Shown: positions 1 through 64,000 of the stretch, piece by piece
How positions within the stretch are numbered: the first letter of the stretch is position 1
Layout of the letters: the number at the start of each line of letters is the position of its first letter
Origin: Olsenella porci
GTDB taxonomy: Bacteria; Actinomycetota; Coriobacteriia; Coriobacteriales; Atopobiaceae
Assembly: GCF_009695875.1 (NCBI RefSeq)
Contig: NZ_VUNC01000002.1
Coordinates: forward strand, 310,001-374,000
Direction: 5' to 3'
Length of the DNA: 64,000 bases
Made by a program: the position numbers and the translations under genes
Notes under the pieces: generated by a model
What the model was told of the DNA's origin: nothing
Seen by the model: the letters and a program-made list of their open reading frames with translations, nothing else
Databases searched by the model: none

Positions 1-2374
1 GCTCCCGGTGGGTCACCTCCATGACCCGGTGCGCGAACGTCCCCGTCTCCATGGGAGAGAAGCCCGCGTCGGAGTCCTGCAGCCTCAGGCGCCTGAGGCT
101 GAACCACTTGTAGGGGCACTCCAGGTACGACTCTATCTGCGAGGCGGAGAGCAGCGGCTTGCCATCCAGCAGCTCGGCCCTCCCCTCTGGAGGGACCACC
201 ACGAGCGCCCTGTTGGACGACCCTATCGTGCCGGACGGCGCGGGCGTCTCCCCTCCCAGACGTGCGGAGGGCTCGCCCGAGGGCGCGGCGTTGGCCTCTG
301 CGTCAGTCTCGCCCAGCTCCGCCACGGCAAGCCCCACCTCGCGCGGGTCGCCGCCGGAGTCCACGCCGTAGCAGGCGAGGAGCTCGGTAAGCATGACCGA
401 GGGGTAGCATTCCCTCCCCAAGGGGTCGAACGAGCAGCGCTCCGCAACCAGGGCACGGGACGGGAGCGCCACCAGGGCGGCGAAGTCCGCGCGCGCCGAG
501 AGCATGGGGTCGGCCTTCGGCTCCACGCCCAGCCTGTCGAGGATGGCGGTGACCACGTCGTCCCCGTTGCCCACCGGGGACTCCACGGAGGTCTGGGAGC
601 AGAGCACCACCGCGTCCACGCTGCCGGGCGCCAGGGAGGCCGCAAGGTGGTACGGGAGGATGGTCGCTTCCGCCGTCGCGCCATGGGCATCGACGCGCGG
701 GCGGGCAACCACGCTCGCCTCGCCCAGGGCGTCGCGTGCGAGCGAGACCAGCCGCGAGAGGGGAACGTGCCCCTCCGCCGCGGGGTCCGCCGTGACTCCC
801 AGGGACTTCAGGGCGCCCGCTACCTCGATCACGGCCGCAAGCGACCCCATGGCGAGCGAATCCGTCAGGGCGTCCTCCCCGGCAACGTACTCCTCGCGCG
901 TCTCGCCCGCGTCGTCGGTGACGTAGTCCGCCAGCTCGCCCGCCGCCTGGCCCGAGGCATAGGGCGAGAGGAGCCTCGCCGCCGCGGACCCCAGCCTGCC
1001 GCGGAGCAGCTCGCGCGTGGCACCGGCGACCTCGGGACTCGTACGGCGAGGGTTGAGGAGCGTGTCGAGCACGTCGTCCGGGGTGAGCAGGCGGTCACTC
1101 CTCCAGGCCCTATCGAGCGAGAGGGCTCGCGCCGTGGGGACGTGGGAGACCTCGCTGCGCAGGAAGTCGCTCAGCGCACGCGGCGGCCACCACGACATGT
1201 CGCCCAGGTGCACGAGCGTGCCCTCGTCCACGTCCTCCGCAGACGGCCACCCCTCCGCAAGGCCAGAGAGCGCGGCGACCGACTCGGCAAACTCCAGGAA
1301 GGCCCTTCCTGCCTCGGTGGACGGGACGCTGGCGGAGAGCTGAGCGCGAACGCTCACCCCGCGGGCGACCAGCTTGGGTGCGAGCTCCCTCCAGGCACGC
1401 CCCTCGTCCGCCGCGGCGACGACCACGCTGCGGCAGCCCTCGTCCGCAAGCGAGCGGACGCTGCGGGCGACGGACTCCGCCTCGGCAAGGGGCCCGGCGG
1501 GCAGCAGGAGCGAGACGGCACCGGAGGCCGGCACCCCCTGCTCGCGGGCGCCATAGAGCGACGAGAGGACCTCGCCCAGCTCGCGGGGCCTCTCGACGGC
1601 TTGATACCGCCCGTCCCCTTCGACCTTGAGCACTCGGTTGGCAAGACCGCGGTCCCCCAACGCCGAAAGCAGCATGTCCAGGTCGCGCCGGAGCCCCTCT
1701 GCGGCAAACTCGTTCGGGAGGTGCGCGGCAACCGTGACGTCGCACGTGGCGGCAAGTCCCAGCGCAAGCTCGCGCAGGCTCCTCGGGAACTCCCTGAACC
1801 CGTCGAACACCACGGGCGGAACCGTCACGCCCTGCTCCCCCATCGCGCCCGCCACGCGAGCCATCGCCTCGGAGCCCTCCACGAATCCCATGGCGTGAAT
1901 CGCGCGAGCGTAGTCCCCCACGAGGGAGAGGGCGGCGCACTCGGCATCCGTGAGACCCGCCTCGGAGCGGGCGGGATCCCCGTCCCCCAGGGGAAGCCAC
2001 GGGAGCGCGAGCGACGCAAGCGAGCAGAGAGCGTCCACCGTACCCGGGTTGTCGCCGATGCCACCCGGGCGATCCGGGTCCACACGCGCAAGGGTGCGCT
2101 GCATCGCGGCGACGCGCGTGGTGCGGTCGATCACCCTCGTGCCGTCGCCCCAGACCTCCCAGCGCTCCCCCACCCACGCGGACGGGGTGGAGACCGTCAC
2201 GCCCAGGAGGGAAAACCCGCCATCTGCGAGCGAGCGACTCGCATCAACCTGCCGGCGGAAGTCGGGAACCAGCAACACCGCACGGCCACCGTGGCTCAGG
2301 CCATCCTTGAGCGCCTCCCGCGTGCGAAGGCACCCGACTGTCTCTTCCCTCGTCCAGGCTATGCTGAGCGACAT
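1..2374 (-). CDS. PD-(D/E)XK nuclease / AddB-like recombination subunit (3' truncated by window edge)
   Basis: Reading the minus strand from the ATG at 2374 gives one open frame through to the left edge (791 codons seen). It begins MSLSIAWTREETVGCLRTRE. Near the window edge it contains SASQIESYLECPYKWFSLRR followed by ETGTFAHRVMEV, the hallmark entry into the RecB-type nuclease domain of AddB/RexB proteins, whose Cys-Pro starts an Fe-S/nuclease module. Family role: double-strand break resection with AddA. No Walker A motif is apparent at the N-terminus, as expected for an AddB-like inactive-helicase subunit. GGGGAGG lies just upstream of the start. The catalytic end and any addA partner lie outside the window. 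Overlapping plus-strand frames of similar length are shadows caused by high GC. Confidence 0.85.
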   Translation of the reverse strand, partial: MSLSIAWTREETVGCLRTREALKDGLSHGGRAVLLVPDFRRQVDASRSLADGGFSLLGVTVSTPSAWVGERWEVWGDGTRVIDRTTRVAAMQRTLARVDPDRPGGIGDNPGTVDALCSLASLALPWLPLGDGDPARSEAGLTDAECAALSLVGDYARAIHAMGFVEGSEAMARVAGAMGEQGVTVPPVVFDGFREFPRSLRELALGLAATCDVTVAAHLPNEFAAEGLRRDLDMLLSALGDRGLANRVLKVEGDGRYQAVERPRELGEVLSSLYGAREQGVPASGAVSLLLPAGPLAEAESVARSVRSLADEGCRSVVVAAADEGRAWRELAPKLVARGVSVRAQLSASVPSTEAGRAFLEFAESVAALSGLAEGWPSAEDVDEGTLVHLGDMSWWPPRALSDFLRSEVSHVPTARALSLDRAWRSDRLLTPDDVLDTLLNPRRTSPEVAGATRELLRGRLGSAAARLLSPYASGQAAGELADYVTDDAGETREEYVAGEDALTDSLAMGSLAAVIEVAGALKSLGVTADPAAEGHVPLSRLVSLARDALGEASVVARPRVDAHGATAEATILPYHLAASLAPGSVDAVVLCSQTSVESPVGNGDDVVTAILDRLGVEPKADPMLSARADFAALVALPSRALVAERCSFDPLGRECYPSVMLTELLACYGVDSGGDPREVGLAVAELGETDAEANAAPSGEPSARLGGETPAPSGTIGSSNRALVVVPPEGRAELLDGKPLLSASQIESYLECPYKWFSLRRLRLQDSDAGFSPMETGTFAHRVMEVTHRE

Positions 2375-2624
2375 GATCCTCCCCGGAATCGGCGGTTCCC
2401 GCGTGGCATGCGGGGACGCTTGAACCTACGCACGACATGGTAGCGCGAGCCCCGGACACAAAGGGGGCATCACGGACGCGACGGGGTTGCCCTGAGGCAG
2501 GCGAGAAGAGCGCGGCAACCTGGGCGGGAGCGGGACCATGTGGCGGCATGGTCGGTCGCGGGGAGATCGGAGCGCCCGTCTCCCCCAACGCACAATCCCA
2601 AGGCAGCGGCAACCCCGCCCCCGA

Positions 2625-2945
2625 TCAGTCCTCCACCTGCGGTCCATCCAGGCGCGAGAGCACCAGCCGGTAGCCGCCAGCGGGCCCATTGAGGCACTTG
2701 GAGACACGGCTCACCGTGGTGGACGAGGCGCCCGTTGATTCCGAGACCGCAACGTACGAGCTGCCGCCACGAAGCAGCGTGGCAACCTGCAGACGCTGGG
2801 ACAGATCCTCGATCTCACGCGTGCTGCACACGTCGAGCATGAACGCACGCGCCTCCTCGGGGGTGCGAAGCGTGCACAGCGCCTGGAAGAGGCGATCCTC
2901 CTCCACCTCGAGCCGTTCCCTCTGTCGGTCGGACTGGCCTGGCAT
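2625..2945 (-). CDS. TrpR/YerC-family DNA-binding regulator
   Basis: 106-residue protein starting MPGQSDRQRERLEVEED. The core LFQALCTLRTPEEARAFML ... STREIEDLSQRLQVATLLRGG then SYVAVSESTGASSTTVSRV is the YerC/YecD subgroup of the TrpR superfamily, with a helix-turn-helix at about residues 65-90. The family is found in Firmicutes and Actinobacteria and its ligand and targets are not established. I chose the ATG at 2945 because GGGAGGGG sits a few bases upstream; a GTG at 2966 is the alternative. It stands alone between the AddB-like gene and a divergent small membrane protein gene. Confidence 0.85.
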   Translation of the reverse strand: MPGQSDRQRERLEVEEDRLFQALCTLRTPEEARAFMLDVCSTREIEDLSQRLQVATLLRGGSSYVAVSESTGASSTTVSRVSKCLNGPAGGYRLVLSRLDGPQVED

Positions 2946-3116
2946 GCGCCCCTCCCTGGATGCCACGGGTTCACGTCTGCTCCCACAAGACTACTTTAGC
3001 GCACTAGTGCGATAAAGTTCCACGGCCCGTCCACAGACTGGCATGCCCTCCAACATCCACGGGTAGAATCGTCCCATCACACGAGGCCCGCTCACCCGCG
3101 GGCGACGGGAGGGATC

Positions 3117-3473
3117 ATGCGCTTCATAGGACGCTGGCTCATCACAACCATCGCGATCATGTTCGCCATCGCTTTCGTTCCCGGCATCCAGGTCGTGGGC
3201 GGCGAGTACATCGGTCCCATCATGGCAGCGCTCGCCCTCGCGCTCGTCAACTCCACCGTCAAGCCGATCATGCGCGTCCTCTCCCTCCCAGTCACGATCC
3301 TCTCCCTGGGGCTGTTCTCGCTCGTGCTCAACGCGCTCATGCTCGAGCTCGCCAGCTATCTGGCGCTCAACATCTTCAATGCCGGCATCGTCCTCTCCGG
3401 GTTTGGTGCCGCGTTCTGGGGTGCGATCATCATCAGCATCGTGTCCTCACTTCTGGGAGGGCTTACGGACTAG
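3117..3473 (+). CDS. Phage holin family 4_2-like small membrane protein
   Basis: 118 residues with four hydrophobic segments (about residues 5-25, 31-52, 58-80, 90-112) separated by short polar turns. Pattern FIGRWLITTIAIMFAIAFVPGI ... ALALALVNSTVKPIMRVLSLPVTILSLGLF matches the widespread 4-TM 'phage holin 4_2' family (YvlD-like). Despite the name these chromosomal proteins are not tied to lysis; the role is unknown. GGGAGGGATC precedes the ATG. No phage genes are nearby. Confidence 0.85.
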   Translation: MRFIGRWLITTIAIMFAIAFVPGIQVVGGEYIGPIMAALALALVNSTVKPIMRVLSLPVTILSLGLFSLVLNALMLELASYLALNIFNAGIVLSGFGAAFWGAIIISIVSSLLGGLTD

Positions 3474-3588
3474 GTGGTCCCCAGCGGTCCCGCGGCATTT
3501 CACCCCGTGCGAGAGGGGCCTGAGCGTCCAAGCCTGGCGTTACCCCGTTGGCCGCGGTTTCGCCCGCGTGCGAGAGGGGCCCGAACTC

Positions 3589-5130
3589 CTACTCGAACGG
3601 CCTACGGACGCTCCCGTCCGGGAGCACCCGCTCCAACACGATCGAGTCCTCGCCCTCCCGGCCCCCTGTCGCATTGCGGGGCGCGTCGTCCCCGCCCTCG
3701 CTCTCGGGCTGTTCGACCCTCACGATCCTGCCCGAGCCCGCGCGTCGCGCTAGGACGCCATGCGCCCTCGTGGCCAAGGCCCCGTCGCGTCCCCCTTGTA
3801 GAGCTCTCTCGGAGCTGTCGGCTTCGTCGGCCTGGTCCGCCTCCCCTCGAGAGCCGCGCTCGCCGGCATGCCTCGACACGCGTCCCGCCACCGTCTTCAG
3901 CAGGTCGGCGGTCTGCTCCGCCACGCTCTCCCCCGCCGACGCCAACGCGCTGGCCGCCGCCGACCGGGCACTGTCGATCGCCTCGCTGGCGGCACTCCGA
4001 TACGCGTCCACGGTGGTCGAGACGGTCGAGCTCACAAGCTTCGCCACGATGTCCTTGCTCGCATCGCTGGCGTTGGCGGCGGCGGAGAGCACCTTCTGCA
4101 CGCTCGCGGGGTCGTACATTCCGTCGAAGCTCGTCGCGCCACCCGCACCCAGGACGTCGAAGAGCTCGTTCACGAACGCGGCGCGCTCTGCAAGCGGCAC
4201 GTCGCTGTACCAGCGCTCGATCGCGTCGTCGATGATTCGGGCATCGCCCTGCAGCTCCCCGGCGTCCACGAGCCCGCGGGGCGTGAGCTCCCAGCTCATG
4301 GGGTCGTGCTGGTTTATCCGGTCCGCCGTGCTCCTCACGTAGGTGCGCGGCTCCTCGGGATGGTCGAAGAGCATGCCGATGACGCTGTAGGCAGGCACAA
4401 ATCGCCGGTACCTCTCCCCCAGCAACTCGCAGGCGCTGCGAGGCATGACCTCGTGCGCCATCCCCGGGCCGTCGAAGCTCCACACCGTCCCAATGCGGTC
4501 GCGCAGGGGCTCCGGGCAGCTCGCCGCGCCAAACGCCGCGAGGTTGCCTCCCTTGGAGTGGCCGCCCACGAGCACCCGGCGCCCGCGCCGGGAGGCCCTG
4601 CGCACCGCACGCTCCATGTACTCCCTCGCCAGCGTCTGGGACTCCGTCTGGGTGAAGCTGAGCATGAAGTCCTCACGCCAGCCAACGATCGTGAGGTCGG
4701 TCCCCCTGAACGAGACGAAGCTGTCACCATCTGGCAGGTCGACCTGCAGGGCGGCAAACTGCAGCGCCCGGGACTCGTCCAGGACGTCTTGGTAGTCGTG
4801 CAGTAGGAGCCCGCCAAAGCGACGGGAGTCTCCCAGGGCCCTAAGCCAGTCCGCATCGAGCGAGGCGAGGGTCCTGAGCCTGCCGCTGATGTCTCCGCCC
4901 ACATGGGAGAGGAGCCCATCCACGGCGTCGCGGACCGTCACCGTCGGACCGCCCGCCACCGCCTCTCGCAGGCTCGCGAACGGGGCACCCTCGGTACGCT
5001 CGACGGGAACGAAGCCGGCGAGGTCGATGTAGCTTAGGCACGACAGCACGAGCGCGTCCGCGTCGTTCAGTGGGAACTCGTCCATCGCGAGGTCCCCGCG
5101 CCACCGCAGGTAGTCGGTCATGTTTGCCAT
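3589..5130 (-). CDS. DUF2974 (Mbeg1-like) alpha/beta-hydrolase family protein
   Basis: 513 residues from the ATG at 5130, which follows GGGGAGAGGTG; the reading frame stays open further upstream but overlaps the preceding gene, so the internal ATG is preferred. N-terminus MANMTDYLRWRGDLAMDEFP and SYIDLAGF are typical of DUF2974 proteins, and residues 189-195 form GGHSKGG with Ser192 as a probable nucleophile elbow. FVSFRGTDLTIVGWREDF upstream matches lipase-class strands. The C-terminal 150 residues (about 360-513) are low-complexity, Ala/Ser then charged, with no recognised domain. Substrate unknown. It is the last gene of a leftward operon with the Y-family polymerase. Confidence 0.85.
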   Translation of the reverse strand: MANMTDYLRWRGDLAMDEFPLNDADALVLSCLSYIDLAGFVPVERTEGAPFASLREAVAGGPTVTVRDAVDGLLSHVGGDISGRLRTLASLDADWLRALGDSRRFGGLLLHDYQDVLDESRALQFAALQVDLPDGDSFVSFRGTDLTIVGWREDFMLSFTQTESQTLAREYMERAVRRASRRGRRVLVGGHSKGGNLAAFGAASCPEPLRDRIGTVWSFDGPGMAHEVMPRSACELLGERYRRFVPAYSVIGMLFDHPEEPRTYVRSTADRINQHDPMSWELTPRGLVDAGELQGDARIIDDAIERWYSDVPLAERAAFVNELFDVLGAGGATSFDGMYDPASVQKVLSAAANASDASKDIVAKLVSSTVSTTVDAYRSAASEAIDSARSAAASALASAGESVAEQTADLLKTVAGRVSRHAGERGSRGEADQADEADSSERALQGGRDGALATRAHGVLARRAGSGRIVRVEQPESEGGDDAPRNATGGREGEDSIVLERVLPDGSVRRPFE

Positions 5131-5167
5131 CAACGCACCTCTCCCCTCGTCCCACGCATGCGATTGC

Positions 5168-5668
5168 TTATACCCGCCGGGACCTCCCCGAGAACTTGCA
5201 GCCACCGTCGTCCGCTCCCAAGTCGCCTCCGTAACAGTCATCAGGTCCCACGCCGTCGGCCTCCCAGCCATCGGCATCCACGCCCGCGCCACCCGGCTCC
5301 CAGGCATCGACACCCATCCCGTCGTCGCCGGCCCAGTCTCCTGGGTCCCAGCCATCCCAGGCGTCCGCCGCATCGGCGTCAAACGCCTCGGGCGACCATG
5401 CCTCGGCATCGTCGGGCACCCCCTCCGAGTCGCCATCCCAACCGTGCGAACGGAGCCCTCCCGAGCCCTTGGACACGCCTGCCACTCCCTCGCCGAGGCC
5501 CGCGGGCGACCCCTCCGCCTCGCGCTCGCGCTCCTCGAGCATCTCCCTGAAGCCTCGTAGTGCGTCGAACGGGACGAAGATCTTGGCGCGCTCGCTCATG
5601 GGCATGCGGGGGTGCCTCAGGTAGAACTGCCGATCCTCCTCCGTCTGCGCCCCCTCGTCACATGCCAC
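5168..5668 (-). CDS. YolD-like protein with acidic Trp/Asp/Gly-rich tail
   Basis: 166 residues if started at the GTG at 5668, which overlaps the end of the polymerase gene by 11 bases (translational coupling). FYLRHPRMPMSERAKIFVPF then ALRGFREMLEERERE matches the YolD-like family (P-M-x-x-RAKxFxPFxALxGF), whose genes typically follow Y-family polymerases in Gram-positive bacteria. After about residue 60 the sequence turns into an unusual acidic tail with recurring WD/DG/DAD/GD units, ending in a short basic patch SGRSRRV. No catalytic residues are recognisable. Role presumed to be modulation of the lesion-bypass polymerase. The start is uncertain because no good ATG lies near the coupled position. 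Confidence 0.75.
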   Translation of the reverse strand: MACDEGAQTEEDRQFYLRHPRMPMSERAKIFVPFDALRGFREMLEEREREAEGSPAGLGEGVAGVSKGSGGLRSHGWDGDSEGVPDDAEAWSPEAFDADAADAWDGWDPGDWAGDDGMGVDAWEPGGAGVDADGWEADGVGPDDCYGGDLGADDGGCKFSGRSRRV

Positions 5669-7007
5669 TGCGGTGCCCCCCAATCTGGCCGTTTCGCTCG
5701 CGGGCCGTCGCCTGGGGGAGAAGGTCGTGGGCCCTGAGCAGCGCGTTGCTCCCAAACTTGTCGCGCACCGCGTTGACCGCCTGCGTGCGCCGGAGCTCGC
5801 GCTCCGTACGGGGGACGTCCTGGAAGAGGCTCATCTGGATGCCGCCCCCATCCGCGTCGCGGACCTCCCCCAGCGTGATGTAGATGCGGTGCAGGGGGCG
5901 GCGGGGGTTGGCGATGGAGCGGTACAGCCGCTCGAGGCAGCCCCACACCTCGTCGAGCGAGCTCGAGTGCGCGGGCAGCGCCGCCGTCCCCCGCTCGAAC
6001 AGCTCGCCCACGCGCACCCTCGCCCCGTGCTCGCCCGCCCTGCCGTCCACCTGACGACGGGCCTGGTCCGCGATGAGCGCGCGCTCCTCACGCGTCGCCC
6101 GATACCCCAGGTCGAGGTGGAGCGAACGCGCGACCTTCCCCTGGGCGACGAGGTCCATCACCAGCTGGTCCGCCATCTCCTTGGCGATGAGGAGGCCTCC
6201 CCCGTAGTCGACGTCGTGCGAGAGCACCTGCCCGTTGGCGAGGGAGTGGCTCTGGGAGCGGTACGCCTTGATGTCCGCCATGGTGACGGGCTCCCTCCCC
6301 CACGCGTGGTCGATGAGTATCTCGGCGTCGATGCCAAACGCGTCGTAGATGGGCTCCCGCGGATGGAGCGCCAGCTGCCCCATGGTGTGGATGCCCATCT
6401 GGGCGAGCCTCCGCTGCGTGCCCGGGCCCACCCGCCAGAAGTCCGTGATGGGAGTGTGAGACCACAGCGTGTCCCGATACGACTGCTCGTCGAGCTCGCC
6501 AAAGAAGTCGGGGCTGTGCTTGGCCGTGATGTCCAGCGCCACCTTGGCGAGGTAGAGGTTGGTCCCCAGCCCGCACGTGGCGGGGATGCCCGTCTCCTTG
6601 ACCACCTCGCTGCGTATGCGCTCGCCCAGCTCCCTCGCCGTGCATCCGTACAGGTCTAGGTACCCCGTGACGTCCAGGAACGCCTCGTCCACCGAGTACA
6701 CGTGTATGTCCTGCGCCGAGAGGTAGCGGAGGTAGACGGAGTAGATGTCACACGAGCGCCGCATGTAGAGCGCCATCCGGGGCGGGGCGACGACGTAGGG
6801 GATCCCCTCCGGCATCTCGAAGATCCGGCACCGGTTGCGGACGCCCCTCGCCTTGAGGGCGGGGGACACGGCGAGGCATATGGTCTTGTCGCTTCGGGAG
6901 AGGTCAGCCACCACGAGGGGGGCCACGAGGGGGTCGAGCCCCCTCTCCACGCACTCGACCGAGGCATAGAAGCTCTTGAGGTCGATCACCAGGTACTGGC
7001 GGGGCAC
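5658..7007 (-). CDS. Y-family DNA polymerase (UmuC/DinB type)
   Basis: 449 residues. Catalytic motifs are intact: Asp9 in YLVIDLKSFYASVE and SVDEAF at residues 105-110, followed by the thumb region GLGTNLYLAKVALDI and a little-finger domain. QMSLF near the C-terminus fits a beta-clamp binding pentapeptide. The protein belongs to the Gram-positive UvrX/UmuC-like branch that performs error-prone translesion synthesis. The gene sits six bases after the DJ-1 gene and overlaps the YolD-like gene. The operon starts at a promoter with a LexA-type box (8061-8102), so damage induction is likely. Confidence 0.93.
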   Translation of the reverse strand: MPRQYLVIDLKSFYASVECVERGLDPLVAPLVVADLSRSDKTICLAVSPALKARGVRNRCRIFEMPEGIPYVVAPPRMALYMRRSCDIYSVYLRYLSAQDIHVYSVDEAFLDVTGYLDLYGCTARELGERIRSEVVKETGIPATCGLGTNLYLAKVALDITAKHSPDFFGELDEQSYRDTLWSHTPITDFWRVGPGTQRRLAQMGIHTMGQLALHPREPIYDAFGIDAEILIDHAWGREPVTMADIKAYRSQSHSLANGQVLSHDVDYGGGLLIAKEMADQLVMDLVAQGKVARSLHLDLGYRATREERALIADQARRQVDGRAGEHGARVRVGELFERGTAALPAHSSSLDEVWGCLERLYRSIANPRRPLHRIYITLGEVRDADGGGIQMSLFQDVPRTERELRRTQAVNAVRDKFGSNALLRAHDLLPQATARERNGQIGGHRSGM

Positions 7008-7013
7008 GGCGGC

Positions 7014-7595
7014 CTACCCGTTGTAGACGATCTTGCCCTTGAGGGCCTCCACCGCCTCGTCACCCAGCACCCTCCTGGTGAGCGCGATGCCGAGCTCGAT
7101 GGCGGTGCCCAGGCCCTTGCTGGTCACCAGGTTGCCGTCCTCCACGACCGGGTCCTGCAGGACCGTGGCGCCATGCTCGGCGAGGACGTCCTGGAAGCCG
7201 GGGTTGCTCGTGGCCCGTCTGCCCTCGAGGAGGCCGAGCTCCGCAAGGATCGAGGGGGCGGCGCAGATGGCGGCGACGTCCCTGCCGGCGCGGGCGTGCG
7301 CCACGACGGCGTCACAGAGCCTCTCGCACGCACGAAGGTTCTTGGTGCCGGGCATGCCGCCGGGGAGGAAGAGCACGTCGTAGTCCTCGAACGAGAAGTC
7401 TGCGTCGCCAATGGAGCGGTCGCAGGCGATGGTGACCTGGTGGCTGGACGTCACCGAGCGGTTAGACGTGATGGAGACCTTGTCGCACGGGATGCCGGAG
7501 CGGAAGAGGAGGTCGCAGACCACCAGCCCCTCGCACTCCTCCAGGCCGTCTGCGAAGAACGCCGCAACGCGCTTGTCGGTTGACTTGCGGAACAT
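7014..7595 (-). CDS. DJ-1/PfpI family protein (glyoxalase III/chaperone-like)
   Basis: 193 residues, the usual DJ-1 length. The nucleophile elbow is AAICAAPSIL with Cys111, the conserved acidic residue is Glu19/20 in DGLEECE, and FLPGGMPG at about 77-83 forms the oxyanion loop. DJ-1 family members detoxify methylglyoxal or act in redox-stress protection; the exact activity cannot be told from sequence. The gene is between the release-factor-like gene and the polymerase, all on the minus strand, suggesting a damage/stress operon. Confidence 0.92.
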   Translation of the reverse strand: MFRKSTDKRVAAFFADGLEECEGLVVCDLLFRSGIPCDKVSITSNRSVTSSHQVTIACDRSIGDADFSFEDYDVLFLPGGMPGTKNLRACERLCDAVVAHARAGRDVAAICAAPSILAELGLLEGRRATSNPGFQDVLAEHGATVLQDPVVEDGNLVTSKGLGTAIELGIALTRRVLGDEAVEALKGKIVYNG

Positions 7596-7665
7596 GAGCT
7601 ACCTCCGATGACCGAGATGGATACGAGCCCGATTGACGAGGTGGGGGCAAACGAAGCCGCTGACC

Positions 7666-8040
7666 CTACTCGTCCTCGGGCGGGCGCCGCAGACGCTTGA
7701 CCTGGCCGCGGCGCCGCTTGCCCTCCAGCCTACGCCTCGCGGAGGCACGCGTGGGTTTTGTGGCACGGCGAACCTTGGGCGGGATCCCGCGCCTGCGGAG
7801 CTCGTCCCGTATCTTCTGCAGGCAGAGCTGCCGGTTACGATACTGACTGCGGGACTCCCTGCTGACCACGACGATGCCCGTGGGGCGATGGCGCATGCGC
7901 ACGGCGGAGTCCGCGGTGTTGACGCCCTGCCCTCCCGGGCCGGTGGCGTGGAACGCCTCCACGTCGCAGTCCCTCGCGATCTGGTCGAGGGACTGGCGCC
8001 CATACCGGGCGTAGTCCGCGTGCGACAGCCCCTGTGCCAT
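7666..8040 (-). CDS. ArfB/YaeJ-like peptide chain release factor homolog
   Basis: 124 residues starting MAQGLSHADYARYGRQSLDQ at the ATG at 8040, preceded by GGAAGAGGTGGGC. The catalytic GGQ is in HATGPGGQGVNTADSAVRMR, and the codon-recognition domains of RF1/RF2 are absent. The C-terminus is a lysine/arginine-rich tail (PTRASARRRLEGKRRRGQVK) like that of ArfB/ICT1, which inserts into the mRNA channel of stalled ribosomes. Most likely function: hydrolysis of peptidyl-tRNA on stalled ribosomes. It is the first gene behind the LexA-box promoter. Confidence 0.85.
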   Translation of the reverse strand: MAQGLSHADYARYGRQSLDQIARDCDVEAFHATGPGGQGVNTADSAVRMRHRPTGIVVVSRESRSQYRNRQLCLQKIRDELRRRGIPPKVRRATKPTRASARRRLEGKRRRGQVKRLRRPPEDE

Positions 8041-8060
8041 GCCCACCTCTTCCAAAATAA

Positions 8061-8102
8061 GAACGTTTGTTCTACTATAACAAACACGCAAGACAGGCTC
8101 AA
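8061..8102 (-). promoter_or_regulatory. Sigma70 promoter with LexA/SOS-type box
   Basis: On the minus strand TTGAGC (8102-8097), a 17-base spacer and TATAGT (8079-8074) form a good sigma70-type promoter. Directly after the -10 lies GAAC-AAAC-GTTC (8072-8061), matching the Gram-positive LexA box pattern GAAC-N4-GTTC. Its position over the start site would allow repression. The promoter reads into the ArfB-like, DJ-1, polymerase and YolD genes. LexA binding itself is inferred. Confidence 0.7.
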
Positions 8103-8177
8103 ACGGAAATCGCGCCCCGGGCTGCCGAGACGCGATTGCGAAGGAGGGGTTTGCCGATGGTGCCGGAACGGTGTCCG

Positions 8178-9212
8178 CTACAGCCGCTCCGCGATGGAGT
8201 GGATCAGGCGCTCGGTCTTCTCCCATCCCAGGCAGGGGTCGGTGATGGACTTGCCATACACGCCACCGCCCACCTCCTGGCGGCCGTCCTCGATGTACGA
8301 CTCGATCATGAAGCCGCGGAACAGGCCGGCGATCATGGGCGACCGATGCACGGAGTCAAGCACCTCGTCCACGATGCGGATCTGCTCCAGGGGCCTCTTG
8401 CCCGAGTTGTCGTGGTTGCAGTCGATGATCACGGCGGGGTTCTCGTACTTCTTGGTCACGTAGCGGGCTGCGAGGCGCTCCAGGTACTCGTAGTGGTAGT
8501 TGGGGTAGTTCATGCCGTCGGGCCCGATGTAGCCGCGAAGGACGGCGTGGGCAAGCGGGTTGCCCGAGGTCTCGACCTCCCAGTTGCGGTAGATGAACGA
8601 CTGCGGGGCCTGCGCCGCATAGATGGAGTTGAGCATCACGTCGGTGGAGCCGCCCGTGGGGTTCTTCATGCCCACGGGGATGGGCACGCCGCTGGCGACC
8701 AGGCGGTGCTCCTGGTTCTCCACGGAGCGCGCGCCCACGGCCACGTAGCTCAGAAGGTCGATGAGGTAGCGGTGGTTGGACGGGTACAGCATCTCGTCCG
8801 CGGTGAACATGCCGGACTCCTCAACCACGCGCAGGTGCATCCTGCGGATGGCCTTGACGCCCTCGAGCAGGTCGGGCGCGCCCTCGGGGTCGGGGTTGTG
8901 GAGCAGCCCCTTGTAGCCTGTGCCGCGCGTGCGCGGCTTGTTGGTGTAGACGCGGGGCACGATCACGAGCTTGTCACGCACCTCGTCCTGCACGCGGGCG
9001 AGGCGGCTCACGTAATCGAGCACGGAGTCCTCACGGTCGGCGGAGCAGGGGCCAATCACGAGCAGGCGGCGGTCGCTCTCGCCGCGGATGATGGACGCGA
9101 CCGCCTCGTCGAACGCCGGCTTCCTTGCGGCGAGGTCGGCGGGAAGGGGCATCGCCTCGCGGATCTCCTGGGGGATGGGCAGGCGACGCTTGAAGTGCAT
9201 TGCTTCTGGCAT
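8178..9212 (-). CDS. aroF: 3-deoxy-7-phosphoheptulonate synthase (class I DAHP synthase)
   Basis: 344 residues from the ATG at 9212 (MPEAMHFKRRLPIPQEIREA), chosen because GGAGG lies five bases upstream; in-frame ATGs at 9230 and 9263 are alternatives. Motifs: LLVIGPCSADRE, PRVYTNKPRTRGTGYKGLL, SVENQEHR, GMKNPTGG, DCNHDNSGK and GFMIESYIEDGRQ, covering the PEP/erythrose-4-phosphate and metal sites of class I AroF/AroG enzymes. It catalyses the first step of aromatic amino acid synthesis. No other shikimate genes are adjacent. Which feedback type (Phe or Tyr) cannot be told. Confidence 0.95.
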   Translation of the reverse strand: MPEAMHFKRRLPIPQEIREAMPLPADLAARKPAFDEAVASIIRGESDRRLLVIGPCSADREDSVLDYVSRLARVQDEVRDKLVIVPRVYTNKPRTRGTGYKGLLHNPDPEGAPDLLEGVKAIRRMHLRVVEESGMFTADEMLYPSNHRYLIDLLSYVAVGARSVENQEHRLVASGVPIPVGMKNPTGGSTDVMLNSIYAAQAPQSFIYRNWEVETSGNPLAHAVLRGYIGPDGMNYPNYHYEYLERLAARYVTKKYENPAVIIDCNHDNSGKRPLEQIRIVDEVLDSVHRSPMIAGLFRGFMIESYIEDGRQEVGGGVYGKSITDPCLGWEKTERLIHSIAERL

Positions 9213-9414
9213 GAATGCCTCCGTTGGCATGGTGGTTTTCCTCGCATGAAGCGTGGTGTGCATTATGGCATGCCAAGGCCCAAGCCAAGCGGCCAGATAG
9301 GTTACGACTTTGCAACGTGGCTGGATGGAGCGGTCGCACGGCGGGCGCCGTCACACCTTCGCCATCGCTATTATGTGATGCGTTATGAGAAGTAACGAGC
9401 ACCAAGGAGGAACG

Positions 9415-10929
9415 ATGGCCTGCACCACGATACTGGTAGGCAAGGCGGCGAGCTACGACGGCTCGACCATCATCGCGCGCAACGAGGACTCTCCCAGCGG
9501 CGTGTACAACCCCAAGCGCATGCAGGTGGTCCACCCCAGCGAGCAGCCGCGCCACTACCAGGCGAAGATCAGCCACGTGAGCATCGAGCTGCCGGACAAC
9601 CCCATGCGCTACACCTCGGTCCCCGACGCGGACGACTCGCAGGGCGTCTGGGCCGCGGCGGGTGTCAACGAGAGGAACGTCGCGATGACCGCGACCGAGA
9701 CCCTCACCACAAACGAGCGCGTGCTGGGCGCCGACCCGCTCGTGGAGTACGTCCCCGCCAAGGGCACCGAGGGCGAGGAGGGCTACGTGCCCGAGGTCGT
9801 GGGCGGCATCGGCGAGGAGGACATGGTCACCATCACCCTCCCCTATGTCACCTCGGCCCGCGAGGGCGCGCGTCTCCTCGGCTCCTACCTCGAGCGGTAC
9901 GGAACCTACGAGATGAACGGCATCGCGTTCAGCGATGCGGACGAGATCTGGTGGCTCGAGACCGTGGGAGGGCACCACTGGATCGCCAAGCGCGTTCCCG
10001 ACGACTCGTACGTGACCATGCCCAACCAGCTTGGCATCGACGAGTTTGACCTGAGGGACGCCCTGGGCGACCAGGTGGAGCACATGTGCTCCCCCGACCT
10101 CGCCGAGTTCATGGAGCGCCATCACCTGGACCTCACGCTCGGTGGCGATGAGGGCGTGTTCAACCCCCGCGACGCGTTTGGCTCGCACTCCGACGCCGAC
10201 CACGTGTACAACACCCCGCGCGCCTGGAGCATGCAGCGCTTCCTCAACCCGCGCGTCAACTTCTGGGACGGGCAGGACGCCGACTTCCGCCCCGAGGACG
10301 ACGACATCCCCTGGAGCCGCGTCCCCGAGCGCAAGGTGACCATCGAGGACGTGAAGTACGTGCTGAGCCTGCACTACCAGGGCACGCCTTACGACCCCTA
10401 TGGCTCCGAGGGAACCGAGGCGACCCGCGGCCGCTACCGCCCCATCGGCATCAACCGCAACGGTCAGCTCGCCGTGCTCCAGATCAGGCCTTACCTGCCC
10501 GAGTCGTGCCGCGCCCTCCAGTGGATGGCGTACGGCAGCAACGCCTTCAACGCGCTCGTGCCGCTGTACGCGAACGTGGACAGGACGCCCGAGTACCTCT
10601 CCAACACCACCGCCAAGGTAACGACCGAGAGCTTCTACTGGGCAAACCGCATCATCGCGGCGCTCGCCGACCCGCACTTCAACTCCTGCGCGGTGCACAT
10701 CGAGCGCTACCAGGAGGCCGTAGGGTCCAAGGGTCACGCGGCGGTCAACGCGACGGATGACGACATGGTGGCAAGGGACCTCTCGTATGTCGACGCCACG
10801 GATGCCCTGACCAAGGAGAACGACGCCATCGCCGCGATGCTCCGCGACGAGACGGACAAGGTGCTCTCGGAGGTGCTGTACACCGCGAGCGAGGGCATGC
10901 GCAACGCGTTCGCCCGCAGCGACGGCTAG
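9415..10929 (+). CDS. C69 family dipeptidase
   Basis: 504 residues starting MACTTILVGKAASYDGSTII with AAGGAGG upstream (9404-9410). Cys3 is the expected N-terminal nucleophile exposed by removal of the preceding residues, as in lactobacillal PepD and other Ntn-hydrolases. ARNEDSPSGVYNP follows, and DEIWWLETVGGHHWIAKRVPDD is the family core. No signal peptide, so cytosolic. It cleaves a range of dipeptides. It is monocistronic, divergent from the DAHP synthase. Confidence 0.93.
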   Translation: MACTTILVGKAASYDGSTIIARNEDSPSGVYNPKRMQVVHPSEQPRHYQAKISHVSIELPDNPMRYTSVPDADDSQGVWAAAGVNERNVAMTATETLTTNERVLGADPLVEYVPAKGTEGEEGYVPEVVGGIGEEDMVTITLPYVTSAREGARLLGSYLERYGTYEMNGIAFSDADEIWWLETVGGHHWIAKRVPDDSYVTMPNQLGIDEFDLRDALGDQVEHMCSPDLAEFMERHHLDLTLGGDEGVFNPRDAFGSHSDADHVYNTPRAWSMQRFLNPRVNFWDGQDADFRPEDDDIPWSRVPERKVTIEDVKYVLSLHYQGTPYDPYGSEGTEATRGRYRPIGINRNGQLAVLQIRPYLPESCRALQWMAYGSNAFNALVPLYANVDRTPEYLSNTTAKVTTESFYWANRIIAALADPHFNSCAVHIERYQEAVGSKGHAAVNATDDDMVARDLSYVDATDALTKENDAIAAMLRDETDKVLSEVLYTASEGMRNAFARSDG

Positions 10930-11055
10930 GGCAGGGAGCAGTCACGCGAGGCGGTGGGATGCCGGGAAAGGCCTACGCACCCCACCGCCGCTGCGGAGAC
11001 GCCCATTACGGGGATGCCCGCTGCGAAACCGATGGGCAACCGCGTGAAAGGGACG

Positions 11056-12264
11056 CTACGACAGCTTGATGCCCATGAGCCAGCCCCAGCGCGGGGTGAC
11101 CGTGGCGCCGTAGTAGCTGATCCAGGAGTTGATGTTGATGGTGCGGATGTAGCCGATGTTGTCCATCAGGTTGCCGCCGCCCACGTAGATGCCGATGTGC
11201 CCGTAGATCCTGCCCGCAGAGGTGTGCGGATGGGAGGACACCGCCACGATCATGCCCGGCTTGAGGTTTGACAGGTTGGAGCTGGTGCACCAGGCGTTGT
11301 ACATGTCGCACGCGTTGCCACTGGCGTAGCCGTAGCCGGCGTTGTTGAACACCTGCGACACCCACATGGCACAGAGCCCCGCGCCCGGCGAGGGCGTGGA
11401 CTTGCATGCGGCGATGACCTTTGCCTGCGAGCCCGTGGTGGTGCCGTCGCTGGTGCTGCCGGACACGCCGCTGGCTGCGGAGCCGCTTGACGAGCGTGAT
11501 GAGCCGGAGGACGAGCTGCTCTTGGACTTGGCGGCAGCCGCCGCGGCGGCCTTTGCGGCCGCCTCCTGCTTGGCCTTCTCCTCGGCCATGGCGGCGAGCT
11601 CGGAATCGCGCTTGTCCATGAGCTGCTTCACCTGCGAGCTGAGGCCGTCGATGACGTCCTGGACCTCCTGCTGCTTCTCCTGCATCTGCTTGAGCTGAGC
11701 CTTCTGGGTCTCGTTGAGCGACTCCAGCTCCGACTTCTGACTCTGGAGGTCGGCCTTCTGCTGGTCGAGCTCCGCCTTGGCGGACTTGACGTCCGCGATC
11801 ATCTGGCTGTCGGCCTCGCTGACCTTGTCCAGGTAGTAGATGTTTGAGTCGAGCTCCTGCAGGGAGCTGGAGTTGAGGAGGACCGAGAGGATGTCGACCC
11901 CGCCCGACTTGTAGGCGGAGGACACGCGCTTGCTAAGGCGCTCCTTCTTCTCGTCCAGCTCCTTCTGCTTGGCGTCGATGCTCTCCTGCGTCTGGTCGAT
12001 CTGGTCGTTGACCGACTCGATCTGGTCGAGCGTATCGGACTGCTTCTCTGAGAGCGCCTGGTACTCGTCCCCGATGGAGTCGAGCTGCTTCTGGACCTTG
12101 TCCAGCTGCGCCTGCGCGCTGGAGAGGTCCGAGTTGGTCTTGTCCACGTCGCTCTGCGAGACTGCGAGCGCCTGCCCGGGGAAGGTCCCGAGCATCCCCG
12201 CCGTGGCGGTGGCGCCCAGCAGGAACCTGATTGCCTGGCGACGCGTCATGCTATCGAATTCCAC
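11056..12264 (-). CDS. Secreted coiled-coil peptidoglycan hydrolase with NlpC/P60-CHAP-like domain
   Basis: 402 residues from a GTG at 12264 with AAGGGGA upstream (ATG at 12249 is possible). MTRRQAIRFLLGATATAGML looks like a twin-arginine-type signal, cleaved near QALA (residue 34). Residues 38-235 are a long coiled coil of the PcsB/CwlO type, then an Ala/Ser-rich linker (236-275). The C-terminal domain has Cys298 (GLCAMWVSQVF) and His356 (YGHIGIYVGGG), the expected Cys-His pair. Likely a septal or remodelling peptidoglycan amidase/endopeptidase whose coiled coil controls activity. The Tat route is inferred from the Arg pair. Confidence 0.85.
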   Translation of the reverse strand: MEFDSMTRRQAIRFLLGATATAGMLGTFPGQALAVSQSDVDKTNSDLSSAQAQLDKVQKQLDSIGDEYQALSEKQSDTLDQIESVNDQIDQTQESIDAKQKELDEKKERLSKRVSSAYKSGGVDILSVLLNSSSLQELDSNIYYLDKVSEADSQMIADVKSAKAELDQQKADLQSQKSELESLNETQKAQLKQMQEKQQEVQDVIDGLSSQVKQLMDKRDSELAAMAEEKAKQEAAAKAAAAAAAKSKSSSSSGSSRSSSGSAASGVSGSTSDGTTTGSQAKVIAACKSTPSPGAGLCAMWVSQVFNNAGYGYASGNACDMYNAWCTSSNLSNLKPGMIVAVSSHPHTSAGRIYGHIGIYVGGGNLMDNIGYIRTININSWISYYGATVTPRWGWLMGIKLS

Positions 12265-12513
12265 AGAGGTCCCCTTGTTCGGTTGAGTTGCGTGCGTGAC
12301 ATCTGTGCCCGTGGTAGAGCATGCACCAGCATACTACCTGCAGCGTCGGCGGCGCCACCCCGTCTCCCCAAGTTCCACACCACGCTAAGCGCCCGGGACC
12401 GCAGCGCACGGCCCGTGGGAAACCTAAAATGCCAGCCATTTTGAATCACTTCTCCCTCGCCCACGGATACACTGTTCCCTAATGCAGGGCCGTACCTGGG
12501 AAGGGGTGGCCGC

Positions 12514-13407
12514 ATGATGTGGGAATCGCATGACGGGAAGCCCGACGGGGCAGAGAGCCTGGGGCGCCGGGAACGCATGCTCCGCTCGTACGTCCGCTCG
12601 CTGGGGAGCGTCGCGATGGTGTTCATGGGCGGCGTGGGCTCGCGCGTGCTTGCCCGCACCTGCCACGACGTGCTGGGCGACCGCATGATAGCGGTATCGC
12701 CCTGCGGCGGGACCATCGCCGCGGAGGCCCAGGAGTCCGCCCGCGCGTGGTGCGACTCGCAGGGAATCGAGCTTCTGCTGCCAGACTTCGACAACCTTCA
12801 GGTGCCGGGCCTTGCGGACAACCGCCGGAACCGGTGCGACCTGTGCCGCCATGCCCTGTTCTCCGAGCTGCAGATCATCGCGCGGGCACGCGGCCTGGGC
12901 TACGTGGCGGAGCCGTCCGACGCCGACGAGGTCGCTGCGAGGCCCACCCTGCTCCGGGCGGCGACCGACCTCAATGTGAAGAGCCCGCTCATGCACGTGG
13001 GGCTGGGCGCACGGGAGGTCCGGGAGCTGGCCCTGCGCATGGGAGAGGACCCTGAGCCGCCCTCGCAGCCCATCTGCCTGGCAGCCCAGGTGGAACGGGG
13101 CGTGGGCATCACGCCCGACCGGCTGGCTCGCGTGGAGTTCGCCCGCGCGCTGGTGGCGTCCCTGGGGCTTGTGGGCGTCCGCGTTGACCTGGTGCGCGGG
13201 GACGGGGAGGTCGCGCTCGTGCGGGCGGCCCGCTCGGAGGCGGGCACGGAGGCCGCAGCCCGCATCCACACCGAGGGGAGCCTGCGTTGCGAGCTTGTCC
13301 ACGGGCTGCTGGGCCTGGGCTTTGGCCGCGTGTGGCTGGAGCTCGGCGAGGGCCCGGCAGGCGACACGCAGGGCGGCGACGGCGGGACCGAGGCGCCCCA
13401 GGCGTAG
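12514..13407 (+). CDS. LarE-like PP-loop protein with altered ATP-binding motif
   Basis: 297 residues. The layout follows LarE-type sulfur-transferases: PP-loop region GSVAMVFMGGVGSRVLARTC, then NRRNRCDLCRHALF (Cys108, Cys111), KSPLMHVGLGAREVRELALRMG, and PICLAAQVERG (Cys188). The three cysteines match the set that binds a [4Fe-4S] cluster in one LarE subgroup. However the PP-loop is MGGVGS instead of SGGVDS, losing the conserved Asp, and the CLASR signature reads CLAAQ, losing its Arg. LarE normally makes the nickel-pincer cofactor with LarB/LarC, none of which are nearby. Function therefore uncertain: a diverged or repurposed family member. Confidence 0.7.
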   Translation: MMWESHDGKPDGAESLGRRERMLRSYVRSLGSVAMVFMGGVGSRVLARTCHDVLGDRMIAVSPCGGTIAAEAQESARAWCDSQGIELLLPDFDNLQVPGLADNRRNRCDLCRHALFSELQIIARARGLGYVAEPSDADEVAARPTLLRAATDLNVKSPLMHVGLGAREVRELALRMGEDPEPPSQPICLAAQVERGVGITPDRLARVEFARALVASLGLVGVRVDLVRGDGEVALVRAARSEAGTEAAARIHTEGSLRCELVHGLLGLGFGRVWLELGEGPAGDTQGGDGGTEAPQA

Positions 13408-13536
13408 CGCCGGGAGGCGGCATCGGGCGAGACGGACGCGCCCCCGTGATGACGGAGCGCGCGACGCCGGCGGGATGGGTCGCGGCGCACGGGACACGCG
13501 CCTCTCCCCCACCCGGCGCTGACTGCCCCGAGCCGC

Positions 13537-14619
13537 CTACTTGTTCTCGATCTTTCCCACGTTCTTGATGATGATCGAGACGTTTCCCTGGTCGTCGGCC
13601 GTGAACTCGATGTAGTTGGAGTCGGCCGCGTACTCGCTGGGGAAGGTGATCTCGATGCCGGTGTCGGTCTTGATCTTGTGGTTGCGCGCCATGCGGTTTG
13701 CCACGCCGCGACGGATGGGGACCTCCTCGGGCAGGCTCTCCTCGCGCGTGGCTTCCTGGTAGCGCTCCTGCAAGTCGGGCCGGTCCTCGAACACGGCCTG
13801 ACCCACGTCCTCGGGCGAGAACGACTCGTCCCTGTCCGCGTTGCTCGCCACGTACGCCTTGGCCTGCGCCACGGCCTCCACCGGGTTGACGCCGTACTGC
13901 TCCGCCACGTCCTCCACGATGCGCTCGACCGACTCCACCACCTCGCGGCTGGACGCCTGCGCCGTGCACTGCAGCAGGCCGTCGGGGATCACCAGGCGCT
14001 CCTCGGTCCCCACCACGCGGGGCTTGTCCAAGAAGTCTATCTCCATGGTCCCCAGGTTCACCAGCACGTACGAGTCGACCTTCTGCGTGGGGTTGGGCAG
14101 GGTGCTGTCCTGGCGCAGGATCTCGTTCTCCGGGGCTCCGCCCGCGTCGCTGCCCAGGTCGTGGACAAAGGCCTGCTTGCGCGGCAGGAGCACGGCCGCC
14201 AGGTAGCGGTCAGCCGAGCTGCCATCAAAGGCTGCCGCAGCCGCGGCGTCGGGGTCCTCCTGGACCTCCTTGGAGTCCACCTTCATCTCGCGCGTGTCCG
14301 TGAAGTCGGCCATCAGGAGGTCGCACTCCTCCAGGTCGTCGCAGCGCCGGAGCTCCTCCCACAGGTACTCGCCCACCTGCTGGCTGATCTCCACAAACCC
14401 CAGCTGGCCCACGGCGTACTGGCGCACGGCGTCGGCGAAGGCGCTCTGCTCGCTGAACTCGCCGTGCTTGCTCTCGGGGCTGGAGCTGATGTTGCGCATG
14501 CGGCGGGCGACGTACGACCTCACCTGGCGCTCCTCCAGGTCCAGCTCGTGTTGCGAGAGGTACGAGCTGCCGCTCTGGAAGTCGAAGGCGTGAAGGATTG
14601 AGTGGCTGATCCTGAGCAT
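13537..14619 (-). CDS. Nucleoid-associated protein (NdpA/YejK-like)
   Basis: 360 residues from an ATG at 14619. The fold assignment rests on the N-terminus MLRISHSILHAFDFQSGSSY, the overall length, VLLPRKQAFVHDLG and the C-terminal NHKIKTDTGIEITFPSEYA plus YIEFTADDQGNVSIIIKNVG, all typical of the 'nucleoid-associated protein' family in Gram-positives. The family binds DNA in E. coli; its role in Actinobacteria is not established. Monocistronic, divergent from tatA. Confidence 0.82.
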   Translation of the reverse strand: MLRISHSILHAFDFQSGSSYLSQHELDLEERQVRSYVARRMRNISSSPESKHGEFSEQSAFADAVRQYAVGQLGFVEISQQVGEYLWEELRRCDDLEECDLLMADFTDTREMKVDSKEVQEDPDAAAAAAFDGSSADRYLAAVLLPRKQAFVHDLGSDAGGAPENEILRQDSTLPNPTQKVDSYVLVNLGTMEIDFLDKPRVVGTEERLVIPDGLLQCTAQASSREVVESVERIVEDVAEQYGVNPVEAVAQAKAYVASNADRDESFSPEDVGQAVFEDRPDLQERYQEATREESLPEEVPIRRGVANRMARNHKIKTDTGIEITFPSEYAADSNYIEFTADDQGNVSIIIKNVGKIENK

Positions 14620-14965
14620 GCGGAAACTCCGTCCGAGGTCATGGCTAACGGCAACCTAGGATAGCTCAGGAGAGAGGGGACGGGCGCCCGGGTTCTGGCC
14701 CCTCCCGCCGGCAGTCCGGCGGTGCCGGTCGCGAGAGGGCACACGGCAACGGCACTCCGCCCGCCATGGGATGGGGCCGCCAAAGCGCGGGCCGCGCTCT
14801 TCTTTCCCCCAGCAGCCAGGCAACATACAAGCCATGTATGGATGCCCGCCGCATTATGTATTTAACAAATAGCAGACCACGTCTTAGGATCCTCGATGAA
14901 CGAGCCCGGGCAGACGCAGGCGGATGCCCCGCCCAGGCTTTGCCGCGAATGCGAGGAGGCATCAC
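14620..14965. other. Divergent intergenic region between nucleoid-associated protein and tatA
   Basis: 346 bases without a supported gene. It turns AT-rich near 14820-14880, where CATAC...GTATG and a TATGTATTTAAC stretch suggest promoter elements for tatA. The rest is GC-rich with small stem-forming stretches such as the one around 14700-14730. I see no RNA gene. Confidence 0.4.
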
Positions 14966-15187
14966 ATGATTGCTGGAATGGGAATGCCCGAGCTGATGGT
15001 CATCCTTCTGGTGGTTCTGGTCCTGTTTGGGCCCAAGAACCTCCCGAAGCTTGGCAAGACCCTGGGCGAGACGGTCAAGAACGTCCGCGAGGGCATGGAG
15101 GAGGACGACACCCCCAAGGCCGCCCGGGCGGCACCCGCGCAGGATCCCAAGGTCAGCGAGGCCAGCTCGGATTCCGACGCCCAGTAG
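14966..15187 (+). CDS. tatA: Twin-arginine translocase subunit TatA/TatE
   Basis: 73 residues starting MIAGMGMPELMVILLVVLVL, with GAGGAGG upstream (14952-14958). One N-terminal transmembrane helix, the FGPKNLPKLGKTLGE hinge and amphipathic helix, then an acidic/Ala-rich tail: the complete TatA plan. It should form the Tat pore for folded, cofactor-bearing exports such as the peptidoglycan hydrolase at 11056-12264 if that is a true Tat client. No tatC or tatB nearby. Confidence 0.92.
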   Translation: MIAGMGMPELMVILLVVLVLFGPKNLPKLGKTLGETVKNVREGMEEDDTPKAARAAPAQDPKVSEASSDSDAQ

Positions 15188-15596
15188 CAACCGGCAGGCG
15201 AGAGGGGCGGCACGCACCCGGCTTCAACTCGTCCCACCGGGTGCGGCTGCGGGGCGGAGCTTCTCCCCTCTCTCCCACACTTCTTATCGGGGAGGCGCGG
15301 CGGGCCCGCCCGCCGACGTCCCGCCGCCCCTCTCGCCTGCCGCGTGGTGCGCGAGACCCCGATTAGGCCGGATGTCAGCCGCTCGCGTGTGGCACTGGGC
15401 ACGCATCCGTCTCATGGCTCGGCGACTCTCGCAGGGGGAGCGACGCAACCCGTCCGCGACGGCGCGCCGCACCCCTTGCGATTGTTATGCGAGCGGTCGT
15501 GGCCCGCGTCCCTCTCCCCCGTCGGCAAGTCTACCAGCACTTTGGGCTCTCCCCACTGAACCGCCACGACACTTGCCCGCCAGGGGCGTCGCCATC
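15188..15596. other. Gene-free GC-rich interval between tatA and DUF2200 gene
   Basis: 409 bases with no supported gene. The left part contains a long perfect inverted repeat (listed separately). The right part (about 15345-15596) has nothing I recognise; several frames are open only because of base composition. Confidence 0.5.
15192..15342. repeat. 20-bp perfect inverted repeat flanking 111 bp
   Basis: CGGCAGGCGAGAGGGGCGGC at 15192-15211 is matched exactly by its reverse complement at 15323-15342. A smaller stem GCACCCGG/CCGGGTGC (15213-15243) is nested inside. Total span 151 bases, directly after tatA. It could be a MITE-like element, a large terminator/cruciform, or a decayed insertion sequence. 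No target duplication is evident at the borders. Confidence 0.75.
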
Positions 15597-15947
15597 CTAC
15601 CTGCGAAGAATCCGCTCCATGGGACGGCCCTTTGCGAGCTCGTCGACAAGCTTGTCCAGCTGTCGGATCGCGCGCATGGTGGGGTCCTCTATGTCCTCCA
15701 CCCGCACGCCGCAGACTTTGCCGGTCACCCGCGAGGCGAGCGGATTCATGCGAGGGGCCTCGTCGAAGAACGTCTTGCAATCAACGTCGCGCTCCAGTTG
15801 TGCGCGAATCCCCGCCTCGTCGTAGCCGCAGAGCCAGCAGATGACCTGATTCACCTCGTCCCTTGTGCGGCCCTTGCGCTCCGCCTTCTGCACCAGCAGC
15901 GGATACACACGCGAGAGCTTCATGGCAAAGACCTTCTGGTTGTCCAT
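15597..15947 (-). CDS. DUF2200 family protein
   Basis: 116 residues from the ATG at 15947, preceded by GGGGGGAGAG; an upstream in-frame ATG lacks a site. MDNQKVFAMKLSRVYPLLVQ ... KGRTRDEVNQVICWLCGYDE and TFFDEAPRMNP are characteristic of DUF2200, small cytosolic proteins of unknown function in many gut bacteria. The C-terminal IEDPTMRAIRQLDKLVDELA is also conserved. Monocistronic. Confidence 0.9.
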   Translation of the reverse strand: MDNQKVFAMKLSRVYPLLVQKAERKGRTRDEVNQVICWLCGYDEAGIRAQLERDVDCKTFFDEAPRMNPLASRVTGKVCGVRVEDIEDPTMRAIRQLDKLVDELAKGRPMERILRR

Positions 15948-16092
15948 CTCTCCCCCCCAAGGTCGTGGATGGCATCGCTGCAATTCTAGGCGAGAGGAGC
16001 CTGGTCACGTTACAGCGGACCCATCCCGTTTGCCCGATGAGACCCCGTTAACGTTGCGAGCAGTAGCAGCGGCTACCGAGCACGTGCTGGGA

Positions 16093-16686
16093 TCATCTCT
16101 CCCGCCCCCGTTGCGCCTGGACGGCGCGCACATAACTCTCGTCTCCTAGGAGCGCGCGGAAGCATCCGGCCGTCGCACGCGCATCCTCCAGGGCATTGTG
16201 CGGGGAGAACGCAATGCCGTAATGATGGGCAACGTCCTCCAGCCTCACCCATCCGCGGGAGCCACGGCCAGACCGACGCGGATGAACCCTCGCATACTCC
16301 CTCATTACGTCGAAGGTAATTTGCGGTGGCTGGGAGATGATCTCCTCGCACAGTAGAAACTTTAGGTCAAATATGAGGTTGAATCCGACGACCAAATGCC
16401 CATCTGACACAAAAGATGATACGACGTCGCTCAGCTCATCCGCGGTAGGAGCGTCCCAGACCATGGCGGGTGAGATGCCATTCACCCTTTGTGCCTGCGG
16501 CCACGCCTCATGGTGCCTCGGTCGAACGAGGCTGTTGAACAGCCTCCGCCCGTCGGAGTCCACGATTGCGAGCGACAAGAGTTCGTCATCCCACTCGGGA
16601 TGGAGTCCCGTGGTCTCGGTGTCGAGAATCACCGCGTCGACAAGCCCCACACCCGTCAGCGACCGGCAGACAGCGTCGATGTCCAT
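16093..16686 (-). CDS. DnaQ-family 3'-5' exonuclease
   Basis: 197 residues. Exo motifs: I = DTETTG at 22-27, II = VGFNLIFDLKFL, III = HNALEDARATAG, giving the DEDDh active site. No polymerase, BRCT or helicase domain is attached. The substrate could be RNA or DNA; such stand-alone DEDDh enzymes include oligoribonuclease-like and proofreading-like proteins. It is the last gene before the leader-distal end of the CRISPR array and has no evident tie to it. Confidence 0.85.
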   Translation of the reverse strand: MDIDAVCRSLTGVGLVDAVILDTETTGLHPEWDDELLSLAIVDSDGRRLFNSLVRPRHHEAWPQAQRVNGISPAMVWDAPTADELSDVVSSFVSDGHLVVGFNLIFDLKFLLCEEIISQPPQITFDVMREYARVHPRRSGRGSRGWVRLEDVAHHYGIAFSPHNALEDARATAGCFRALLGDESYVRAVQAQRGRER

Positions 16687-16937
16687 CTTTTACTTGCTCC
16701 TCTCGCCCATCCGTTGGCATTGCCCCCTCCCAAGTCGGGCTGCCTAATCTCCAAGCTCAGTGGAAAGCCAGGGGGATACCCATACGCGACAAATCCTTGC
16801 GTATCCGCCACGGGTAACACCGCCAGCCTCCAGTCATCCCTATGCGCGGCAGACCCCTTCCCGAACCTCGACAAAACCGACGTCCCGGCAAGTTCCGGTT
16901 GTACCCACTGGGATTGCCGCCCTTGTGGCTTCATCCA

Positions 16938-19900
16938 AGATCATCCCCGCGTATGCGGGGGGCACACGAGGTGATGGCTCGCCGCAGACCACGGCTCAGG
17001 ATCATCCCCGCGTATGCGGGGAGCACCTGTCGAACTCGCTGTCCGCGAGGTATGTGTCGGGATCATCCCCGCGTATGCGGGGAGCACGGGCGGCCCACTC
17101 CTGCCACGGCAGATTGTCTGGGATCATCCCCGCGTATGCGGGGAGCACCTCATCGAGAAGCACGGCGCTCCACGAGCGATGGGATCATCCCCGCGTATGC
17201 GGGGAGCACTTGAGCTTGTCCTTGACCCACGAAACCGCCGAGGGATCATCCCCGCGTATGCGGGGAGCACTGGCGAACGAGTGCGGGATAAGCCCATCGG
17301 CAGGGATCATCCCCGCGTATGCGGGGAGCACCTTGGTAATCTTGTCGTTCTTCAGCTCCACGAGGGGATCATCCCCGCGTATGCGGGGAGCACTGCCTCG
17401 TCCCTCTTGCGACAGGCCTCGGCCTCGGATCATCCCCGCGTATGCGGGGAGCACATAGAACGTCATGAAAACATGGTGTGGCTGTAGGGATCATCCCCGC
17501 GTATGCGGGGAGCACCTGTACGTCGGGCGCGGCTACGGCAAGACTGGGGGATCATCCCCGCGTATGCGGGGAGCACTCTACCCTCGGCGCGGGGCTGGCC
17601 TGCTACTGGGGATCATCCCCGCGTATGCGGGGAGCACTTTTTTGAAAAGCCCGAATCATGAGGTTGCGGGGATCATCCCCGCGTATGCGGGGAGCACCGG
17701 AACTTGAGATGGCGCTGTCGTCCAGGCCGGGGATCATCCCCGCGTATGCGGGGAGCACGGGGCCGGCGAGGTCACGGAGTACGCCCAGTCGGGATCATCC
17801 CCGCGTATGCGGGGAGCACACGGCGGTCTTCTTGGGGTATCCGGTGGTGTCGGGATCATCCCCGCGTATGCGGGGAGCACTCCAGTGCGTCGCTCCACTC
17901 GTAAAGGCACGCGGGATCATCCCCGCGTATGCGGGGAGCACCGGGCCTCGGTGGCGGCGTCCTCCCAGGTTACGGGATCATCCCCGCGTATGCGGGGAGC
18001 ACAAGTACAAGGGCGAGTTCCTGTACAAGGTAAAGGGATCATCCCCGCGTATGCGGGGAGCACATGTCCACGACGTAAGAATCGGAGATGAGGTAGGGAT
18101 CATCCCCGCGTATGCGGGGAGCACCACGTGCTCTTCTCCAAGGAGCCCGAGGCGGAGGGATCATCCCCGCGTATGCGGGGAGCACCCGGAGTTGAGGAAC
18201 TCGGTGAATCCCGCGTCGGGATCATCCCCGCGTATGCGGGGAGCACACCACCGACGTGACGTGCGGTTACTGCAGGCGGGGATCATCCCCGCGTATGCGG
18301 GGAGCACATCACGGTCGGCAAGAGCGCAGATGGCAAGACGGGATCGTCCCCGCGTATGCGGGGAGCACGGGCACTCGCCAGTCGGCTCGTACTGCGGAAT
18401 GGGATCATCCCCGCGTATGCGGGGAGCACCACTACCTGCTCAACGACGATATCTCTAGCCCGGGATCATCCCCGCGTATGCGGGGAGCACTCGATTCGCT
18501 GGTACGACGAGCGCGAGCCGTGGGGATCATCCCCGCGTATGCGGGGAGCACCTTGGCATCGGGCGCGAGCTTTACACGGCTCCGGGATCATCCCCGCGTA
18601 TGCGGGGAGCACCGACGCGCCCAGTTCCGAATCGTGTCTAGGTGGGGATCATCCCCGCGTATGCGGGGAGCACTCCCACATGTGGGAGATGCCGGACCGC
18701 GACGGGGGATCATCCCCGCGTATGCGGGGAGCACGCGGTCACGTCATAGCCACGCACGTCGAGGGAGGGATCATCCCCCGCGTATGCGGGGAGCACGACG
18801 CCGAGACGGCTGCGACAAACCTCGCGCAGGGATCATCCCCGCGTATGCGGGGAGCACCCGCTATGCTCGGAGATGTACTCGGCCAGTGCGGGATCATCCC
18901 CGCGTATGCGGGGAGCACTCTCGGCGATACTGGGCCACGCCAGCGCGTCGAGGATCATCCCCGCGTATGCGGGGAGCACTCGAGCCGTCCCGTGGGTATG
19001 TCATCCCCGAAGGGATCATCCCCGCGTATGCGGGGAGCACGCGCGACTGCCGTTGTCCGTCCACTGCTGCACGGGATCATCCCCGCGTATGCGGGGAGCA
19101 CAGCTTGGGTGGAGCAACGACAAGCTGCAGTCGTGGATCATCCCCGCGTATGCGGGGAGCACGGGAGCCAGAGATTTCGCAGGTCACACGGTCAGGGATC
19201 ATCCCCGCGTATGCGGGGAGCACCGTGAGGTCATACCCTAGCGCGTCGGCACACTGGGATCATCCCCGCGTATGCGGGGAGCACCTCAAGGTTCCGAGCC
19301 CGGAGGAAGCTCGGGAGGGATCATCCCCGCGTATGCGGGGAGCACAAGACCACGTGGGAGCACGCGGTTGACTACCCGGGATCATCCCCGCGTATGCGGG
19401 GAGCACTCACCACGGCCGAGGACTCGCGCCCGCAGCTTAGGATCATCCCCGCGTATGCGGGGAGCACCGAAACCTTTATAGCCCCTCTTCGGAGGGGCTG
19501 GGATCATCCCCGCGTATGCGGGGAGCACTCGATGACGCCTCCTCCGCCGTGTCTCCGGCTAGGATCATCCCCGCGTATGCGGGGAGCACACGGTGTTGAT
19601 GTGGACGGTGGAGGTGCGACCGGGATCATCCCCGCGTATGCGGGGAGCACTTGTCCCTTCACCCCAGGTATCCTCATCGTCGAGGATCATCCCCGCGTAT
19701 GCGGGGAGCACGGCTCAAAGACCGTGGTCTCCGGCGAGAGGGCGGGATCATCCCCGCGTATGCGGGGAGCACTGGGCAAGCGGCATTTTCAAGGAAGGGA
19801 CGTTGGGATCATCCCCGCGTATGCGGGGAGCACTATATCTCCCCGCCGATTACCACCTCGGCGGAGGGATCATCCCCGCGTATGCGGGGAGCACGTTGCG

Positions 19901-21541
19901 ACTTTCATCGCGTCGAGATGCTGGACGGGATCATCCCCGCGTATGCGGGGAGCACCTGACGTTGCCCTTGGAGGCGTTCGCGCTGCCGGGATCATCCCCG
20001 CGTATGCGGGGAGCACCGATTACAAGAATCAGTCGCTGCAAAAGACCAGGGATCATCCCCGCGTATGCGGGGAGCACGGCAGGCCACGGTGGGCGGCAGG
20101 CCGTGCGCCGGGATCATCCCCGCGTATGCGGGGAGCACGGAGCCAAAAGTGCCTGCCGGTCCTCTCGCTCGGGATCATCCCCGCGTATGCGGGGAGCACA
20201 CTGGCAAGTATGCGGACGTGAGCGGGGGAACGGGATCATCCCCGCGTATGCGGGGAGCACGAGATCGTGGAGGGCGAGCGCGACGACACCCTGGGATCAT
20301 CCCCGCGTATGCGGGGAGCACTTGACGAGGTTCTCGGCAACGCTCACGAACTCGGGATCATCCCCGCGTATGCGGGGAGCACGACGTGGAATTTGCCGAA
20401 TCCGCGAATGGCCCAGGATCATCCCCGCGTATGCGGGGAGCACACTGGGGACTTGCGCATGGAGGGACGGCGGACGGGATCATCCCCGCGTATGCGGGGA
20501 GCACCTGTCTCGCCCCGCGTTCCGCGAATCGCGCCTGGGATCATCCCCGCGTATGCGGGGAGCACTTACCTGACATGCGTTAAGGCGCGTTGAAACGGGG
20601 ATCATCCCCGCGTATGCGGGGAGCACTGCCGCGAGACTCCCAGGTGCTGGGATATGTAGGGATCATCCCCGCGTATGCGGGGAGCACTGAACCTCGTCCA
20701 CGAACCTGCGGCACCATCCGGGATCATCCCCGCGTATGCGGGGAGCACCGTGCCAGCCCGCGCGCCGCCGATGAGAGTGCGGGATCATCCCCGCGTATGC
20801 GGGGAGCACCGGGCTTCGTGAGAATCACGATTCCGCTCTGCGGGATCATCCCCGCGTATGCGGGGAGCACGACGCGGAGACGGCAGCAACTAACCTTGCG
20901 CAGGGATCATCCCCGCGTATGCGGGGAGCACCCCACGTGGTTACGCCATTGGCAATGGTCGGAGGGATCATCCCCGCGTATGCGGGGAGCACCCCTTGAG
21001 GTCGAGGCACTTGCCCGTCTGGCGGGGATCATCCCCGCGTATGCGGGGAGCACCACGCATTGCAGCACCTGTGAGCAGCACGACAGGGATCATCCCCGCG
21101 TATGCGGGGAGCACCTCTACGTCAACCTCGAGATCCAGGGCGAGGAGGGATCATCCCCGCGTATGCGGGGAGCACTCAGCAGCATGGCGTCGCAGGTTGC
21201 CGTATGGGGGATCATCCCCGCGTATGCGGGGAGCACTCCCATACCTCACATGTGCCGCCGTTGCGGCTGGGATCATCCCCGCGTATGCGGGGAGCACTCG
21301 AGAGCACCCACGCGAGGGCCATGCACAACGGGATCATCCCCGCGTATGCGGGGAGCACGAGGTCGAGGAGGGCTACTACGAGTTCCGTCCGGGATCATCC
21401 CCGCGTATGCGGGGAGCACTGGTGGCCCACCTCACGCGCTTTTCGGGCGGGAGGATCATCCCCGCGTATGCGGGGAGCACCATATATACTCGCGCGCGAG
21501 GCGGCTGGTATGGGGATCATCCCCGCGTATGCGGGGAGCAC
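16938..21541 (-). CRISPR. Type I-E CRISPR array, 76 repeats and 75 spacers
   Basis: A 28-base repeat, on the transcribed (minus) strand GTGCTCCCCGC-ATAC-GCGGGGATGATCC, recurs every 61 bases. Counting by eye gives 76 repeats from 16938 to 21541, with every spacer 33 bases long. The stem CCCCGC/GCGGGG fits Cas6e recognition. Variants: the leader-distal first repeat (16938-16965) has two changes, the one at 18341 has one change, and the one at 18768 has an inserted C. The cas genes lie to the right on the minus strand and cas2 ends 69 bases from the last repeat, so the right end is leader-proximal and newest. Decay at the left end supports this direction. Confidence 0.98.
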
Positions 21542-21610
21542 ACTTAACGACCAGCAGAATCATATCCCATTTCAACGAAAGTCATTCGGTTTTCAAGGTT
21601 CGCCTCAAAA
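21542..21610 (-). promoter_or_regulatory. Probable CRISPR leader
   Basis: The 69 bases between cas2 and the first leader-side repeat are clearly AT-richer than the genes around them and include AACCTTGAAAACCG and GGGATATGATT on the minus strand, a possible -10 TATGAT. I cannot identify a convincing -35 or IHF site. The leader may extend into the cas2 3' end because the gap is short. Confidence 0.6.
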
Positions 21611-21970
21611 CTAGTTTCCGAACTTTCTTGCCTGCCGATACTTCGATGCGCGGCTCCACCCCTTGGGAGGAGAGCCGAATATCGTCGCATCCTCGGTACC
21701 CCTCGGGCGTCTCACAAGCTCTATCCCCTCGCAGTCGATCGGCTCCCAGTCCGGTTGCCACACCTTGAAGGCAAGGTGCTGCTCGTTTGGATACGAGTAC
21801 GCCATCGTCGCCCGCCCGGTCTTGATGAGCGCGAGCACGCGGTCCCAGAGGGCCTCCCTCACCCTAGCCGAGACGTCACCTACGAACACCCCGGGGGATA
21901 TCTCCATCAGCCAGCGCGTCAGGTCGCCGCGCAGCCCAGTAGGGCAGGCGGTGAGCACGATGACCACCAT
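21611..21970 (-). CDS. cas2: Cas2e, adaptation protein
   Basis: 119 residues: MVVIVLTACPTGLRGDLTRW and ISPGVFVGDVSARVREALWD are diagnostic of the E. coli-type Cas2. With Cas1 it forms the integrase complex that inserts prespacers at the leader end. The C-terminal tail SRASKYRQARKFGN is basic. Starts 24 bases after cas1 stops; last cas gene before the array. Confidence 0.96.
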   Translation of the reverse strand: MVVIVLTACPTGLRGDLTRWLMEISPGVFVGDVSARVREALWDRVLALIKTGRATMAYSYPNEQHLAFKVWQPDWEPIDCEGIELVRRPRGTEDATIFGSPPKGWSRASKYRQARKFGN

Positions 21971-21994
21971 TGCCGGTCACCTCCCCTCTTCCCC

Positions 21995-22966
21995 TCAGCC
22001 CTCTCTATATGACTTACCTGCCGGAACCTCTCCAACCTTCTCGTCCCAGAGCCCGACGTGATCGATGGATGGATCCACGCACTCTGCATCCTCCGTCTCA
22101 AGGAGAAGCGACTTGATGTCACCTACCATCCTCGGCATGATCTCGAGGCTGTAGACCGCGTCCCTCATCTTTCTCCTGGTCTCCGCACCAACGTCCACGG
22201 GGAACTCCGCCACGGTCTCGAATGCCACCGGGATGGAGATCTCAGCCTTGTACAGGTCGGCAACGTCATACACAAAGGAGCGCTCGTGGCCCGTGTGCAC
22301 GAACCCGAGACCCGGGGAGCATCCCATCGCAACAATTGCCGCATGCGCGAGGCCGTACATACAGGCATGCGCCGCAGAAAGAGCCTGGTTGATCTCGGTC
22401 CCCTCGTCAAAGTCGTCCGGGTTGTACGTCCTCTTGTCCCAGAAGACGCCCGTCTTCTCCGAGCACTCCTTGTAAACCTTGCGGATGCGAGCCCCCTCGC
22501 GGCCACGCAGTTGCTGCATGGTGAGGCCGCTCACGTCCTCGCCGGGGAACCTCATCGCATACATCCTGCGCGCCACGGCGAGCCTCGACCTGGTGTTGGA
22601 GACAAGCTTGGCCTGTCGCTGCAGCAGCGCGCTTGAGTGGGTGAGCGGACTGCCGAACGCGTACATGCGCACGCCCCTCTCCCCCACCCAGATCACGGAG
22701 GCACCGCTCTCGCCTATTACGGTCATGGCATCATGGGTGACCGTCGCCCCAGGTCCGAGCATGAGCACGCTCAGCCTTGCGGACGGGACGTAAATTGTTC
22801 CCTCCTCGTCCGTGACCGTGATTGCGTTGTCGGAGCGGTTGACCTTGCAATGCTCAAAGTACAGGAACGATATCCTGTCCTCCACCCGCACCAGCTCCGA
22901 AATGTCAGGGGGAGGGGCTCCCCTCCGACTCGATGCGCCCCTAGCAGACCCATTTGAATCGGACAT
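21995..22966 (-). CDS. cas1: Cas1e integrase
   Basis: 323 residues. The Cas1 metal site is present: Glu in QQLRGREGARIRKVY, His in GFVHTGHERSFVYDVADLYK and the Asp pair in that stretch. ISFLYFEHCKVNRSDNAITV is the type I-E N-terminal domain. A Gly/Ser/Ala/Arg-rich N-terminal extension (about 20 residues) precedes it. Catalyses spacer integration with Cas2. Confidence 0.96.
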   Translation of the reverse strand: MSDSNGSARGASSRRGAPPPDISELVRVEDRISFLYFEHCKVNRSDNAITVTDEEGTIYVPSARLSVLMLGPGATVTHDAMTVIGESGASVIWVGERGVRMYAFGSPLTHSSALLQRQAKLVSNTRSRLAVARRMYAMRFPGEDVSGLTMQQLRGREGARIRKVYKECSEKTGVFWDKRTYNPDDFDEGTEINQALSAAHACMYGLAHAAIVAMGCSPGLGFVHTGHERSFVYDVADLYKAEISIPVAFETVAEFPVDVGAETRRKMRDAVYSLEIMPRMVGDIKSLLLETEDAECVDPSIDHVGLWDEKVGEVPAGKSYREG

Positions 22967-23006
22967 GGTTGCCCCTCTCCTTTGAAGAGACTTCTGTTGT
23001 TCTGCC

Positions 23007-23696
23007 CTAGCGGGTGGGCATGATGGTCAGGAGGCCGCAGCCGAACCCCTTCGCCCTCCCGATTCCGAACCCCAGGGCATGCCTGAAGGCGTCGGCGTCC
23101 TCAACCCGCAGAACCCCGTCGTAGACCGCCGTGCAGATCGTTACGTCACTTCCCTCTCGCCTCGAGCGCTCCGTGCGCCGTTGCGAGACGCTGACTTGGA
23201 CGAATCCATCCTTGTCCACGACCAGGGAGAAGCCGTGGCTTCCCGACCTGTCCTCTAGCCACTTGAGCTGTTGCTCGACGGTGACGTGACCCTGCACCTT
23301 TCCGATTACCTTTGGGTTCTTTGACCTCCTGCCAAGGTCAGCCTTCACCTTTCGGGCGGGGTTCGCCTTGAGGCGGAACCGCCAGACCTGCCCGTCACCA
23401 ACCCGATCGAGGAGAGGACCGTAGTCCTTCGTCTCCCAGCCAGGGTTTGTCGGCCATCCGCACTGCTCGACGATGTGGGAGAAGTCCGGTCTCTCCGGGC
23501 TCACGACGTACAGCCATACGCCCTCCTCGCTCCTCGGGGACTGGTCGATGCGCCAGAGGATCCGCCCCTCCTCGCACTCCCTTGTGGCACAAGGAGGAAA
23601 CGACGCCTCGACGGCTGCGTGCATGCGGTATGGGGAGCTCACGAGCCTGAGCGCGCCACGCCTCTCCACGTTAAGTGGAAGTCGAGAGATATACAC
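23007..23696 (-). CDS. cas6e: Cas6e (CasE) pre-crRNA endoribonuclease
   Basis: 229 residues. MYISRLPLN start, the probable catalytic His in SPYRMHAAVEASF, and the C-terminal glycine-rich loop FGIGRAKGFGCGLLTI are typical of Cas6e. It cuts at the base of each repeat hairpin and stays bound to the crRNA 3' handle in Cascade. Sits between cas5 and cas1 with a 16-base gap to cas5. Confidence 0.95.
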   Translation of the reverse strand: MYISRLPLNVERRGALRLVSSPYRMHAAVEASFPPCATRECEEGRILWRIDQSPRSEEGVWLYVVSPERPDFSHIVEQCGWPTNPGWETKDYGPLLDRVGDGQVWRFRLKANPARKVKADLGRRSKNPKVIGKVQGHVTVEQQLKWLEDRSGSHGFSLVVDKDGFVQVSVSQRRTERSRREGSDVTICTAVYDGVLRVEDADAFRHALGFGIGRAKGFGCGLLTIMPTR

Positions 23697-23712
23697 TCCG
23701 TCCTCCTCTCCG

Positions 23713-24444
23713 TTAGAAGAATCCCATGGGATCGTGCCCGCCGGGAAGGATGGCTCCGCTTGCCTGCGGGGAGGCGGCTATCGCAGGTTCCGCACCCGGC
23801 AGCGAGTCGATGGGCACCCTGAACCTAACGATGCGCCTGCTCGCATACCTGCGGCACGCGTACCCAAAGCTGACGGGGAGATCCGGCTGCTCGAACCCAG
23901 CCTCCCCCTCCCCCGCATCGCAGAGGGCCTCCAGCTCGACGCGTCCCGAGCGCTCCCGATACCAGTCCGCCGCAATCCAGGGGTGGCGGCGGAGCGCGTC
24001 TCGCACGCCCGAGTAGTCCTCTGACAGCCCGAGGCAGACCGGCTCGTCGGGAGGGCACGAGCGCCTCCCCAGGAACAGGGGCCACACCGGGGCACTGATA
24101 GCTCGCTCCAACTCCTCCAGCAGGGCCTCGTCACCACCGAGGGCCACAAGGAACTTTGCATCGGAGAGGTAATAGCGGTACGAGAGGGGCATCGCCTTTC
24201 CGCCGTCTGAGGGACGCTCCGTCTGGAAGTCGCACAAGACGCTCCCGGACTGGTCGACGCGGACACCGAACTCGAGGGCTACCAGGTCGCTCAAGTCGTC
24301 CTCGCGGGAGCGGCCGAGTGCCGATGCGAGCATGCCAACCACTCCGCTCTTGGTTGGCTCCTGGCGGGTGTCCCTGCGAACGAAGCGGGAGGAGTCGCCC
24401 CACGACTGGAGCGGACCCGAGAACCTCAGGAGCAGGACGCTCAT
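23713..24444 (-). CDS. cas5e: Cas5e (CasD), Cascade 5'-handle subunit
   Basis: 243 residues starting MSVLLLRFSGPLQSWGDSSR followed by TRQEPTKSGVVGMLASALG, the canonical Cas5e opening. RRIVRFRVPIDSLPG appears near the C-terminus. Overlaps cas7 by four bases (ATGA), a sign of coupled translation. Binds the 5' handle of the crRNA and caps the Cas7 backbone. Confidence 0.96.
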   Translation of the reverse strand: MSVLLLRFSGPLQSWGDSSRFVRRDTRQEPTKSGVVGMLASALGRSREDDLSDLVALEFGVRVDQSGSVLCDFQTERPSDGGKAMPLSYRYYLSDAKFLVALGGDEALLEELERAISAPVWPLFLGRRSCPPDEPVCLGLSEDYSGVRDALRRHPWIAADWYRERSGRVELEALCDAGEGEAGFEQPDLPVSFGYACRRYASRRIVRFRVPIDSLPGAEPAIAASPQASGAILPGGHDPMGFF

Positions 24445-25580
24445 GCCTCCTCACCCTCGGAGAGGAGACCGAGAACCGCTTCCTTGACCGCATCGTAGAG
24501 CTGGGGACAGTCAACCTGCTGCCCAAACTCCTCGAGCGCCTCGTCACCGCCATCGACGGCGCACCACCATGCCTTTGCGGGACGCTGCCCGTACATGTCC
24601 GCCATCCTGTTGAGCTGCTTAGCAAGCAGACCCTCCGCCTGGGACGAGATGGACTCCCCCTCCTTCGGAGCGACGGGGCTCTCGAAGGCACCGACGCCAT
24701 TGATGGGCTGCTCCTCCCTCAGAGCGACGAGCACTGCGGACGGAAGCGTCCTGTTCGCGAAGGTGTTCTGCTTCCCCGTGGGCATGGACTCCACGAACGC
24801 ACGGACGAACGCACGTGCACCCTCCGCCGTGGCAGCATCGTCGCCAAGCTGCTCGCGCAGTGACGCCACGTTGACCGTCGCGTAGCGATACAGCGTGGAC
24901 GAGTTGTAACCCAGCGTGTCCAGCATCGCGGCTCCGGCATTGTCAGACGAGACGCAGTCGTCCACCGCCGTGAAGTAGTCGTACTCCTGCGACACCTTGT
25001 TCACCGAGATTGCATGAGCCACCTGGGCGGATGCGTCCGTGTTGAGGTCGGGGGCGTCGGCGAGCATGCGACCGAAGAGGGCGATGTCGAGGGCCTGCTG
25101 CCCGTGGAAGGCGGAGGAGACCTTCTTCTTGAGGTCCTTCGACGGCTTCGAGAGGTCTTCCCCAGCTTCATGGGCGTCGATAGCGATGCGAGCGAGCTTG
25201 TCTATCTCTCGCCTCCCGATGAAGATGAGGTACTGCGAGACTTGCGAGCCCTTGTCGGAACCTGCGCGCTTCGACTCCCCCACCTTCACGCCCGTGGTGG
25301 AAAGGACGCCCATCGCCAGCCTCTCGGCAGAGTCGGAGAGGTCGGGGCGCTGTGCCTTGATGCTCTCCCCAATCAGACCCACCGCGTGCTTAGTCCTGTA
25401 CCCGAGGTTCTCCGCATCCACGAAGTGGGAGAAGTTCTCCCTCATCGCGTGCTTCCACGCCTGGCTCGACACCCGAGCGCGCTGGTACCCGCCATAGACC
25501 GCCGTCTTCGGAGATCCAGTATCGTCCCTGTTGATGTTGCTGGGCGGGACAACCTGCAAAACGTTGATGTCAAGATACAT
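24441..25580 (-). CDS. cas7e: Cas7e (CasC), Cascade backbone subunit
   Basis: 379 residues from the ATG at 25580 (MYLDINVLQVVPPSNINRDD) with GGAGGTAATC upstream. SPKTAVYGGYQRARVSSQAW is the signature of type I-E Cas7. Six copies line the crRNA in Cascade. Length is in line with E. coli CasC (363 residues). Lies 17 bases after cse2 and overlaps cas5. Confidence 0.96.
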   Translation of the reverse strand: MYLDINVLQVVPPSNINRDDTGSPKTAVYGGYQRARVSSQAWKHAMRENFSHFVDAENLGYRTKHAVGLIGESIKAQRPDLSDSAERLAMGVLSTTGVKVGESKRAGSDKGSQVSQYLIFIGRREIDKLARIAIDAHEAGEDLSKPSKDLKKKVSSAFHGQQALDIALFGRMLADAPDLNTDASAQVAHAISVNKVSQEYDYFTAVDDCVSSDNAGAAMLDTLGYNSSTLYRYATVNVASLREQLGDDAATAEGARAFVRAFVESMPTGKQNTFANRTLPSAVLVALREEQPINGVGAFESPVAPKEGESISSQAEGLLAKQLNRMADMYGQRPAKAWWCAVDGGDEALEEFGQQVDCPQLYDAVKEAVLGLLSEGEEA

Positions 25581-25597
25581 GATTACCTCCACTCTCG

Positions 25598-26245
25598 TTA
25601 CTGGCGGACGCTTGCGGCCCCATCCTCCGAGGTCGCTGACTTGACGGGTGCGTAGTAGTCCCTCGCCCAGTTGAGGAAGACCCCCTCGCGAGCAGACTCG
25701 AACTGCAGGAGGAACAGGTCCCGGGCGAGCGCACCGTAGTCGAGCTGGACGTCCTTCGCCCTCATCTGCCTCACGAGCGCACGCACGCAGGTCTCCACGC
25801 CACGGAAGTCCCCCGACGCGGCTTCGACGCTCGCCAGGCGCCTCCTGACCCCCGGAGCCCCATCCTCATTTTGATTGCCAAGCGTGATGAGGCGGCATGC
25901 CCTGCCAAAGCGCCCCGAGTGCTCCCCTCCCGTTTTAGGGAAGACCGCCATCGGATGGTCCTTGGACTGCTGGTGAATCGAATAGAGCTTGAGGGAGGCC
26001 CTAATGCTGAGAAGGGCCTTGTCCTCCACCGACCTCCCCATCCCAAGGTCGGGGAGGTCGGAGAACACCTCCTCACCGACGACCATCCAAGATCCCCCGC
26101 CGGGGGCGTCCAACTTCCTCAGGCGGGCCATCGTTGCCCTCGCGGGTGCCAACCCCTGGAGATAGGCGCTCTGGAGCCTCCCGACCTTAGCGTTGACGCA
26201 CCGGCCAACCTCTCTGGAGGCAACGCTGATGCTTTGCATCCCCAT
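25598..26245 (-). CDS. cse2: Cse2 (CasB), Cascade small subunit
   Basis: 215 residues from the ATG at 26245, which overlaps the cse1 stop (TGATG); a GTG immediately before is possible. LAPARATMARLRKLDAPGGG, DKALLSIRASLKLYSIHQQS and GRACRLITLGN match the Cse2 family. A dimer of this protein stabilises the R-loop non-target strand. Confidence 0.92.
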   Translation of the reverse strand: MGMQSISVASREVGRCVNAKVGRLQSAYLQGLAPARATMARLRKLDAPGGGSWMVVGEEVFSDLPDLGMGRSVEDKALLSIRASLKLYSIHQQSKDHPMAVFPKTGGEHSGRFGRACRLITLGNQNEDGAPGVRRRLASVEAASGDFRGVETCVRALVRQMRAKDVQLDYGALARDLFLLQFESAREGVFLNWARDYYAPVKSATSEDGAASVRQ

Positions 26246-28005
26246 CACATCCCCTCACTCAAAGTCGCTGACCCAACCGTCTTGGAGGAGTCCTTCTCCT
26301 TGTACAGGGGGCTCAGGGCCTTGTTAAGGGACGCCCTGAAGATCGCGTCTGCCTTGCCCACGGTCATCCCCCTGTCCGACTTCTTGTCCTCGGGCTTCTC
26401 GTAGCGCTCGGCGAAGAGGGACGGCGCGCATTCGCGGAGGTATTCACCCTCGAGCGCGAGCAGCGTACTTCGGATCTCCGCACGCCATTCGATGCAGTAC
26501 TCGTCGATGACGGTGTCGCCGTCGCCCGGGAAGTGCGCAATCCTGTCCCTGCAGAGGTGGTCGATCTCACCGAAGGCCTGCGCCCGAACGTAGGACGACT
26601 TGACCCTAGCCCTGTCCTTCGCGCTCTTGTCTCCCGAGGCCCTCTGAACGTTTCGAACGAACCTGACGAGCAGCTCCACTGCCTCGTCGGCCTGCGCTAT
26701 CACCTTCAAGGAACCCGAGCACGCTCGCGAATCATGGCACAGGAGGGCACTGCTGACGTCCAGGATGTCATCGACCCCGTCCTCGAACACGCTCGACTGC
26801 GTTCCGTAGCTCATCCCCTGGGCGTGGATGGCAACGTAGGGGAGGGTCTCCCTCGGCAGGATTTCCTCCTCCTGAAGAAGCTCCGCCCAACGCACCACGC
26901 CCGGGCGACAATCCTCGCTCCCCTCCTCCTTGGAAACGACTGCGGAGAGGCCACGCCAAATTGCACGCTCGGAATCGTGAGCCCTCGGCATTAGAGGGGC
27001 GGAGGGAAGGCCAAGCTTCTTCTGCTGGGCCTCGCTCTTCCTCCAGGCGGTCATCGGTTCGGCATCGGCGCCATTGACGATTGAGGGGATGTCCCCGTAG
27101 CAGCTGACCACCCCAACCACGCGCTGCCCGGTCTCGTCAAAGACGAGCCTCATCCTTCTGCTCTGCCACGTATACGCACTCACGGGGTCATTGGGATTGC
27201 CAGTTGTCGCGGGAACGAGGTCCGGCGTAGTCTCGTCCGCCTCCCACGAGGGAATGCCTGCGGCATTCCCACAGATGAGGTGACCGTTCTTCCGCTTCTC
27301 GTCGAAGAGTACCCAGTTGAGCATCAGGGTCTGGAAGAGGTTCTCCCCTTCCAGGAAAACCCCTCCCTCGGCACCCAACAGCCCCGTTCCGACCGAACCC
27401 TTGGGCGCATACACCTTCCCGCTCTTGACGTGGCTGTTACCCACCACCGGTGTCTTGATTCCAGCAGGAGCGTAACTCTGCTGGAAAATGAGCCAGCGGA
27501 CTCCCTCTGCAAGCGAGAGGCTAGAAATCGTCCCTCTCGCCCTCATCGAGAAAAGGAACTTCTCCGGCTTCGGGACGTCCGCCACCAGCTCGTCAACACC
27601 GTCCGGTTCCTTCCCCACATACTCAAGATCAGGAACCTGGTAGAAGGGGTGCGAGGGATCGTCCAGGTAGAAGCGATCACTGAAGTAATCCAGGTACCTC
27701 CTGATGTCATCCATGTCGAACTTGCCCGCAATCCAGAGACTGTGCCAGAGATCGAGAACATCCTTCTTGCCCAGCACGCCCCCATCCGCGGCCGAAGGCG
27801 AGTTCGCTCGATACAGAATCGCCAGCAGCAGCCGCACTATGGGGAGCTCCTGCATCGGGACATCACCCTGGATTCTTCGAATGCTGGCAGCCCTGTCGAA
27901 AACATCGACCATCGAGAGCTCGCCCCTGCTCCCATCTAGGTAGATGACTGGTATCCATGGGTCAGTTGCGATGCTGAACGCCACCCTCGCGTCCGTCTCG
28001 TCCAT
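26245..28005 (-). CDS. cse1: Cse1 (CasA/Cas8e), Cascade large subunit
   Basis: 586 residues from the ATG at 28005, which follows a very strong GGGAGGGAGGAAGA site; earlier in-frame codons run through the repeat-like element and lack a site. FSIATDPWIPVIYLDGSRGE, VDVFDRAASIRRIQGDVPMQ, and the central LIFQQSYAPAG region are typical. It recognises the PAM and recruits Cas3. Somewhat longer than the E. coli protein (502). First gene of the cse1-cas2 unit, separated from cas3 by 157 bases. Confidence 0.95.
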   Translation of the reverse strand: MDETDARVAFSIATDPWIPVIYLDGSRGELSMVDVFDRAASIRRIQGDVPMQELPIVRLLLAILYRANSPSAADGGVLGKKDVLDLWHSLWIAGKFDMDDIRRYLDYFSDRFYLDDPSHPFYQVPDLEYVGKEPDGVDELVADVPKPEKFLFSMRARGTISSLSLAEGVRWLIFQQSYAPAGIKTPVVGNSHVKSGKVYAPKGSVGTGLLGAEGGVFLEGENLFQTLMLNWVLFDEKRKNGHLICGNAAGIPSWEADETTPDLVPATTGNPNDPVSAYTWQSRRMRLVFDETGQRVVGVVSCYGDIPSIVNGADAEPMTAWRKSEAQQKKLGLPSAPLMPRAHDSERAIWRGLSAVVSKEEGSEDCRPGVVRWAELLQEEEILPRETLPYVAIHAQGMSYGTQSSVFEDGVDDILDVSSALLCHDSRACSGSLKVIAQADEAVELLVRFVRNVQRASGDKSAKDRARVKSSYVRAQAFGEIDHLCRDRIAHFPGDGDTVIDEYCIEWRAEIRSTLLALEGEYLRECAPSLFAERYEKPEDKKSDRGMTVGKADAIFRASLNKALSPLYKEKDSSKTVGSATLSEGM

Positions 28006-28162
28006 TCTTCCTCCCTCCCGATTAACGTTCGACGTAACCAACCCCCGCAAATGCGGGGAACACACGAACCCGTTGACCACCTATGGGTCACCCCCCGGAA
28101 TCAATTCCTCAGAACCAGGAACGGGGGAATACCAACCTCCTTTCTCTTGGTTTGATTCTATT
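28006..28162 (-). promoter_or_regulatory. Regulatory gap between cas3 and cse1
   Basis: 157 noncoding bases inside an otherwise tightly packed cluster. They hold, in transcription order, AAAGGAGG with no start codon after it, an AT-rich patch, a near-palindrome GGAAT-TG-ATTCC (28108-28097), the repeat-like stem, and the cse1 ribosome site. Likely holds a separate promoter or post-transcriptional control for the Cascade/adaptation genes; I could not fix a convincing -35/-10 pair. Confidence 0.5.
28036..28063 (-). repeat. Isolated CRISPR-repeat-like element upstream of cse1
   Basis: On the minus strand GTGTTCCCCGC-ATTT-GCGGGGGTTGGTT matches 19 of 28 positions of the array repeat and keeps the full CCCCGC/GCGGGG stem and the GTG start. 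It lies 31 bases before the cse1 start codon and has no second repeat beside it. It is in the same orientation as the array repeats. See finding on cas autoregulation. Confidence 0.85.
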
Positions 28163-28191
28163 TCAATTAGGTTGTGAAAGGGTTGGTATTC
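28127..28191. repeat. 11-bp inverted repeat at the cas3 3' end
   Basis: GAATACCAACC at 28127-28137 and GGTTGGTATTC at 28181-28191 are exact reverse complements, 43 bases apart, straddling the cas3 stop codon (28163-28165). The same core GGTTGGT also occurs in the tail of the repeat-like element at 28036-28063. Could be an RNA stem separating cas3 from cse1 messages, or an operator pair. Confidence 0.7.
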
Positions 28192-31100
28192 TACGAACGG
28201 TCGATAGCCCATCGCGACGGGTGTATCGAAGCTCATTTCCAAGAACGGTCGCCTCGAACGACCCATCATCCATCTCCCTCATGGGAAGAAGGAGCCTCCC
28301 AGCAAGCCACGGGGAGTCCTGCCAGGCGTAAACGTATCTCCCGCACTTCTCCTCGAGTTCCCCGATGCACTTGTCCTCGAGGGAGACAGGACATACCGAG
28401 AGGGGAAGCCTGACGGCGCACTGGGCAATGAGTCGCGCCAATGCCGGGCGAGGCTCCTCGTACGTTGGGATCTCCTCCCCAGCTTCTACCCCCGAATACG
28501 ACACCCAGGGCAGGAGCGAGATTCCCCCTCCGTCGCACTCCCTCACGAGAAGGACCTCGATAGACTCCTGCGTGTCTCGAACGGCACGCTGGCCACGATC
28601 CTCGTCCCCTCTCACCTGGTTGTGGGAAGCAAGGGATGACAGACGAGACTGATCGCGAACGAGCTCCTTAACGTCAGAGAGGAGGTATGTCTTCGCCCTA
28701 TTCGTCTTTTCCACCTCCTTGGACTCCCTCGCCGCACAGCCCTTCTGGTACTCCTCACGCCAACGCTCGGGGATATATGCCGAGATATTGCGAGAGTAGG
28801 CGGTCCTCACGAGGCGGGGGATATCGTTGGGAAGGGAGACTTCCATCCTCGAACCGGCATCGACGAGTCCGAGAACTGCGAGCGATTCCAGAGTCGAAGC
28901 TTTCTGGTATACAAACGTGATGCTCTTGGAGACGCTGGGGACGCCATCCTCCCACTCCTCGATGCCACGAATGAAGCACTCTGCCGAGCGGAGCTTCTCG
29001 GGACGGCTCGACTCCCCCTCCCCCCTTTGGTGCCTGTGCATCCTTCCCAACCTCTGCAACAGCAGGTCAATGGGGGCGACATCGGTCACCAGCACGTCGA
29101 AATCGATGTCGAGCGACTGTTCGAGCACCTGCGTGCCGACGACGATGGACAGCACGGGTCGTCTGCCGTTCTCCCGAGTCGCATCTCGCCCAAGCCGAGA
29201 CCTCAGCTCCTTTTCGTTCTCCATCCTGTCCAGGTCCATGAACCTGGAGTGGTCGAGCGAGACGACGTCCCTCCCGAACGAGTTTGAAAGCGCCTTCGCA
29301 ACCTCCTGCGCCCTCGAGACCGTATCGCAGATGACCCCAGCGCAACCGCCTCCGGAGAGCCTCTCGGAGAGAAGCGACGCCAGCGTGTCCAGTTCGTCGT
29401 CGATGAGCGAGAGCGCAACGTCCACGCAACGACCGGACGCCTCGGTCTCAAGCGTCTTCGACGCTGTGCCATCGGTATAGGTGATCAGGGGATAGGCATC
29501 CAATCTCGCCTCGGGAATGAGCGACGCAACACCTTGCTGCGTCGGAGGCGGAGCGCCAGTGGACTTCTTCCTAGACCCAGACAGGTACGCCGGGACGAAC
29601 CTTCTTTTCGACGAATCGGAAGCGTTTGGGTTTGTAAGGCTCTCCGACGCCTTCCAACCGCACAGGTACCAGTCGGTCATCTGCCTGCGAAGGTCACTCG
29701 GGAGCGTCGCGGAGAGGAGAATGACGGGCGTATGCCAGTAGCCGAGCCACTGGAGGACCCTGAAGAGGTACTGACGCATGTAGAGGTCGTAGGCATGGCA
29801 CTCGTCGATGATCACGACCTTGCCCGCGACGGAAAGCTGCCTGAGTGGCAGGTGTCTCATGTCAAGCGCCGCCATCAGGACCTGGTCAACGGTGCAGACC
29901 ACGAAGTTCGAGAGCATACCTTTCTTGCGGCCGAACATCCAGTCTGACGCGACGACGTGCTCTTGCATGGAGAGGCCAGTGGCCTTCCCCAACCGCTCGG
30001 CAGACGCCACGGAATTGAAGCCATCCTCCCCGCTCGCATGGACGATGCCTTGGAACTTCTCGTTGAGCTGAGCCTTTCCGTGAGCGAGGTAGATGCTCTT
30101 CTCGGGGATCCCTGGGTCTTGCGGAAGACGCTCGAGCCAGTACTCGACCCTCGCGAACATCGCATCCGTCGTCGCCATGGTGGGAAGCGCAATGCAGACG
30201 CCCGCTGCGCCGGTACGGACGGCAAGGACCTCCGCGGCAGCAAGGGCACCCTCCGTCTTCCCCTCTCCCATCGGAGCTTCGATGATAATCAGGCCGGGCT
30301 CCTTCGTCTCCAACGCGATATGCATTGCAGCACTCTGAATTGGACGGGGAGATGCGCCGGCCGGAAGCGAGAAGCGCTTGGAGAAGAACTCGTCGAATGG
30401 CTTCACCTTCGGCATCGGCTCCCTCCAGGCGGGGGTGAGGGAGACGCGATGCCAGCCGGTGGACTCGCGGTCATCAAAGTCGATGCGCCTCTCCCCCGCA
30501 TCCATGAGCTGGACGAGGGGATAGAAGTCCTCGTCGCTCGCAATCCAGTCGCACATGGTGACGAGGCCCGTAACCAGGCACGCCGTCGCCGCAGGAAGCG
30601 GGACGGAGGATAGCTTCTGCAGATCCGAGTCGGTTAGCCCCGAGATTGCGAGACAGAAACGAATCAGCTCCTCTTGAACCTTGGGCCAGTCGTCCACGCA
30701 ATCGTCCGCGCTACCGATTGCAACCATATTGCTGGGGTCCATGTCAAAGCCGACGATACCCTGGAAGTTCCCGTGGTGGGCACCAACGACATCGGCATAG
30801 GAGAGAGCAACGCTCCTCTCCCATCCATAGTCTTGGAGTGCCTTGGTGAGGAGGTACTCCCCCGCGACGGGGTGCGTCGGCTTGCTTCTGCTCCCAAGAT
30901 CATGCCGCACGGGCAGACCTGCGTGCTCCACCATCCAGACAAGACCCCCGCCGCTGGCGCCGAAGTGAGGACGAATGCCCTTCGCCTGGAAGATGGGGGT
31001 CGCCTTGCCGATATCATGGGCGCTTCCAAGGAAGATGCAGACGCGTCTCGCAAGACCCTGGTCCCCATCCAGGGGCCGAGAAATTGCCTTCCTCAGGCAC

Positions 31101-31267
31101 TCGGAAAGCCACTCGTCCCAGAGGTGCGAGATGACAGAGGCAGAGTCGGCCATGTGGACGTAGAGCGGAAGCCACCTCTCACCAATCCCGTAGTCAGACT
31201 TCCCCCAAATCGATCGGGCCTGTTTTGAGAGGCCCTTGACTTTCTCTACTGGCGACACCTTGCCCAC
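28163..31267 (-). CDS. cas3: Cas3 helicase-nuclease
   Basis: 1034 residues with an HD nuclease domain then an SF2 helicase. HD motif AHDIGKATP (His84-Asp85), THPVAGEYLL and GAHHGNFQG supply the nuclease metals. Helicase: Walker A APMGEGKTEG (about 331-340), DECHAY (motif II), LLSATLP (motif III) and LLQRLGRMHRH (motif VI). It degrades target DNA after Cascade forms an R-loop. Full length, no frameshift. Encoded first in the cluster, in its own unit upstream of the 157-base gap. Confidence 0.96.
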   Translation of the reverse strand: MGKVSPVEKVKGLSKQARSIWGKSDYGIGERWLPLYVHMADSASVISHLWDEWLSECLRKAISRPLDGDQGLARRVCIFLGSAHDIGKATPIFQAKGIRPHFGASGGGLVWMVEHAGLPVRHDLGSRSKPTHPVAGEYLLTKALQDYGWERSVALSYADVVGAHHGNFQGIVGFDMDPSNMVAIGSADDCVDDWPKVQEELIRFCLAISGLTDSDLQKLSSVPLPAATACLVTGLVTMCDWIASDEDFYPLVQLMDAGERRIDFDDRESTGWHRVSLTPAWREPMPKVKPFDEFFSKRFSLPAGASPRPIQSAAMHIALETKEPGLIIIEAPMGEGKTEGALAAAEVLAVRTGAAGVCIALPTMATTDAMFARVEYWLERLPQDPGIPEKSIYLAHGKAQLNEKFQGIVHASGEDGFNSVASAERLGKATGLSMQEHVVASDWMFGRKKGMLSNFVVCTVDQVLMAALDMRHLPLRQLSVAGKVVIIDECHAYDLYMRQYLFRVLQWLGYWHTPVILLSATLPSDLRRQMTDWYLCGWKASESLTNPNASDSSKRRFVPAYLSGSRKKSTGAPPPTQQGVASLIPEARLDAYPLITYTDGTASKTLETEASGRCVDVALSLIDDELDTLASLLSERLSGGGCAGVICDTVSRAQEVAKALSNSFGRDVVSLDHSRFMDLDRMENEKELRSRLGRDATRENGRRPVLSIVVGTQVLEQSLDIDFDVLVTDVAPIDLLLQRLGRMHRHQRGEGESSRPEKLRSAECFIRGIEEWEDGVPSVSKSITFVYQKASTLESLAVLGLVDAGSRMEVSLPNDIPRLVRTAYSRNISAYIPERWREEYQKGCAARESKEVEKTNRAKTYLLSDVKELVRDQSRLSSLASHNQVRGDEDRGQRAVRDTQESIEVLLVRECDGGGISLLPWVSYSGVEAGEEIPTYEEPRPALARLIAQCAVRLPLSVCPVSLEDKCIGELEEKCGRYVYAWQDSPWLAGRLLLPMREMDDGSFEATVLGNELRYTRRDGLSTVRRIPTLSQPN

Positions 31268-31622
31268 CCCTTTGGGACGAGAGACTGCGACGAAGCGCTT
31301 AATACTCCCGTTCAGGGTCGCTCATACCCCGGACAAAAATGGTCCCTGCTCGACGCCCGGCAGAAACCATTCTCCCATTGGTGTTGTTTTGTGTCTCAAG
31401 TACCTAGATGTCATCAGCTGGAAGCTGCCCGCTCGAGCTTCCAGAAAGAGATGGCATTGCAAGGGAGGTGAAGGGTGACCGTTCGCCAGCGGAAAGACAC
31501 CCGAAGGGCTAACGTTGACCAAACCCTTCCCACACAAGAGCAAGCCCGGAGGCAAGGTCGAACCCCTTGCCCCCGGGCACCTCTCGTGCGATTGGTTGTC
31601 GAGTCGCAAACTACGCCAGCTC
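31268..31622. other. Intergenic region upstream of cas3
   Basis: 355 bases. Expected to hold the cas3 promoter on the minus strand; a CTTGAGACACAAAACAAC stretch near 31392-31409 is the AT-richest part, but no clear -10 follows at the right distance. The right part holds a strong hairpin listed separately. No gene supported. Confidence 0.4.
31544..31578 (-). terminator. Strong hairpin, probable terminator of dehydrogenase gene
   Basis: GCCCGGAGGCAAGG (31544-31557) pairs with CCTTGCCCCCGGGC (31565-31578) at 13 of 14 positions around a 7-base loop. It lies 45 bases past the stop of the D-2-hydroxyacid dehydrogenase gene. The following tract CTTGCTCTTGTG is only weakly U-rich, so intrinsic termination is plausible but not certain. 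Confidence 0.5.
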
Positions 31623-32633
31623 TCACGCCCCCATGCCGACGGGAACGTCGTTTACAAGCTTGAACAGCTGGTCCCTCTCGCCATTGATAAAGTGGACGAT
31701 GTTCTGGCACGGAATCACCTGCACGTCGCGCATCGACGCGGTGGAGTAAAACGCCGAGTGAGGGGTGATGATGACGTTGTCCCTCCCAACCAGCGGGTGA
31801 TTCGCCAGGTCCGGCGTCTCGTCGTAGAGGACGTCGGCGCCAAATGCCCGGATGGTGCCGTCGTCGAGTGCCTTGACGAGTGCTCCCTCGTCCACCGCAA
31901 GCCCCCTTCCGAGGTTGATGAGGATGGGTGACCTCCGCATCTTCGAGAACGCTTCGGCGTTGAAGAAGAACCGGTTGCTGTCCGTCAGGCACATGTGGCT
32001 CACGATGATGTCGGCACTCGCGAACAGCTCGTCCCGGTCGGTCACGCGCTCCACGCCCAGGCGCTCGAACTCCTCGTCCGCGACGTAGGGGTCGTATGCG
32101 ATGACCCTCTTCACCAGGCCGGACGCCTTCCTCGCGGTGCACTTCCCGATCTTGCCAAAGCCGACGATTCCCAGCGTCTGGTCCTGCATCCTGGGATACT
32201 CAGGGGCAGCGGCAAAGTCCCACACGTGCTCGTCCTCGATCTGCCTCGTGTAGAACCTGAGGTGCTTGTTGAGTGCGAACATGTAGGCGATGGCGCTCTC
32301 CGAGACGTCCCAGGTGCAGTACTCCCCCACCGGGCACACCCCCACCCCGTGTCGGGTCGCCGCCTCCAGGTCAACGTTGTCGTAGCCAGTCGCGTTGATC
32401 GCGACGACCTTGAGGTTTGGCGCGTGCGCAAACGCCTCCTCGTCCATCGGGACAAACGCCGTAAGAAGGGCATCGGCATCGGAGAGAAGCTCCAGGAACT
32501 CCCCCCTCTCGCTGTCATCATATGGGTGGACGACAACCTTAAGGTCATCTCCCAAACCCATCCTCAGTGTCTCGACCTCGAGGGAGTGGTCGGGCATCAT
32601 GCTCTCCGGATAGTCGCAGATGAGTACCTTCAT
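31623..32633 (-). CDS. D-isomer-specific 2-hydroxyacid dehydrogenase (C-terminal-binding-protein-like)
   Basis: 336 residues. Rossmann motif GIVGFGKIGKCTA, catalytic Arg in INLGRGLAVDEGAL, Glu in DVLYDETPDL, and His in ITPHSAFYS. The AINATGYDNVDLEAA and CTWDVSESAIAYM stretches place it with CtBP-like family members. NAD-dependent reduction of a 2-keto acid; substrate not predictable. Last gene of the leftward arginine-type cluster, so it may handle a keto acid from amino acid breakdown. Confidence 0.9.
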   Translation of the reverse strand: MKVLICDYPESMMPDHSLEVETLRMGLGDDLKVVVHPYDDSERGEFLELLSDADALLTAFVPMDEEAFAHAPNLKVVAINATGYDNVDLEAATRHGVGVCPVGEYCTWDVSESAIAYMFALNKHLRFYTRQIEDEHVWDFAAAPEYPRMQDQTLGIVGFGKIGKCTARKASGLVKRVIAYDPYVADEEFERLGVERVTDRDELFASADIIVSHMCLTDSNRFFFNAEAFSKMRRSPILINLGRGLAVDEGALVKALDDGTIRAFGADVLYDETPDLANHPLVGRDNVIITPHSAFYSTASMRDVQVIPCQNIVHFINGERDQLFKLVNDVPVGMGA

Positions 32634-32739
32634 GGTGCTATTGCTCCCCTCTTGCAGAAGAGGGGCGGCGGCCCAGCAGAGTGCCGTCGCCCCAGATAGC
32701 CACTTTCGCGTTTCGTTGCAGTTCCCGCGTCGCGCCTTC

Positions 32740-33600
32740 TTACGGGCGCTCGATGGGCTGCGTCAGGCAGTGCGGGCCACCGCCGGCGTGCAGGATCTGG
32801 TCAAAGGGCACGTCGATGACCTCGAGACCCAGGGCACGCATCTTGTCGTTGATGTGCTTGTTCTTCTCGATGGCGACTACCTTGCCGTCACCGATGCACT
32901 CCACGTTGCAGCCGTGCTTGTACATGTCCTCGGAGGCGACGGGGATGATCTCGAAGTTGCGGCGCTTGAGCATCTGGATGAAGTTGTACGGGAGCTCGTC
33001 CAGACAGGCGAGCGCGACCTGCGGGGCGACGATGTTGAAGACCATGTCCAGGTGCAGGTTGTAGGGCGGGCAGGGGACGCCCACGACGGTGTAGCCGTAC
33101 TTCTGGAGCTGGTCCCTGAGGTTTGCGACGCCCGCCTCGTCCGTGCGGTCGACCATGCCAAACGCGAGCGTGTGCTCGTCGACCATCCAGAAGTCGCCGC
33201 CCTCAAAACAGCCGGCGTTGCAACGCGCGATGATGGGGACGCCCATCTCCTTGAGCTTCTGCTCGTACGCCACGGCCTCCACCTGGCGGACGGGATGGCG
33301 GAAGTGGCCCATGATGGCACCCTCGCGGACCATCGCGCCATAGTCGCGGGCAAAGGTCATGACCTGGAACTCGGGCTTTGCCTCGACCTCAACGACCTCG
33401 ATCCCGTTGTCGCGGTACGCCTGGACGAGCGCCTCCCACTCGCGGACCATGACGTCGTTCTTCTCGGTGTCGCCCTTGCGCATCCACTCCGAGGTGATCA
33501 CGTTGATGCCGTTGAAGGTGTAGTACTTGGGCGAGCAGACCATGACCTTCTTGAGGACGTTCGTCGCGTTGCTGACGTAGACCTTCTCATCGGTAGACAT
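32740..33600 (-). CDS. Arginine deiminase/DDAH-fold amidinohydrolase
   Basis: 286 residues from the ATG at 33600 (MSTDEKVYVSNATNVLKKVM); an upstream in-frame start at 33639 has no better site. FARDYGAMVREG, CFEGGDFWMVDE, NLHLDMVFN and the C-terminal AGGGPHCLTQPI with the nucleophilic Cys match dimethylarginine dimethylaminohydrolase and related guanidino-group enzymes. It would release citrulline from arginine or a methylated arginine. Neighbouring ornithine carbamoyltransferase and permease fit a citrulline-handling pathway. Exact substrate not certain. Confidence 0.82.
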   Translation of the reverse strand: MSTDEKVYVSNATNVLKKVMVCSPKYYTFNGINVITSEWMRKGDTEKNDVMVREWEALVQAYRDNGIEVVEVEAKPEFQVMTFARDYGAMVREGAIMGHFRHPVRQVEAVAYEQKLKEMGVPIIARCNAGCFEGGDFWMVDEHTLAFGMVDRTDEAGVANLRDQLQKYGYTVVGVPCPPYNLHLDMVFNIVAPQVALACLDELPYNFIQMLKRRNFEIIPVASEDMYKHGCNVECIGDGKVVAIEKNKHINDKMRALGLEVIDVPFDQILHAGGGPHCLTQPIERP

Positions 33601-33712
33601 AGGTGGCACATCCCTTCGGTTGGTGTTCTCTTGCCGCACGGGGCCGTCCCCATGCGATTGGGTGGATTTTTGCTAGTTGACTTGCGTATGAGTTCTTTAC
33701 TAATCCCGCTGG

Positions 33713-35248
33713 TTACCCCACGAAGACCCCGACGACCAGGAAGACGCAGCAGGTCACGAAGAAGATCCCGAGGATGGGGAGGATCCTCCTGACCCAGTCC
33801 GCATAGCTCATGTGGGCGGCGGACGTGCAGGTCATCACGACGACGGAGGCCGGGGTCACCATCTTCGCCATGCCGAGCGCCATGCACATGATGGTCACCA
33901 TGAGGCTGGGGTTGACGCCAGCGAACCTTGCGAGCGACGCCATGATCGCCATCGTCGCCGCGGCCATGCCCGTAGAGCTGGGGATAAAGCAGGCGAGCAC
34001 GAAGTAGAAGGCGAGGGAGACGATCACGAAGACCACGGGCGGCAGGGCGGCGAGGGTCGTCTCCCCCAGGTGGAGGATCGTTGGCGTGATGCCACCCGCA
34101 TCCATGACCACCTGGATGCCGCGCGCCATGGGGACCACGAACGCGGTGGGAACAAGGCCTGCCGCACCCTTCATGACGATGTCGACGATTCGGTCGATGT
34201 CATATCCCATCACGAAGCCGATGGCGATGGTGGCGACGAGGACGAGCATGCTGAGCTCGTTGAAGTACCAGCTGCCAAACGGCGTGATGTCCTGCCCCAG
34301 CACCATCCCGAGGACGGGAACGCCCGCGAGGAATCCGAGGAAGTCAGAGAAGAACGTCCAGCTCTCGCTGATCGAGGTCCAGGGGATGAACGCAAGAACC
34401 ATGATGGCGAACACCGCGATGAACAGGCCGAGCGAGACCTTCTGGCAGTGGTCAAGCTCCCCCGCGCCCTGGGCATCCCCGCCGAACTCGCGGATGTCCT
34501 CGTCCCTCCGGAAGTACTGGACGGAGAGCTCGGGGTTGCGCTGTACCCTATCCGCATAGCGGCAGATGATGAGGCTTGCCAGCGCAACCAGGGTGACGAG
34601 CAGCAGCGCCCTGAGCAAAAGCCCATCTCCGCTGGAGATTCCCGCAATGCCCGAGGCCACGCCCACGGAGAAGGGGTTCACCGTGGATGCCAGGCAGCCG
34701 ACCTGCGTGCCGATGACCACGATCATGATGGCGACCACCGTGTCGAGCCCCAGCGAGAGGATGGCGGGGACGAACATCATGAAGTAGACGATGCCCTCCT
34801 CGTAGGCACCTTCGACCGTCCCAAAGAACGCCATGACCGCAACCAGGATGGTGATGAGGAGATGGGCGTTGGAGGCGTTCTTGGCGGTTATCCCCTTGAG
34901 GGCGACGCTGATCGCCCCCGTGTTGTCCATCATCTCGAGGAAGCTGCCAAAGAACATGATCGTGAGCGAGATGGAGATTGCCGCGCTCGTGGTCTCTGAC
35001 CCCACCATGCCGATGATCGGCGCCAGAAAGACGTCCCAGATGCCCTGGGGGTTCGCCTCTACCACATGGTAGGTTCCCGCAATCGCCTGGCCGGCGTCGT
35101 CCAGGTCGTAGGCGCCACCGGGAACGAACCAGGTGAGAACCGCGATGGCGCAGATCACCACGAAGAGAATCACATAGGTGTTGGGGCTCTTTCGCCTCTG
35201 TCCCGACTTTGAGACGGAGCCCGCATCCTTGGTTGCCTCAGAAGCCAT
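33713..35248 (-). CDS. YfcC-family membrane permease (arginine/ornithine or dicarboxylate type)
   Basis: 511 residues with about 12 hydrophobic segments after a polar N-terminus. YVILFVVICAIAVLTWFVPG, GSETTSAAISISLTIMFFGS, FFGTVEGAYEEGIVYFMMFV and FIPSSTGMAAATMAIMASLA are typical of the YfcC/DcuC superfamily. Members often sit in arginine catabolic clusters as presumed arginine/ornithine or citrulline exchangers; here flanked by an OTC and an arginine-deiminase-fold enzyme. Transported substrate is inference. Confidence 0.85.
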   Translation of the reverse strand: MASEATKDAGSVSKSGQRRKSPNTYVILFVVICAIAVLTWFVPGGAYDLDDAGQAIAGTYHVVEANPQGIWDVFLAPIIGMVGSETTSAAISISLTIMFFGSFLEMMDNTGAISVALKGITAKNASNAHLLITILVAVMAFFGTVEGAYEEGIVYFMMFVPAILSLGLDTVVAIMIVVIGTQVGCLASTVNPFSVGVASGIAGISSGDGLLLRALLLVTLVALASLIICRYADRVQRNPELSVQYFRRDEDIREFGGDAQGAGELDHCQKVSLGLFIAVFAIMVLAFIPWTSISESWTFFSDFLGFLAGVPVLGMVLGQDITPFGSWYFNELSMLVLVATIAIGFVMGYDIDRIVDIVMKGAAGLVPTAFVVPMARGIQVVMDAGGITPTILHLGETTLAALPPVVFVIVSLAFYFVLACFIPSSTGMAAATMAIMASLARFAGVNPSLMVTIMCMALGMAKMVTPASVVVMTCTSAAHMSYADWVRRILPILGIFFVTCCVFLVVGVFVG

Positions 35249-35269
35249 GTGAACCTCCTTCCGATGAGG

Positions 35270-36286
35270 CTAGACGTACGGAACGTAGAGGTCGCCCAAC
35301 GTCGCCGCCATGACCGCCTTGATGGTGTGCATGCGGTTCTCCGCCTGCTGGAACTGGCGCGCGTGGGAGGAGAAGAACACGTCGTCCGTGACTTCCATGG
35401 CCTCGATGCCAAACTCCTCCTTGATCTTGGCGGCGTAGTCTGTCTCGGCGTTGTGGAACGCAGGCAGGCAGTGCAGGAAGATCCAGTCCTTGTTCTTGAT
35501 GTTGCTCACGAGCTCGGCGTTGACCTGATACGGGCTCATCTGGCGCACGCGCTCGGCGAACTTGGACTCCTCGCCCATCGCAGCCCAGACGTTGGTGTAC
35601 ACGGCGTCTGCGTCGCGGACCGCGTCGATGGGGTCGTTGGTAACCCGGATCGTCGCGCCACTCTCCGCCGCAAGGCCCTGGGCGAGGGAGACGATCTGCG
35701 GGTCGGGCTCCAGCTCCTTGGGCGTGGCATTGACGTAGTTGACGCCAAGAATTGCCGAAGTGATCATCAGCGAGTTCTGGACGTTGTTTCTCCCCTGTCC
35801 GCAATAGGCGAGCGTGATGCCGTCCAGCGTCCCAAAGTTCTCCTTGATGGTCATGAAGTCGGCGAGCATCTGGGTGGGATGCTCCCGGTCGGTCAGGCCG
35901 TTCCATACGGGCACGCCGGAGTAGGTGGCGAGGAGCTCGACGTGCTCCTGCTTAAAGCCACGGAACTCGATGCCGTCGAACATGCTGCCCAGCACCTTCG
36001 CGGTGTCCAGGACCGTCTCCTTGTTGCCCAGCTGGATGTCGTTCTTCCCCAGGTACTCGGGGTGGGCACCAAGGTCGATTGCTGCCGTGGTGAAGGCGGC
36101 GCGCGTTCGCGTGGACGTCTTCTCAAAGAGGAGGGCGATGTTCTTGCCCTCGAGGTAGTGGTGGGGAACGTTACGCCTCTTCAGGTCCTTGAGGTGCTCC
36201 GCAAAGCCGATGAGCCACATGAGCTCGTCCTTTGAGAAGTCCCTGGTGGAGAGCAGGTGCCTCCCCTGAAATACCGAATCCGTCAT
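35270..36286 (-). CDS. argF: Ornithine carbamoyltransferase
   Basis: 338 residues from the ATG at 36286 with AGAGGGG upstream (a TTG one codon earlier is possible). [12 protein letters not shown] binds carbamoyl phosphate, [11 protein letters not shown] and LPAFHN are family motifs, and [20 protein letters not shown] closes the chain. Either anabolic or catabolic; the adjacent permease and amidinohydrolase suggest catabolic use (citrulline to ornithine and carbamoyl phosphate). No carbamate kinase gene occurs in the window. Confidence 0.93.
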
Positions 36287-36689
36287 CAAAAGCCCCTCTC
36301 AATCTGTACTTGCAAGGCTTGTCCCGACGGACGTCACCAGCCCTGGTGACCCCTCCAGACGGACAGGTTTGGGAGAGGTGCGCGCCGCCCCATCCCTGAC
36401 GATTCGAAGTCTACGGGGGCGACGGGAGGATTCACATGGCTGGACTGCCAAGCCGAGGGAGGGGCGTTTGTCAAAAAGTGAAAACCAACTCGCAGCCACG
36501 CCAGTCACGGAGAGGATACTTGACAGGAAAGCGGTGCGCTTTTAAGCGGAGAGGGGCGTAGTCCAACAGTGCGACCAACGCCCATGGCGATGGGAGCCCC
36601 TCACCCAGCGCCAGCCCCATCGCAGGGACGGCGGCGGCAACTGTCACGCCAACCCGCCAGGGGGGAGATGCCAGTCCGACTGGGCTGAC
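36287..36689. other. Regulatory interval between argF and the PucR-type regulator
   Basis: 403 bases with no supported gene. Both neighbours are on the minus strand, so this is a leader for argF and the tail of the regulator gene. It holds a perfect 18-base palindrome (listed separately) and an AT-rich patch around 36471-36545. Confidence 0.5.
36333..36350. promoter_or_regulatory. 18-bp operator-like palindrome upstream of argF
   Basis: GTCACCAG-CC-CTGGTGAC: two 8-base arms in perfect inverted order around a 2-base centre, 47 bases upstream of the argF start codon. The position fits a regulator site for the catabolic cluster; the adjacent PucR-type protein is the obvious candidate, but this is inference. 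A short RNA hairpin is the alternative. Confidence 0.65.
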
Positions 36690-37919
36690 CTAGCGCTCGG
36701 ACTCGCCCAGCAAGCCGATGCCCGCCGCCTGCCCATCGTGCCCCTGGACGCCAAGGGACATCAAGCTCGCGATGACGAGGAGGCGCCTGTCCGTCAGTTC
36801 CTCATCGCCTACCAGGGATTTGATCTTCCTCAGGCGGTAGCGGATGGTGTTGGGGTGCTGGAACATTGCCTGAGCCGTAGCGCTGACCTCTCCCCCGCAC
36901 CCCACGAAGGACCTGACGGTCTCCACGAGCTCCGTCCCGTTCCTCTCGTCGTAGGCCTCGACTCGCGCCCACATCATGGCGGCGGCACGCGAGAGGAGCG
37001 CGTCATCGCGGGCTGCGGCGGACAGCGCCGCCTCGCCCAGGTCCTCCCAGCCAAGCCACCTCTCCCGCTTTCCCGCGGCGACCTCGCATGCGTCCATGGC
37101 CTCGCGGAGGCAGAGGTCTCCCCGGGCGGCGTCTAGGCACTCCCCCGCCCCGCAGTACGCCTGGCCACCCGAGACGAACACGTCCCGCACCGCCGCAAGC
37201 GCCGCACGCTCCGACTCCGCCTCGACGGGGTCGATGCCGGGCACGCCAGCCTGCGACACGGACACGGCGCAGACGAGTCTCCTCTCGCATCTCACCACGT
37301 TGGCGCTCGTGACTTGGGGGAGCGACGCCACGACCCCGTCGAGGGACCGTTGGAGGGACGAGATGGTCGCCAGGAGCGAGAGCGAGTCTCCCCCGCGCGG
37401 CTCCGCGACAACAAACCAGACGCGGGGACCCACCGCGCCAAAGACCGAGAGCACCTGCGAGCAGGTCTCCTCGTCGCTTCTCGGATGGAGGAACCCCCGT
37501 ATCTGCTGGGTCTTGTCGAGAACCTCGCTGTCACGGCGGATGAGGTCGAGTGCCTGGTAGGCGACCTCCTCGTGATAGGCGCCATCGTAGGCGAACACGG
37601 GGACCCCCTCGCGGGAGCTCTCCTCGCGGACGGCGTCAGTGATGATCGGGTCGTACACGGTCTTGATGGCGACGCCCGCAACGTGGCGGTCTATCAGCGT
37701 AATGAGCGACCTCTCCGAGAGACGCTCGTTCCCGCTTGCGAAGCCCAGGTTGGTGAGGATGAGCTCGCCGGGGAAGTAGTTTGAGTAGCCATTGAGGTCT
37801 GGCGGGCAGTCGAGTATCCCCACGTTGCGGACCGAGCGGCGACCCGCCCCCTCGCACGGCGCGACGATGCGCACGTCCTTGAAGGCGGGAAGCGCCAGCA
37901 CGTCCGCAATCGTCACCAT
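36690..37919 (-). CDS. PucR-family transcriptional regulator
   Basis: 409 residues. N-terminal PucR sensory domain (ADVLALPAFKDVRIVAP ... YFPGELILTNLGF) and a C-terminal helix-turn-helix, FVGCGGEVSATAQAMFQHPN then TIRYRLRKIKSLVG, of the CdaR/PucR HTH_30 type at about residues 340-375. Family members activate or repress amino-acid and purine catabolism. It heads the leftward cluster with argF and the permease, so it probably controls that cluster. Confidence 0.9.
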   Translation of the reverse strand: MVTIADVLALPAFKDVRIVAPCEGAGRRSVRNVGILDCPPDLNGYSNYFPGELILTNLGFASGNERLSERSLITLIDRHVAGVAIKTVYDPIITDAVREESSREGVPVFAYDGAYHEEVAYQALDLIRRDSEVLDKTQQIRGFLHPRSDEETCSQVLSVFGAVGPRVWFVVAEPRGGDSLSLLATISSLQRSLDGVVASLPQVTSANVVRCERRLVCAVSVSQAGVPGIDPVEAESERAALAAVRDVFVSGGQAYCGAGECLDAARGDLCLREAMDACEVAAGKRERWLGWEDLGEAALSAAARDDALLSRAAAMMWARVEAYDERNGTELVETVRSFVGCGGEVSATAQAMFQHPNTIRYRLRKIKSLVGDEELTDRRLLVIASLMSLGVQGHDGQAAGIGLLGESER

Positions 37920-38017
37920 GTGGGCCTCCTCGCATCAAGTGCGTACACGAGGAGATAGTCTACGCGCCTGGGTCGCATCGCGCCCCGTCGGCTTTGCCGC
38001 CTTCTCGGCAGACGGTC

Positions 38018-38287
38018 CTACCAGGTAGTGAACTTCGCGTTGCTTGGGTTCCAGTGAACGTCACGGATGAAGTCGCTCAACTCATCCGCGCTCCCCTCTT
38101 CAAAGAGCTCCACGATCTTCCTGTGTTCGTCATTGGCCTTGCCGACGAGCTTTTGCGCCTCTTCCCTGCTCACCTGCGCGTAGTCGTGTCGTATGAAGTG
38201 ACGGTTGAGCTGGGAAAAGAGCTGGTGCAGCCGCTCGTTTCCGCACCTGCCAACAAACAAGAGCCCCGACCCCGCACGTGCGCGCGA
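38018..38287 (-). pseudogene. C-terminal fragment of a GntR-family (FCD domain) regulator
   Basis: The minus strand encodes FVGRCGNERLHQLFSQLNRH followed by IRHDYAQVSREEAQKLVGKA and DEHRKIVELFEEGSADELSD: the last helices of an FCD ligand-binding domain. About two thirds of the protein, including the DNA-binding domain, is missing. The break falls at 38276-38287, exactly where the first copy of the PIN-domain module begins (38288), so module insertion or rearrangement removed the rest. Confidence 0.7.
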
Positions 38288-38298
38288 AGGTCGGAACC

Positions 38299-38610
38299 AT
38301 GGATGTGAGAGAAGCCGTGAAAGCTGCCGCGCACTACGTGGCAGAGCTCGAGGGCCCCACTGGGGGCGAGCGTGAGGACGCTCCCGACGAGCAGATTCTG
38401 CGTGACATCCGATTCGCCGTGGAAGGCACCCGCTACGACGAGCAGAACAAGCGTTGGAGCATCGACGTCGGGTTTGCCCGTCCCTGGGACCAGGCGACGT
38501 CCTCCCCTCTTGCTGGCCTCGCTGGCTCGATGAAGGACAACCGCGCCTTCAAGACCGTGACCATCGATGACGCAACGGGCAAGGTCCTCGACTATGGCGC
38601 GAGCAGGTAG
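38299..38610 (+). CDS. Unknown protein paired with PIN gene, copy A
   Basis: 103 residues, MDVREAVKAAAHYVAELEGP ... RDIRFAVEGTRYDEQNKRWS then IDVGFARPWDQATSSPLAGL and KTVTIDDATGKVLDYGAS. The fold resembles small alpha+beta proteins that record 'new value' strands, seen elsewhere as short genes before PIN proteins; I know no named family. Frame is intact, but its ribosome site is weakened to GAAGG compared with AAGGAGG in copy B. Probably an antitoxin-like or immunity partner; inference from pairing only. Confidence 0.6.
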   Translation: MDVREAVKAAAHYVAELEGPTGGEREDAPDEQILRDIRFAVEGTRYDEQNKRWSIDVGFARPWDQATSSPLAGLAGSMKDNRAFKTVTIDDATGKVLDYGASR

Positions 38611-38614
38611 GAGA

Positions 38615-39076
38615 ATGCCCACGCGCGTTCTCCACGGTGCGGACATACTGGTGATCCTGACATACGGCGCCGTAGACCGCAGCTCCTTGGGCTCAAGACG
38701 CAGGGTGCGCGAATACATGCCCAAAGACTTTGACTTAGTCACCGATTTGGTTGGACGCTTCAAGCAAGCCATCGTCACTCCCAACGTGGTAACAGAGTGT
38801 TCCGACCTCTTCCACGATGCGGACGATGGACGCGAGAAGGCATGGCTCAAGGCGTTCCCGTAGTCAGACGAGGTGGTTCGCGTGGAGGAGTACGTCCCCA
38901 GCCGGAAAGCAGCGGACCTCGCCCAGTACGAATACCTTGGGGTTGCGGACTGTTCGCTACTATCGCTGGTGGACGACAATACTGCACTTCTCACGACAGA
39001 CGCCAAGCTCTACTACGAGGCAGCCCGGATTAACCCACACTGCATGAACTTCAATCACTACAGGAATTTCAACTAG
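38615..39076 (+). pseudogene. PIN-domain protein copy A, active-site mutant with premature stop
   Basis: Aligned with copy B at 41450. Where B reads LLDAN (Asp8), A reads LHGAD, losing the first catalytic acid. At codon 83 CAG has become TAG (38861-38863), cutting the protein at 82 residues; the downstream frame continues SDEVVRVEEYVPSRKAADLA to a natural end YYEAARINPHCMNFNHYRNF. The original C-terminus is thus preserved here but not in copy B. Dead gene. Confidence 0.85.
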
Positions 39077-39237
39077 CGGGACAAGACATCTTCATTGCTC
39101 CGCACGAGCGAGAATAACTCTCGGCTCCCTCAAGCTCATGTCGCTAACCCATTCAGGGTCGAATACAGACGACGCTTCGCTCCTGCCCAGCGACGCCACC
39201 GCCCAAGGCCGAGCTCCGGGCCACCCCCTCCCCCACC

Positions 39238-40554
39238 CTACTCCCGCGTGGAAATCGCCCTGACCTGCCCGTCACCCACGAGAAGCGTGTCGGCCTGATT
39301 GAAGGCAAAGTCGAGGTCATCGAGCTGGCCCTCGTAGGCGTCCGCGGCACGCGCGACCTCGTTCGCGCGGAGTAGCCGTTCACGGGCTGCCGCCTTCCTG
39401 CCCGCAAGGTCATCCTCGGCCGCCCTCGCCATGCGCCGCGGGCTCAGCCTCCCCGCCTGCCTGCCAACCTCGTGGAGCGCCCCGTCCACGGGGTTGCGGG
39501 CCTCGTACCCGTCGTCCTCCACCTCCGCGGGAATCAGCGGCCACCCGCCGATCCCGGAGATGCACCCAAGAAGCTCCTCCTCAACGGGCCCTATCACCGC
39601 TTCGTACTCGTCGTCGAGGCGCCTCGCCATCCTGCGGGCGCCCTCGATCCTCTCCCCCGAGTAGTCGGACTCTATTCCCATCGAGACGCGCTCCGCCATC
39701 CCCATGAGCCCGTACGCGCAGGCGGCGCGGGCCTCCAGGGACGCGAGCTCGTCGATCCTCCCGCGAATCGCTCCCTCGTCCGTCACCCTCCTGTCACCGG
39801 CAAGCTCCTCGCCCAGGCCGCGGATGGCAGAGAGATGATAGTTCCAGGCCTCGTTCGCGTCGTGACGGGCACGGTCGGCCATCAGGAGGGCACGCGAGCG
39901 CCTCTCGGGCGTGGCGAGAAACTCCCGCTGCCTCTCGCCGAGCATGCGCAGGTCGTCGAACGCCGTCTTGAGCGCCGCGTCGCGCTCGAGCCCCATCTCC
40001 CTCAGGACCTCCCCCACGCCCTCCTGCAGGGCCGTGAGCTGCCCGCTGATCTGGTTCATGTACGCCATGCCCACGGCGACGGCGCCCGCCTGCAAAACGA
40101 GGTTCGCCGCCCCCACCGGGGTGAGCCCCGCCTGCTTGATTCCTGCCATCGCGTTGAACCTGCCGTCCTCTCCAAAGCTCGAGAGCAGGTTCCAGCCGTC
40201 GCCCCCGCGCACGCAGAGGTCAGCCCAACCGACCCCCTCCGGAAACTTGACCACGGCCATGCCATGCTCCTGGACGGCCTGTCCCACGTTGGCGGCGAGA
40301 GGCACGAGGCCATCGAGGGCCGCGGCGGCAACCCCCGGGGTGGGGATGGTGACGGAGCGGCAGTGTCCGCCCTCGATGCGCGCGAGCTCGTCGGGACCCG
40401 CCCACGACACCACAACCTCGCCCGGATCGCTCGCGGCCGCGAGGTCCGTCCCATCGTCTCGCCCATCGACGGGAGAAGCGGGCTCGCTCCCCTCCCCATC
40501 GTCGTGGCGCCCGTCGTCATGGCTCCTGCTTCTCCACCAGCTCGCGATCGACAT
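39238..40554 (-). CDS. Conserved-looking protein of unknown function, 438 residues
   Basis: Starts MSIASWWRSRSHDDGRHDDG. A charged low-complexity N-terminus (1-45) precedes a region SVTIPTPGVAAAALDGLVPL then AANVGQAVQEHGMAVVKFPE and, further on, long helices rich in Ala, Arg and Glu (about 190-420) that look coiled. VLQAGAVAVGMAYMNQISGQ could be a short amphipathic helix. No catalytic motif or membrane segment is clear. It lies between the two PIN module copies. Codon use is like the host, so probably a real gene; function unknown. Confidence 0.65.
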   Translation of the reverse strand: MSIASWWRSRSHDDGRHDDGEGSEPASPVDGRDDGTDLAAASDPGEVVVSWAGPDELARIEGGHCRSVTIPTPGVAAAALDGLVPLAANVGQAVQEHGMAVVKFPEGVGWADLCVRGGDGWNLLSSFGEDGRFNAMAGIKQAGLTPVGAANLVLQAGAVAVGMAYMNQISGQLTALQEGVGEVLREMGLERDAALKTAFDDLRMLGERQREFLATPERRSRALLMADRARHDANEAWNYHLSAIRGLGEELAGDRRVTDEGAIRGRIDELASLEARAACAYGLMGMAERVSMGIESDYSGERIEGARRMARRLDDEYEAVIGPVEEELLGCISGIGGWPLIPAEVEDDGYEARNPVDGALHEVGRQAGRLSPRRMARAAEDDLAGRKAAARERLLRANEVARAADAYEGQLDDLDFAFNQADTLLVGDGQVRAISTRE

Positions 40555-41122
40555 GGCACACCCCTCGGGTCAGACGTCAGTGGGGCCATTATCCCACCCG
40601 CTCTGGTTGCGACGCACGGCTACGGACTGATTCGACGCCTCTCGTGCGAGCGGTTACACGAGGGAGAGAAGTGCCCCCGACCCTCTCCACGCATCTCCCG
40701 CCGGCATTCGGGGCACCACGGCCGAAAGGACGCGAACGTGACCGCAGGGGAGCCTAGACAGGTGAGATCCCGATGGGAGCGTCCACCCTTTTTCTAGCCG
40801 GTAACACTCCCTAGACTGAGCGACGCGCTCAATAGGCGCCCTCTCATGCCCGTGAGCACAACGCCAACCCTCCTGTCGGTAGAACGAATCCCGAGGATAG
40901 CGCTCGCCACCGACCCTCATCAGGCAGCGCGGCCCCAAGACGCGCATCGCTCGCGACGCCAGAATTGACTGACAACGCAATCAGGCCAAGTCCAGTGCAA
41001 GATTCACGCACGGGAACCGACAGTCAGGGAAAAGTCACCCCTCTCTTCCTTATCCTGAAAGGAGGGAGAGGGCTAGCGTGGGGCCGTATACTAAACGACG
41101 CCATAGCTTTCGAAATCTAAGG
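40555..41122. other. Intergenic interval with a decayed coding remnant
   Basis: 568 bases. On the minus strand at about 40845-40912 GERYPRDSFYRQEGWRCAHG can be read, a peptide repeated in degenerate form at 42100-42161. The last 30 bases hold the ribosome site AAGGAGG of the copy B operon. I see no intact gene. Confidence 0.45.
40849..40910. repeat. Degenerate repeat, copy 1 of 2
   Basis: CCCGTGAGCACAACGCCAAC through CTGTCGGTAGAACGAATCC aligns with 42100-42161 at roughly 80% identity by eye. Minus-strand translations share ERYP..S..RQEGWRCA.G, indicating two remnants of one gene or element. Confidence 0.7.
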
Positions 41123-41133
41123 AGGTCGGAACC

Positions 41134-41445
41134 ATGGATGTGAGAGAAGCCGTGAGAACTGCCGCGCACTACGTGGCAGAGCTCGAGGGCCTCACTGGGA
41201 GCGAGCGCGAGGACACGCCAGAAGAGCAGATTCTGCGTGACATCCGATTCGCCGTGGAAGGCACCCGCTTCGACGAGCAGAACAAGCGTTGGAGCATCGA
41301 CGTCGGGTTTGCCCGCCCCTGGGACCAGGCGACGTCCTCCCCTCTTGCGGGCCTCGCTGGCTCGATGAAGGACAACCGCACCTTCAAGACCGTGACCATC
41401 GATGACGCAACGGGCAAGGTCCTCGACTATGGCGCGAGCAGGTAG
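41134..41445 (+). CDS. Unknown protein paired with PIN gene, copy B
   Basis: 103 residues, MDVREAVRTAAHYVAELEGL ... EEQILRDIRFAVEGTRFDEQ, differing from copy A at only a few positions. AAGGAGG at 41119-41125 gives strong initiation. The stop lies four bases before the PIN gene start, so the two are co-translated. No DNA-binding motif is visible. Antitoxin or chaperone-like role is inferred from the two-gene layout. Confidence 0.7.
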   Translation: MDVREAVRTAAHYVAELEGLTGSEREDTPEEQILRDIRFAVEGTRFDEQNKRWSIDVGFARPWDQATSSPLAGLAGSMKDNRTFKTVTIDDATGKVLDYGASR

Positions 41446-41449
41446 GAGA

Positions 41450-41881
41450 ATGCCCACGCGCATCCTCCTCGACGCGAACATGCTGGTGGTCCTGGCATAC
41501 GGCGCCGTAGACTGCAGCTCCTTGGGCTCAAGACGCAGGGTGCGCGAATACATGCCCAAAGACTTTGACTTAGTCACCGATTTGGTAGGACGCTTCAGGC
41601 AAGCCGTCGTCACTCCCAACGTGGTAACAGAGTGTTCCGACCTCTTCCACGATGCTGACGATGGACGCGAGAAGGCATGGCTCAAGGCGTTCCTGCAGTC
41701 AGACGAGGTGGTTCGCGTGGAGGAGTACGTCCCCAGCCGGAAAGCAGCGGACCTCGCCCAGTACGAATACCTTGGGGTTGCGGACTGTTCGCTACTATCG
41801 CTGGTGGACGACAATACTGCACTTCTCACGACAGATGCCAAGCTCTACTACGGGCAGCCCGGATTAACCCACACTGCATGA
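41450..41881 (+). CDS. PIN-domain ribonuclease-like protein, copy B (C-terminus frameshifted)
   Basis: 143 residues from the ATG at 41450 (TAGGAGA upstream). Acidic residues expected of a PIN nuclease are present: Asp8 (RILLDANMLVVLA), Glu61 (VVTECSDLF), Asp112 (GVADCSLLSLV) and Asp129 (LLTTDAKLYY). Relative to copy A one base is missing after CTCTACTACG, so the last residues become GQPGLTHTA instead of the longer EAARINPHC... tail. The active site is intact, so it could still act as an endoribonuclease. Partner gene directly upstream. Confidence 0.75.
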   Translation: MPTRILLDANMLVVLAYGAVDCSSLGSRRRVREYMPKDFDLVTDLVGRFRQAVVTPNVVTECSDLFHDADDGREKAWLKAFLQSDEVVRVEEYVPSRKAADLAQYEYLGVADCSLLSLVDDNTALLTTDAKLYYGQPGLTHTA

Positions 41882-42099
41882 ACTTCAATCACTACAGGAA
41901 TTTCAACTAGCGGGACAAGACATCTTGATGGTCCTACCATGCGCTAACTGCTGGCTTTCGCTATTCTCACATTTCGTGGCTCCAATTTGCGCCCCCTACA
42001 TATTAGGGTTACTTTCTAGTGTCGCAAATCACTGTGGAGCGAACATCAGCGGGATTCCCTGGATGGTTGCTTCGGGTTGCTTCGGACTCACTCTAAATA

Positions 42100-42161
42100 C
42101 CCGCGAGCGCAACGCCAGCCCTCTTGTCGGCACAATGAGCTCAGAGGATAACGCTCGTCCA
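42100..42161. repeat. Degenerate repeat, copy 2 of 2
   Basis: Partner of 40849-40910. On the minus strand DERYPLSSLCRQEGWRCARG precedes a stop, compared with GERYPRDSFYRQEGWRCAHG in the other copy. Confidence 0.7.
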
Positions 42162-42179
42162 TCCTCGACTCATTAACGG

Positions 42180-42235
42180 CCCCTGACTCGTAGCCCCCAC
42201 CGATGCGGGGGAACTACCCGTCAGGGGTTTTGTTT
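42180..42235 (+). terminator. Two-tier hairpin terminator
   Basis: CCCCTGAC (42180-42187) pairs with GTCAGGGG (42220-42227), followed by TTTTGTTT. Nested inside is GTAG-CCCCC ... GGGGG-AA-CTAC (42190-42217). The U-run on the plus strand supports intrinsic termination of a rightward transcript, presumably from the PIN module about 300 bases upstream. Confidence 0.75.
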
Positions 42236-42961
42236 GCAGATGAGAACAGCGGGTGGTCCGAGGAGTGCTGCATGGCCTAATCGAACAGTCCACCAAGAAC
42301 GTAAAGACATTCCGTCATCCACGGGCCAGACCCTCACAAACACGAACGTATAGCGCTTTCCATTGACATCGCAGCAGCAGCCATCCACGTGGGATTTCAA
42401 CAGGAACGATACGTAGCTCGGAGCAGAACTACAACGGGAGAATTGGTGTTACGCCCCTTCGACACCCGTCCGAACGTGATTACTATCGGAATTCCTTTCC
42501 AGTCTCTTTGCGTAACGTTTTTAGGGTCTTGTCCTTCCGGGCCTTCCGACCATTTAAATTTTTGATAATTCCAGTCGGCAAGCCGTGCTTCTTTTCATAT
42601 GTTCCAACGGTGCAATCGCTTCGAGTTTTCCTAACATGTCCAAACATGAGAATCAACACCCTTCTGATTCAATAATGTATCTCGATGGTAAGAAAAATTC
42701 TTCTTCATTAATCCCGATTCTCTAGTCGGTAAAATAGTACCAGAGAGCCGACACGTAGGAATAACGCTGGCTTCAATCACATCCTAACTAGCCCGCCACC
42801 CGAACCAAACTCAAAACTAGCAGTAGCGGTAGAGAAGTAGAGGTTCGACGCCCGAATTTCCAACCATTGAAATGCTGGGAGGCCGCGGGGTAATATATCT
42901 ATAGTCATTTACCGAAGGTTTATGACACGGCCTGCCTCGGAGCCCGGAATCCGGGGCTTTC

Positions 42962-43465
42962 TCATTTTCTCCCACAAATGCCACAGTAGGTTCCATCGTT
43001 GCGTACACACTTTTGGAAGTATTCCTTGTTCGAGGGAAATGCGGTGCGGAAGCGGTACCTGTCACCATCCTCCTCAAGCACGACAATAAAGTACTCGTGC
43101 TCGATCTCGATGACGGACAGCACACGGCGGATTACGTCGCGCTTTCCCCGCCGTCTCAGCACACGGTAGGAACGGGACTGAAGGTCTCCCTGCACAACGC
43201 GCGGAATAAGCGGCAGGCAACTCGCCCGTCGCTCGCTGAAGCCCCCATCATGACCCCTGGTCACGTCCCACTTGTTGGTGCTTGAGGTTACCACATGGTC
43301 AAACGCCCACTTGTTGAAGCCACGCACGAGCTTGTTGTCCCACGCAACAATCCGCCGCTGGTTGAGGTGCTCGTAATAGTAGTCCCAAGCTTGCCGCTTC
43401 ATCTCCTCTTCGCTCCCGCAACCCGAGAAGTCTAGTAGCCCGTCTCCTCCTATCGTGTACGCCAT
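42962..43465 (-). CDS. Possible BECR-fold RNase-like protein next to DUF3800
   Basis: 167 residues. The C-terminal third, HEYFIVVLEEDGDRYRFRTA followed by FPSNKEYFQKC, resembles the ending of barnase/EndoU/colicin/RelE-like (PBECR) nucleases, where an RFxTxYP-type strand carries catalytic residues. The middle has a basic stretch RSYRVLRRRGKRDVIRRVLS. The N-terminus DYYYEHLNQRRIVAWDNKLV is not recognised. It starts three bases after the DUF3800 stop, with GGGGAG upstream, so the two form one unit. Assignment is tentative. Confidence 0.5.
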   Translation of the reverse strand: MAYTIGGDGLLDFSGCGSEEEMKRQAWDYYYEHLNQRRIVAWDNKLVRGFNKWAFDHVVTSSTNKWDVTRGHDGGFSERRASCLPLIPRVVQGDLQSRSYRVLRRRGKRDVIRRVLSVIEIEHEYFIVVLEEDGDRYRFRTAFPSNKEYFQKCVRNDGTYCGICGRK

Positions 43466-43468
43466 CGG

Positions 43469-44158
43469 TTACTCCCCAAAGTGGAAGACGTTAAACTTGC
43501 GCTCGCTTGCCCAGGTGGAAAAGCATAAGGAAGGTCGCCCCAGTCCTCGAGCGAGACGATAGCAAAGCTCCCGCTTGAACTCGCTGCCATGGGGATAGCA
43601 GGCACGGTCGGTATGGCAGTTCCACGCGTAACCCACGCAGCCGATGAGAAAGTCCGCCTCCTGTACGAGCGTGCACTCCCGTGAGCTGACTTCTTCGACG
43701 CAGGCAACCGTGCAACCTCCTGGCATGTAGTCCTCAGTCTTTCGCTTGAGCACGTCCACCTGCCACTGTTTTGAGTTTCGCTTCTCGTCAAGGTAGATGT
43801 GATAGGCATTTGGTGCCTCAAGCCAGTGATAGAGAAGCTGGTGGTACACGACGTAGAAGCCATCTTCGTCGTCGCGTGACCAGAGGTTATCTTTCCTGGC
43901 TACGACGCAACGGAAGAGGAGGTCATCGCACCCCAAAAACCAGTCGATGGCAGCCCGGTAGAAGTCCCCCTTGTTCTTCGAGACGGACTTCCAACCGAAC
44001 TCTCCCCCAATCCCATGCTCATGCTTGAGCGCATCGAGTTGTCGGACAATCTCGCGCTTCTTTTCGCGCTGACACTTCATGGCACCAATGACGAGAAAGG
44101 GATCGCATGGGTTCGAATAACGACTCTCGTCGCAATAAATGTTGACGTCCCGAGGCAT
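43469..44158 (-). CDS. DUF3800 family protein
   Basis: 229 residues beginning MPRDVNIYCDESRYSNPCDP, the D-E-S signature of DUF3800 (RNase H-like fold). Additional motifs: LFRCVVARKDNLW, YHIYLDEKRNSKQW and VQEADFLIGCVGYAWNC, with the acidic pair expected for a metal-dependent nuclease. DUF3800 genes are common in defence and mobile-element islands but the activity is not settled. Directly followed by the possible BECR nuclease gene on the same strand. Confidence 0.88.
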   Translation of the reverse strand: MPRDVNIYCDESRYSNPCDPFLVIGAMKCQREKKREIVRQLDALKHEHGIGGEFGWKSVSKNKGDFYRAAIDWFLGCDDLLFRCVVARKDNLWSRDDEDGFYVVYHQLLYHWLEAPNAYHIYLDEKRNSKQWQVDVLKRKTEDYMPGGCTVACVEEVSSRECTLVQEADFLIGCVGYAWNCHTDRACYPHGSEFKRELCYRLARGLGRPSLCFSTWASERKFNVFHFGE

Positions 44159-44701
44159 ACCGTATCAGCCCCCATCCTGATGGTTACTTTCATAGATGAT
44201 AAGCATACCAAGTACTCAACGCACAAGGAAACGTTGACGCATAAGGCGAGCCATGAAGCGAGCATGTGACATCACGTAACTTCCGTCGTAAGGGTACCCA
44301 AGCCCTCGCGACTGAAGGACGCGATGGGGCGACATCAGGCATGTCACAAGTCGGTCAAGCGCACCGACCAAGGTCGGCGCGGAACAGAGTGGCGACCTCT
44401 TGCACGTCACTTCGAGAATGACAGCTTCGCCAGACCCAGAGTGAGACGGGCTCGTGGACCCGCCCAAAACGTTTAATCCCAGTACCATCGCTAGAGTATC
44501 CATCTGACCACTGCCTCGGCGGGACCGAACCCAATCGTGCCGACTGTGCCCTCGCAGTCGTCAGGCGAACCTGCTATCGTGCGGGAAGGGTTCCTGTCCC
44601 AAGAAATCTGGTTCTCGACAGGGGGTGGCTACAGTCGCTTCTACCGACTCCGGCCTCCTAGGCTCGCTCCTCTGCCGCACCCCACACTGTTCCATCTCCC
44701 A
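44159..44701. other. Unassigned interval
   Basis: 543 bases. A 95-codon frame on the minus strand (44216-44503) and a 105-codon one on the plus strand overlap each other and neither has a convincing ribosome site or family resemblance. Nothing else seen. Confidence 0.4.
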
Positions 44702-44881
44702 TCACCCCTTGCAGATGTTGGGGAACACATGGTCACGCAAGATGTCCATGCGTCCGCCGACTTTGTCTACCGGCATGCATCCCGTCGAAATGCTACGGCG
44801 AATCGAGTTCACGAGCTCGACGGTCGCGCTTGCAAGCTGTTTCCGCGTCATTAGCGGCAGCTCCTCGAACCTCGTGACCAT
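44702..44881 (-). CDS. Small protein of unknown function (59 residues)
   Basis: MVTRFEELPLMTRKQLASAT then VELVNSIRRSISTGCMPVDK and a tail GGRMDILRDHVFPNICKG. The call rests on the ribosome site AAAAAGGAGGTGGAG placed five bases before the ATG at 44881, better than most in this region. It is divergent from the HTH regulator gene at 45127 with a palindrome-bearing gap between, a layout common to regulator/target pairs. No known family. Confidence 0.5.
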   Translation of the reverse strand: MVTRFEELPLMTRKQLASATVELVNSIRRSISTGCMPVDKVGGRMDILRDHVFPNICKG

Positions 44882-44968
44882 CTCCACCTCCTTTTTGCGG
44901 ATTGTCTGCGTCCTTGTAAGCAACTCTCATCATGCTCATCTTTGCAAGCTACAGTATCACATCACGAA

Positions 44969-44998
44969 TCATATATGAACTAATAATCGCATAGCGAT
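44969..44998. promoter_or_regulatory. Two palindromes in the divergent promoter of the HTH gene
   Basis: TCATATATGA (44969-44978) is a perfect 10-base palindrome and ATCGC-ATA-GCGAT (44986-44998) is a perfect inverted repeat with a 3-base centre. Both lie in the AT-rich gap between the 59-residue gene and the HTH gene, as expected for operators of the adjacent XRE-type regulator. Binding is inferred. Confidence 0.5.
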
Positions 44999-45126
44999 AT
45001 TTGTTTAGTTGCAATTTGTTGATTATTGCTTTAATGTGATTCTTAGCAAAAGAAGAGAGGGCGGTATGCAACGGGAATACCTCTCATTTCTCCTTAGACC
45101 GAATATAAATAGAGAGGAGACGGCCC

Positions 45127-46053
45127 GTGTCGAGCACACTGCAGGACCTCCGCAAGGAGGCCGGATTCAGAACCGCGAAGGACTTCGCCGAAGCGGTCGG
45201 CATCCCGGCGCCCACATACACGCGCTACGAGCAGGACCCGCTCAAGATCCCCATCGATCGCGCGTGGAAGATTGCCGACGGGCTCCACTGCTCCATCGAC
45301 GCCGTAGTTGGTCGCGAGCACATAGACGTCAACGATATGCGCGGCGATTTCCAGAAGAACTTCGATTCGCTCTCGCCCGATAGTCAAGGTCTACTCGAAG
45401 TAATCGCCGCGGCAATCAAGGGTCGAGAGAACGTTAAGAAGAAGGAAGCAAGGGCGAAAGAGGAAGCTAGGTACGATGCATACCTGAGCTATTACGAGCA
45501 AGCCTTCGTGGAGAGCCTTGACGCGGGTTCGACGCTCGGAGACAGCGTCATCTTTGGATCTGACAAGGAGAAAAGGATCGCTTTCGAGCGATACCTCTTT
45601 GAGCGGGCTGCAAAAAAGCGCGCCGAAAAAGTCGAGGCAAATTGTGCTCCAAGAGAAGAGGAGCTGACGCTAAACGCCGCTTCGATTATCGACACAGACG
45701 GGAAGACGGTGTTTTGCGATGATCCACGCTTTGATGAGCTGATTGAGAACTCTTTACGGGCGATACGCGAGGAGCTTGAGGAAGAGTATCGGAAGCAGGA
45801 CGAGGCTGAAATCGAAAAAATCATGGCCGCGTACGACAGGCTCCACCCGCGTCACAACACGTTCGAGGAGACCGTCCGCCATTTGATACTTCACTACGGG
45901 GACACCAAACTCTCCGACATAGACGAGGAGACCGTCGAACAAGGGAGGAAAGCCGTAGAGTCAATGTTGGCTCAAACCTCTGAAGCCACGCCCTCGGCTG
46001 TGTCTCCTGATGACAAGCATCAGGATAACCATAAAAGGAGGGGATCACAATAA
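45127..46053 (+). CDS. XRE-type helix-turn-helix protein with long helical C-terminus
   Basis: 308 residues from a GTG at 45127 with AGAGGAGA upstream. Residues 3-60 form an HTH_XRE domain (LQDLRKEAGFRTAKDFAEAV ... TYTRYEQDPLKIPIDRAWKI ADG). The remainder is helical and charged, with KKKEARAKEEARYDAYLSYY and EELEEEYRKQDEAEIEKIMA forming likely coiled coils; no catalytic motif seen. It lies in the accessory island, divergent from the 59-residue gene. Could be a phage-type or defence-locus regulator. Confidence 0.8.
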   Translation: MSSTLQDLRKEAGFRTAKDFAEAVGIPAPTYTRYEQDPLKIPIDRAWKIADGLHCSIDAVVGREHIDVNDMRGDFQKNFDSLSPDSQGLLEVIAAAIKGRENVKKKEARAKEEARYDAYLSYYEQAFVESLDAGSTLGDSVIFGSDKEKRIAFERYLFERAAKKRAEKVEANCAPREEELTLNAASIIDTDGKTVFCDDPRFDELIENSLRAIREELEEEYRKQDEAEIEKIMAAYDRLHPRHNTFEETVRHLILHYGDTKLSDIDEETVEQGRKAVESMLAQTSEATPSAVSPDDKHQDNHKRRGSQ

Positions 46054-46721
46054 CTGGGTGGGGTCGCGGGTGAGGCATCGCCTGCATGTCCGCGTCCTTT
46101 CCAGAGCGAGACTAGAAAGAGTGGGTTTGGGAAGTCTCAGCTGGAGAACGAACATGTAACTCGGCGCAAGGACGACAGGACCAGGCGAAGTGACAGCTCG
46201 CTGATGGAGAGATGGCTCAAGACGCCTGGGAGCGAGTACCGGGGGATGCGAAGTATGAAAAGCCTCCCAAGGTAATAATCCGGAGGTTTTGGACGACTAA
46301 ACTCCTCATGGCCCCATCAGCCGCTGGGATACGAGACGCCCTCTTCGCGGTACTTCGGCGGAATAGCGGAAGCCGCGTGGATTAGGATGCACGGATGATT
46401 GCAGGCAGGGGTTCGAAAGAAGCGAGGCTCACCTGTCTCAAACTCTCTACCACTTTACTTTAAGTCGACCGCCCCGTCTACGGCGCCAGCTAAGTTGCCC
46501 ATGTCCCGCGCGGTAGCAGACGCCACGCCGGCGTGCGGGGTAATTGCTTGCATCAGGGAGGTTTCCGAACCTTGCGATGGTAGCGTAGGTTAGGATGAGG
46601 GTATTAGATTATTGATGCGGAATTTGAGAGAGATCCGATTTGTCGAACTCAAACTCTCTCATCTACTTCTACTTTGATTGTTCTAGTTGCGTAACAATTA
46701 TTTGCTGTGCGGGAGGTTAGA
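46054..46721. other. Gene-free interval before the DUF2806 gene
   Basis: 668 bases. Composition shifts from GC-rich to AT-rich near 46590, shortly before the next gene. Several short frames are open but none carries a family signature or ribosome site. May hold remnants of earlier insertions. Confidence 0.4.
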
Positions 46722-47699
46722 ATGGACAATTTTTCTCCAAAGGCATCTGCCGAAGTTAACGGCGTTAAAGTGATTAATAACATCTCTTTTGGATCAAACT
46801 CTACAAAGCAATGGGCGAAGAATGATCTAAGCGTCAGGGATGCTTTTCCAGGAAACTTCATCGCAATAACCAAAAGGGCACTGAATCCCGCCAAGTACGA
46901 AGAGAATCTCGCTAAGGCTCGTCAGGCTAGGGCAATGTCAGTTTGTCAGGTCTATGAACAATATAAGCGGACAATACCTTCCTTAACCGATAGACAGGCT
47001 TTTTTGCTTGCAAGCGGCTACCATTCCACTCCTTCGGAGGCGGATAATGTAGCGGAGGTCCTCTCTGATGCAGTGGCCTTGATGGATTCTGATGCTAATC
47101 CTGACGCTTTAAGTGATCAGTTTCGTGATGAGTTTATTCAAGGATCAAAACAAGCCTATGGAGATGAGGTCAGGGAGCTCTGGAGTAAGCTTCTGAACAG
47201 TGAGCTAAATAAGCCAGGTACCTTTTCAAAACGTACGATGGGGACGCTAAAAGAGATGTCTAGAGAGGACGCAGAGGCATTTCAGGCTTTTTGCTCATGC
47301 GCGGTATCTCAAGGCGACAGGAATAATCCTATCCCAGTTATTACGGATATCGACCCCGGAGGTTGGAGCTATAACCACGGTAGTTTTAGCGTTGATCAGT
47401 TAAGCTTGATCACTTCACTTGGATTGGTGGAGACAGAGAGATGCATCTCTTTTACTATTGCTGAGCGTGGAGACTTTGTTGTTGTCTCAGCAACAAAGCT
47501 GTTTCATCTTAAGAGCCAGTCAGATTCTCCGAAGACCTTTCATTTTGGATATGCAAAGTTCACCCCCATTGGAAGAGAGCTCTCTCTAGTTTGTGATTTG
47601 GGAAACTCTCCGAAGATTCCATCTTTAATTGAAGAGGTCGCCAAACAGAATGACATGCTCTATTATTCCGCCCCTCTGTCTCCTTTGACTTCGAGCTAG
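46722..47699 (+). CDS. DUF2806 domain protein, AT-rich and probably acquired
   Basis: 325 residues from the ATG at 46722 with GGGAGGTTAGA upstream. The central part, DALSDQFRDEFIQGSKQAYG then DEVRELWSKLLNSELNKPGT FSKRTMGTLKEMSREDAEAF, matches DUF2806 proteins, which occur sporadically across bacteria and lie near defence genes. The C-terminal domain has ITSLGLVETERCISFTIAER as in a sensor or effector domain. Base composition is strikingly AT-rich compared with neighbours, indicating recent transfer. Function unknown; a single-gene defence role is conceivable. Confidence 0.8.
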   Translation: MDNFSPKASAEVNGVKVINNISFGSNSTKQWAKNDLSVRDAFPGNFIAITKRALNPAKYEENLAKARQARAMSVCQVYEQYKRTIPSLTDRQAFLLASGYHSTPSEADNVAEVLSDAVALMDSDANPDALSDQFRDEFIQGSKQAYGDEVRELWSKLLNSELNKPGTFSKRTMGTLKEMSREDAEAFQAFCSCAVSQGDRNNPIPVITDIDPGGWSYNHGSFSVDQLSLITSLGLVETERCISFTIAERGDFVVVSATKLFHLKSQSDSPKTFHFGYAKFTPIGRELSLVCDLGNSPKIPSLIEEVAKQNDMLYYSAPLSPLTSS

Positions 47700-47743
47700 A
47701 GCGTTACCCACTGGCGAAGATATAATGTGTCCATACTGGGTCT

Positions 47744-47780
47744 CTTCGTCTAACTCTCTGTTAGACTACTGTTGACGAAG
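47744..47780. repeat. Nested inverted repeat downstream of DUF2806 gene
   Basis: CTTCGTC (47744-47750) pairs with GACGAAG (47774-47780), and overlapping it GTCTAAC (47748-47754) pairs with GTTAGAC (47760-47766). No U-run follows. Marks the border between the AT-rich gene and transposase debris; may be an element end or a weak terminator. Confidence 0.5.
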
Positions 47781-47784
47781 CCCC

Positions 47785-48165
47785 CTTACGCCCCCCCCTG
47801 TAGTCCCAGAAGGGCCGGGGACGCTCGATCATCTGGCACCACGTGTTCTCGTAGGGGCCCGCGGCGGCCTGGCCCGAGAGCGACTGGAGCGCATCCGCAT
47901 CGGAGCGCCTGGCCTGCCCGAGCCACACGAACCAGGACAGGTAGTGGTCCAGCCACCTTGTCGAGACGCCGTAGAAGTCGGCGAGGAAGGCCCGGAGCCT
48001 CTAGTGCAGGGCGTCCGCCATGCCGAGCTCCCCGTCCCGCTGCAGGCGGCTACCCGTGGTCGCGTGCTCGGTGATGCCGAGGGCGGGAAGCACGCGCTCG
48101 TAGCCGCGGTGCGCGTCGGTCGCGACCCAGGTGCCGGCCTTGAGGTCCCCGACCGCCCCCCCTCA
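47785..48165 (-). pseudogene. IS1595-type transposase remnant
   Basis: The minus strand encodes AVGDLKAGTWVATDAHRGYE then RVLPALGITEHATTGSRLQR, an in-frame TAG, and RLRAFLADFYGVSTRWLDHY LSWFVWLGQARR. The FYGVSTRWLDHYLSWFVW motif is the C-terminal ISXO2-like transposase signature. Missing N-terminus and internal stop show it is dead. Confidence 0.75.
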
Positions 48166-48483
48166 GCGCCTCGTCCGTGGGCCTCCCCTGTCGGCCAGTG
48201 TATTCAATCAAGTAATAGTCGACAGTTCGCTCTGTCGATTTCCCACACTTCGCTCGGGGCATGCCCGCACCCCGAGCTTCCGTTACCAGAGAGCATGAGC
48301 GCCTGGTCCATGCGGTAGCTCGTCCCGTCGGAGGTTCCGTCAATAGCTTTTCGCAAAAAGCCCCACGGGAGCTGGGGATGATATAATTCCTGAACTTGTG
48401 CTCCTAGCCCTCTGCCGACCCCCTCACGTCCCATCCCTCGAGGAGGCTGACGTCGAGGTACCTCTTGGCCCCCCCAGTTCCCC

Positions 48484-49172
48484 CGTCGTCACCGCGATCG
48501 GCTGCGACGAGCACGGCTGGAGGCGCGTGCTGGGCCCGTCGGTGGCGGACGCCGAGTCGCACGACTCCTGGTTGGCGTTCCCGAGGGGCGTGAGGGCCCG
48601 CAGGGTCGACGGCGTGACGCTCGTCACTGCCGTCCCCGACTCCCTCTCGGGCAACCACTCCCGCTCGGCGGCGGGCTTCGAGATGCCGCGCCCGCCGCGC
48701 AGGCGCGGGCGCGACGGGACGGCGCGCGGGCTCGGCGGCGACAAGGTCTGCGTCGCGGTGGCGGTCGACGAGCGCGGCGGCACCAGGGTCGCGGTGGCGG
48801 GGCGCAGGAGGGGCACGGCGGCCGGCTACCATGCCTTCCTCGTGTCCTGCGGGGTCCGGAGGGGCTGCGTGCTCGTGAGCGACCTCGACCAGTGCCTGCC
48901 GGCGGCGGCCCTCGGGACGGGCGCGGCCAACGAGCGGTACCCGTCCTCGGACAGGGCGGCCCTCAACAGGGTCAACGCCGCGTGCTCCGCCCCCAGGCAC
49001 TGGCTGGCGAGGTTCCGCGGCGTATCCACCCGCAGGCTCGCCAACTACCTCGCCTGGTACAAGTGGTCGCTCGACGCCCGGAGGACGGAGAGCCCGGCAG
49101 ACCTGCTCGCCGAGCCGACGGCGCTGACGAGGTGGGACGGGTACGCCTCGACGACATACCCTCATGCAAGAT
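48484..49172 (+). pseudogene. Joined fragments of IS256-type and IS1595-type transposases
   Basis: One open frame covers two unrelated pieces. About 48484-48652 reads VVTAIGCDEHGWRRVLGPSV then ADAESHDSWL, part of a mutator/IS256 transposase cut before its second catalytic Asp. About 48707-49172 reads GLGGDKVCVAVAVDERGGTR, later NRVNAACSAPRHWLARFRGV STRRLANYLAWYKW, the ISXO2-like IS1595 core and C-terminus. Neither is complete. The surrounding frame (48398-49360) is therefore a chance product of nested insertions. Confidence 0.75.
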
Positions 49173-49235
49173 GGTCCCAATATTATCCGCGCACCAAATT
49201 GGACGCATCCCCAAGCCAGTCGAGAAAGATCACGC

Positions 49236-50648
49236 CTACCCGATGTAGCGCGCAACCATGTCCCGCCCGAAGTCATTCATGCGGTACCACACGCGCAGAT
49301 TCCCACCATCATCCTGGTCGCACCCGACCTCGTCCAGAAGCCCGTTCTCCTTTGCCGTAGCTAGCGCCTCGGAGACGCCTGGTTCGGTGAGCTGTCGCGA
49401 ACCCCCGTAAGCCGGTTCCAGCGCGCGCAACACTCCGGATACGTCATCGGCCGCTCCGTCCTCGAAGTGCCGCAGAATCGAGTAGTACAGTGGCAGCAAC
49501 CCATCCACCGCACCGGAACCCATCCCGGCGTCCTCGGGTCTCCCGCCTTCAACGACATCGTCTGCATCCTCACGTCCGCGCCCGAACCAGCGCGCAGGGC
49601 TCACGGCTATGACAAAGATGCCGAGAACCATGATGACAGCGCCCGCCCACTGCGTGGCGCTAAGCGGGGGGTAGCTCTTGCTCATGCCTCCAATGTTCAA
49701 CACGCCCAAAATCACCCAGATGAAAAATGGGCCCCAGAAGGCGTACATGCCATTGCAGGCCATGCCGAGCGCCGTGCCGCACATGGAGTTGCCCTTATAC
49801 CAGAAAGAGTAGGCCGGCATCGCGAAGAGGCCGGAAACGGCAAAAATGAGCACTGACGGGTCGTCCACTGCAGCACCCAACAGCGCTGGCACGCTGCTCC
49901 AACCGTCTCCTATGGCGGCCAGCACTGGGAACACCACCGCTAGCTCGAGCACCCCTGCTGTGACTTGGCGTATGGCAATGCCTATTCGGTAGTCGATGAG
50001 CACAGTCCCGAACCCGGCCACGCAGCCCTCGAAGCCCCACCCGAAGGCGGCGAAGAACGCGAAGATGCACCCCACGAGCGCCCCTGGCCCGATGGAGGCG
50101 AAGGAAGCCCCGCCAATCAGCGCCCCCGCCGCCAGGCACGCCACGATGCCGGCCACTGTATGCGGAGCAAGCTCCTGCTTGTATAGCACCCGCCCCAGCA
50201 CGGCGCCGATGGCGCAGTTGAGCGCAGCTATGGGCACAATGATCCCCGGCGCGCCCGCAGCGGTTGCGGAGTTGAGCCCCACCACGTAGCACACTGTGGC
50301 GAAGGGTCCGCCCACAACGGCGCAGAGCATCATCATGCGCCCAGGACGTGTCCTCACGGTATTGCCTAAATCTCGCAGTTGTCCGTGCACAGCACAGGAG
50401 ACGACAGACCAGATTCCACTCCAAAGGTCATTTAGCCCCGCAGCCAGGGCTGCTAGCGCAAAGGTCGTCGTGAAGGCGGAGAGCTCTCCGTTACCGAACC
50501 AGACACCCCACGGCCCCTGCGTCTCAGCTAGAGTGAGGAAGCCCGTGTAGAGTCCGTAGGACACGCCTGACATTACGGCGAAGGTCACTCCCCGACGGAA
50601 GAACCCCCGCCTCTGTTCGGCTCTCAGTTCCACCGCACTCACACACAT
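49236..50648 (-). CDS. licB: LicB-like EamA permease with C-terminal winged-helix-like extension
   Basis: 470 residues. About ten membrane helices (residues 25-345) of the drug/metabolite transporter fold, e.g. AVMSGVSYGLYTGFLTLAET and GAPGIIVPIAALNCAIGAVL GRVLYKQEL, match LicB-type choline uptake permeases. The extra C-terminal 100 residues are soluble: LPLYYSILRHFEDGAADDVS ... PGVSEALATAKENGLLDEVG ... NLRVWYRMNDFGRDMVARYI, which resembles a winged-helix. LicB in Haemophilus lacks this tail. Encoded right after the LicC-LicA fusion, so it should supply choline. GGAGGAGC precedes the ATG. Confidence 0.82.
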   Translation of the reverse strand: MCVSAVELRAEQRRGFFRRGVTFAVMSGVSYGLYTGFLTLAETQGPWGVWFGNGELSAFTTTFALAALAAGLNDLWSGIWSVVSCAVHGQLRDLGNTVRTRPGRMMMLCAVVGGPFATVCYVVGLNSATAAGAPGIIVPIAALNCAIGAVLGRVLYKQELAPHTVAGIVACLAAGALIGGASFASIGPGALVGCIFAFFAAFGWGFEGCVAGFGTVLIDYRIGIAIRQVTAGVLELAVVFPVLAAIGDGWSSVPALLGAAVDDPSVLIFAVSGLFAMPAYSFWYKGNSMCGTALGMACNGMYAFWGPFFIWVILGVLNIGGMSKSYPPLSATQWAGAVIMVLGIFVIAVSPARWFGRGREDADDVVEGGRPEDAGMGSGAVDGLLPLYYSILRHFEDGAADDVSGVLRALEPAYGGSRQLTEPGVSEALATAKENGLLDEVGCDQDDGGNLRVWYRMNDFGRDMVARYIG

Positions 50649-50749
50649 GGAACAGCTCCTCCCTCCCCGCTCAAGGGCGGGGGCGAAAAAATCAAGGATT
50701 GATTGACAAGTTCAGTAACGGGCTAGCTATCCAGCCACGCCAACAAACC

Positions 50750-52531
50750 CTACTCGCGCTCGGGAAGCGCTCGGTAGAGTTCCAACGCCTTCCTGAGATA
50801 CGTCCGTCCTGCGCGCCAGTAGATGTGGCTCCACTCGCCCACATCCTCTCCCTCGGCCGCCTTGAGCAGGGCCCAGGCGTACCAGCACCAGCCGGCCATG
50901 CCGACCTGCCCCAGGTTGTGCGCCCACTCACGTGCCGTGGGCTCACGACCAAAGTAGTACGTCAGCGCACGGTGCATCTCCTCCTCAGTGAGCTGCTCAC
51001 ACACACAGAACGTCCCGAAGTCGTTGGCGTAGTCGCTCATCCCGGCGTACTCCCAGTCGATGAGGTCAATCGTCCCGTCGGGAGAGACCAGGAAGTTGAG
51101 GCCGAAAAAGTCGTTGTGACACAGCACCGGCTCCCCGCAGTCAGCAACGAGCAGCGCGTTCAGCTCGTCAGCCTCGGAGCGCATACCGGCCCAGCTTGGG
51201 TCGGCGATGGGCCCGCGCTCCAACGTGTCACGCTCATAGGCCAGCCCCTCCTCGTAGAAGGAGAAGTGCCGATCCACGGAGGCCCCGCTTTCGTGCAAGC
51301 GCCTCGCGAACTCCATCGCCGTTTTTAGCTGCCCCTCGTCATGAGCGTCCAGGTTCTTCGCCCCCACGACGAAACGCGAGATTTTCCATCCCCTGCGTGG
51401 GTTCTCGAAGACGAAGGTTCTGTCAATGCCCAACGTCCGTGCCGTCTCGAGTGCCGCCTTCTCGGCTGTGCGGTCCACTAAGAGCTCGGTCCCCACACCG
51501 GGGTGACGGTAGACCCACTCGCCGTCATCGGTCGCAAAGTGGCATGAGAGATTCGTGAGTCCCTGTTTGAGCGGATACACGTCATGGACCTCGCTCTTCT
51601 CGCAGCCCAGCACGGCCACGATGTTATCGAAGATCTCCGAGTCCAGGTTCTCCAGGAAGAGCGGGTCGAAGCTTCGCAGTTCGTTGAGCGAGTCGAACTC
51701 CCAGATAGTTGTCGAATTATAACGACGGATTTGCATGGACAGCTCGCCAATGTGATCAACGTAGAGCTGCTCCCAGAGCTTGTCGGCAGTCTCAGACTTC
51801 CCATGCTCCTCGTCCAGAATCTCGGCGAAGCGTCTAGAAAACGCCCGGTCGAAGTAGGCGTGGCCAATCATGTACCACGCGTGCTTGCCGCCAATCGTGA
51901 CACCAGTGATACGATCGTGGGCCCCAGTTGTAAGGCACCACTCCTCAGTCGGTCCCTCGCTCCACTCGGCGGCGTAGTAGGAACCCCACACGTGACGCTC
52001 GAAGGGGTTCTCCTCGAAGTAGTCATCGCTAGAGCAGATGTAGGTGTTGCCCAAGAGCTCCCGCACAAGCCACAGGGACTCGTTGTTGTTGCGGTCGGCG
52101 AAGTGTCGGTTTATCACGATTTTCACATCAAACTTATCTTCAAGGTAGTAGAAGTACTCCTTCATGTAGCCAACGACCACGACAATGTTCTCCACGCCCG
52201 CCTCGTGCAGCTGCCGAATCTGCCGCTCGATAAGCACTTCGCCACGCACCTTAAGCAGTCCCTTCGGCCGCTCGTAGGAGATGGGTGCAAAGCGCGAGGA
52301 GAGTCCCGCGGCCATAATCACAGCGTTGTCCACCGCGTAGGGCTTAAGTGCCGCTATCCCGTGGGCGGTGAGCCGGCCCTCCTCCACGAGCCCAGTCTCA
52401 CGGCACTCCTTCACAGCGGCATTCACCGTGGCAAGCCCAAGACCGGTACGATTAGCGAGCTGGCGCTGCGAGAGATCAGGCTCCTCGAAGAGCGCATTGA
52501 CTATTGCGAACTGGTTCTGCGTGAGTGTCAC
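50750..52531 (-). CDS. Fusion: winged-HTH + phosphocholine cytidylyltransferase (LicC) + choline kinase (LicA)
   Basis: 593 residues from a GTG at 52531. Residues 1-62 are a MarR-like winged HTH (NQFAIVNALFEEPDLSQRQL ANRTGLGLATVNAAVKECRE TGLVEEGRLT). Residues 68-300 form a sugar-nucleotidyltransferase domain, VIMAAGLSSRFAPISYERPK GLLKVRGEVL, like LicC. Residues 320-593 are an aminoglycoside-phosphotransferase-type kinase with LCHNDFFGLNFLV (catalytic loop) and IDLIDWEYAGMSD, like LicA. It should make phosphocholine and CDP-choline for LicD. The HTH suggests it may also regulate its own promoter, which carries a palindrome array. Confidence 0.88.
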   Translation of the reverse strand: MTLTQNQFAIVNALFEEPDLSQRQLANRTGLGLATVNAAVKECRETGLVEEGRLTAHGIAALKPYAVDNAVIMAAGLSSRFAPISYERPKGLLKVRGEVLIERQIRQLHEAGVENIVVVVGYMKEYFYYLEDKFDVKIVINRHFADRNNNESLWLVRELLGNTYICSSDDYFEENPFERHVWGSYYAAEWSEGPTEEWCLTTGAHDRITGVTIGGKHAWYMIGHAYFDRAFSRRFAEILDEEHGKSETADKLWEQLYVDHIGELSMQIRRYNSTTIWEFDSLNELRSFDPLFLENLDSEIFDNIVAVLGCEKSEVHDVYPLKQGLTNLSCHFATDDGEWVYRHPGVGTELLVDRTAEKAALETARTLGIDRTFVFENPRRGWKISRFVVGAKNLDAHDEGQLKTAMEFARRLHESGASVDRHFSFYEEGLAYERDTLERGPIADPSWAGMRSEADELNALLVADCGEPVLCHNDFFGLNFLVSPDGTIDLIDWEYAGMSDYANDFGTFCVCEQLTEEEMHRALTYYFGREPTAREWAHNLGQVGMAGWCWYAWALLKAAEGEDVGEWSHIYWRAGRTYLRKALELYRALPERE

Positions 52532-53211
52532 GGCTGAATCCTTCCTATTGCGTTCGGTTATTTCATACCATACATCAATACCGAACGCATTCTTCCGAAA
52601 TCGTTCGTTTTTATCTATAAAATGATGACAATCGAACGCTCCGAAATCATTAGGCCCCTACGTTGGCGAGACATGAGACGAAATCACCCGTAGTCACACC
52701 CACAACAGGCGTGGCAGAGTTGCGGGCGCTAAAAAATCTCTCTCGAGCGCCACGACTACGAAGCGCAGATAGGGGTCGAGCCACTCCTCGCTTCCTAGGC
52801 GTATGCATCTCAGGCAGGAAGTCGCACATCCTCTCTACCTGCGGCATACTCAGTATCTTCCTTACCGACTCTCCCCAGCGGTTCGAGCGGTGCAACGTCA
52901 TTAGTAGGTCTTGGGGGGTGCTATCCCCGCACATCTATGAAAGCCCCTCACGACCACGGAGGAAATGATGCCCTGTCCTTCTGAGCAATCGAGAGACTGT
53001 CAAACACGTCTCTCAGACAGGCACACGATAGACGAGGGTGTCCGCGCCTTCTGGTACGGGCGCTACGCAGTATGTCACGCACGCATAACGATTAGTTGGC
53101 CCCACGTCCCTCAACAGAGTGTTGGTCAGCAGGGCAAATCCCTCGGTCGGTGGTTGTGTAAACTAATAATCCATCCAATGATTTACTTTGATTAAAGGAG
53201 CAATCATCACC
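52532..53211. other. Intergenic region between licCA fusion and acyltransferase
   Basis: 680 bases. The first 110 hold the operator array and promoter listed separately. A 95-codon minus frame (52650-52934) contains LHRSNRWGESVRKILSMPQV but I cannot assign it and its start lacks a good site. The right end turns AT-rich before the acyltransferase gene. Confidence 0.4.
52549..52638 (-). promoter_or_regulatory. CGTTCGG/CCGAACG operator array at the licCA promoter
   Basis: TGCGTTCGGT (52549-52558) and ACCGAACGCA (52580-52589) are a perfect 10-base inverted repeat with 21 bases between. Further half-sites CGTTCG (52602-52607) and CGAACG (52633-52638) follow, plus TCCGAAATC twice (52594, 52640). 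On the minus strand an extended -10, TGGTATGAA, sits between the two main arms. A regulator bound here would block the licCA promoter. Confidence 0.7.
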
Positions 53212-54291
53212 ATGCCAAAAGACCTCCAGGCGAGTACCTCCCGAGCTAAACACTATGGCTCAATAGATGGACTGCGTGCCCTCTCGTGTATTGGCATCAT
53301 CCTGATGCATGTCCAAGCCAATACATCCTATGACCTTGCAGGCAGTTTCGCCTGGGATACCTTCATTCCGTCGCTCACGTGGTTGGTGTACCTCTTCTTC
53401 ATGATCAGCGGCTTCGGCATGTGCGCGGGCTACCTACGCCGCTTCCAGAACCGCGAAATTGACCTCGAATGCTTCTACAAACGGCGCTATGGCAAAATCC
53501 TGCCGTTCTTCGGTCTGCTCCTCGTGATCGACATCCTCATGGAGCGCACGCCAGACGCCATCTACGAGGCATCCGTGGAAGGGATGCTTCTGCATGGCCT
53601 CCTGCCCAACAATGCTGTCTCCGTAATCGGCGTCTCGTGGTTCCTGGGCGTAGTATTCCTGTTCTACCTTTTGTTTCCGGCTTTCACCGTGCTCATGAAG
53701 TCGAAGAAGCGTGCCTGGACATCACTTGCACTCTCGCTGTGGCTCGTCGTCTGCATGGACCAGTACTTCTTCTCGCCATATTTTGTGACGAATTCGTTCA
53801 CGCCGCGGCACAGCTTCCTGTACGTGTTGCCGCTGTTCATCCTGGGAGGGATCGTCTACCTCTACCGGGACGACATCGCGAGGGTTTGCGAGGGCCGTCG
53901 CATCCCGGCGCTCGTGCTTTGCCTTGCAGCCACGGTCCTCTGGTACGCGATTCCCGGGCAAAGCCGGGGAGAGCTCTTCTACCTCAAGAGCCTCGTGCTT
54001 TTCGGACTTTGGCTCTCCTACGCCATAGGGAACGACAGCAAGTTCCTTGCCAGCCGCCCCGTGCGCTACCTGAGCTCGATTTCCATGGAGCTCTATCTCG
54101 CGCAGATGCTCTCCTTCCGCGTGGTGGAGAGGGCGCATCTGCTGTACGTCTTCGGCAGCGCGGGGACAACCGGCTGGCTGAGCTTCGTGGTCGCCTCATG
54201 CCTCACGGTGGCTGGGCTCATCGTCTTCATCGAGACGTACAAGTGGGCGGTCAGGCACATAAAGGCGCGTTTGGGGAAGGCAGCCCACTAA
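53212..54291 (+). CDS. Membrane acyltransferase (OafA/WecH-like, acyltransferase_3)
   Basis: 359 residues from the ATG at 53212 with AAAGGAG eleven bases upstream. YGSIDGLRALSCIGIILMHV opens the acyltransferase_3 fold, and about ten membrane segments follow, including YLFFMISGFGMCAGYLRRF then RRYGKILPFFGLLLVIDILM. Such enzymes O-acetylate or otherwise acylate surface glycans in the membrane. It is convergent with licD, overlapping its end by four bases. Part of the polysaccharide locus but transcribed opposite to it. Confidence 0.85.
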   Translation: MPKDLQASTSRAKHYGSIDGLRALSCIGIILMHVQANTSYDLAGSFAWDTFIPSLTWLVYLFFMISGFGMCAGYLRRFQNREIDLECFYKRRYGKILPFFGLLLVIDILMERTPDAIYEASVEGMLLHGLLPNNAVSVIGVSWFLGVVFLFYLLFPAFTVLMKSKKRAWTSLALSLWLVVCMDQYFFSPYFVTNSFTPRHSFLYVLPLFILGGIVYLYRDDIARVCEGRRIPALVLCLAATVLWYAIPGQSRGELFYLKSLVLFGLWLSYAIGNDSKFLASRPVRYLSSISMELYLAQMLSFRVVERAHLLYVFGSAGTTGWLSFVVASCLTVAGLIVFIETYKWAVRHIKARLGKAAH

Positions 54292-55136
54292 CTCCGGTAC
54301 ACCGAGTACATGTGGTTGGTCGTCCTGTCCTTCGGGTCGGGACGACGCATATAGTCCCCATAGGTCTTCGAAAGGAAGTCGTCATAGTCGCGTGGGATAG
54401 GGAAGGTCTCGCCCTCAATGGCGCAATCGATGGTGTCGAATAGGGTTGCAGGAAACACCTTGTTCTCAAGCGGGATGCTGTCTCCGGCCGGCCAAAGGGA
54501 GCAGGCGACATACCTCCCTCCCGGCTCGCCGAGACTCCCGCAGAGCTTGTTCAGCCGCTCGATGAAGTACTTGGTCCCCAGCGCCTTGGCAACGGCATAG
54601 GCGGGGGCCTTCACGGCCATCTTGGCAGCAGAGCGCGTGTTGTCCTTCCCAAACTTCTTCCTACCCGAGAGGAAGCACAGCTGGGCCAGGCGCTTCGTCT
54701 TGGCAAGGAGGGCCACGGCTGCGCCATCGTCGTCACCCACGTTGTCGAAGGGATAGATGTCGACAAAGGCCCCGATCTCGTAATCAGCCTCGTTGTCGAA
54801 GACCAGGCGATATCTGTTATCCGAGATACGAGCAATGGCGTGAGGATATCCTTTGGTAGTGTAGAAGTCTACCCAGGATAGGTTGCCAATCCTGTTACCG
54901 GACTTGAGAAAAACCTCTCGCAGTCGATCATAGTCGGCGCGCGGCATCATGATATCGATATCATCGTCCCAGGGGATGAGACCGTGCTCGCGTATGGCGC
55001 CGATAAGAGTGCCGTAAGCTAGAGAATAGGTGCAATCGTGCTTGGCGCAAACCTCGTTAAGCTGCACGAGCGTCTGAAAGGATGCTTGCTGGGCTTCCTT
55101 GAAACTAAGCGGCTCGGTTGAAATCAAATCACTCAT
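54288..55136 (-). CDS. licD: LicD family phosphotransferase (phosphocholine transfer)
   Basis: 282 residues. CTYSLAYGTLIGAIREHGLI PWDDDIDIMMPRADYDRLRE carries the LicD nucleotidyltransferase-like acidic motif, and AFVDIYPFDNV follows. LicD moves phosphocholine from CDP-choline to sugar residues of teichoic acid, LPS or capsule. With the licB-like and licC/A genes nearby it completes a phosphocholine pathway. GAGGAAAGCC precedes the ATG. Some LicD-domain proteins transfer other groups, so the cargo is inferred from neighbours. Confidence 0.9.
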   Translation of the reverse strand: MSDLISTEPLSFKEAQQASFQTLVQLNEVCAKHDCTYSLAYGTLIGAIREHGLIPWDDDIDIMMPRADYDRLREVFLKSGNRIGNLSWVDFYTTKGYPHAIARISDNRYRLVFDNEADYEIGAFVDIYPFDNVGDDDGAAVALLAKTKRLAQLCFLSGRKKFGKDNTRSAAKMAVKAPAYAVAKALGTKYFIERLNKLCGSLGEPGGRYVACSLWPAGDSIPLENKVFPATLFDTIDCAIEGETFPIPRDYDDFLSKTYGDYMRRPDPKDRTTNHMYSVYRS

Positions 55137-55173
55137 TGGCTTTCCTCAGCTAAGAACAGTAGTATTTGTGGCA

Positions 55174-55545
55174 TCAGAGGCCTGCCAGGGCAGCTCTCTT
55201 CCTGGTAACCTTCTCGACCGTGGATATCACCTTCGCGGGATTTCCTTCTACGCCGCACCCTCATGGCCTTCTTTCGTAACGACGCTACCCGTGCCAGCGA
55301 TGGTGTTGGGGCAAATCTTCACGCCGTATATGACAATGGTCTTGGCGCCGATGAAGCAGTTGTCGAAGACCTCGATCTCCCCGGAGTAATAGGGATATCC
55401 CCTCGACTTTCTGACGGATTCTGGGAGCATCTGGTAGTAATCGGGAACCACGCCGAACATACGCTGCATGAGGAAGTGGGTGTTGAAGTAAACGTCACTC
55501 GTGACGTTTACGTTGTCATGAATCTTCACTAGAGTAGTGATGGTT
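55174..55545 (-). pseudogene. C-terminal fragment of a hexapeptide acetyltransferase, frameshifted
   Basis: The minus strand gives VKIHDNVNVTSDVYFNTHFL ... GEIEVFDNCFIGAKTIVIYG then VKICPNTIAGTGSVVTK: left-handed beta-helix coils of a wall-glycan acetyltransferase. The frame ends early after EGHEGAA at 55248. One base later in phase it resumes as EGNPAKVISTVEKVTRKRAA LAGL and a stop at 55174-55176, so a single-base deletion split it. The N-terminal half is missing. Joined at about 55540 to the pyruvyl transferase fragment. Confidence 0.75.
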
Positions 55546-55743
55546 GAAGAATCGAAACTTGGCATAGCTATCTCGCTTAACAATATCTCGTACCGTATTC
55601 CTTGCCGACTCCCTGTATCCATTGGGAACCCTGCGGATAGATTGCACGTCGTGACCCATGTTCAAAAGAGCCTGTTGCAGGGCATAGTTCTGCAGTCGGT
55701 TGCCATAGTTGAAGCTCTGTAGGGTAAGGATTCCGACTTTCAT
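55540..55743 (-). pseudogene. N-terminal fragment of a polysaccharide pyruvyl transferase family gene
   Basis: MKVGILTLQSFNYGNRLQNY ALQQALLNMGHDVQSIRRVP is the typical start of PS_pyruv_trans proteins, which add pyruvyl ketals to surface sugars. It breaks off after about 68 residues at FRFFNHHY, where sequence switches to the acetyltransferase, leaving a chance stop at 55516. The parent protein would be roughly 350 residues. Confidence 0.75.
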
Positions 55744-55757
55744 CGTTTGCTCGCTTC

Positions 55758-56897
55758 CTATTCCGCAATGACACCCAGAAGCCTCTGGTCGTTGCTGACG
55801 ATCTCAGCAATCCTGTCTGCCACGGCGTCCCAGCTGTACTCGCGCCTCGCGGCGCCGGAGCCGCTCTCGGCGCCGACTCGAATGGAACTATCCAGAACAC
55901 AGCGCAGCATAGCCCGGGAGAGCCCCCAGGAATCGTCGGTCTGAACAAGAGCCCCGTTGGCTCCGTCGCGGATAAAGTGGGGCATCTCACAGACGTCCCT
56001 GCCGATGCACGGGACACCGCGCGACAGGGCCTCGGCGAAGACGATTCCGTAGGCCTCGAAGTGGGACGGCATGACAAAGGCGTCGGCCTCGGACAGAAGC
56101 TCGGCCACGCGCTCGCCGGGGCAATCCCCCAGCCAGTCGACACCATCGTCGCCCGGACGGCGCGGGTCGGAGGCGGGCCCAGCGACGAGCAGCCTCGCAT
56201 CAGGTATCTCACCTCGCACGAGCCTAAAGGCGTCGAGCACCTCCGGTCCACCCTTCCTCTCGAATGCGCGGCCCACGAAGAGGAACACCGGCACATTGGG
56301 ATCGAAGACATGGCGCCCCTCTCTGGCATTCGGCGGCAGGTTGCTGCCGCCACCGACGTGGTGCACCTTCTCTCGCGGCAGCCCGCACTCGTCCACTAGG
56401 TAGTCCGCGAGCCACCGCCCCATTGTGAGTATGCCCGCGCACCTCCCGTAGAACTCACGCTGACTCTCTAGGCGCCTGCGCACGTCAACGAGCCTCGTAC
56501 CTCGGAGGCCGAGCCACTCGACATCCTGAATACCCTCCTCGAGAGCCCGGTAGAGGTACTCGACGCAGTTGTCCTGATAAACATAGTGAAGCGCCCCCCA
56601 CCGACCGCCTTCGGGCATCGGACACTCGTCGAACTGGAGAACGACGTCGCCAGGTCGCGTCCGCACACTCCTGCGGAATTCTCGGTTGCCGTTCCTTATC
56701 GTCGCCAAGTCGAGATCGCGATGCCCCATGTGCGTAGCAACCCTGTGCGCAAAAAGAGCAGGCCCATGAAGCTCGGGAATCTCGAAGTCCTCGATCTCGA
56801 ACCGCTTCGCGAGGGCCTGCCTGAGGTGCCAGGTGGTACCACTCCAGGTGCTCTCCCTCGGCTTGGCCCATCGCGTACTGTATATCATCCTAGTCAT
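55758..56897 (-). CDS. Glycosyltransferase family 4
   Basis: 379 residues from the ATG at 56897 (MTRMIYSTRWAKPRESTWSG) with AGGAGGGG upstream. The C-terminal Rossmann half has FLFVGRAFERKGGPEVLDAF and the nucleotide-sugar motif ADAFVMPSHFEAYGIVFAEA LSRGVPCIG, with E-x7-E. The N-terminal half has GALHYVYQDNCVEYLYRALE. Donor and acceptor sugars unknown. Eight bases after the flippase gene, same operon. Confidence 0.92.
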   Translation of the reverse strand: MTRMIYSTRWAKPRESTWSGTTWHLRQALAKRFEIEDFEIPELHGPALFAHRVATHMGHRDLDLATIRNGNREFRRSVRTRPGDVVLQFDECPMPEGGRWGALHYVYQDNCVEYLYRALEEGIQDVEWLGLRGTRLVDVRRRLESQREFYGRCAGILTMGRWLADYLVDECGLPREKVHHVGGGSNLPPNAREGRHVFDPNVPVFLFVGRAFERKGGPEVLDAFRLVRGEIPDARLLVAGPASDPRRPGDDGVDWLGDCPGERVAELLSEADAFVMPSHFEAYGIVFAEALSRGVPCIGRDVCEMPHFIRDGANGALVQTDDSWGLSRAMLRCVLDSSIRVGAESGSGAARREYSWDAVADRIAEIVSNDQRLLGVIAE

Positions 56898-56905
56898 CGC
56901 CCCTC

Positions 56906-58360
56906 CTATCTCGGAAGTATCGTCGATATGCCCTCGCGCCAGAAGAGCTCCCCCAGTAGGACTCGGATGCCCACCATCGCACAGCCGACGAAGAGGGTCT
57001 TCACGATGGCGGAAAGAAAAACGTTCTGGATATCCCAGGGTATGAGGCTGGACAGCCCGATGACTGCGAGCACTGAGACTATGTCCGGAACGAGCCTGGA
57101 GAAGAACCTCCAGAACCCCATGTCGAGGCACTTCTTGGAACAGAGCAGGACCGGCGCGATGATCTCGAGGTTGTAGGCGATGGAGACGCAGGTTGCGAGA
57201 GACTCTACGGAGCCCATGACCCCACCCAGGGCAATCATCCCGACTGTAACAACGGTATTAACTCCGGTACTCAGCATGAGAAGGTCGGACCTGCCCTTCG
57301 CCGTGAGTAATGCTCCGAAGGAGCCGTTGATTCCCCGAGAGTAGACCGCAAATGAGAGGGTCGTGAGGAGGGGTATGGCAGGTACCCAGATCTCGCCATA
57401 GAGGATAACAATCACCTCCGCCGCGCACACACTCATCCATGCCGTGCAGAGGGCACTTAGGAACGAGATTCGGCGAAAAATCCCCATGAATTTTCTGTAC
57501 AGGGCGTCCCTGTCACCCTGAAGTGGCGCCAGAAACGGAAGCAGCGTGCTGGTGATGGGGATGGTGAGGATGTTAAGGGGGTACGCATAGAGGTTGTAGG
57601 CCTTGTTGTAGTAGCCGAGCTCCTCTGCGCCGAAGAGCTTGCCCACGATGAGGGAGTCCGCGTTGTTGGCGAACCAGCCTATGAGGCTGGAGCCCAGGTT
57701 GAAGGCAGAGAAGCTGCCCACCTTGCGAACCACGCCACGAACGTCACCAGCGCTCATCTTGAGACGGGTTCCCGCGAGGTTCCAAAGAAGGATGAAGAGG
57801 GAGGTCAGAACAGTATTCATCACGATGGCGTAGCAGCCGAAGCCGAGGAAGGCGAGCAGTATCGCGACGGCACCGACCACTGTAGTGCATACGACGAGCC
57901 TCACGGCGATGAGGTTGTACTTGCGTTCCTTGATTAGCATACCGTTGGGCACCATGTTGAGCGAGTTAAAGAGGACGCCCAGACTCATGAGACAGCCGAG
58001 CGGGACGTAGACGGCGTCCCCGTAGAACCAGGCCACCCCCACCGAGAGGGCGCAGAACCCGAGCGTAAGGACGATCCCTATGAGCAGGCTCAGGAAGAAG
58101 AGCCTCCTGTAGTCATCCTCGTCGAGATCCTGGGATTGGACGATGGCGGCGGCGATGCCTCCGTCAGCCAATATCGAAAAGATTCCGGCGAACGCCGTGA
58201 GCACGGCAACAGTCCCGTACTCGGCGGGGGTGAGCAACCTTGCCAGTACCATGGTGATGACAAGTTGCACGATGACATTGATTATCTTGGAGCCCATCTG
58301 CGCTATGGATGCGGTCTTGATGGAGCTCGACGGGACGTTGAGGTCGAACTTCCTAGGCAC
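56906..58360 (-). CDS. Polysaccharide flippase (Wzx-like, MATE/MOP superfamily)
   Basis: 484 residues from a GTG at 58360 that overlaps the end of the polymerase gene by eight bases. SSSIKTASIAQMGSKIINVI VQLVITMVLARLLTPAEYGT is the Polysacc_synt start, and about 12-14 membrane helices follow. The family exports undecaprenyl-linked repeat units across the membrane. Placed between polymerase and glycosyltransferase genes as in typical Wzx/Wzy loci. Confidence 0.9.
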   Translation of the reverse strand: MPRKFDLNVPSSSIKTASIAQMGSKIINVIVQLVITMVLARLLTPAEYGTVAVLTAFAGIFSILADGGIAAAIVQSQDLDEDDYRRLFFLSLLIGIVLTLGFCALSVGVAWFYGDAVYVPLGCLMSLGVLFNSLNMVPNGMLIKERKYNLIAVRLVVCTTVVGAVAILLAFLGFGCYAIVMNTVLTSLFILLWNLAGTRLKMSAGDVRGVVRKVGSFSAFNLGSSLIGWFANNADSLIVGKLFGAEELGYYNKAYNLYAYPLNILTIPITSTLLPFLAPLQGDRDALYRKFMGIFRRISFLSALCTAWMSVCAAEVIVILYGEIWVPAIPLLTTLSFAVYSRGINGSFGALLTAKGRSDLLMLSTGVNTVVTVGMIALGGVMGSVESLATCVSIAYNLEIIAPVLLCSKKCLDMGFWRFFSRLVPDIVSVLAVIGLSSLIPWDIQNVFLSAIVKTLFVGCAMVGIRVLLGELFWREGISTILPR

Positions 58361-59633
58361 GAGCCACACCCCCAAGCCTCGAGCACCAGGTGCCGGAACG
58401 AATCCAGGCGAGCGATACAAATATGGCTGTCAGGACCTGCCAGTCCGACGTGTTCCACCACCAGGCCAGGTTGACCGCCGGCAGCGCAAGAAACATCAGA
58501 AATGCAAGGATGACAGCTCGTATGTGGCCGTTCCGGTTCTTCCAAGAGAACCAGACTGCGAAGGCGAGACAGGCCACGACGATTGTCACACCGAGGTCAC
58601 CGTACACGTAGCGGAAACCGGAAACGCCGTTGTCGACGAGATAGTACCCATAGTCGAAGCCCGCCATGGAGATGGCGGGAAGATAGAGCGTCGAGGGATA
58701 CCCGACCCCGACAAAGGTTGAACCGGTAGACTGCAGGACGAAGTCGTAGTAGTTCCGGCCGGCGTCGCGAATTGAGGAGGTGTCCTCGCTGCCACCGACC
58801 TGGCCGTTGACGAAGCTGTCAGCTAACCGGCCGAACATCTCGGTCTGTGAGAAGAGGATGAGCACAAGGAAGCCGAAGCACACCACAAGGACCTTGATGC
58901 TCGCCGAGCCCCTAGAAAAGACGAAGAGGACGAGCAGGGTTACTAGGTAGGTGACAAGCTCGAGTCGCCCCTTGCTCACGAATAGCGTGACGGCGAGCGC
59001 AAGAACAGTTGGGATGATGTAGCGCCAGTCCCCATCCCTCAGGCACAGCCAGAGGCCGACTATTCCCGACACGGTGGAGAGCCCGCCTTTGATGTAGAGG
59101 CGAATGCCCCCGTACCTCTCGTTCGATGCTGCATGGACGAAAGTGACCGAGGACCCCGCGAGAGCCTGAAGGAGGTAGAGCGCGGAGGCTATGCATCCGA
59201 GAATAATGAGACCCTGGAAGAGTCTCTTGCCATCCACGAGCCCTGCCTTGAACGGTCTCCGCAGAAGTATCGCGGCGAGAACGCACACCATGAACCCGCG
59301 CTGCGGGAGGATGCCACGAACGAACGGCTGCCCCGTCAACGCGTTGCAGCGCCAAGCCGCAAAAATGCACATCACAATCAGCGCCGCGAAGAGGACGCCT
59401 TGCACGGCGCTCGTCTTCGTGCCAGACACGCGGCGGCTCCTGTGGTAGAGCACGACGGACATGACGAGGAGAAGAATCTGCCAAACGAGGTCGATGTTAA
59501 TCACGCCCGCGACGTTGATGGCGTTCGCGTCGATGAGACCGAACACGTTTTCGGCAAGAACGACACAGAGCAGGAGAAGATTGGCTGCCCTCACTGCCGG
59601 GTCGGGGCTCAGCAGACTCTTCCTCGACGCCAT
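58353..59633 (-). CDS. O-antigen/capsule polymerase-like membrane protein (Wzy type)
   Basis: 426 residues from the ATG at 59633 with GAGGGGGACG upstream. About ten to twelve hydrophobic helices with a large outside loop (NERYGGIRLYIKGGLSTVSG and later FGRLADSFVNGQVGGSEDTS SIRDAGRNYYDFVLQS), the layout of Wzy polymerases, which show little sequence conservation. Assignment depends on this topology and on the flippase next door, whose start it overlaps. Confidence 0.75.
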   Translation of the reverse strand: MASRKSLLSPDPAVRAANLLLLCVVLAENVFGLIDANAINVAGVINIDLVWQILLLVMSVVLYHRSRRVSGTKTSAVQGVLFAALIVMCIFAAWRCNALTGQPFVRGILPQRGFMVCVLAAILLRRPFKAGLVDGKRLFQGLIILGCIASALYLLQALAGSSVTFVHAASNERYGGIRLYIKGGLSTVSGIVGLWLCLRDGDWRYIIPTVLALAVTLFVSKGRLELVTYLVTLLVLFVFSRGSASIKVLVVCFGFLVLILFSQTEMFGRLADSFVNGQVGGSEDTSSIRDAGRNYYDFVLQSTGSTFVGVGYPSTLYLPAISMAGFDYGYYLVDNGVSGFRYVYGDLGVTIVVACLAFAVWFSWKNRNGHIRAVILAFLMFLALPAVNLAWWWNTSDWQVLTAIFVSLAWIRSGTWCSRLGGVARA

Positions 59634-59672
59634 CGTCCCCCTCGCTTCCAAACTAGTCGCCAAGACAATCTC

Positions 59673-60584
59673 CTATTTCATTCTCACCGGCCGTGCCAGC
59701 GCTATCGGTAGAGCAGGCAGGAACAGCGACTTCTTCTTGCATGTGTAGAACAAGTGCCTGACACTCTCGCCAGCGGCACGGCCATAGCGGATGTAGCTCA
59801 CGGCCTCGCGCGGCTTTCGCACGAGGGGAATCTTCGAACCGAGCATCGAGTTTTTTAGGTATGCAGTCCCCCTCGGGCTGTCGGCGTACGCTGTACCGGC
59901 GTTCTTGGAGAGCCCGTCATCGAGGTAGTCCCCGCAATAGGTGATTTCGTTGAACCACCGGAAGAGGTAACCCTCGTCCGAGAGCGCCTGCCATAGTAGC
60001 CCCTCGCTCATGAACCGATTCCCCTCGAAGACAGGGAAGGGGTGCGACCTCATGAGGGCCGTCCTCACGACCTCCGCGCGGTCGCCGGGAATCCTGAGCT
60101 TGTAGCGATACTCCTTGCTTGTGGAATCGACGTACTCCCGCTCCAACGTGCGGCGACCCTTTGCAGTAAGGTCGTCCGGTGAGGTGCCCCTAATCCACAG
60201 CAAGGTGTTCTCGTCGGTACCTTTAAGCCCAGCAACGCCGGCGAACCGCCCGTCATCCTCTATCTGGGTGATGTACCTAGCGCTCACCTCGAGCCCTCTC
60301 TCCGGGAGCCAGTCGTCCGAATCCAGGATGAGGAACCACCCCCCCTCCGCAACATTCGCGCCGAGGTTTATTGCCACATGCTTTCCGGAGTTCTCCTGGT
60401 AGTAGTAGCGCATGGGAAAAGTCGACGCCCGAGCGAAGCTCTCGCAGAGCGCCCGCGTTCCATCGGTCGAACCGTCGTCCACGACAACCCACTCGAAGTC
60501 TCGGTAAGTCTGCCTCTGCAGCGACTCGAAGGTACGCGGGAGCGAGTAAGCCCTGTTGTACGTAGGAGTGAACACCGTGATCAT
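59673..60584 (-). CDS. Glycosyltransferase family 2 (A)
   Basis: 303 residues. GT-A fold: MITVFTPTYNRAYSLPRTFE SLQRQTYRDFEWVVVDDGST DGT, then FLILDSDDWLPERGLEV with the metal-binding DSD. The C-terminus includes a basic patch YTCKKKSLFLPALPIALARP that may associate with membrane. Start codon shares one base with the previous gene's stop (TAATG). Adds one sugar to the repeat unit; which one is unknown. Confidence 0.92.
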   Translation of the reverse strand: MITVFTPTYNRAYSLPRTFESLQRQTYRDFEWVVVDDGSTDGTRALCESFARASTFPMRYYYQENSGKHVAINLGANVAEGGWFLILDSDDWLPERGLEVSARYITQIEDDGRFAGVAGLKGTDENTLLWIRGTSPDDLTAKGRRTLEREYVDSTSKEYRYKLRIPGDRAEVVRTALMRSHPFPVFEGNRFMSEGLLWQALSDEGYLFRWFNEITYCGDYLDDGLSKNAGTAYADSPRGTAYLKNSMLGSKIPLVRKPREAVSYIRYGRAAGESVRHLFYTCKKKSLFLPALPIALARPVRMK

Positions 60585-61477
60585 TACTCGTCACCCGAAC
60601 CCTTCCGGAACGCGTCGTGCCGCAGCCAGCCGAGAATAATCACGGCCTCGTTTATGACCTCCATGCACCAGAGAGGAAATCCCAGAGCCGTAGAGTAGTA
60701 CCTGCTCGCGAAGTAGCGCCGCGAGCGATAGCCTCCTCGGGAGGTCGCTATCTTCTGTCGCAGCGTATTCTTTCTCGCCACGTTCCTGTGGTTGTGGTAG
60801 TAGATTTGATTCTTGTCAACAAGCAGCTTCCAACCCGCGCGGCGGCACCTCATGCCCAGGATGTTCTCCTCGTTGTAGAGGAAGACGCTCTCGTCCAGGA
60901 GACCGAGCCCTGCGAAGGGCTCCGCCTTGGCCACGAAGTAGCAGCCGACAACGCAGTCAACCTGGTAGATTTCCGGCGCAACCTCGACCGCATCATCACG
61001 CCGGCCCACATGGTGGATCAGGCAATGGTTGAGGACGACCTCCCGGTCGGTCGGCAGGGCCCAACTGGAGGGCCAGGCATTGTCGCCCTCAAGGTGGTTC
61101 ACGGGTTGCCCGCCCACGGCGAGGCAGCAGCCATGGGACCAGAGGAGATCCACGAGACCGTCCAGTACGAACGCATCGGGCATGAGGACGTCTGGGTTCA
61201 TAATCGAGACGGTGTCAACGCCGTACTCCCGCATGGCGTAGCGGATGCCGAAGTTATTGCCGGCGCTGTAACCGCGGTTCTCGCCTGTCTGGACCACGTC
61301 AACGTTAGGCATGCCAGCATAGGCCTCCGAGAGGATGCCGAACGACCCGTCCGGAGACTGGTTGTCCACGACCACGACATGCCAGTCACGGCCGAACGAG
61401 ACCAGCCTGTCGACGCAAATGCGGGCGTCATCGGCGGAATTGTATACTAGAACAATGATCGCAAGGCTGTGGCTCAT
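60584..61477 (-). CDS. Glycosyltransferase family 2 (B), rhamnosyltransferase-like
   Basis: 297 residues from the ATG at 61477, overlapping the upstream gene by ATGA. SLAIIVLVYNSADDARICVD, HVVVVDNQSPDGSFGIL, TGENRGYSAGNNFGIRYAM and SIMNPDVLMP place it in the WbbL/RgpB-like group of GT2, often rhamnosyl transferases. LDESVFLYNEENILGMRCRR AGW is the typical acceptor motif. The rhamnose guess is strengthened by rmlD at the window edge. Confidence 0.9.
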   Translation of the reverse strand: MSHSLAIIVLVYNSADDARICVDRLVSFGRDWHVVVVDNQSPDGSFGILSEAYAGMPNVDVVQTGENRGYSAGNNFGIRYAMREYGVDTVSIMNPDVLMPDAFVLDGLVDLLWSHGCCLAVGGQPVNHLEGDNAWPSSWALPTDREVVLNHCLIHHVGRRDDAVEVAPEIYQVDCVVGCYFVAKAEPFAGLGLLDESVFLYNEENILGMRCRRAGWKLLVDKNQIYYHNHRNVARKNTLRQKIATSRGGYRSRRYFASRYYSTALGFPLWCMEVINEAVIILGWLRHDAFRKGSGDE

Positions 61478-62490
61478 CTCGCGCCGCCCTTCCGCGCGGC
61501 TACTTCTACGCACATATCCCGCAGCTTACCCACCTGCACGTCCCAGCTCATCGCATCGAAGTTGATGGACTCGTAGAGTCGTTTCGCGTTGGAATGCTCC
61601 AGCAGGTAGGCCATCTTTTCGGCGACCTCCTCTGCGTTCTCGCAGTCCTTGATCACGTCGGAGCCCTTCGGGCTGAGCGCCTCGAGCACTCCGCAGTCCT
61701 TCGAGATGAGCACCGAGCAGCCCGCCCTGAGGGCGTCAAGAGCGCTTAGCCCGAAGGGCTCGTGCCGCGAGTCCATAACGAAGAGGCTACTCTGGTTGAG
61801 GCCGTCAACAAACCTGCCGTGGTCAACCTGCCCCATCACTCGCGACGCATCGCCATTCTCCAGCTCTGAGAGCCAGGGCATATCCGCGTCGACGCAACCA
61901 TAAACCCTGAGGCGGCAGTCGGTGCCGCGGGAACGCAGGATGCCGACGGCCCTGGCGACGACGTCGTTGCCTTTGATTGCCCTGGAGCCCCCGCTCACGG
62001 AAACGATGGGGGTACCATCCGCAGGGCACGGCTCCTCCTGCTCGAACCGCTCGATGCCGAGGAGGATGTGGGCCATCCTGCCCTCGAGCTCGGGCTGGTA
62101 GCTGAGCACGAACCGCTCCTGCAGGGCGGAATTCGCCACCACCAGGTTGGCGCTACGGAGCGCCGCCTTGTATCTGTTCACCCACCACTGCGAGTGGCCA
62201 AGCGCGTTGATCTCGTTCTCGAAGGCCACGTACCCGTGGTTGAAGCACACGACGGGCTTCCCCATGAGGCGCAGCGCGTCCTGCGTGCAGATCATCGCGA
62301 AGTTCAGTAGCGGCGACAAAACGACGTCGGCCTTCCGGCCCTTCGCCAGCCCCTCCCGGATGAAGCCCACCCTGTCCTGCGCGCGGACGAAGTCAACCTC
62401 GTCCTGCCTGGGCCAATGCTTCAGGAGCTCCTTATGCACGTTTGAGGGTCCGCTGTTGCCCTGCGCGTCACCGAGTATGAGGACTCTCAT
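61474..62490 (-). CDS. Glycosyltransferase family 4-like protein
   Basis: 338 residues: MRVLILGDAQGNSGPSNVHK E start, FNHGYVAFENEINALGHSQW, SVSGGSRAIKGNDVVARAVG IL and HEPFGLSALDALRAGCSVLI SK, the GT-B nucleotide-sugar pocket. The N-terminal half is somewhat diverged from standard GT4. Overlaps both neighbours by four bases, so tightly coupled translation in the operon. Confidence 0.9.
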   Translation of the reverse strand: MRVLILGDAQGNSGPSNVHKELLKHWPRQDEVDFVRAQDRVGFIREGLAKGRKADVVLSPLLNFAMICTQDALRLMGKPVVCFNHGYVAFENEINALGHSQWWVNRYKAALRSANLVVANSALQERFVLSYQPELEGRMAHILLGIERFEQEEPCPADGTPIVSVSGGSRAIKGNDVVARAVGILRSRGTDCRLRVYGCVDADMPWLSELENGDASRVMGQVDHGRFVDGLNQSSLFVMDSRHEPFGLSALDALRAGCSVLISKDCGVLEALSPKGSDVIKDCENAEEVAEKMAYLLEHSNAKRLYESINFDAMSWDVQVGKLRDMCVEVAARKGGAR

Positions 62491-63446
62491 CGCTCGCCAC
62501 CACCCAGAATCCGACCCAGATACGTCCCCCCACAGGACATGCCATCAAGCCCCTTATACGTCAGCTTGTGAACGGCGGTCTGCGAGCACACGGCATCGAA
62601 GACATGCTGGTCGAAGGGGTCGCCCAACCTTAGCAACAGCGCGTGCGGCGTCGAGTTGGGGGCAGGCGGGACGCACCTCCACTCCTCGGGATACTCGTCT
62701 ATGGCAATCTGCAGCATGTAATGCACCAGAAAGTAGTCGTCCATGGCGTCGTAGCGCTCCCAGTAGCGGTAGAGAAGGTTGCGCGCCAAAAGAAGAATCC
62801 TGCTCGGCGCCTGTGCTGTCACGAGCCAGGAGGACATACACAGGCTCTTACCATCAAGCCCCGGCTTCATGCTCTGGAACATGAAGAGGTTAGAATCCGT
62901 CACGTATGAAGCGGGCGTACCGGAAAGCCACACGGTAGCATCTGCCCACGTGCCGCCTCTGGTCGTGAGTAGCTCCAGACGCAGCAGGTCAGAGAAATGT
63001 GTACGAGTGATAGTGCCGGCTTTATATTTCTGCAGCACGTGCTCGGGCAAGGTCACGTCGTCAAGCATGGTTCCCTCGTCCAGCACTACAATCCGCTTAC
63101 CTGTCAGATGCTTCCGCATGCTGGCGAGACAGACCCGCACAATCTCTGGCGCCTCGTCCTCGCCCTGCAGCCAGAGCGTCCACACGATATCGTTGTGCAA
63201 CACGGTTGAGTCTGCGTATTCTCGCTCCACACGCTCCCTGAGCTCAGGCAGGTCACTCGCCATTTTCTGCCGGATGCGCCGATAGAGCTTGAGGCTCATG
63301 ACCTCGCGCACAATCTCGAGCCCCTTGCGGGATGTCCCGCAAGCGAGGGTCGCGAGCCCAGTAGAGATCACCATATGCTCACTGAACACCTGGTGCACCA
63401 CGTCGGCCCCGCCAACCTTATCCCATATAGCTCTGAAGTCGCTCAT
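62487..63446 (-). CDS. Capsular polysaccharide synthesis glycosyltransferase (Caps_synth/GT32-like)
   Basis: 319 residues. NDIVWTLWLQGEDEAPEIVR VCLASMRKH, RIVVLDEGTM and the DXD-type region HFSDLLRLELLTTRGGTWAD ATVWLSG identify the Caps_synth (GT-A-like) family. No signal peptide. First complete glycosyltransferase after rmlD on this strand, six bases downstream of it. Confidence 0.9.
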   Translation of the reverse strand: MSDFRAIWDKVGGADVVHQVFSEHMVISTGLATLACGTSRKGLEIVREVMSLKLYRRIRQKMASDLPELRERVEREYADSTVLHNDIVWTLWLQGEDEAPEIVRVCLASMRKHLTGKRIVVLDEGTMLDDVTLPEHVLQKYKAGTITRTHFSDLLRLELLTTRGGTWADATVWLSGTPASYVTDSNLFMFQSMKPGLDGKSLCMSSWLVTAQAPSRILLLARNLLYRYWERYDAMDDYFLVHYMLQIAIDEYPEEWRCVPPAPNSTPHALLLRLGDPFDQHVFDAVCSQTAVHKLTYKGLDGMSCGGTYLGRILGGGER

Positions 63447-63452
63447 TAGTCG

Positions 63453-64000
63453 CTAGCATCTCCCGGACATCAACTCGGAAAGATAGCTCGTAAGGCTCTG
63501 CTCCCAGTCGGGCATGTGGAAGCCCGTTGCCTCGAGCTTCGCGAGCGAGAGGGCGGAGTGCACCGGCCTGGGAGCTATGGGGCCCTTCGCAGATGCATAG
63601 TACTCCGCGGTGGAGACGGGGCGGACGGCGGCGCCGTTGCCGTTCCTCTGCTCGAAGACCGCACGTGCTACGTCGGCCCAGCTCCTGACCGCGCCCGAGC
63701 CGGTGCAGTCGTAGGTGCCGTATGCCGCATGCGTGTCCAGCAGGTGGAGAATCGCGCGGGCCATGTCCTCCGTGAAGGTGAGCCTCCCCAGCTGGTCGTC
63801 CACCACGGTGACATGGCCGAGGGCATCGCCCGGATCGGCGACCCTGTCCGAGAGCCCGACCATGGTCCTCACGAAGTTGCGCCCGTCGCCTATGACCCAG
63901 CTGGAGCGCAGGACGTAGTGCCTCGGGCATCCCGCCACGGCGAGGTCGCCCGCCGCCTTGGACTGCCCGTAGACGGAGAGGGGGCTGAGGGGCTCGTCCT
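63453..64000 (-). CDS. rmlD: dTDP-4-dehydrorhamnose reductase, C-terminal part (5' truncated by window edge)
   Basis: About 182 codons are in the window. DEPLSPLSVYGQSKAAGDLA carries the Tyr-x3-Lys of the short-chain reductase site, then HYVLRSSWVIGDGRNFVRTM and GTYDCTGSGAVRSWADVARA VFE. Reduces dTDP-4-keto-rhamnose in dTDP-L-rhamnose synthesis. In related bacteria it can be fused behind the RmlC epimerase; that cannot be seen here. Supplies rhamnose for the polysaccharide. Confidence 0.9.
   Translation of the reverse strand, partial: DEPLSPLSVYGQSKAAGDLAVAGCPRHYVLRSSWVIGDGRNFVRTMVGLSDRVADPGDALGHVTVVDDQLGRLTFTEDMARAILHLLDTHAAYGTYDCTGSGAVRSWADVARAVFEQRNGNGAAVRPVSTAEYYASAKGPIAPRPVHSALSLAKLEATGFHMPDWEQSLTSYLSELMSGRC

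Follow-up and report, generated by a model that had tools for sequence, protein, structure and literature searches.

How can one CRISPR array come to hold the same stretch of coding sequence twice, in two spellings that leave the encoded peptide untouched? This question is raised by the window analysed here, a stretch of 64,000 nucleotides from Olsenella porci, in whose array two spacers, s30 and s64, both read DAETAATNLAQ. An earlier note on this DNA had taken the pair as a single site of one conserved protein gene that was sampled twice, from diverged phages or plasmids, and had offered the peptide as a query for the target family. Here we trace the two spacers to their target and ask what the position of the PAM in the genetic code means for such sites.

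Results

The array is the only one in the genome to carry its 28-base repeat (75 matches with at most three mismatches), and it stands beside a complete cas3-cse1-cse2-cas7-cas5-cas6e-cas1-cas2 set that forms one locus on the - strand (Table 1); seven subunits, cas2e among them, exceed the cut-offs of type I-E or generic cas3 models. The repeats recur with a period of about 61 bases and 72 of the 74 spacers are 33 bases long, as is characteristic of type I-E. The system resembles type I-E of E. coli in its gene set and gene order, in the 28-29-base repeat, 61-base period and 33-base spacers, and in a first spacer base that is derived from the PAM, but differs from it in the PAM itself, which is AAC here and usually AAG in E. 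coli. The leader end is on the right and a degenerate terminal repeat lies at 16938-16965; spacers are numbered from this trailer end, and the spacer beyond the degenerate repeat is not counted.

Seventy-three of the 75 repeats are exact copies of one another. Small departures are seen at 18341-18368, which reads ATCG in place of the ATCA of a set that is otherwise nearly all identical, and at 18769-18796, the repeat just ahead of s30 on + coordinates, which has an extra C (ATCCCCCGCG). Immediately beside the array, at its trailer end, positions 16093-16686 of the - strand encode a stand-alone DEDDh 3'-5' exonuclease-like protein (PF00929, 4.7e-19). Prespacers are trimmed by DnaQ-like exonucleases in some type I-E systems, and this protein is a possible candidate for a role in acquisition.

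Table 1. Features of the CRISPR-cas locus, in positions of the window
Feature	Position	Strand	Remarks
Type I-E CRISPR array, 75 repeats	16938..21541	-	Repeats and spacers; crRNA strand -
Spacer s30, older of the pair	18797..18829	-	+ strand reads DAETAATNLAQ; crRNA antisense to phage gene
Spacer s35	19102..19134	-	Same tape measure gene and strand as s30 and s64, target 74 bases from their site; 1 mismatch
Spacer s64, newer than s30 and closer to the leader	20871..20903	-	+ strand reads DAETAATNLAQ
Probable leader	21542..21610	-	Inferred by position only, between array and cas2
cas2e	21611..21970	-	TIGR01873 1.2e-15, PF09707
cas1e	21995..22966	-	TIGR03638 4.4e-110
cas6e (cse3/casE)	23007..23696	-	TIGR01907
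cas5e (casD)	23713..24444	-	TIGR01868
cas7e (casC/cse4)	24441..25592	-	TIGR01869
cse2 (casB)	25598..26248	-	TIGR02548
cse1 (casA)	26245..28080	-	TIGR02547
cas3 (helicase and HD nuclease)	28163..31267	-	TIGR01587 and TIGR01596 above cut-off

Both spacers of the pair are 33 bases long and are flanked by 28-base copies of the repeat; s30 reads GACGCCGAGACGGCTGCGACAAACCTCGCGCAG and s64 reads GACGCGGAGACGGCAGCAACTAACCTTGCGCAG. They are identical at 28 of 33 positions, for which the chance, computed over all spacer pairs, is ~6e-9, and they differ at positions 6, 15, 18, 21 and 27. Direct reading bears out the earlier description in each of its parts: both encode DAETAATNLAQ in the same phase, every one of the five base differences is a third codon position, and the two lie 34 spacers apart, as numbers 30 and 64. 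The probability that five differences all fall on one codon phase, taken over six frames, is ~0.012. When all spacers of the array were compared with one another, no second pair matched over the full length.

A degenerate pattern covering all codon spellings of DAETAATNLAQ was scanned over 2.9 million IMG/VR viral contigs, where it occurred in two only, IMGVR_UViG_3300044562_000005 and 3300044564_000006, with an identical site in both; the same pattern, sought in 84,980 genome species and also in 396 genomes from the class, was found in the window's own array alone. The all-codon search led to one gene family in one frame, that of a tail tape measure protein of 1265 residues in which the site occupies codons 275-285. 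This protein matches PF10145 (PhageMin_Tail) at 1e-18 and tape measure PHROGs (13339, 1293, 1272) at 1e-72, and its gene lies downstream of that for the major tail protein; tape measure genes are expected between the major tail and distal tail genes. The contig 3300044564_000006 (39,924 bases; the 39.9-kb contig below) also carries genes for terminase, portal, head protease, major head and tail proteins, endolysin, integrase and primase-helicase, and its gene content assigns the target of s30 and s64 to a temperate HK97-like siphophage. The nearest named relatives of the tape measure protein, at 57-59% identity, belong to prophages of Lancefieldella rimae and Atopobium fossor, both of them Atopobiaceae of the Coriobacteriia; this fits the class in which the phage source had been expected.

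With one residue left free, the site was present in five further virus records. In place of DAETAATNLAQ, related phages have DADTAATNLAQ or DASTAATNLAQ. Aligned related phages read DADTAATNLAQFA or DASTAATNLAQFA at the site, and the near forms DADTAATNLAQF or DASTAATNLAQF occur in further phages, with AAC or AAT as the PAM in each. Two lineages of this phage group come from a single metagenome (IMGVR 3300044564_000006 and _000005), each with the tape measure site and an AAC PAM, which means that diverged lineages co-occur in one sample. A nucleotide search of the INPHARED phages with s30 and s64 gave short chance matches only, and an exact protospacer for either spacer was absent from IMG/VR, the 84,980 genomes and INPHARED, the nearest having 3 and 5 mismatches.

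Both spacers map to positions 11775-11806 of the 39.9-kb contig, antisense to the gene, s30 with three mismatches and s64 with five, all of them silent. A shared PAM had been proposed as a check on the pair, and both spacers indeed sit on one protospacer, on a common strand and with AAC in common, as expected of two independent acquisitions of one site; protospacers in unrelated genes or in different frames, the outcome named as speaking against it, were not what we found, both spacers falling on this one tape measure site.

The pair belongs to a much larger set. Twenty-seven of the 74 spacers match the 39.9-kb contig with at most seven mismatches, against 0 in a reversed-sequence control, and two of them, s9 and s47, match it exactly. 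The PAM is AAC in 16 of these 27 matches and AAN in 20, and C stands at the PAM-derived base of 66 of the 74 spacers; as in type I-E, the PAM is consistent, lies on the 5' side of the protospacer and contributes its last base to the array. So many spacers on a single 39.9-kb contig are the record of a long conflict with one phage group. Mismatches in coding regions, taken over all matches, number 21 at first, 9 at second and 49 at third codon positions (P 1e-7). The silent-only differences between s30 and s64 are thus the purest form of a pattern seen across the array, whose spacers were taken from relatives of the 39.9-kb phage that had drifted under purifying selection. The matches lie on both strands of the contig and mostly in structural genes (7-19 kb). 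Along the array, clustering of the phage matches was not significant (runs P 0.17), and mismatch number showed no significant trend with spacer age (P 0.14-0.17).

The PAM of the s30/s64 site is written by codons. The antisense AAC is the complement of G-TT, which spans a Gln codon CAG and a Phe codon TTy (CAG-TTy), and because Phe has TTy codons only, the AA of the PAM is immune to silent loss. The third positions that separate s30 from s64 vary among independent phage lineages as well. In the frame of the two spacers, wobble bases stand at crRNA positions 3, 6, 9 and so on. In type I-E of E. coli, every sixth position is flipped out and unread, and the seed consists of positions 1-5 and 7-8 (PMC5904413, PMC12871591). 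As crRNAs, s30 and s64 differ at positions 6, 12, 15, 18 and 27; with multiples of six unread, two read differences (15 and 27) are left, neither of them in the seed. If mismatch tolerance is E. coli-like, as we assume for these crRNAs by carrying it over from that system, s30 should still recognise the phage of s64 and s64 that of s30, if only well enough for priming.

This arrangement, with wobble bases at multiples of three (the wobble-at-3n frame), extends beyond the one site. By the E. coli rules, half of its wobble bases would fall on the unread multiples of six and only position 3 would lie in the seed. The premise of a coupling between PAM and codon frame is that, where third positions are GC-rich, a PAM starting with AA would occur mostly in the frame in which amino acids fix the AA. 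The coding regions of the 39.9-kb contig have 64% of their AAC sites and 71% of their AAG sites in the wobble-at-3n frame. For other phages, the share of AAC sites in this frame is 0.93, 0.68, 0.52 and 0.22 at GC3 of 0.91, 0.75, 0.64 and 0.14, and AAC and AAG together span 0.88-0.93 at GC3 0.91 and 0.11-0.22 at GC3 0.14. We also compared the 39.9-kb contig with four related phage contigs, 73-76% identical to it over the aligned parts. The AA of the PAM was kept between lineages at 67-75% of AAC sites in the wobble-at-3n frame versus 3-9% in the other frames, and AA together with an intact seed at 16-25% versus 0%; the four contigs are akin to one another, so a pooled P overstates the evidence, and the contrast is present in each lineage.

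Among the spacers of the array, 18 of 23 coding matches are in the wobble-at-3n frame, which is no enrichment beyond the AAC background (P 0.10), and wobble mismatches at multiples of six showed no enrichment either (16 vs 21). A seemingly strong excess of spacers in this frame (15 of 16 with an AAN PAM) was dropped, P being 0.10 with the 23 coding matches and cleaner gene models; limiting the count to matches that keep their PAM biases it towards the very same frame. The data show frame coupling as a property of the PAM and of base composition, and not as a trait under selection.

Discussion

Our results argue that s30 and s64 are, in all probability, separate type I-E acquisitions of the same AAC-flanked tape measure protospacer, made from two diverged lineages of one temperate siphophage group. 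The double sampling from diverged phages that had been proposed for the pair therefore stands, and with a tape measure gene as the target the plasmid half of that proposal falls away. We infer the two source lineages from the silent differences between the spacers, no exact protospacer being present in the collections searched. On this reading, s30 would have been taken from one lineage and s64, at least 34 acquisitions later, from another; the site would have been open on both occasions, with the AA of its PAM written by the conserved Gln-Phe pair behind DAETAATNL. As its two readable mismatches (15, 27) lie outside the seed, s30 would still see the phage of s64, and s64 was perhaps acquired while s30, or another spacer, was directing interference or priming.

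Does the return to one site call for a special cause? The 39.9-kb contig has 794 AAC sites on its two strands, and when 17 to 27 spacers are drawn at random, a site is shared by chance with P 0.16-0.36; this chance rises if loss of the PAM from one lineage to another is frequent among the sites. Given 27 spacers against the phage lineage and this probability, the repeated site needs no hot spot. We therefore consider it rather unlikely that acquisition has a true hot spot here, or that a mismatched s30 led Cas3 to a newer phage by priming and the same spacer was renewed. The sequences of s30 and s64 would allow it, with only two readable mismatches outside the seed, work on E. coli makes recognition and priming plausible (PMC5904413, PMC12871591), and the target of s35 is close by on the same strand; however, chance sharing is already likely, the strands of the matches are mixed without obvious grouping, and many other spacers were equally able to lead acquisition. 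The array data do not separate naive from primed acquisition (runs P 0.17).

Two further explanations would dispense with separate phage lineages. Tape measure proteins are repetitive in places, and one phage genome with paralogous copies of the motif could have supplied both spacers in one infection; this is very improbable, as the site is single in each phage contig read and s30 and s64 are 34 acquisitions apart. Least credible is a single acquisition that was duplicated within the array and then mutated: recombination between repeats can duplicate spacers in CRISPR arrays and is a recognised route to spacer copies, but where 73 of 75 repeats are exact, a single spacer with five changes would stand out, each change would need to leave the product of a phage gene unaltered (P 0.012), the neighbouring spacers are without duplicates, and the same third positions vary in independent phage lineages.

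As two acquisitions from separate phage lineages, the s30/s64 pair is a new example of a known phenomenon and a matter of ordinary CRISPR bookkeeping. Type I-C of Legionella pneumophila has been reported to take up one protospacer twice, independently (PMC5071653); the source there was one plasmid in a laboratory experiment, whereas the array described here drew on two diverged natural phage lineages. For the reading of wobble bases, the closest comparison is with the VIPR systems (preprint PMC13142463), whose authors note that skipped target bases generally meet the wobble positions of codons, so that escape by silent change would be made harder. The guide of VIPR is itself non-contiguous; in the type I-E system here, unlike VIPR, skipped positions take up only half of the wobble bases, and their alignment arises from the PAM and base composition. 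We found no remark on skipped bases and wobble positions for type I-E in the open-access collection searched, which omits many subscription journals. That type I-E immunity is built through such frame coupling to withstand silent drift of its targets, resampling the same coding sites, is a tentative idea that we hold to be conceivable but doubtful.

In summary, a target can be named for a large array of Atopobiaceae type, over a third of whose spacers were drawn by one temperate siphophage group, and the PAM of its type I-E system is fixed as AAC. The s30/s64 site is a clear example from nature of coding constraint that keeps the PAM and lets the protospacer change only silently, and it illustrates how a CRISPR target site can be preserved by the genetic code. 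The general question of phage escape from type I-E by silent mutation thereby becomes testable on defined sites, and the codon frame of the PAM may have a bearing on immunity.

Follow-up and report, generated by a model that had tools for sequence, protein, structure and literature searches.

The window, the whole 64,000-nt stretch of DNA that was analyzed, most probably (about 90%) encodes a CreR-type cas-regulating RNA between cas3 and cse1, with which guide-loaded Cascade would block the promoter of the Cascade operon. The stem before cse1 is, judged from its sequence, the second, degenerate repeat of a mini-CRISPR with a single spacer, which lies in what is presumably the leader of the Cascade mRNA. 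Sequence-level support came from the anatomy of the unit, its conservation, guide-target co-variation, the PAM, the seed, the position and uniqueness of the target, and mismatches at flipped-out positions. A complete type I-E locus occupies the minus strand of the window, cas genes first and then the array, and the features of interest are as follows.

16998-21541, minus strand: main CRISPR array, 73 repeats counted, period 61, with a 29-nt repeat and 32-nt spacers
21611-26248, minus strand: cse2, cas7, cas5, cas6e, cas1 and cas2
26245-28005, minus strand: cse1 (casA), assigned by a TIGR02547 match and its translation, ATG start at 28005
28006-28034, minus strand: remainder of the cse1 leader and ribosome-binding site, no promoter match above control
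28035-28063, minus strand: psiR2, degenerate second repeat, stem at 28043-28058 (CCCCGC-ATTT-GCGGGG)
28064-28083, minus strand: guide of 20 nt, TAGGTGGTCAACGGGTTCGT, 16/20 match to the cse1 promoter
28084-28112, minus strand: psiR1, strongly degenerate first repeat, 14/29 against the array repeat, handle 5/8
28155-28160, minus strand: -10-like hexamer TAGAAT of the putative cse1 promoter
28163-31267, minus strand: cas3, the upstream gene, its stop codon adjoining the PAM
28165-28167, plus strand: PAM AAT
28168-28187, plus strand: protospacer TAGGTTGTGAAAGGGTTGGT in the cse1 promoter, mismatched to the guide at positions 6, 9, 12 and 18

Read in the cas direction, the 157-base gap between cas3 and cse1 (28006-28162) contains the hexamer TAGAAT (28160-28155), psiR1 with its handle (28091-28084), the guide (28083-28064), psiR2 (28063-28035) and the ribosome-binding site, and psiR2 ends 29 nt before the cse1 ATG. 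Two repeat-like sequences flanking one guide thus stand inside the cas locus, adjacent to the genes of a compatible effector (cse1, cse2, cas7, cas5 and cas6e); both are features of CreRs. psiR2, GTGTTCCCCGCATTTGCGGGGGTTGGTTA on the minus strand, was identical to the array repeat GTGCTCCCCGCATACGCGGGGATGATCCC at 19/29 positions, with 18/21 in the Cas6e-binding stem portion and only 1/8 in the 3' handle. Pattern searches served for the genome-wide checks, and the pattern TTCCCCGCANNNGCGGGG occurred once in the 2.36-Mb genome. psiR2 is expected to be the Cas6e site that gives the 3' end of the guide RNA. psiR1 retains the 8-nt 5' handle GTGACCCA (28084-28091; array counterpart ATGATCCC) at a spacing of exactly 20 nt from psiR2, so that the handle is supplied by psiR1 and the 3' stem by psiR2, as a unit with one guide would require. 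The CreA repeats are split in the same way, psiR1 keeping the Cas5 handle and psiR2 losing its handle (PMC9458426). An Rfam search gave no match at gathering thresholds, and the leader folded no better than shuffled sequence.

The sequence-only reading had described a solitary repeat-like stem at 28006-28063 and regarded the sequence after it (CGTCGAACGTTAATC...) as spacer-like. The stem was borne out, but it is not solitary: the more degenerate psiR1 with its crRNA handle precedes it. The sequence after the stem is leader and ribosome-binding site, and the guide is the 20 nt before the stem. Those coordinates therefore miss psiR1, the guide and the target. When the bases after the stem were compared with the promoter, a check put forward in that reading, the best matches were 8-10/17, the same as the control, and exceeded the control in 0/19 loci; a guide downstream of the stem was rejected.

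Two further observations concern the neighbourhood of the locus. Direct repeats that are nearly identical (96-99%) and lie about 2.83 kb from each other were present at 38288-38587 / 41123-41422 and 39019-39095 / 41853-41929, perhaps reflecting a recent duplication. The ORFs at 31414-32142 (minus strand) and 32620-33792 (plus strand), beside cas3, had no Pfam match and may not be genes; both overlap a dehydrogenase-like ORF at 31623-32633 (minus strand).

The guide matched the putative cse1 promoter at 16/20 positions, a level reached by 2/20,000 dinucleotide shuffles and by 0/20,000 if an AA PAM was required. Its mismatches were the positions flipped out in Cascade (6, 12 and 18) plus position 9, and it paired at 16/17 non-flipped positions. 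Across the genome, only the protospacer fitted the pattern with no mismatch. Limited complementarity of a guide to its own cas promoter, beside a PAM, is another feature of CreRs, and the promoter itself is proposed from the -10-like hexamer. A sigma-70 consensus scan of this putative promoter found no full consensus. An 11-bp inverted repeat (28181-28191 / 28127-28137; GGTTGGTATTC / GAATACCAACC) flanks it.

We retrieved cse1 and its upstream DNA from relatives and obtained a set of 19 Coriobacteriales loci, including the window's own, from 12 genera and three families; one relative is recorded as an uncultured Olsenella, a genus of Atopobiaceae within this order. The same stem was located before cse1 in the window and 18 relatives, with compensatory changes, so that psiR2 can be regarded as far from a chance match. 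Loss of the stem in related cas loci, which the sequence-only reading had named as an outcome that would refute it, was not what these relatives displayed. The psiR2 stem was paired in 99% of cells across the 19 loci, and at two pairs both partners had changed (A-U/G-C and C-G/U-A); pairing was lost when the partner was slid as a control. In some genomes psiR2 has CCCCAC/GTGGGG and the array CCCCGC/GCGGGG (L011 versus its own array in L027), indicating a stem that drifted from the array yet stayed paired.

The stem is preceded by another clear repeat in L005, where the handle is canonical, and in L006; the stem is thereby identified as the second of two repeats. A handle-like octamer was found at matching spacing in 19/19 loci; the distance from handle to psiR2 was 20 or 21 nt in 17 loci and 32 or 33 nt in the other two. 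In an alignment of 14 loci other than the window's own, the psiR1 sequence was variable, but 80% of cells were paired and 18 cells carried double changes; the window's own psiR1 does not show this stem. No stem was found in L015-L019 and L045-L049, whose cas3 and cse1 genes adjoin or overlap; L040 has a cas3-cse1 gap, yet no mini-CRISPR was visible in it. In L039, psiR1 is well kept in stem and handle and the psiR2 stem sequence is changed, the reverse of the usual pattern. There psiR2 is without CCCC, and the guide read by hand, AAGATGTTATTGCGC, matches AAC|AAGATTTTATTCC (PAM AAC) with mismatches at 6, 12 and from 14 onward. Within a single genus, represented by L037, L038 and L041, the guides measure 21, 32 and 33 nt, and a switch of about 12 nt in guide length seems to occur among its members.

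Each guide was compared with the region upstream of psiR1 in its own genome and in the other genomes of the 19 loci. Within its own genome, each guide matched the opposite strand a short way upstream of a -10-like hexamer; between genomes there was no match. Guide and promoter sequences differ among species, yet they pair within each, and swapping genomes abolished the match. The within-genome scores summed to 243, versus a best value of 212 among 100,000 genome permutations, and comparison of the guides with the sense strand, as a control, gave background level. A PAM was present in 19/19 loci (AAC in 15, AAT in 4) although the search did not impose one. In 79% of loci, versus 22% for background, a hexamer resembling a -10 element lay a short way downstream of the target. 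L010 also matched, its target overlapping the stretch first assigned to psiR1. A first search with free 18-nt windows gave a much weaker signal because it ignored the register fixed by the handle.

Counted over the 19 loci, matches at guide positions 1-20 were 19, 19, 15, 19, 19, 5, 19, 19, 14, 17, 16, 4, 16, 13, 14, 9, 12, 3, 7 and 6. Positions 1, 2, 4, 5, 7 and 8 thus matched in 19/19 loci, and positions 6, 12 and 18 in 12/57 cases (p 0.54 against the 25% expected for unrelated bases). Among positions 1-15 other than 6 and 12, 219/247 matched (Fisher p 2e-16 for 6 and 12 versus the rest). Several other loci paired over scarcely more than the first 11 positions. In type I-E Cascade, the seed comprises positions 1-5 and 7-8, and every sixth base is flipped out (PMC5904413). 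We read the mismatch periodicity as a likely trace that Cascade binding has left over evolution.

Operators typically show inverted similarity on the two sides of a promoter, and the likeness of guide and target might instead be the dyad operator of a protein repressor, the stem being an unrelated or relic repeat. We consider this very improbable, as complementarity is kept though the sequence differs between genomes, mismatches recur every 6 nt, AAC or AAT flanks the target, and the spacing is fixed relative to the hairpin. To our knowledge, no protein operator would yield such a 6-nt mismatch pattern. The degenerate repeats and incomplete pairing could also be read as a relic: a self-targeting spacer acquired in the distant past and now decaying without function. 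Such a relic would be expected to lose seed positions as well; stem and seed pairing are upheld by co-variation throughout the 12 genera and their three families with the flipped positions free, and a relic is scarcely credible.

The PAMs can be set beside the main array, in which the 3'-most base of the repeat is C in 64/73 and T in 7/73 copies. New spacers in E. coli carry along the last PAM base. If acquisition is E. coli-like, C or T at the repeat end fits the PAMs AAC and AAT. Protospacers of the main array were sought in phages for an independent PAM, and this gave only weak matches, which were spread over the repeats.

Retention of the stem with compensatory changes, in the presumed leader, would also suit a Cas6e processing site and nothing more, at which Cas6e cuts the leader and tunes mRNA stability with no guide used. 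This alternative, which the sequence-only reading had offered beside a CreR-like autoregulator, leaves the guide-promoter match, the PAM, the 6-nt mismatch periodicity and the fixed spacing unexplained, and we consider it highly improbable as a complete account. Cas6e cutting of the cas leader at psiR2 is probably also true, since it would be the processing step of the guide; cutting at the window psiR1 is uncertain because of its strong degeneracy (14/29). The proposal of a CreR-like autoregulator is strongly supported by the guide-promoter match, PAM and co-variation, with the correction that a two-repeat unit replaces the lone stem and its guide precedes the stem.

An unbiased scan covered 81 cse1-upstream regions from Actinomycetota. 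All CCC/GGG hairpins with a 6-bp stem were taken on both strands with guide lengths of 8 to 49, and a match was defined as an AA PAM plus at least 9/10 seed matches elsewhere in the region. Matches were confined to lengths 20/21 and 32/33, except for one 1-nt shift of a length-20 match; bar this shift, the scan ruled out the other guide lengths from 8 to 49. The swapped-genome control gave matches in 22/620 pairs, scattered across 19 lengths. A handle-like octamer precedes the scan matches, though the handle was not used in the scan. L039 was missed because its psiR2 is without CCCC. Five more distant Actinomycetota loci (L057, L065, L070, L074 and L090) have mini-CRISPRs upstream of cse1 that run antisense to cas. 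Their guides, 20 or 32/33 nt long, match DNA between the unit and cse1, and the PAM is AAA, AAT or AAG.

The predominant 20/21-nt guides and the minority of 32/33 nt differ by 12 nt, the footprint of two Cas7 subunits, and array spacers are 32 nt. Under the rule L = 6N-4, given for type I-F1, 20 nt corresponds to four Cas7 and 32 to six (PMC7296934). The two guide lengths would fit a Cascade with two fewer Cas7 subunits. We judge the odds about even that Coriobacteriales and some other Actinomycetota have a natural, conserved short-guide type I-E Cascade, with a dedicated 20/21-nt autorepressor guide (6N-4 with N=4; array 32) and four rather than six Cas7 subunits. On this view, the Coriobacteriales guide would be excised from the mRNA being repressed, coupling the supply of guide and Cascade. 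In type I-B, short guides bring about repression and no cleavage (PMC10551041, PMC10989794), and type I-E Cascade with a guide shortened by 6 or 12 nt reportedly retains slow Cas3 cleavage (PMC7296934). Given this slow cleavage and the near-complete self-match of the window guide (16/17 non-flipped positions), protection of the chromosome needs explaining, and guide shortening, perhaps together with the position-9 mismatch, may provide it.

In the mechanism that we propose, a cas promoter between cas3 and cse1 would be transcribed, and Cas6e would cut the leader at psiR1 and psiR2, freeing a crRNA-like guide composed of the handle, 20 nt and the stem. Cascade carrying this guide would bind back to its own promoter at roughly -20 to -39 (numbered relative to the assumed -10), beside the AAT PAM, and would sterically block RNA polymerase. 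Incomplete pairing and the shortened guide would keep Cas3 from destroying the chromosome. Repressor and Cascade would be co-produced, because the repressed mRNA would itself yield the guide from its leader. Repression would be lifted when Cascade is scarce, loaded with other crRNAs or inhibited by an anti-CRISPR; CreRs are described in review as responding to competing crRNAs and anti-CRISPRs (PMC12737573).

Guide and promoter binding by Cascade could be real with steady autorepression not the main outcome, the unit acting mainly as a Cascade decoy or as a block of another regulator. The sign of regulation is not readable from sequence, and repeat-like decoy RNAs exist (PMC10651486). On the other side, the target is kept beside a -10-like hexamer, Cascade at promoters silences genes in E. 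coli (PMC12235044), and the CreRs covered in reviews repress (PMC13131331, PMC12737573). We consider such a decoy or blocking role as the main outcome very improbable. Autorepression by the guide-loaded Cascade would have wider meaning. Nearly all type I-E loci found in Coriobacteriales with a cas3-cse1 gap carry the element, which suggests that RNA-guided cas autorepression is common in one Actinomycetota order. Guide and promoter co-evolve, and the free positions 6, 12 and 18 record in evolutionary terms how DNA is read by Cascade. With two guide lengths permitted, a structural question becomes testable: whether cells have Cascades of two sizes, one serving killing and the other regulation, and whether shortening spares the self-match from cutting. 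A hairpin and a self-match at fixed spacing provide a search recipe for such regulators, and PAMs become readable from genome sequence alone.

Among known systems, CreA of CreTA (PMC9458426) likewise has two degenerate repeats, the handle in psiR1 and not psiR2, and a partial promoter match. In the window, however, the matched promoter is that of cse1; the target lies directly before the cse1 leader rather than at a toxin promoter, and inspection of the cas3-cse1 gap revealed no toxin gene. The window system is type I-E with hairpin repeats, whereas CreA belongs to haloarchaeal I-B without hairpins (PMC9458426). Engineered short-spacer type I repression (PMC10989794, PMC10551041) resembles the element in that short guides repress without cleavage, but those systems are engineered and type I-B, and the window element is natural, conserved and type I-E. 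The Racr phage RNA anti-CRISPRs (PMC10651486) are also repeat-like RNA units engaging Cas proteins; the window element is not phage-borne and has two repeats and a guide matching its own promoter. Its second repeat and matching guide also separate it from solitary repeats and Racr-type decoys. The closest likeness is to CreR (Liu et al. 2023, 10.1016/j.chom.2023.08.005), summarized in reviews as a mini-CRISPR beside cas genes with limited complementarity to the cas promoter, in types I-B, I-E and V-A (PMC13131331, PMC12737573), and the window element shares both traits. Type I-E CreRs have already been reported (PMC13131331), and the window element would be a further CreR. It differs from CreRs as portrayed in these reviews in two ways: it is placed downstream of its target, in what is presumably the leader of the operon to be repressed, and its guide is 20 nt, 12 shorter than the array spacers. 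The short guide and the position within the transcript may set the window element apart from known CreRs.
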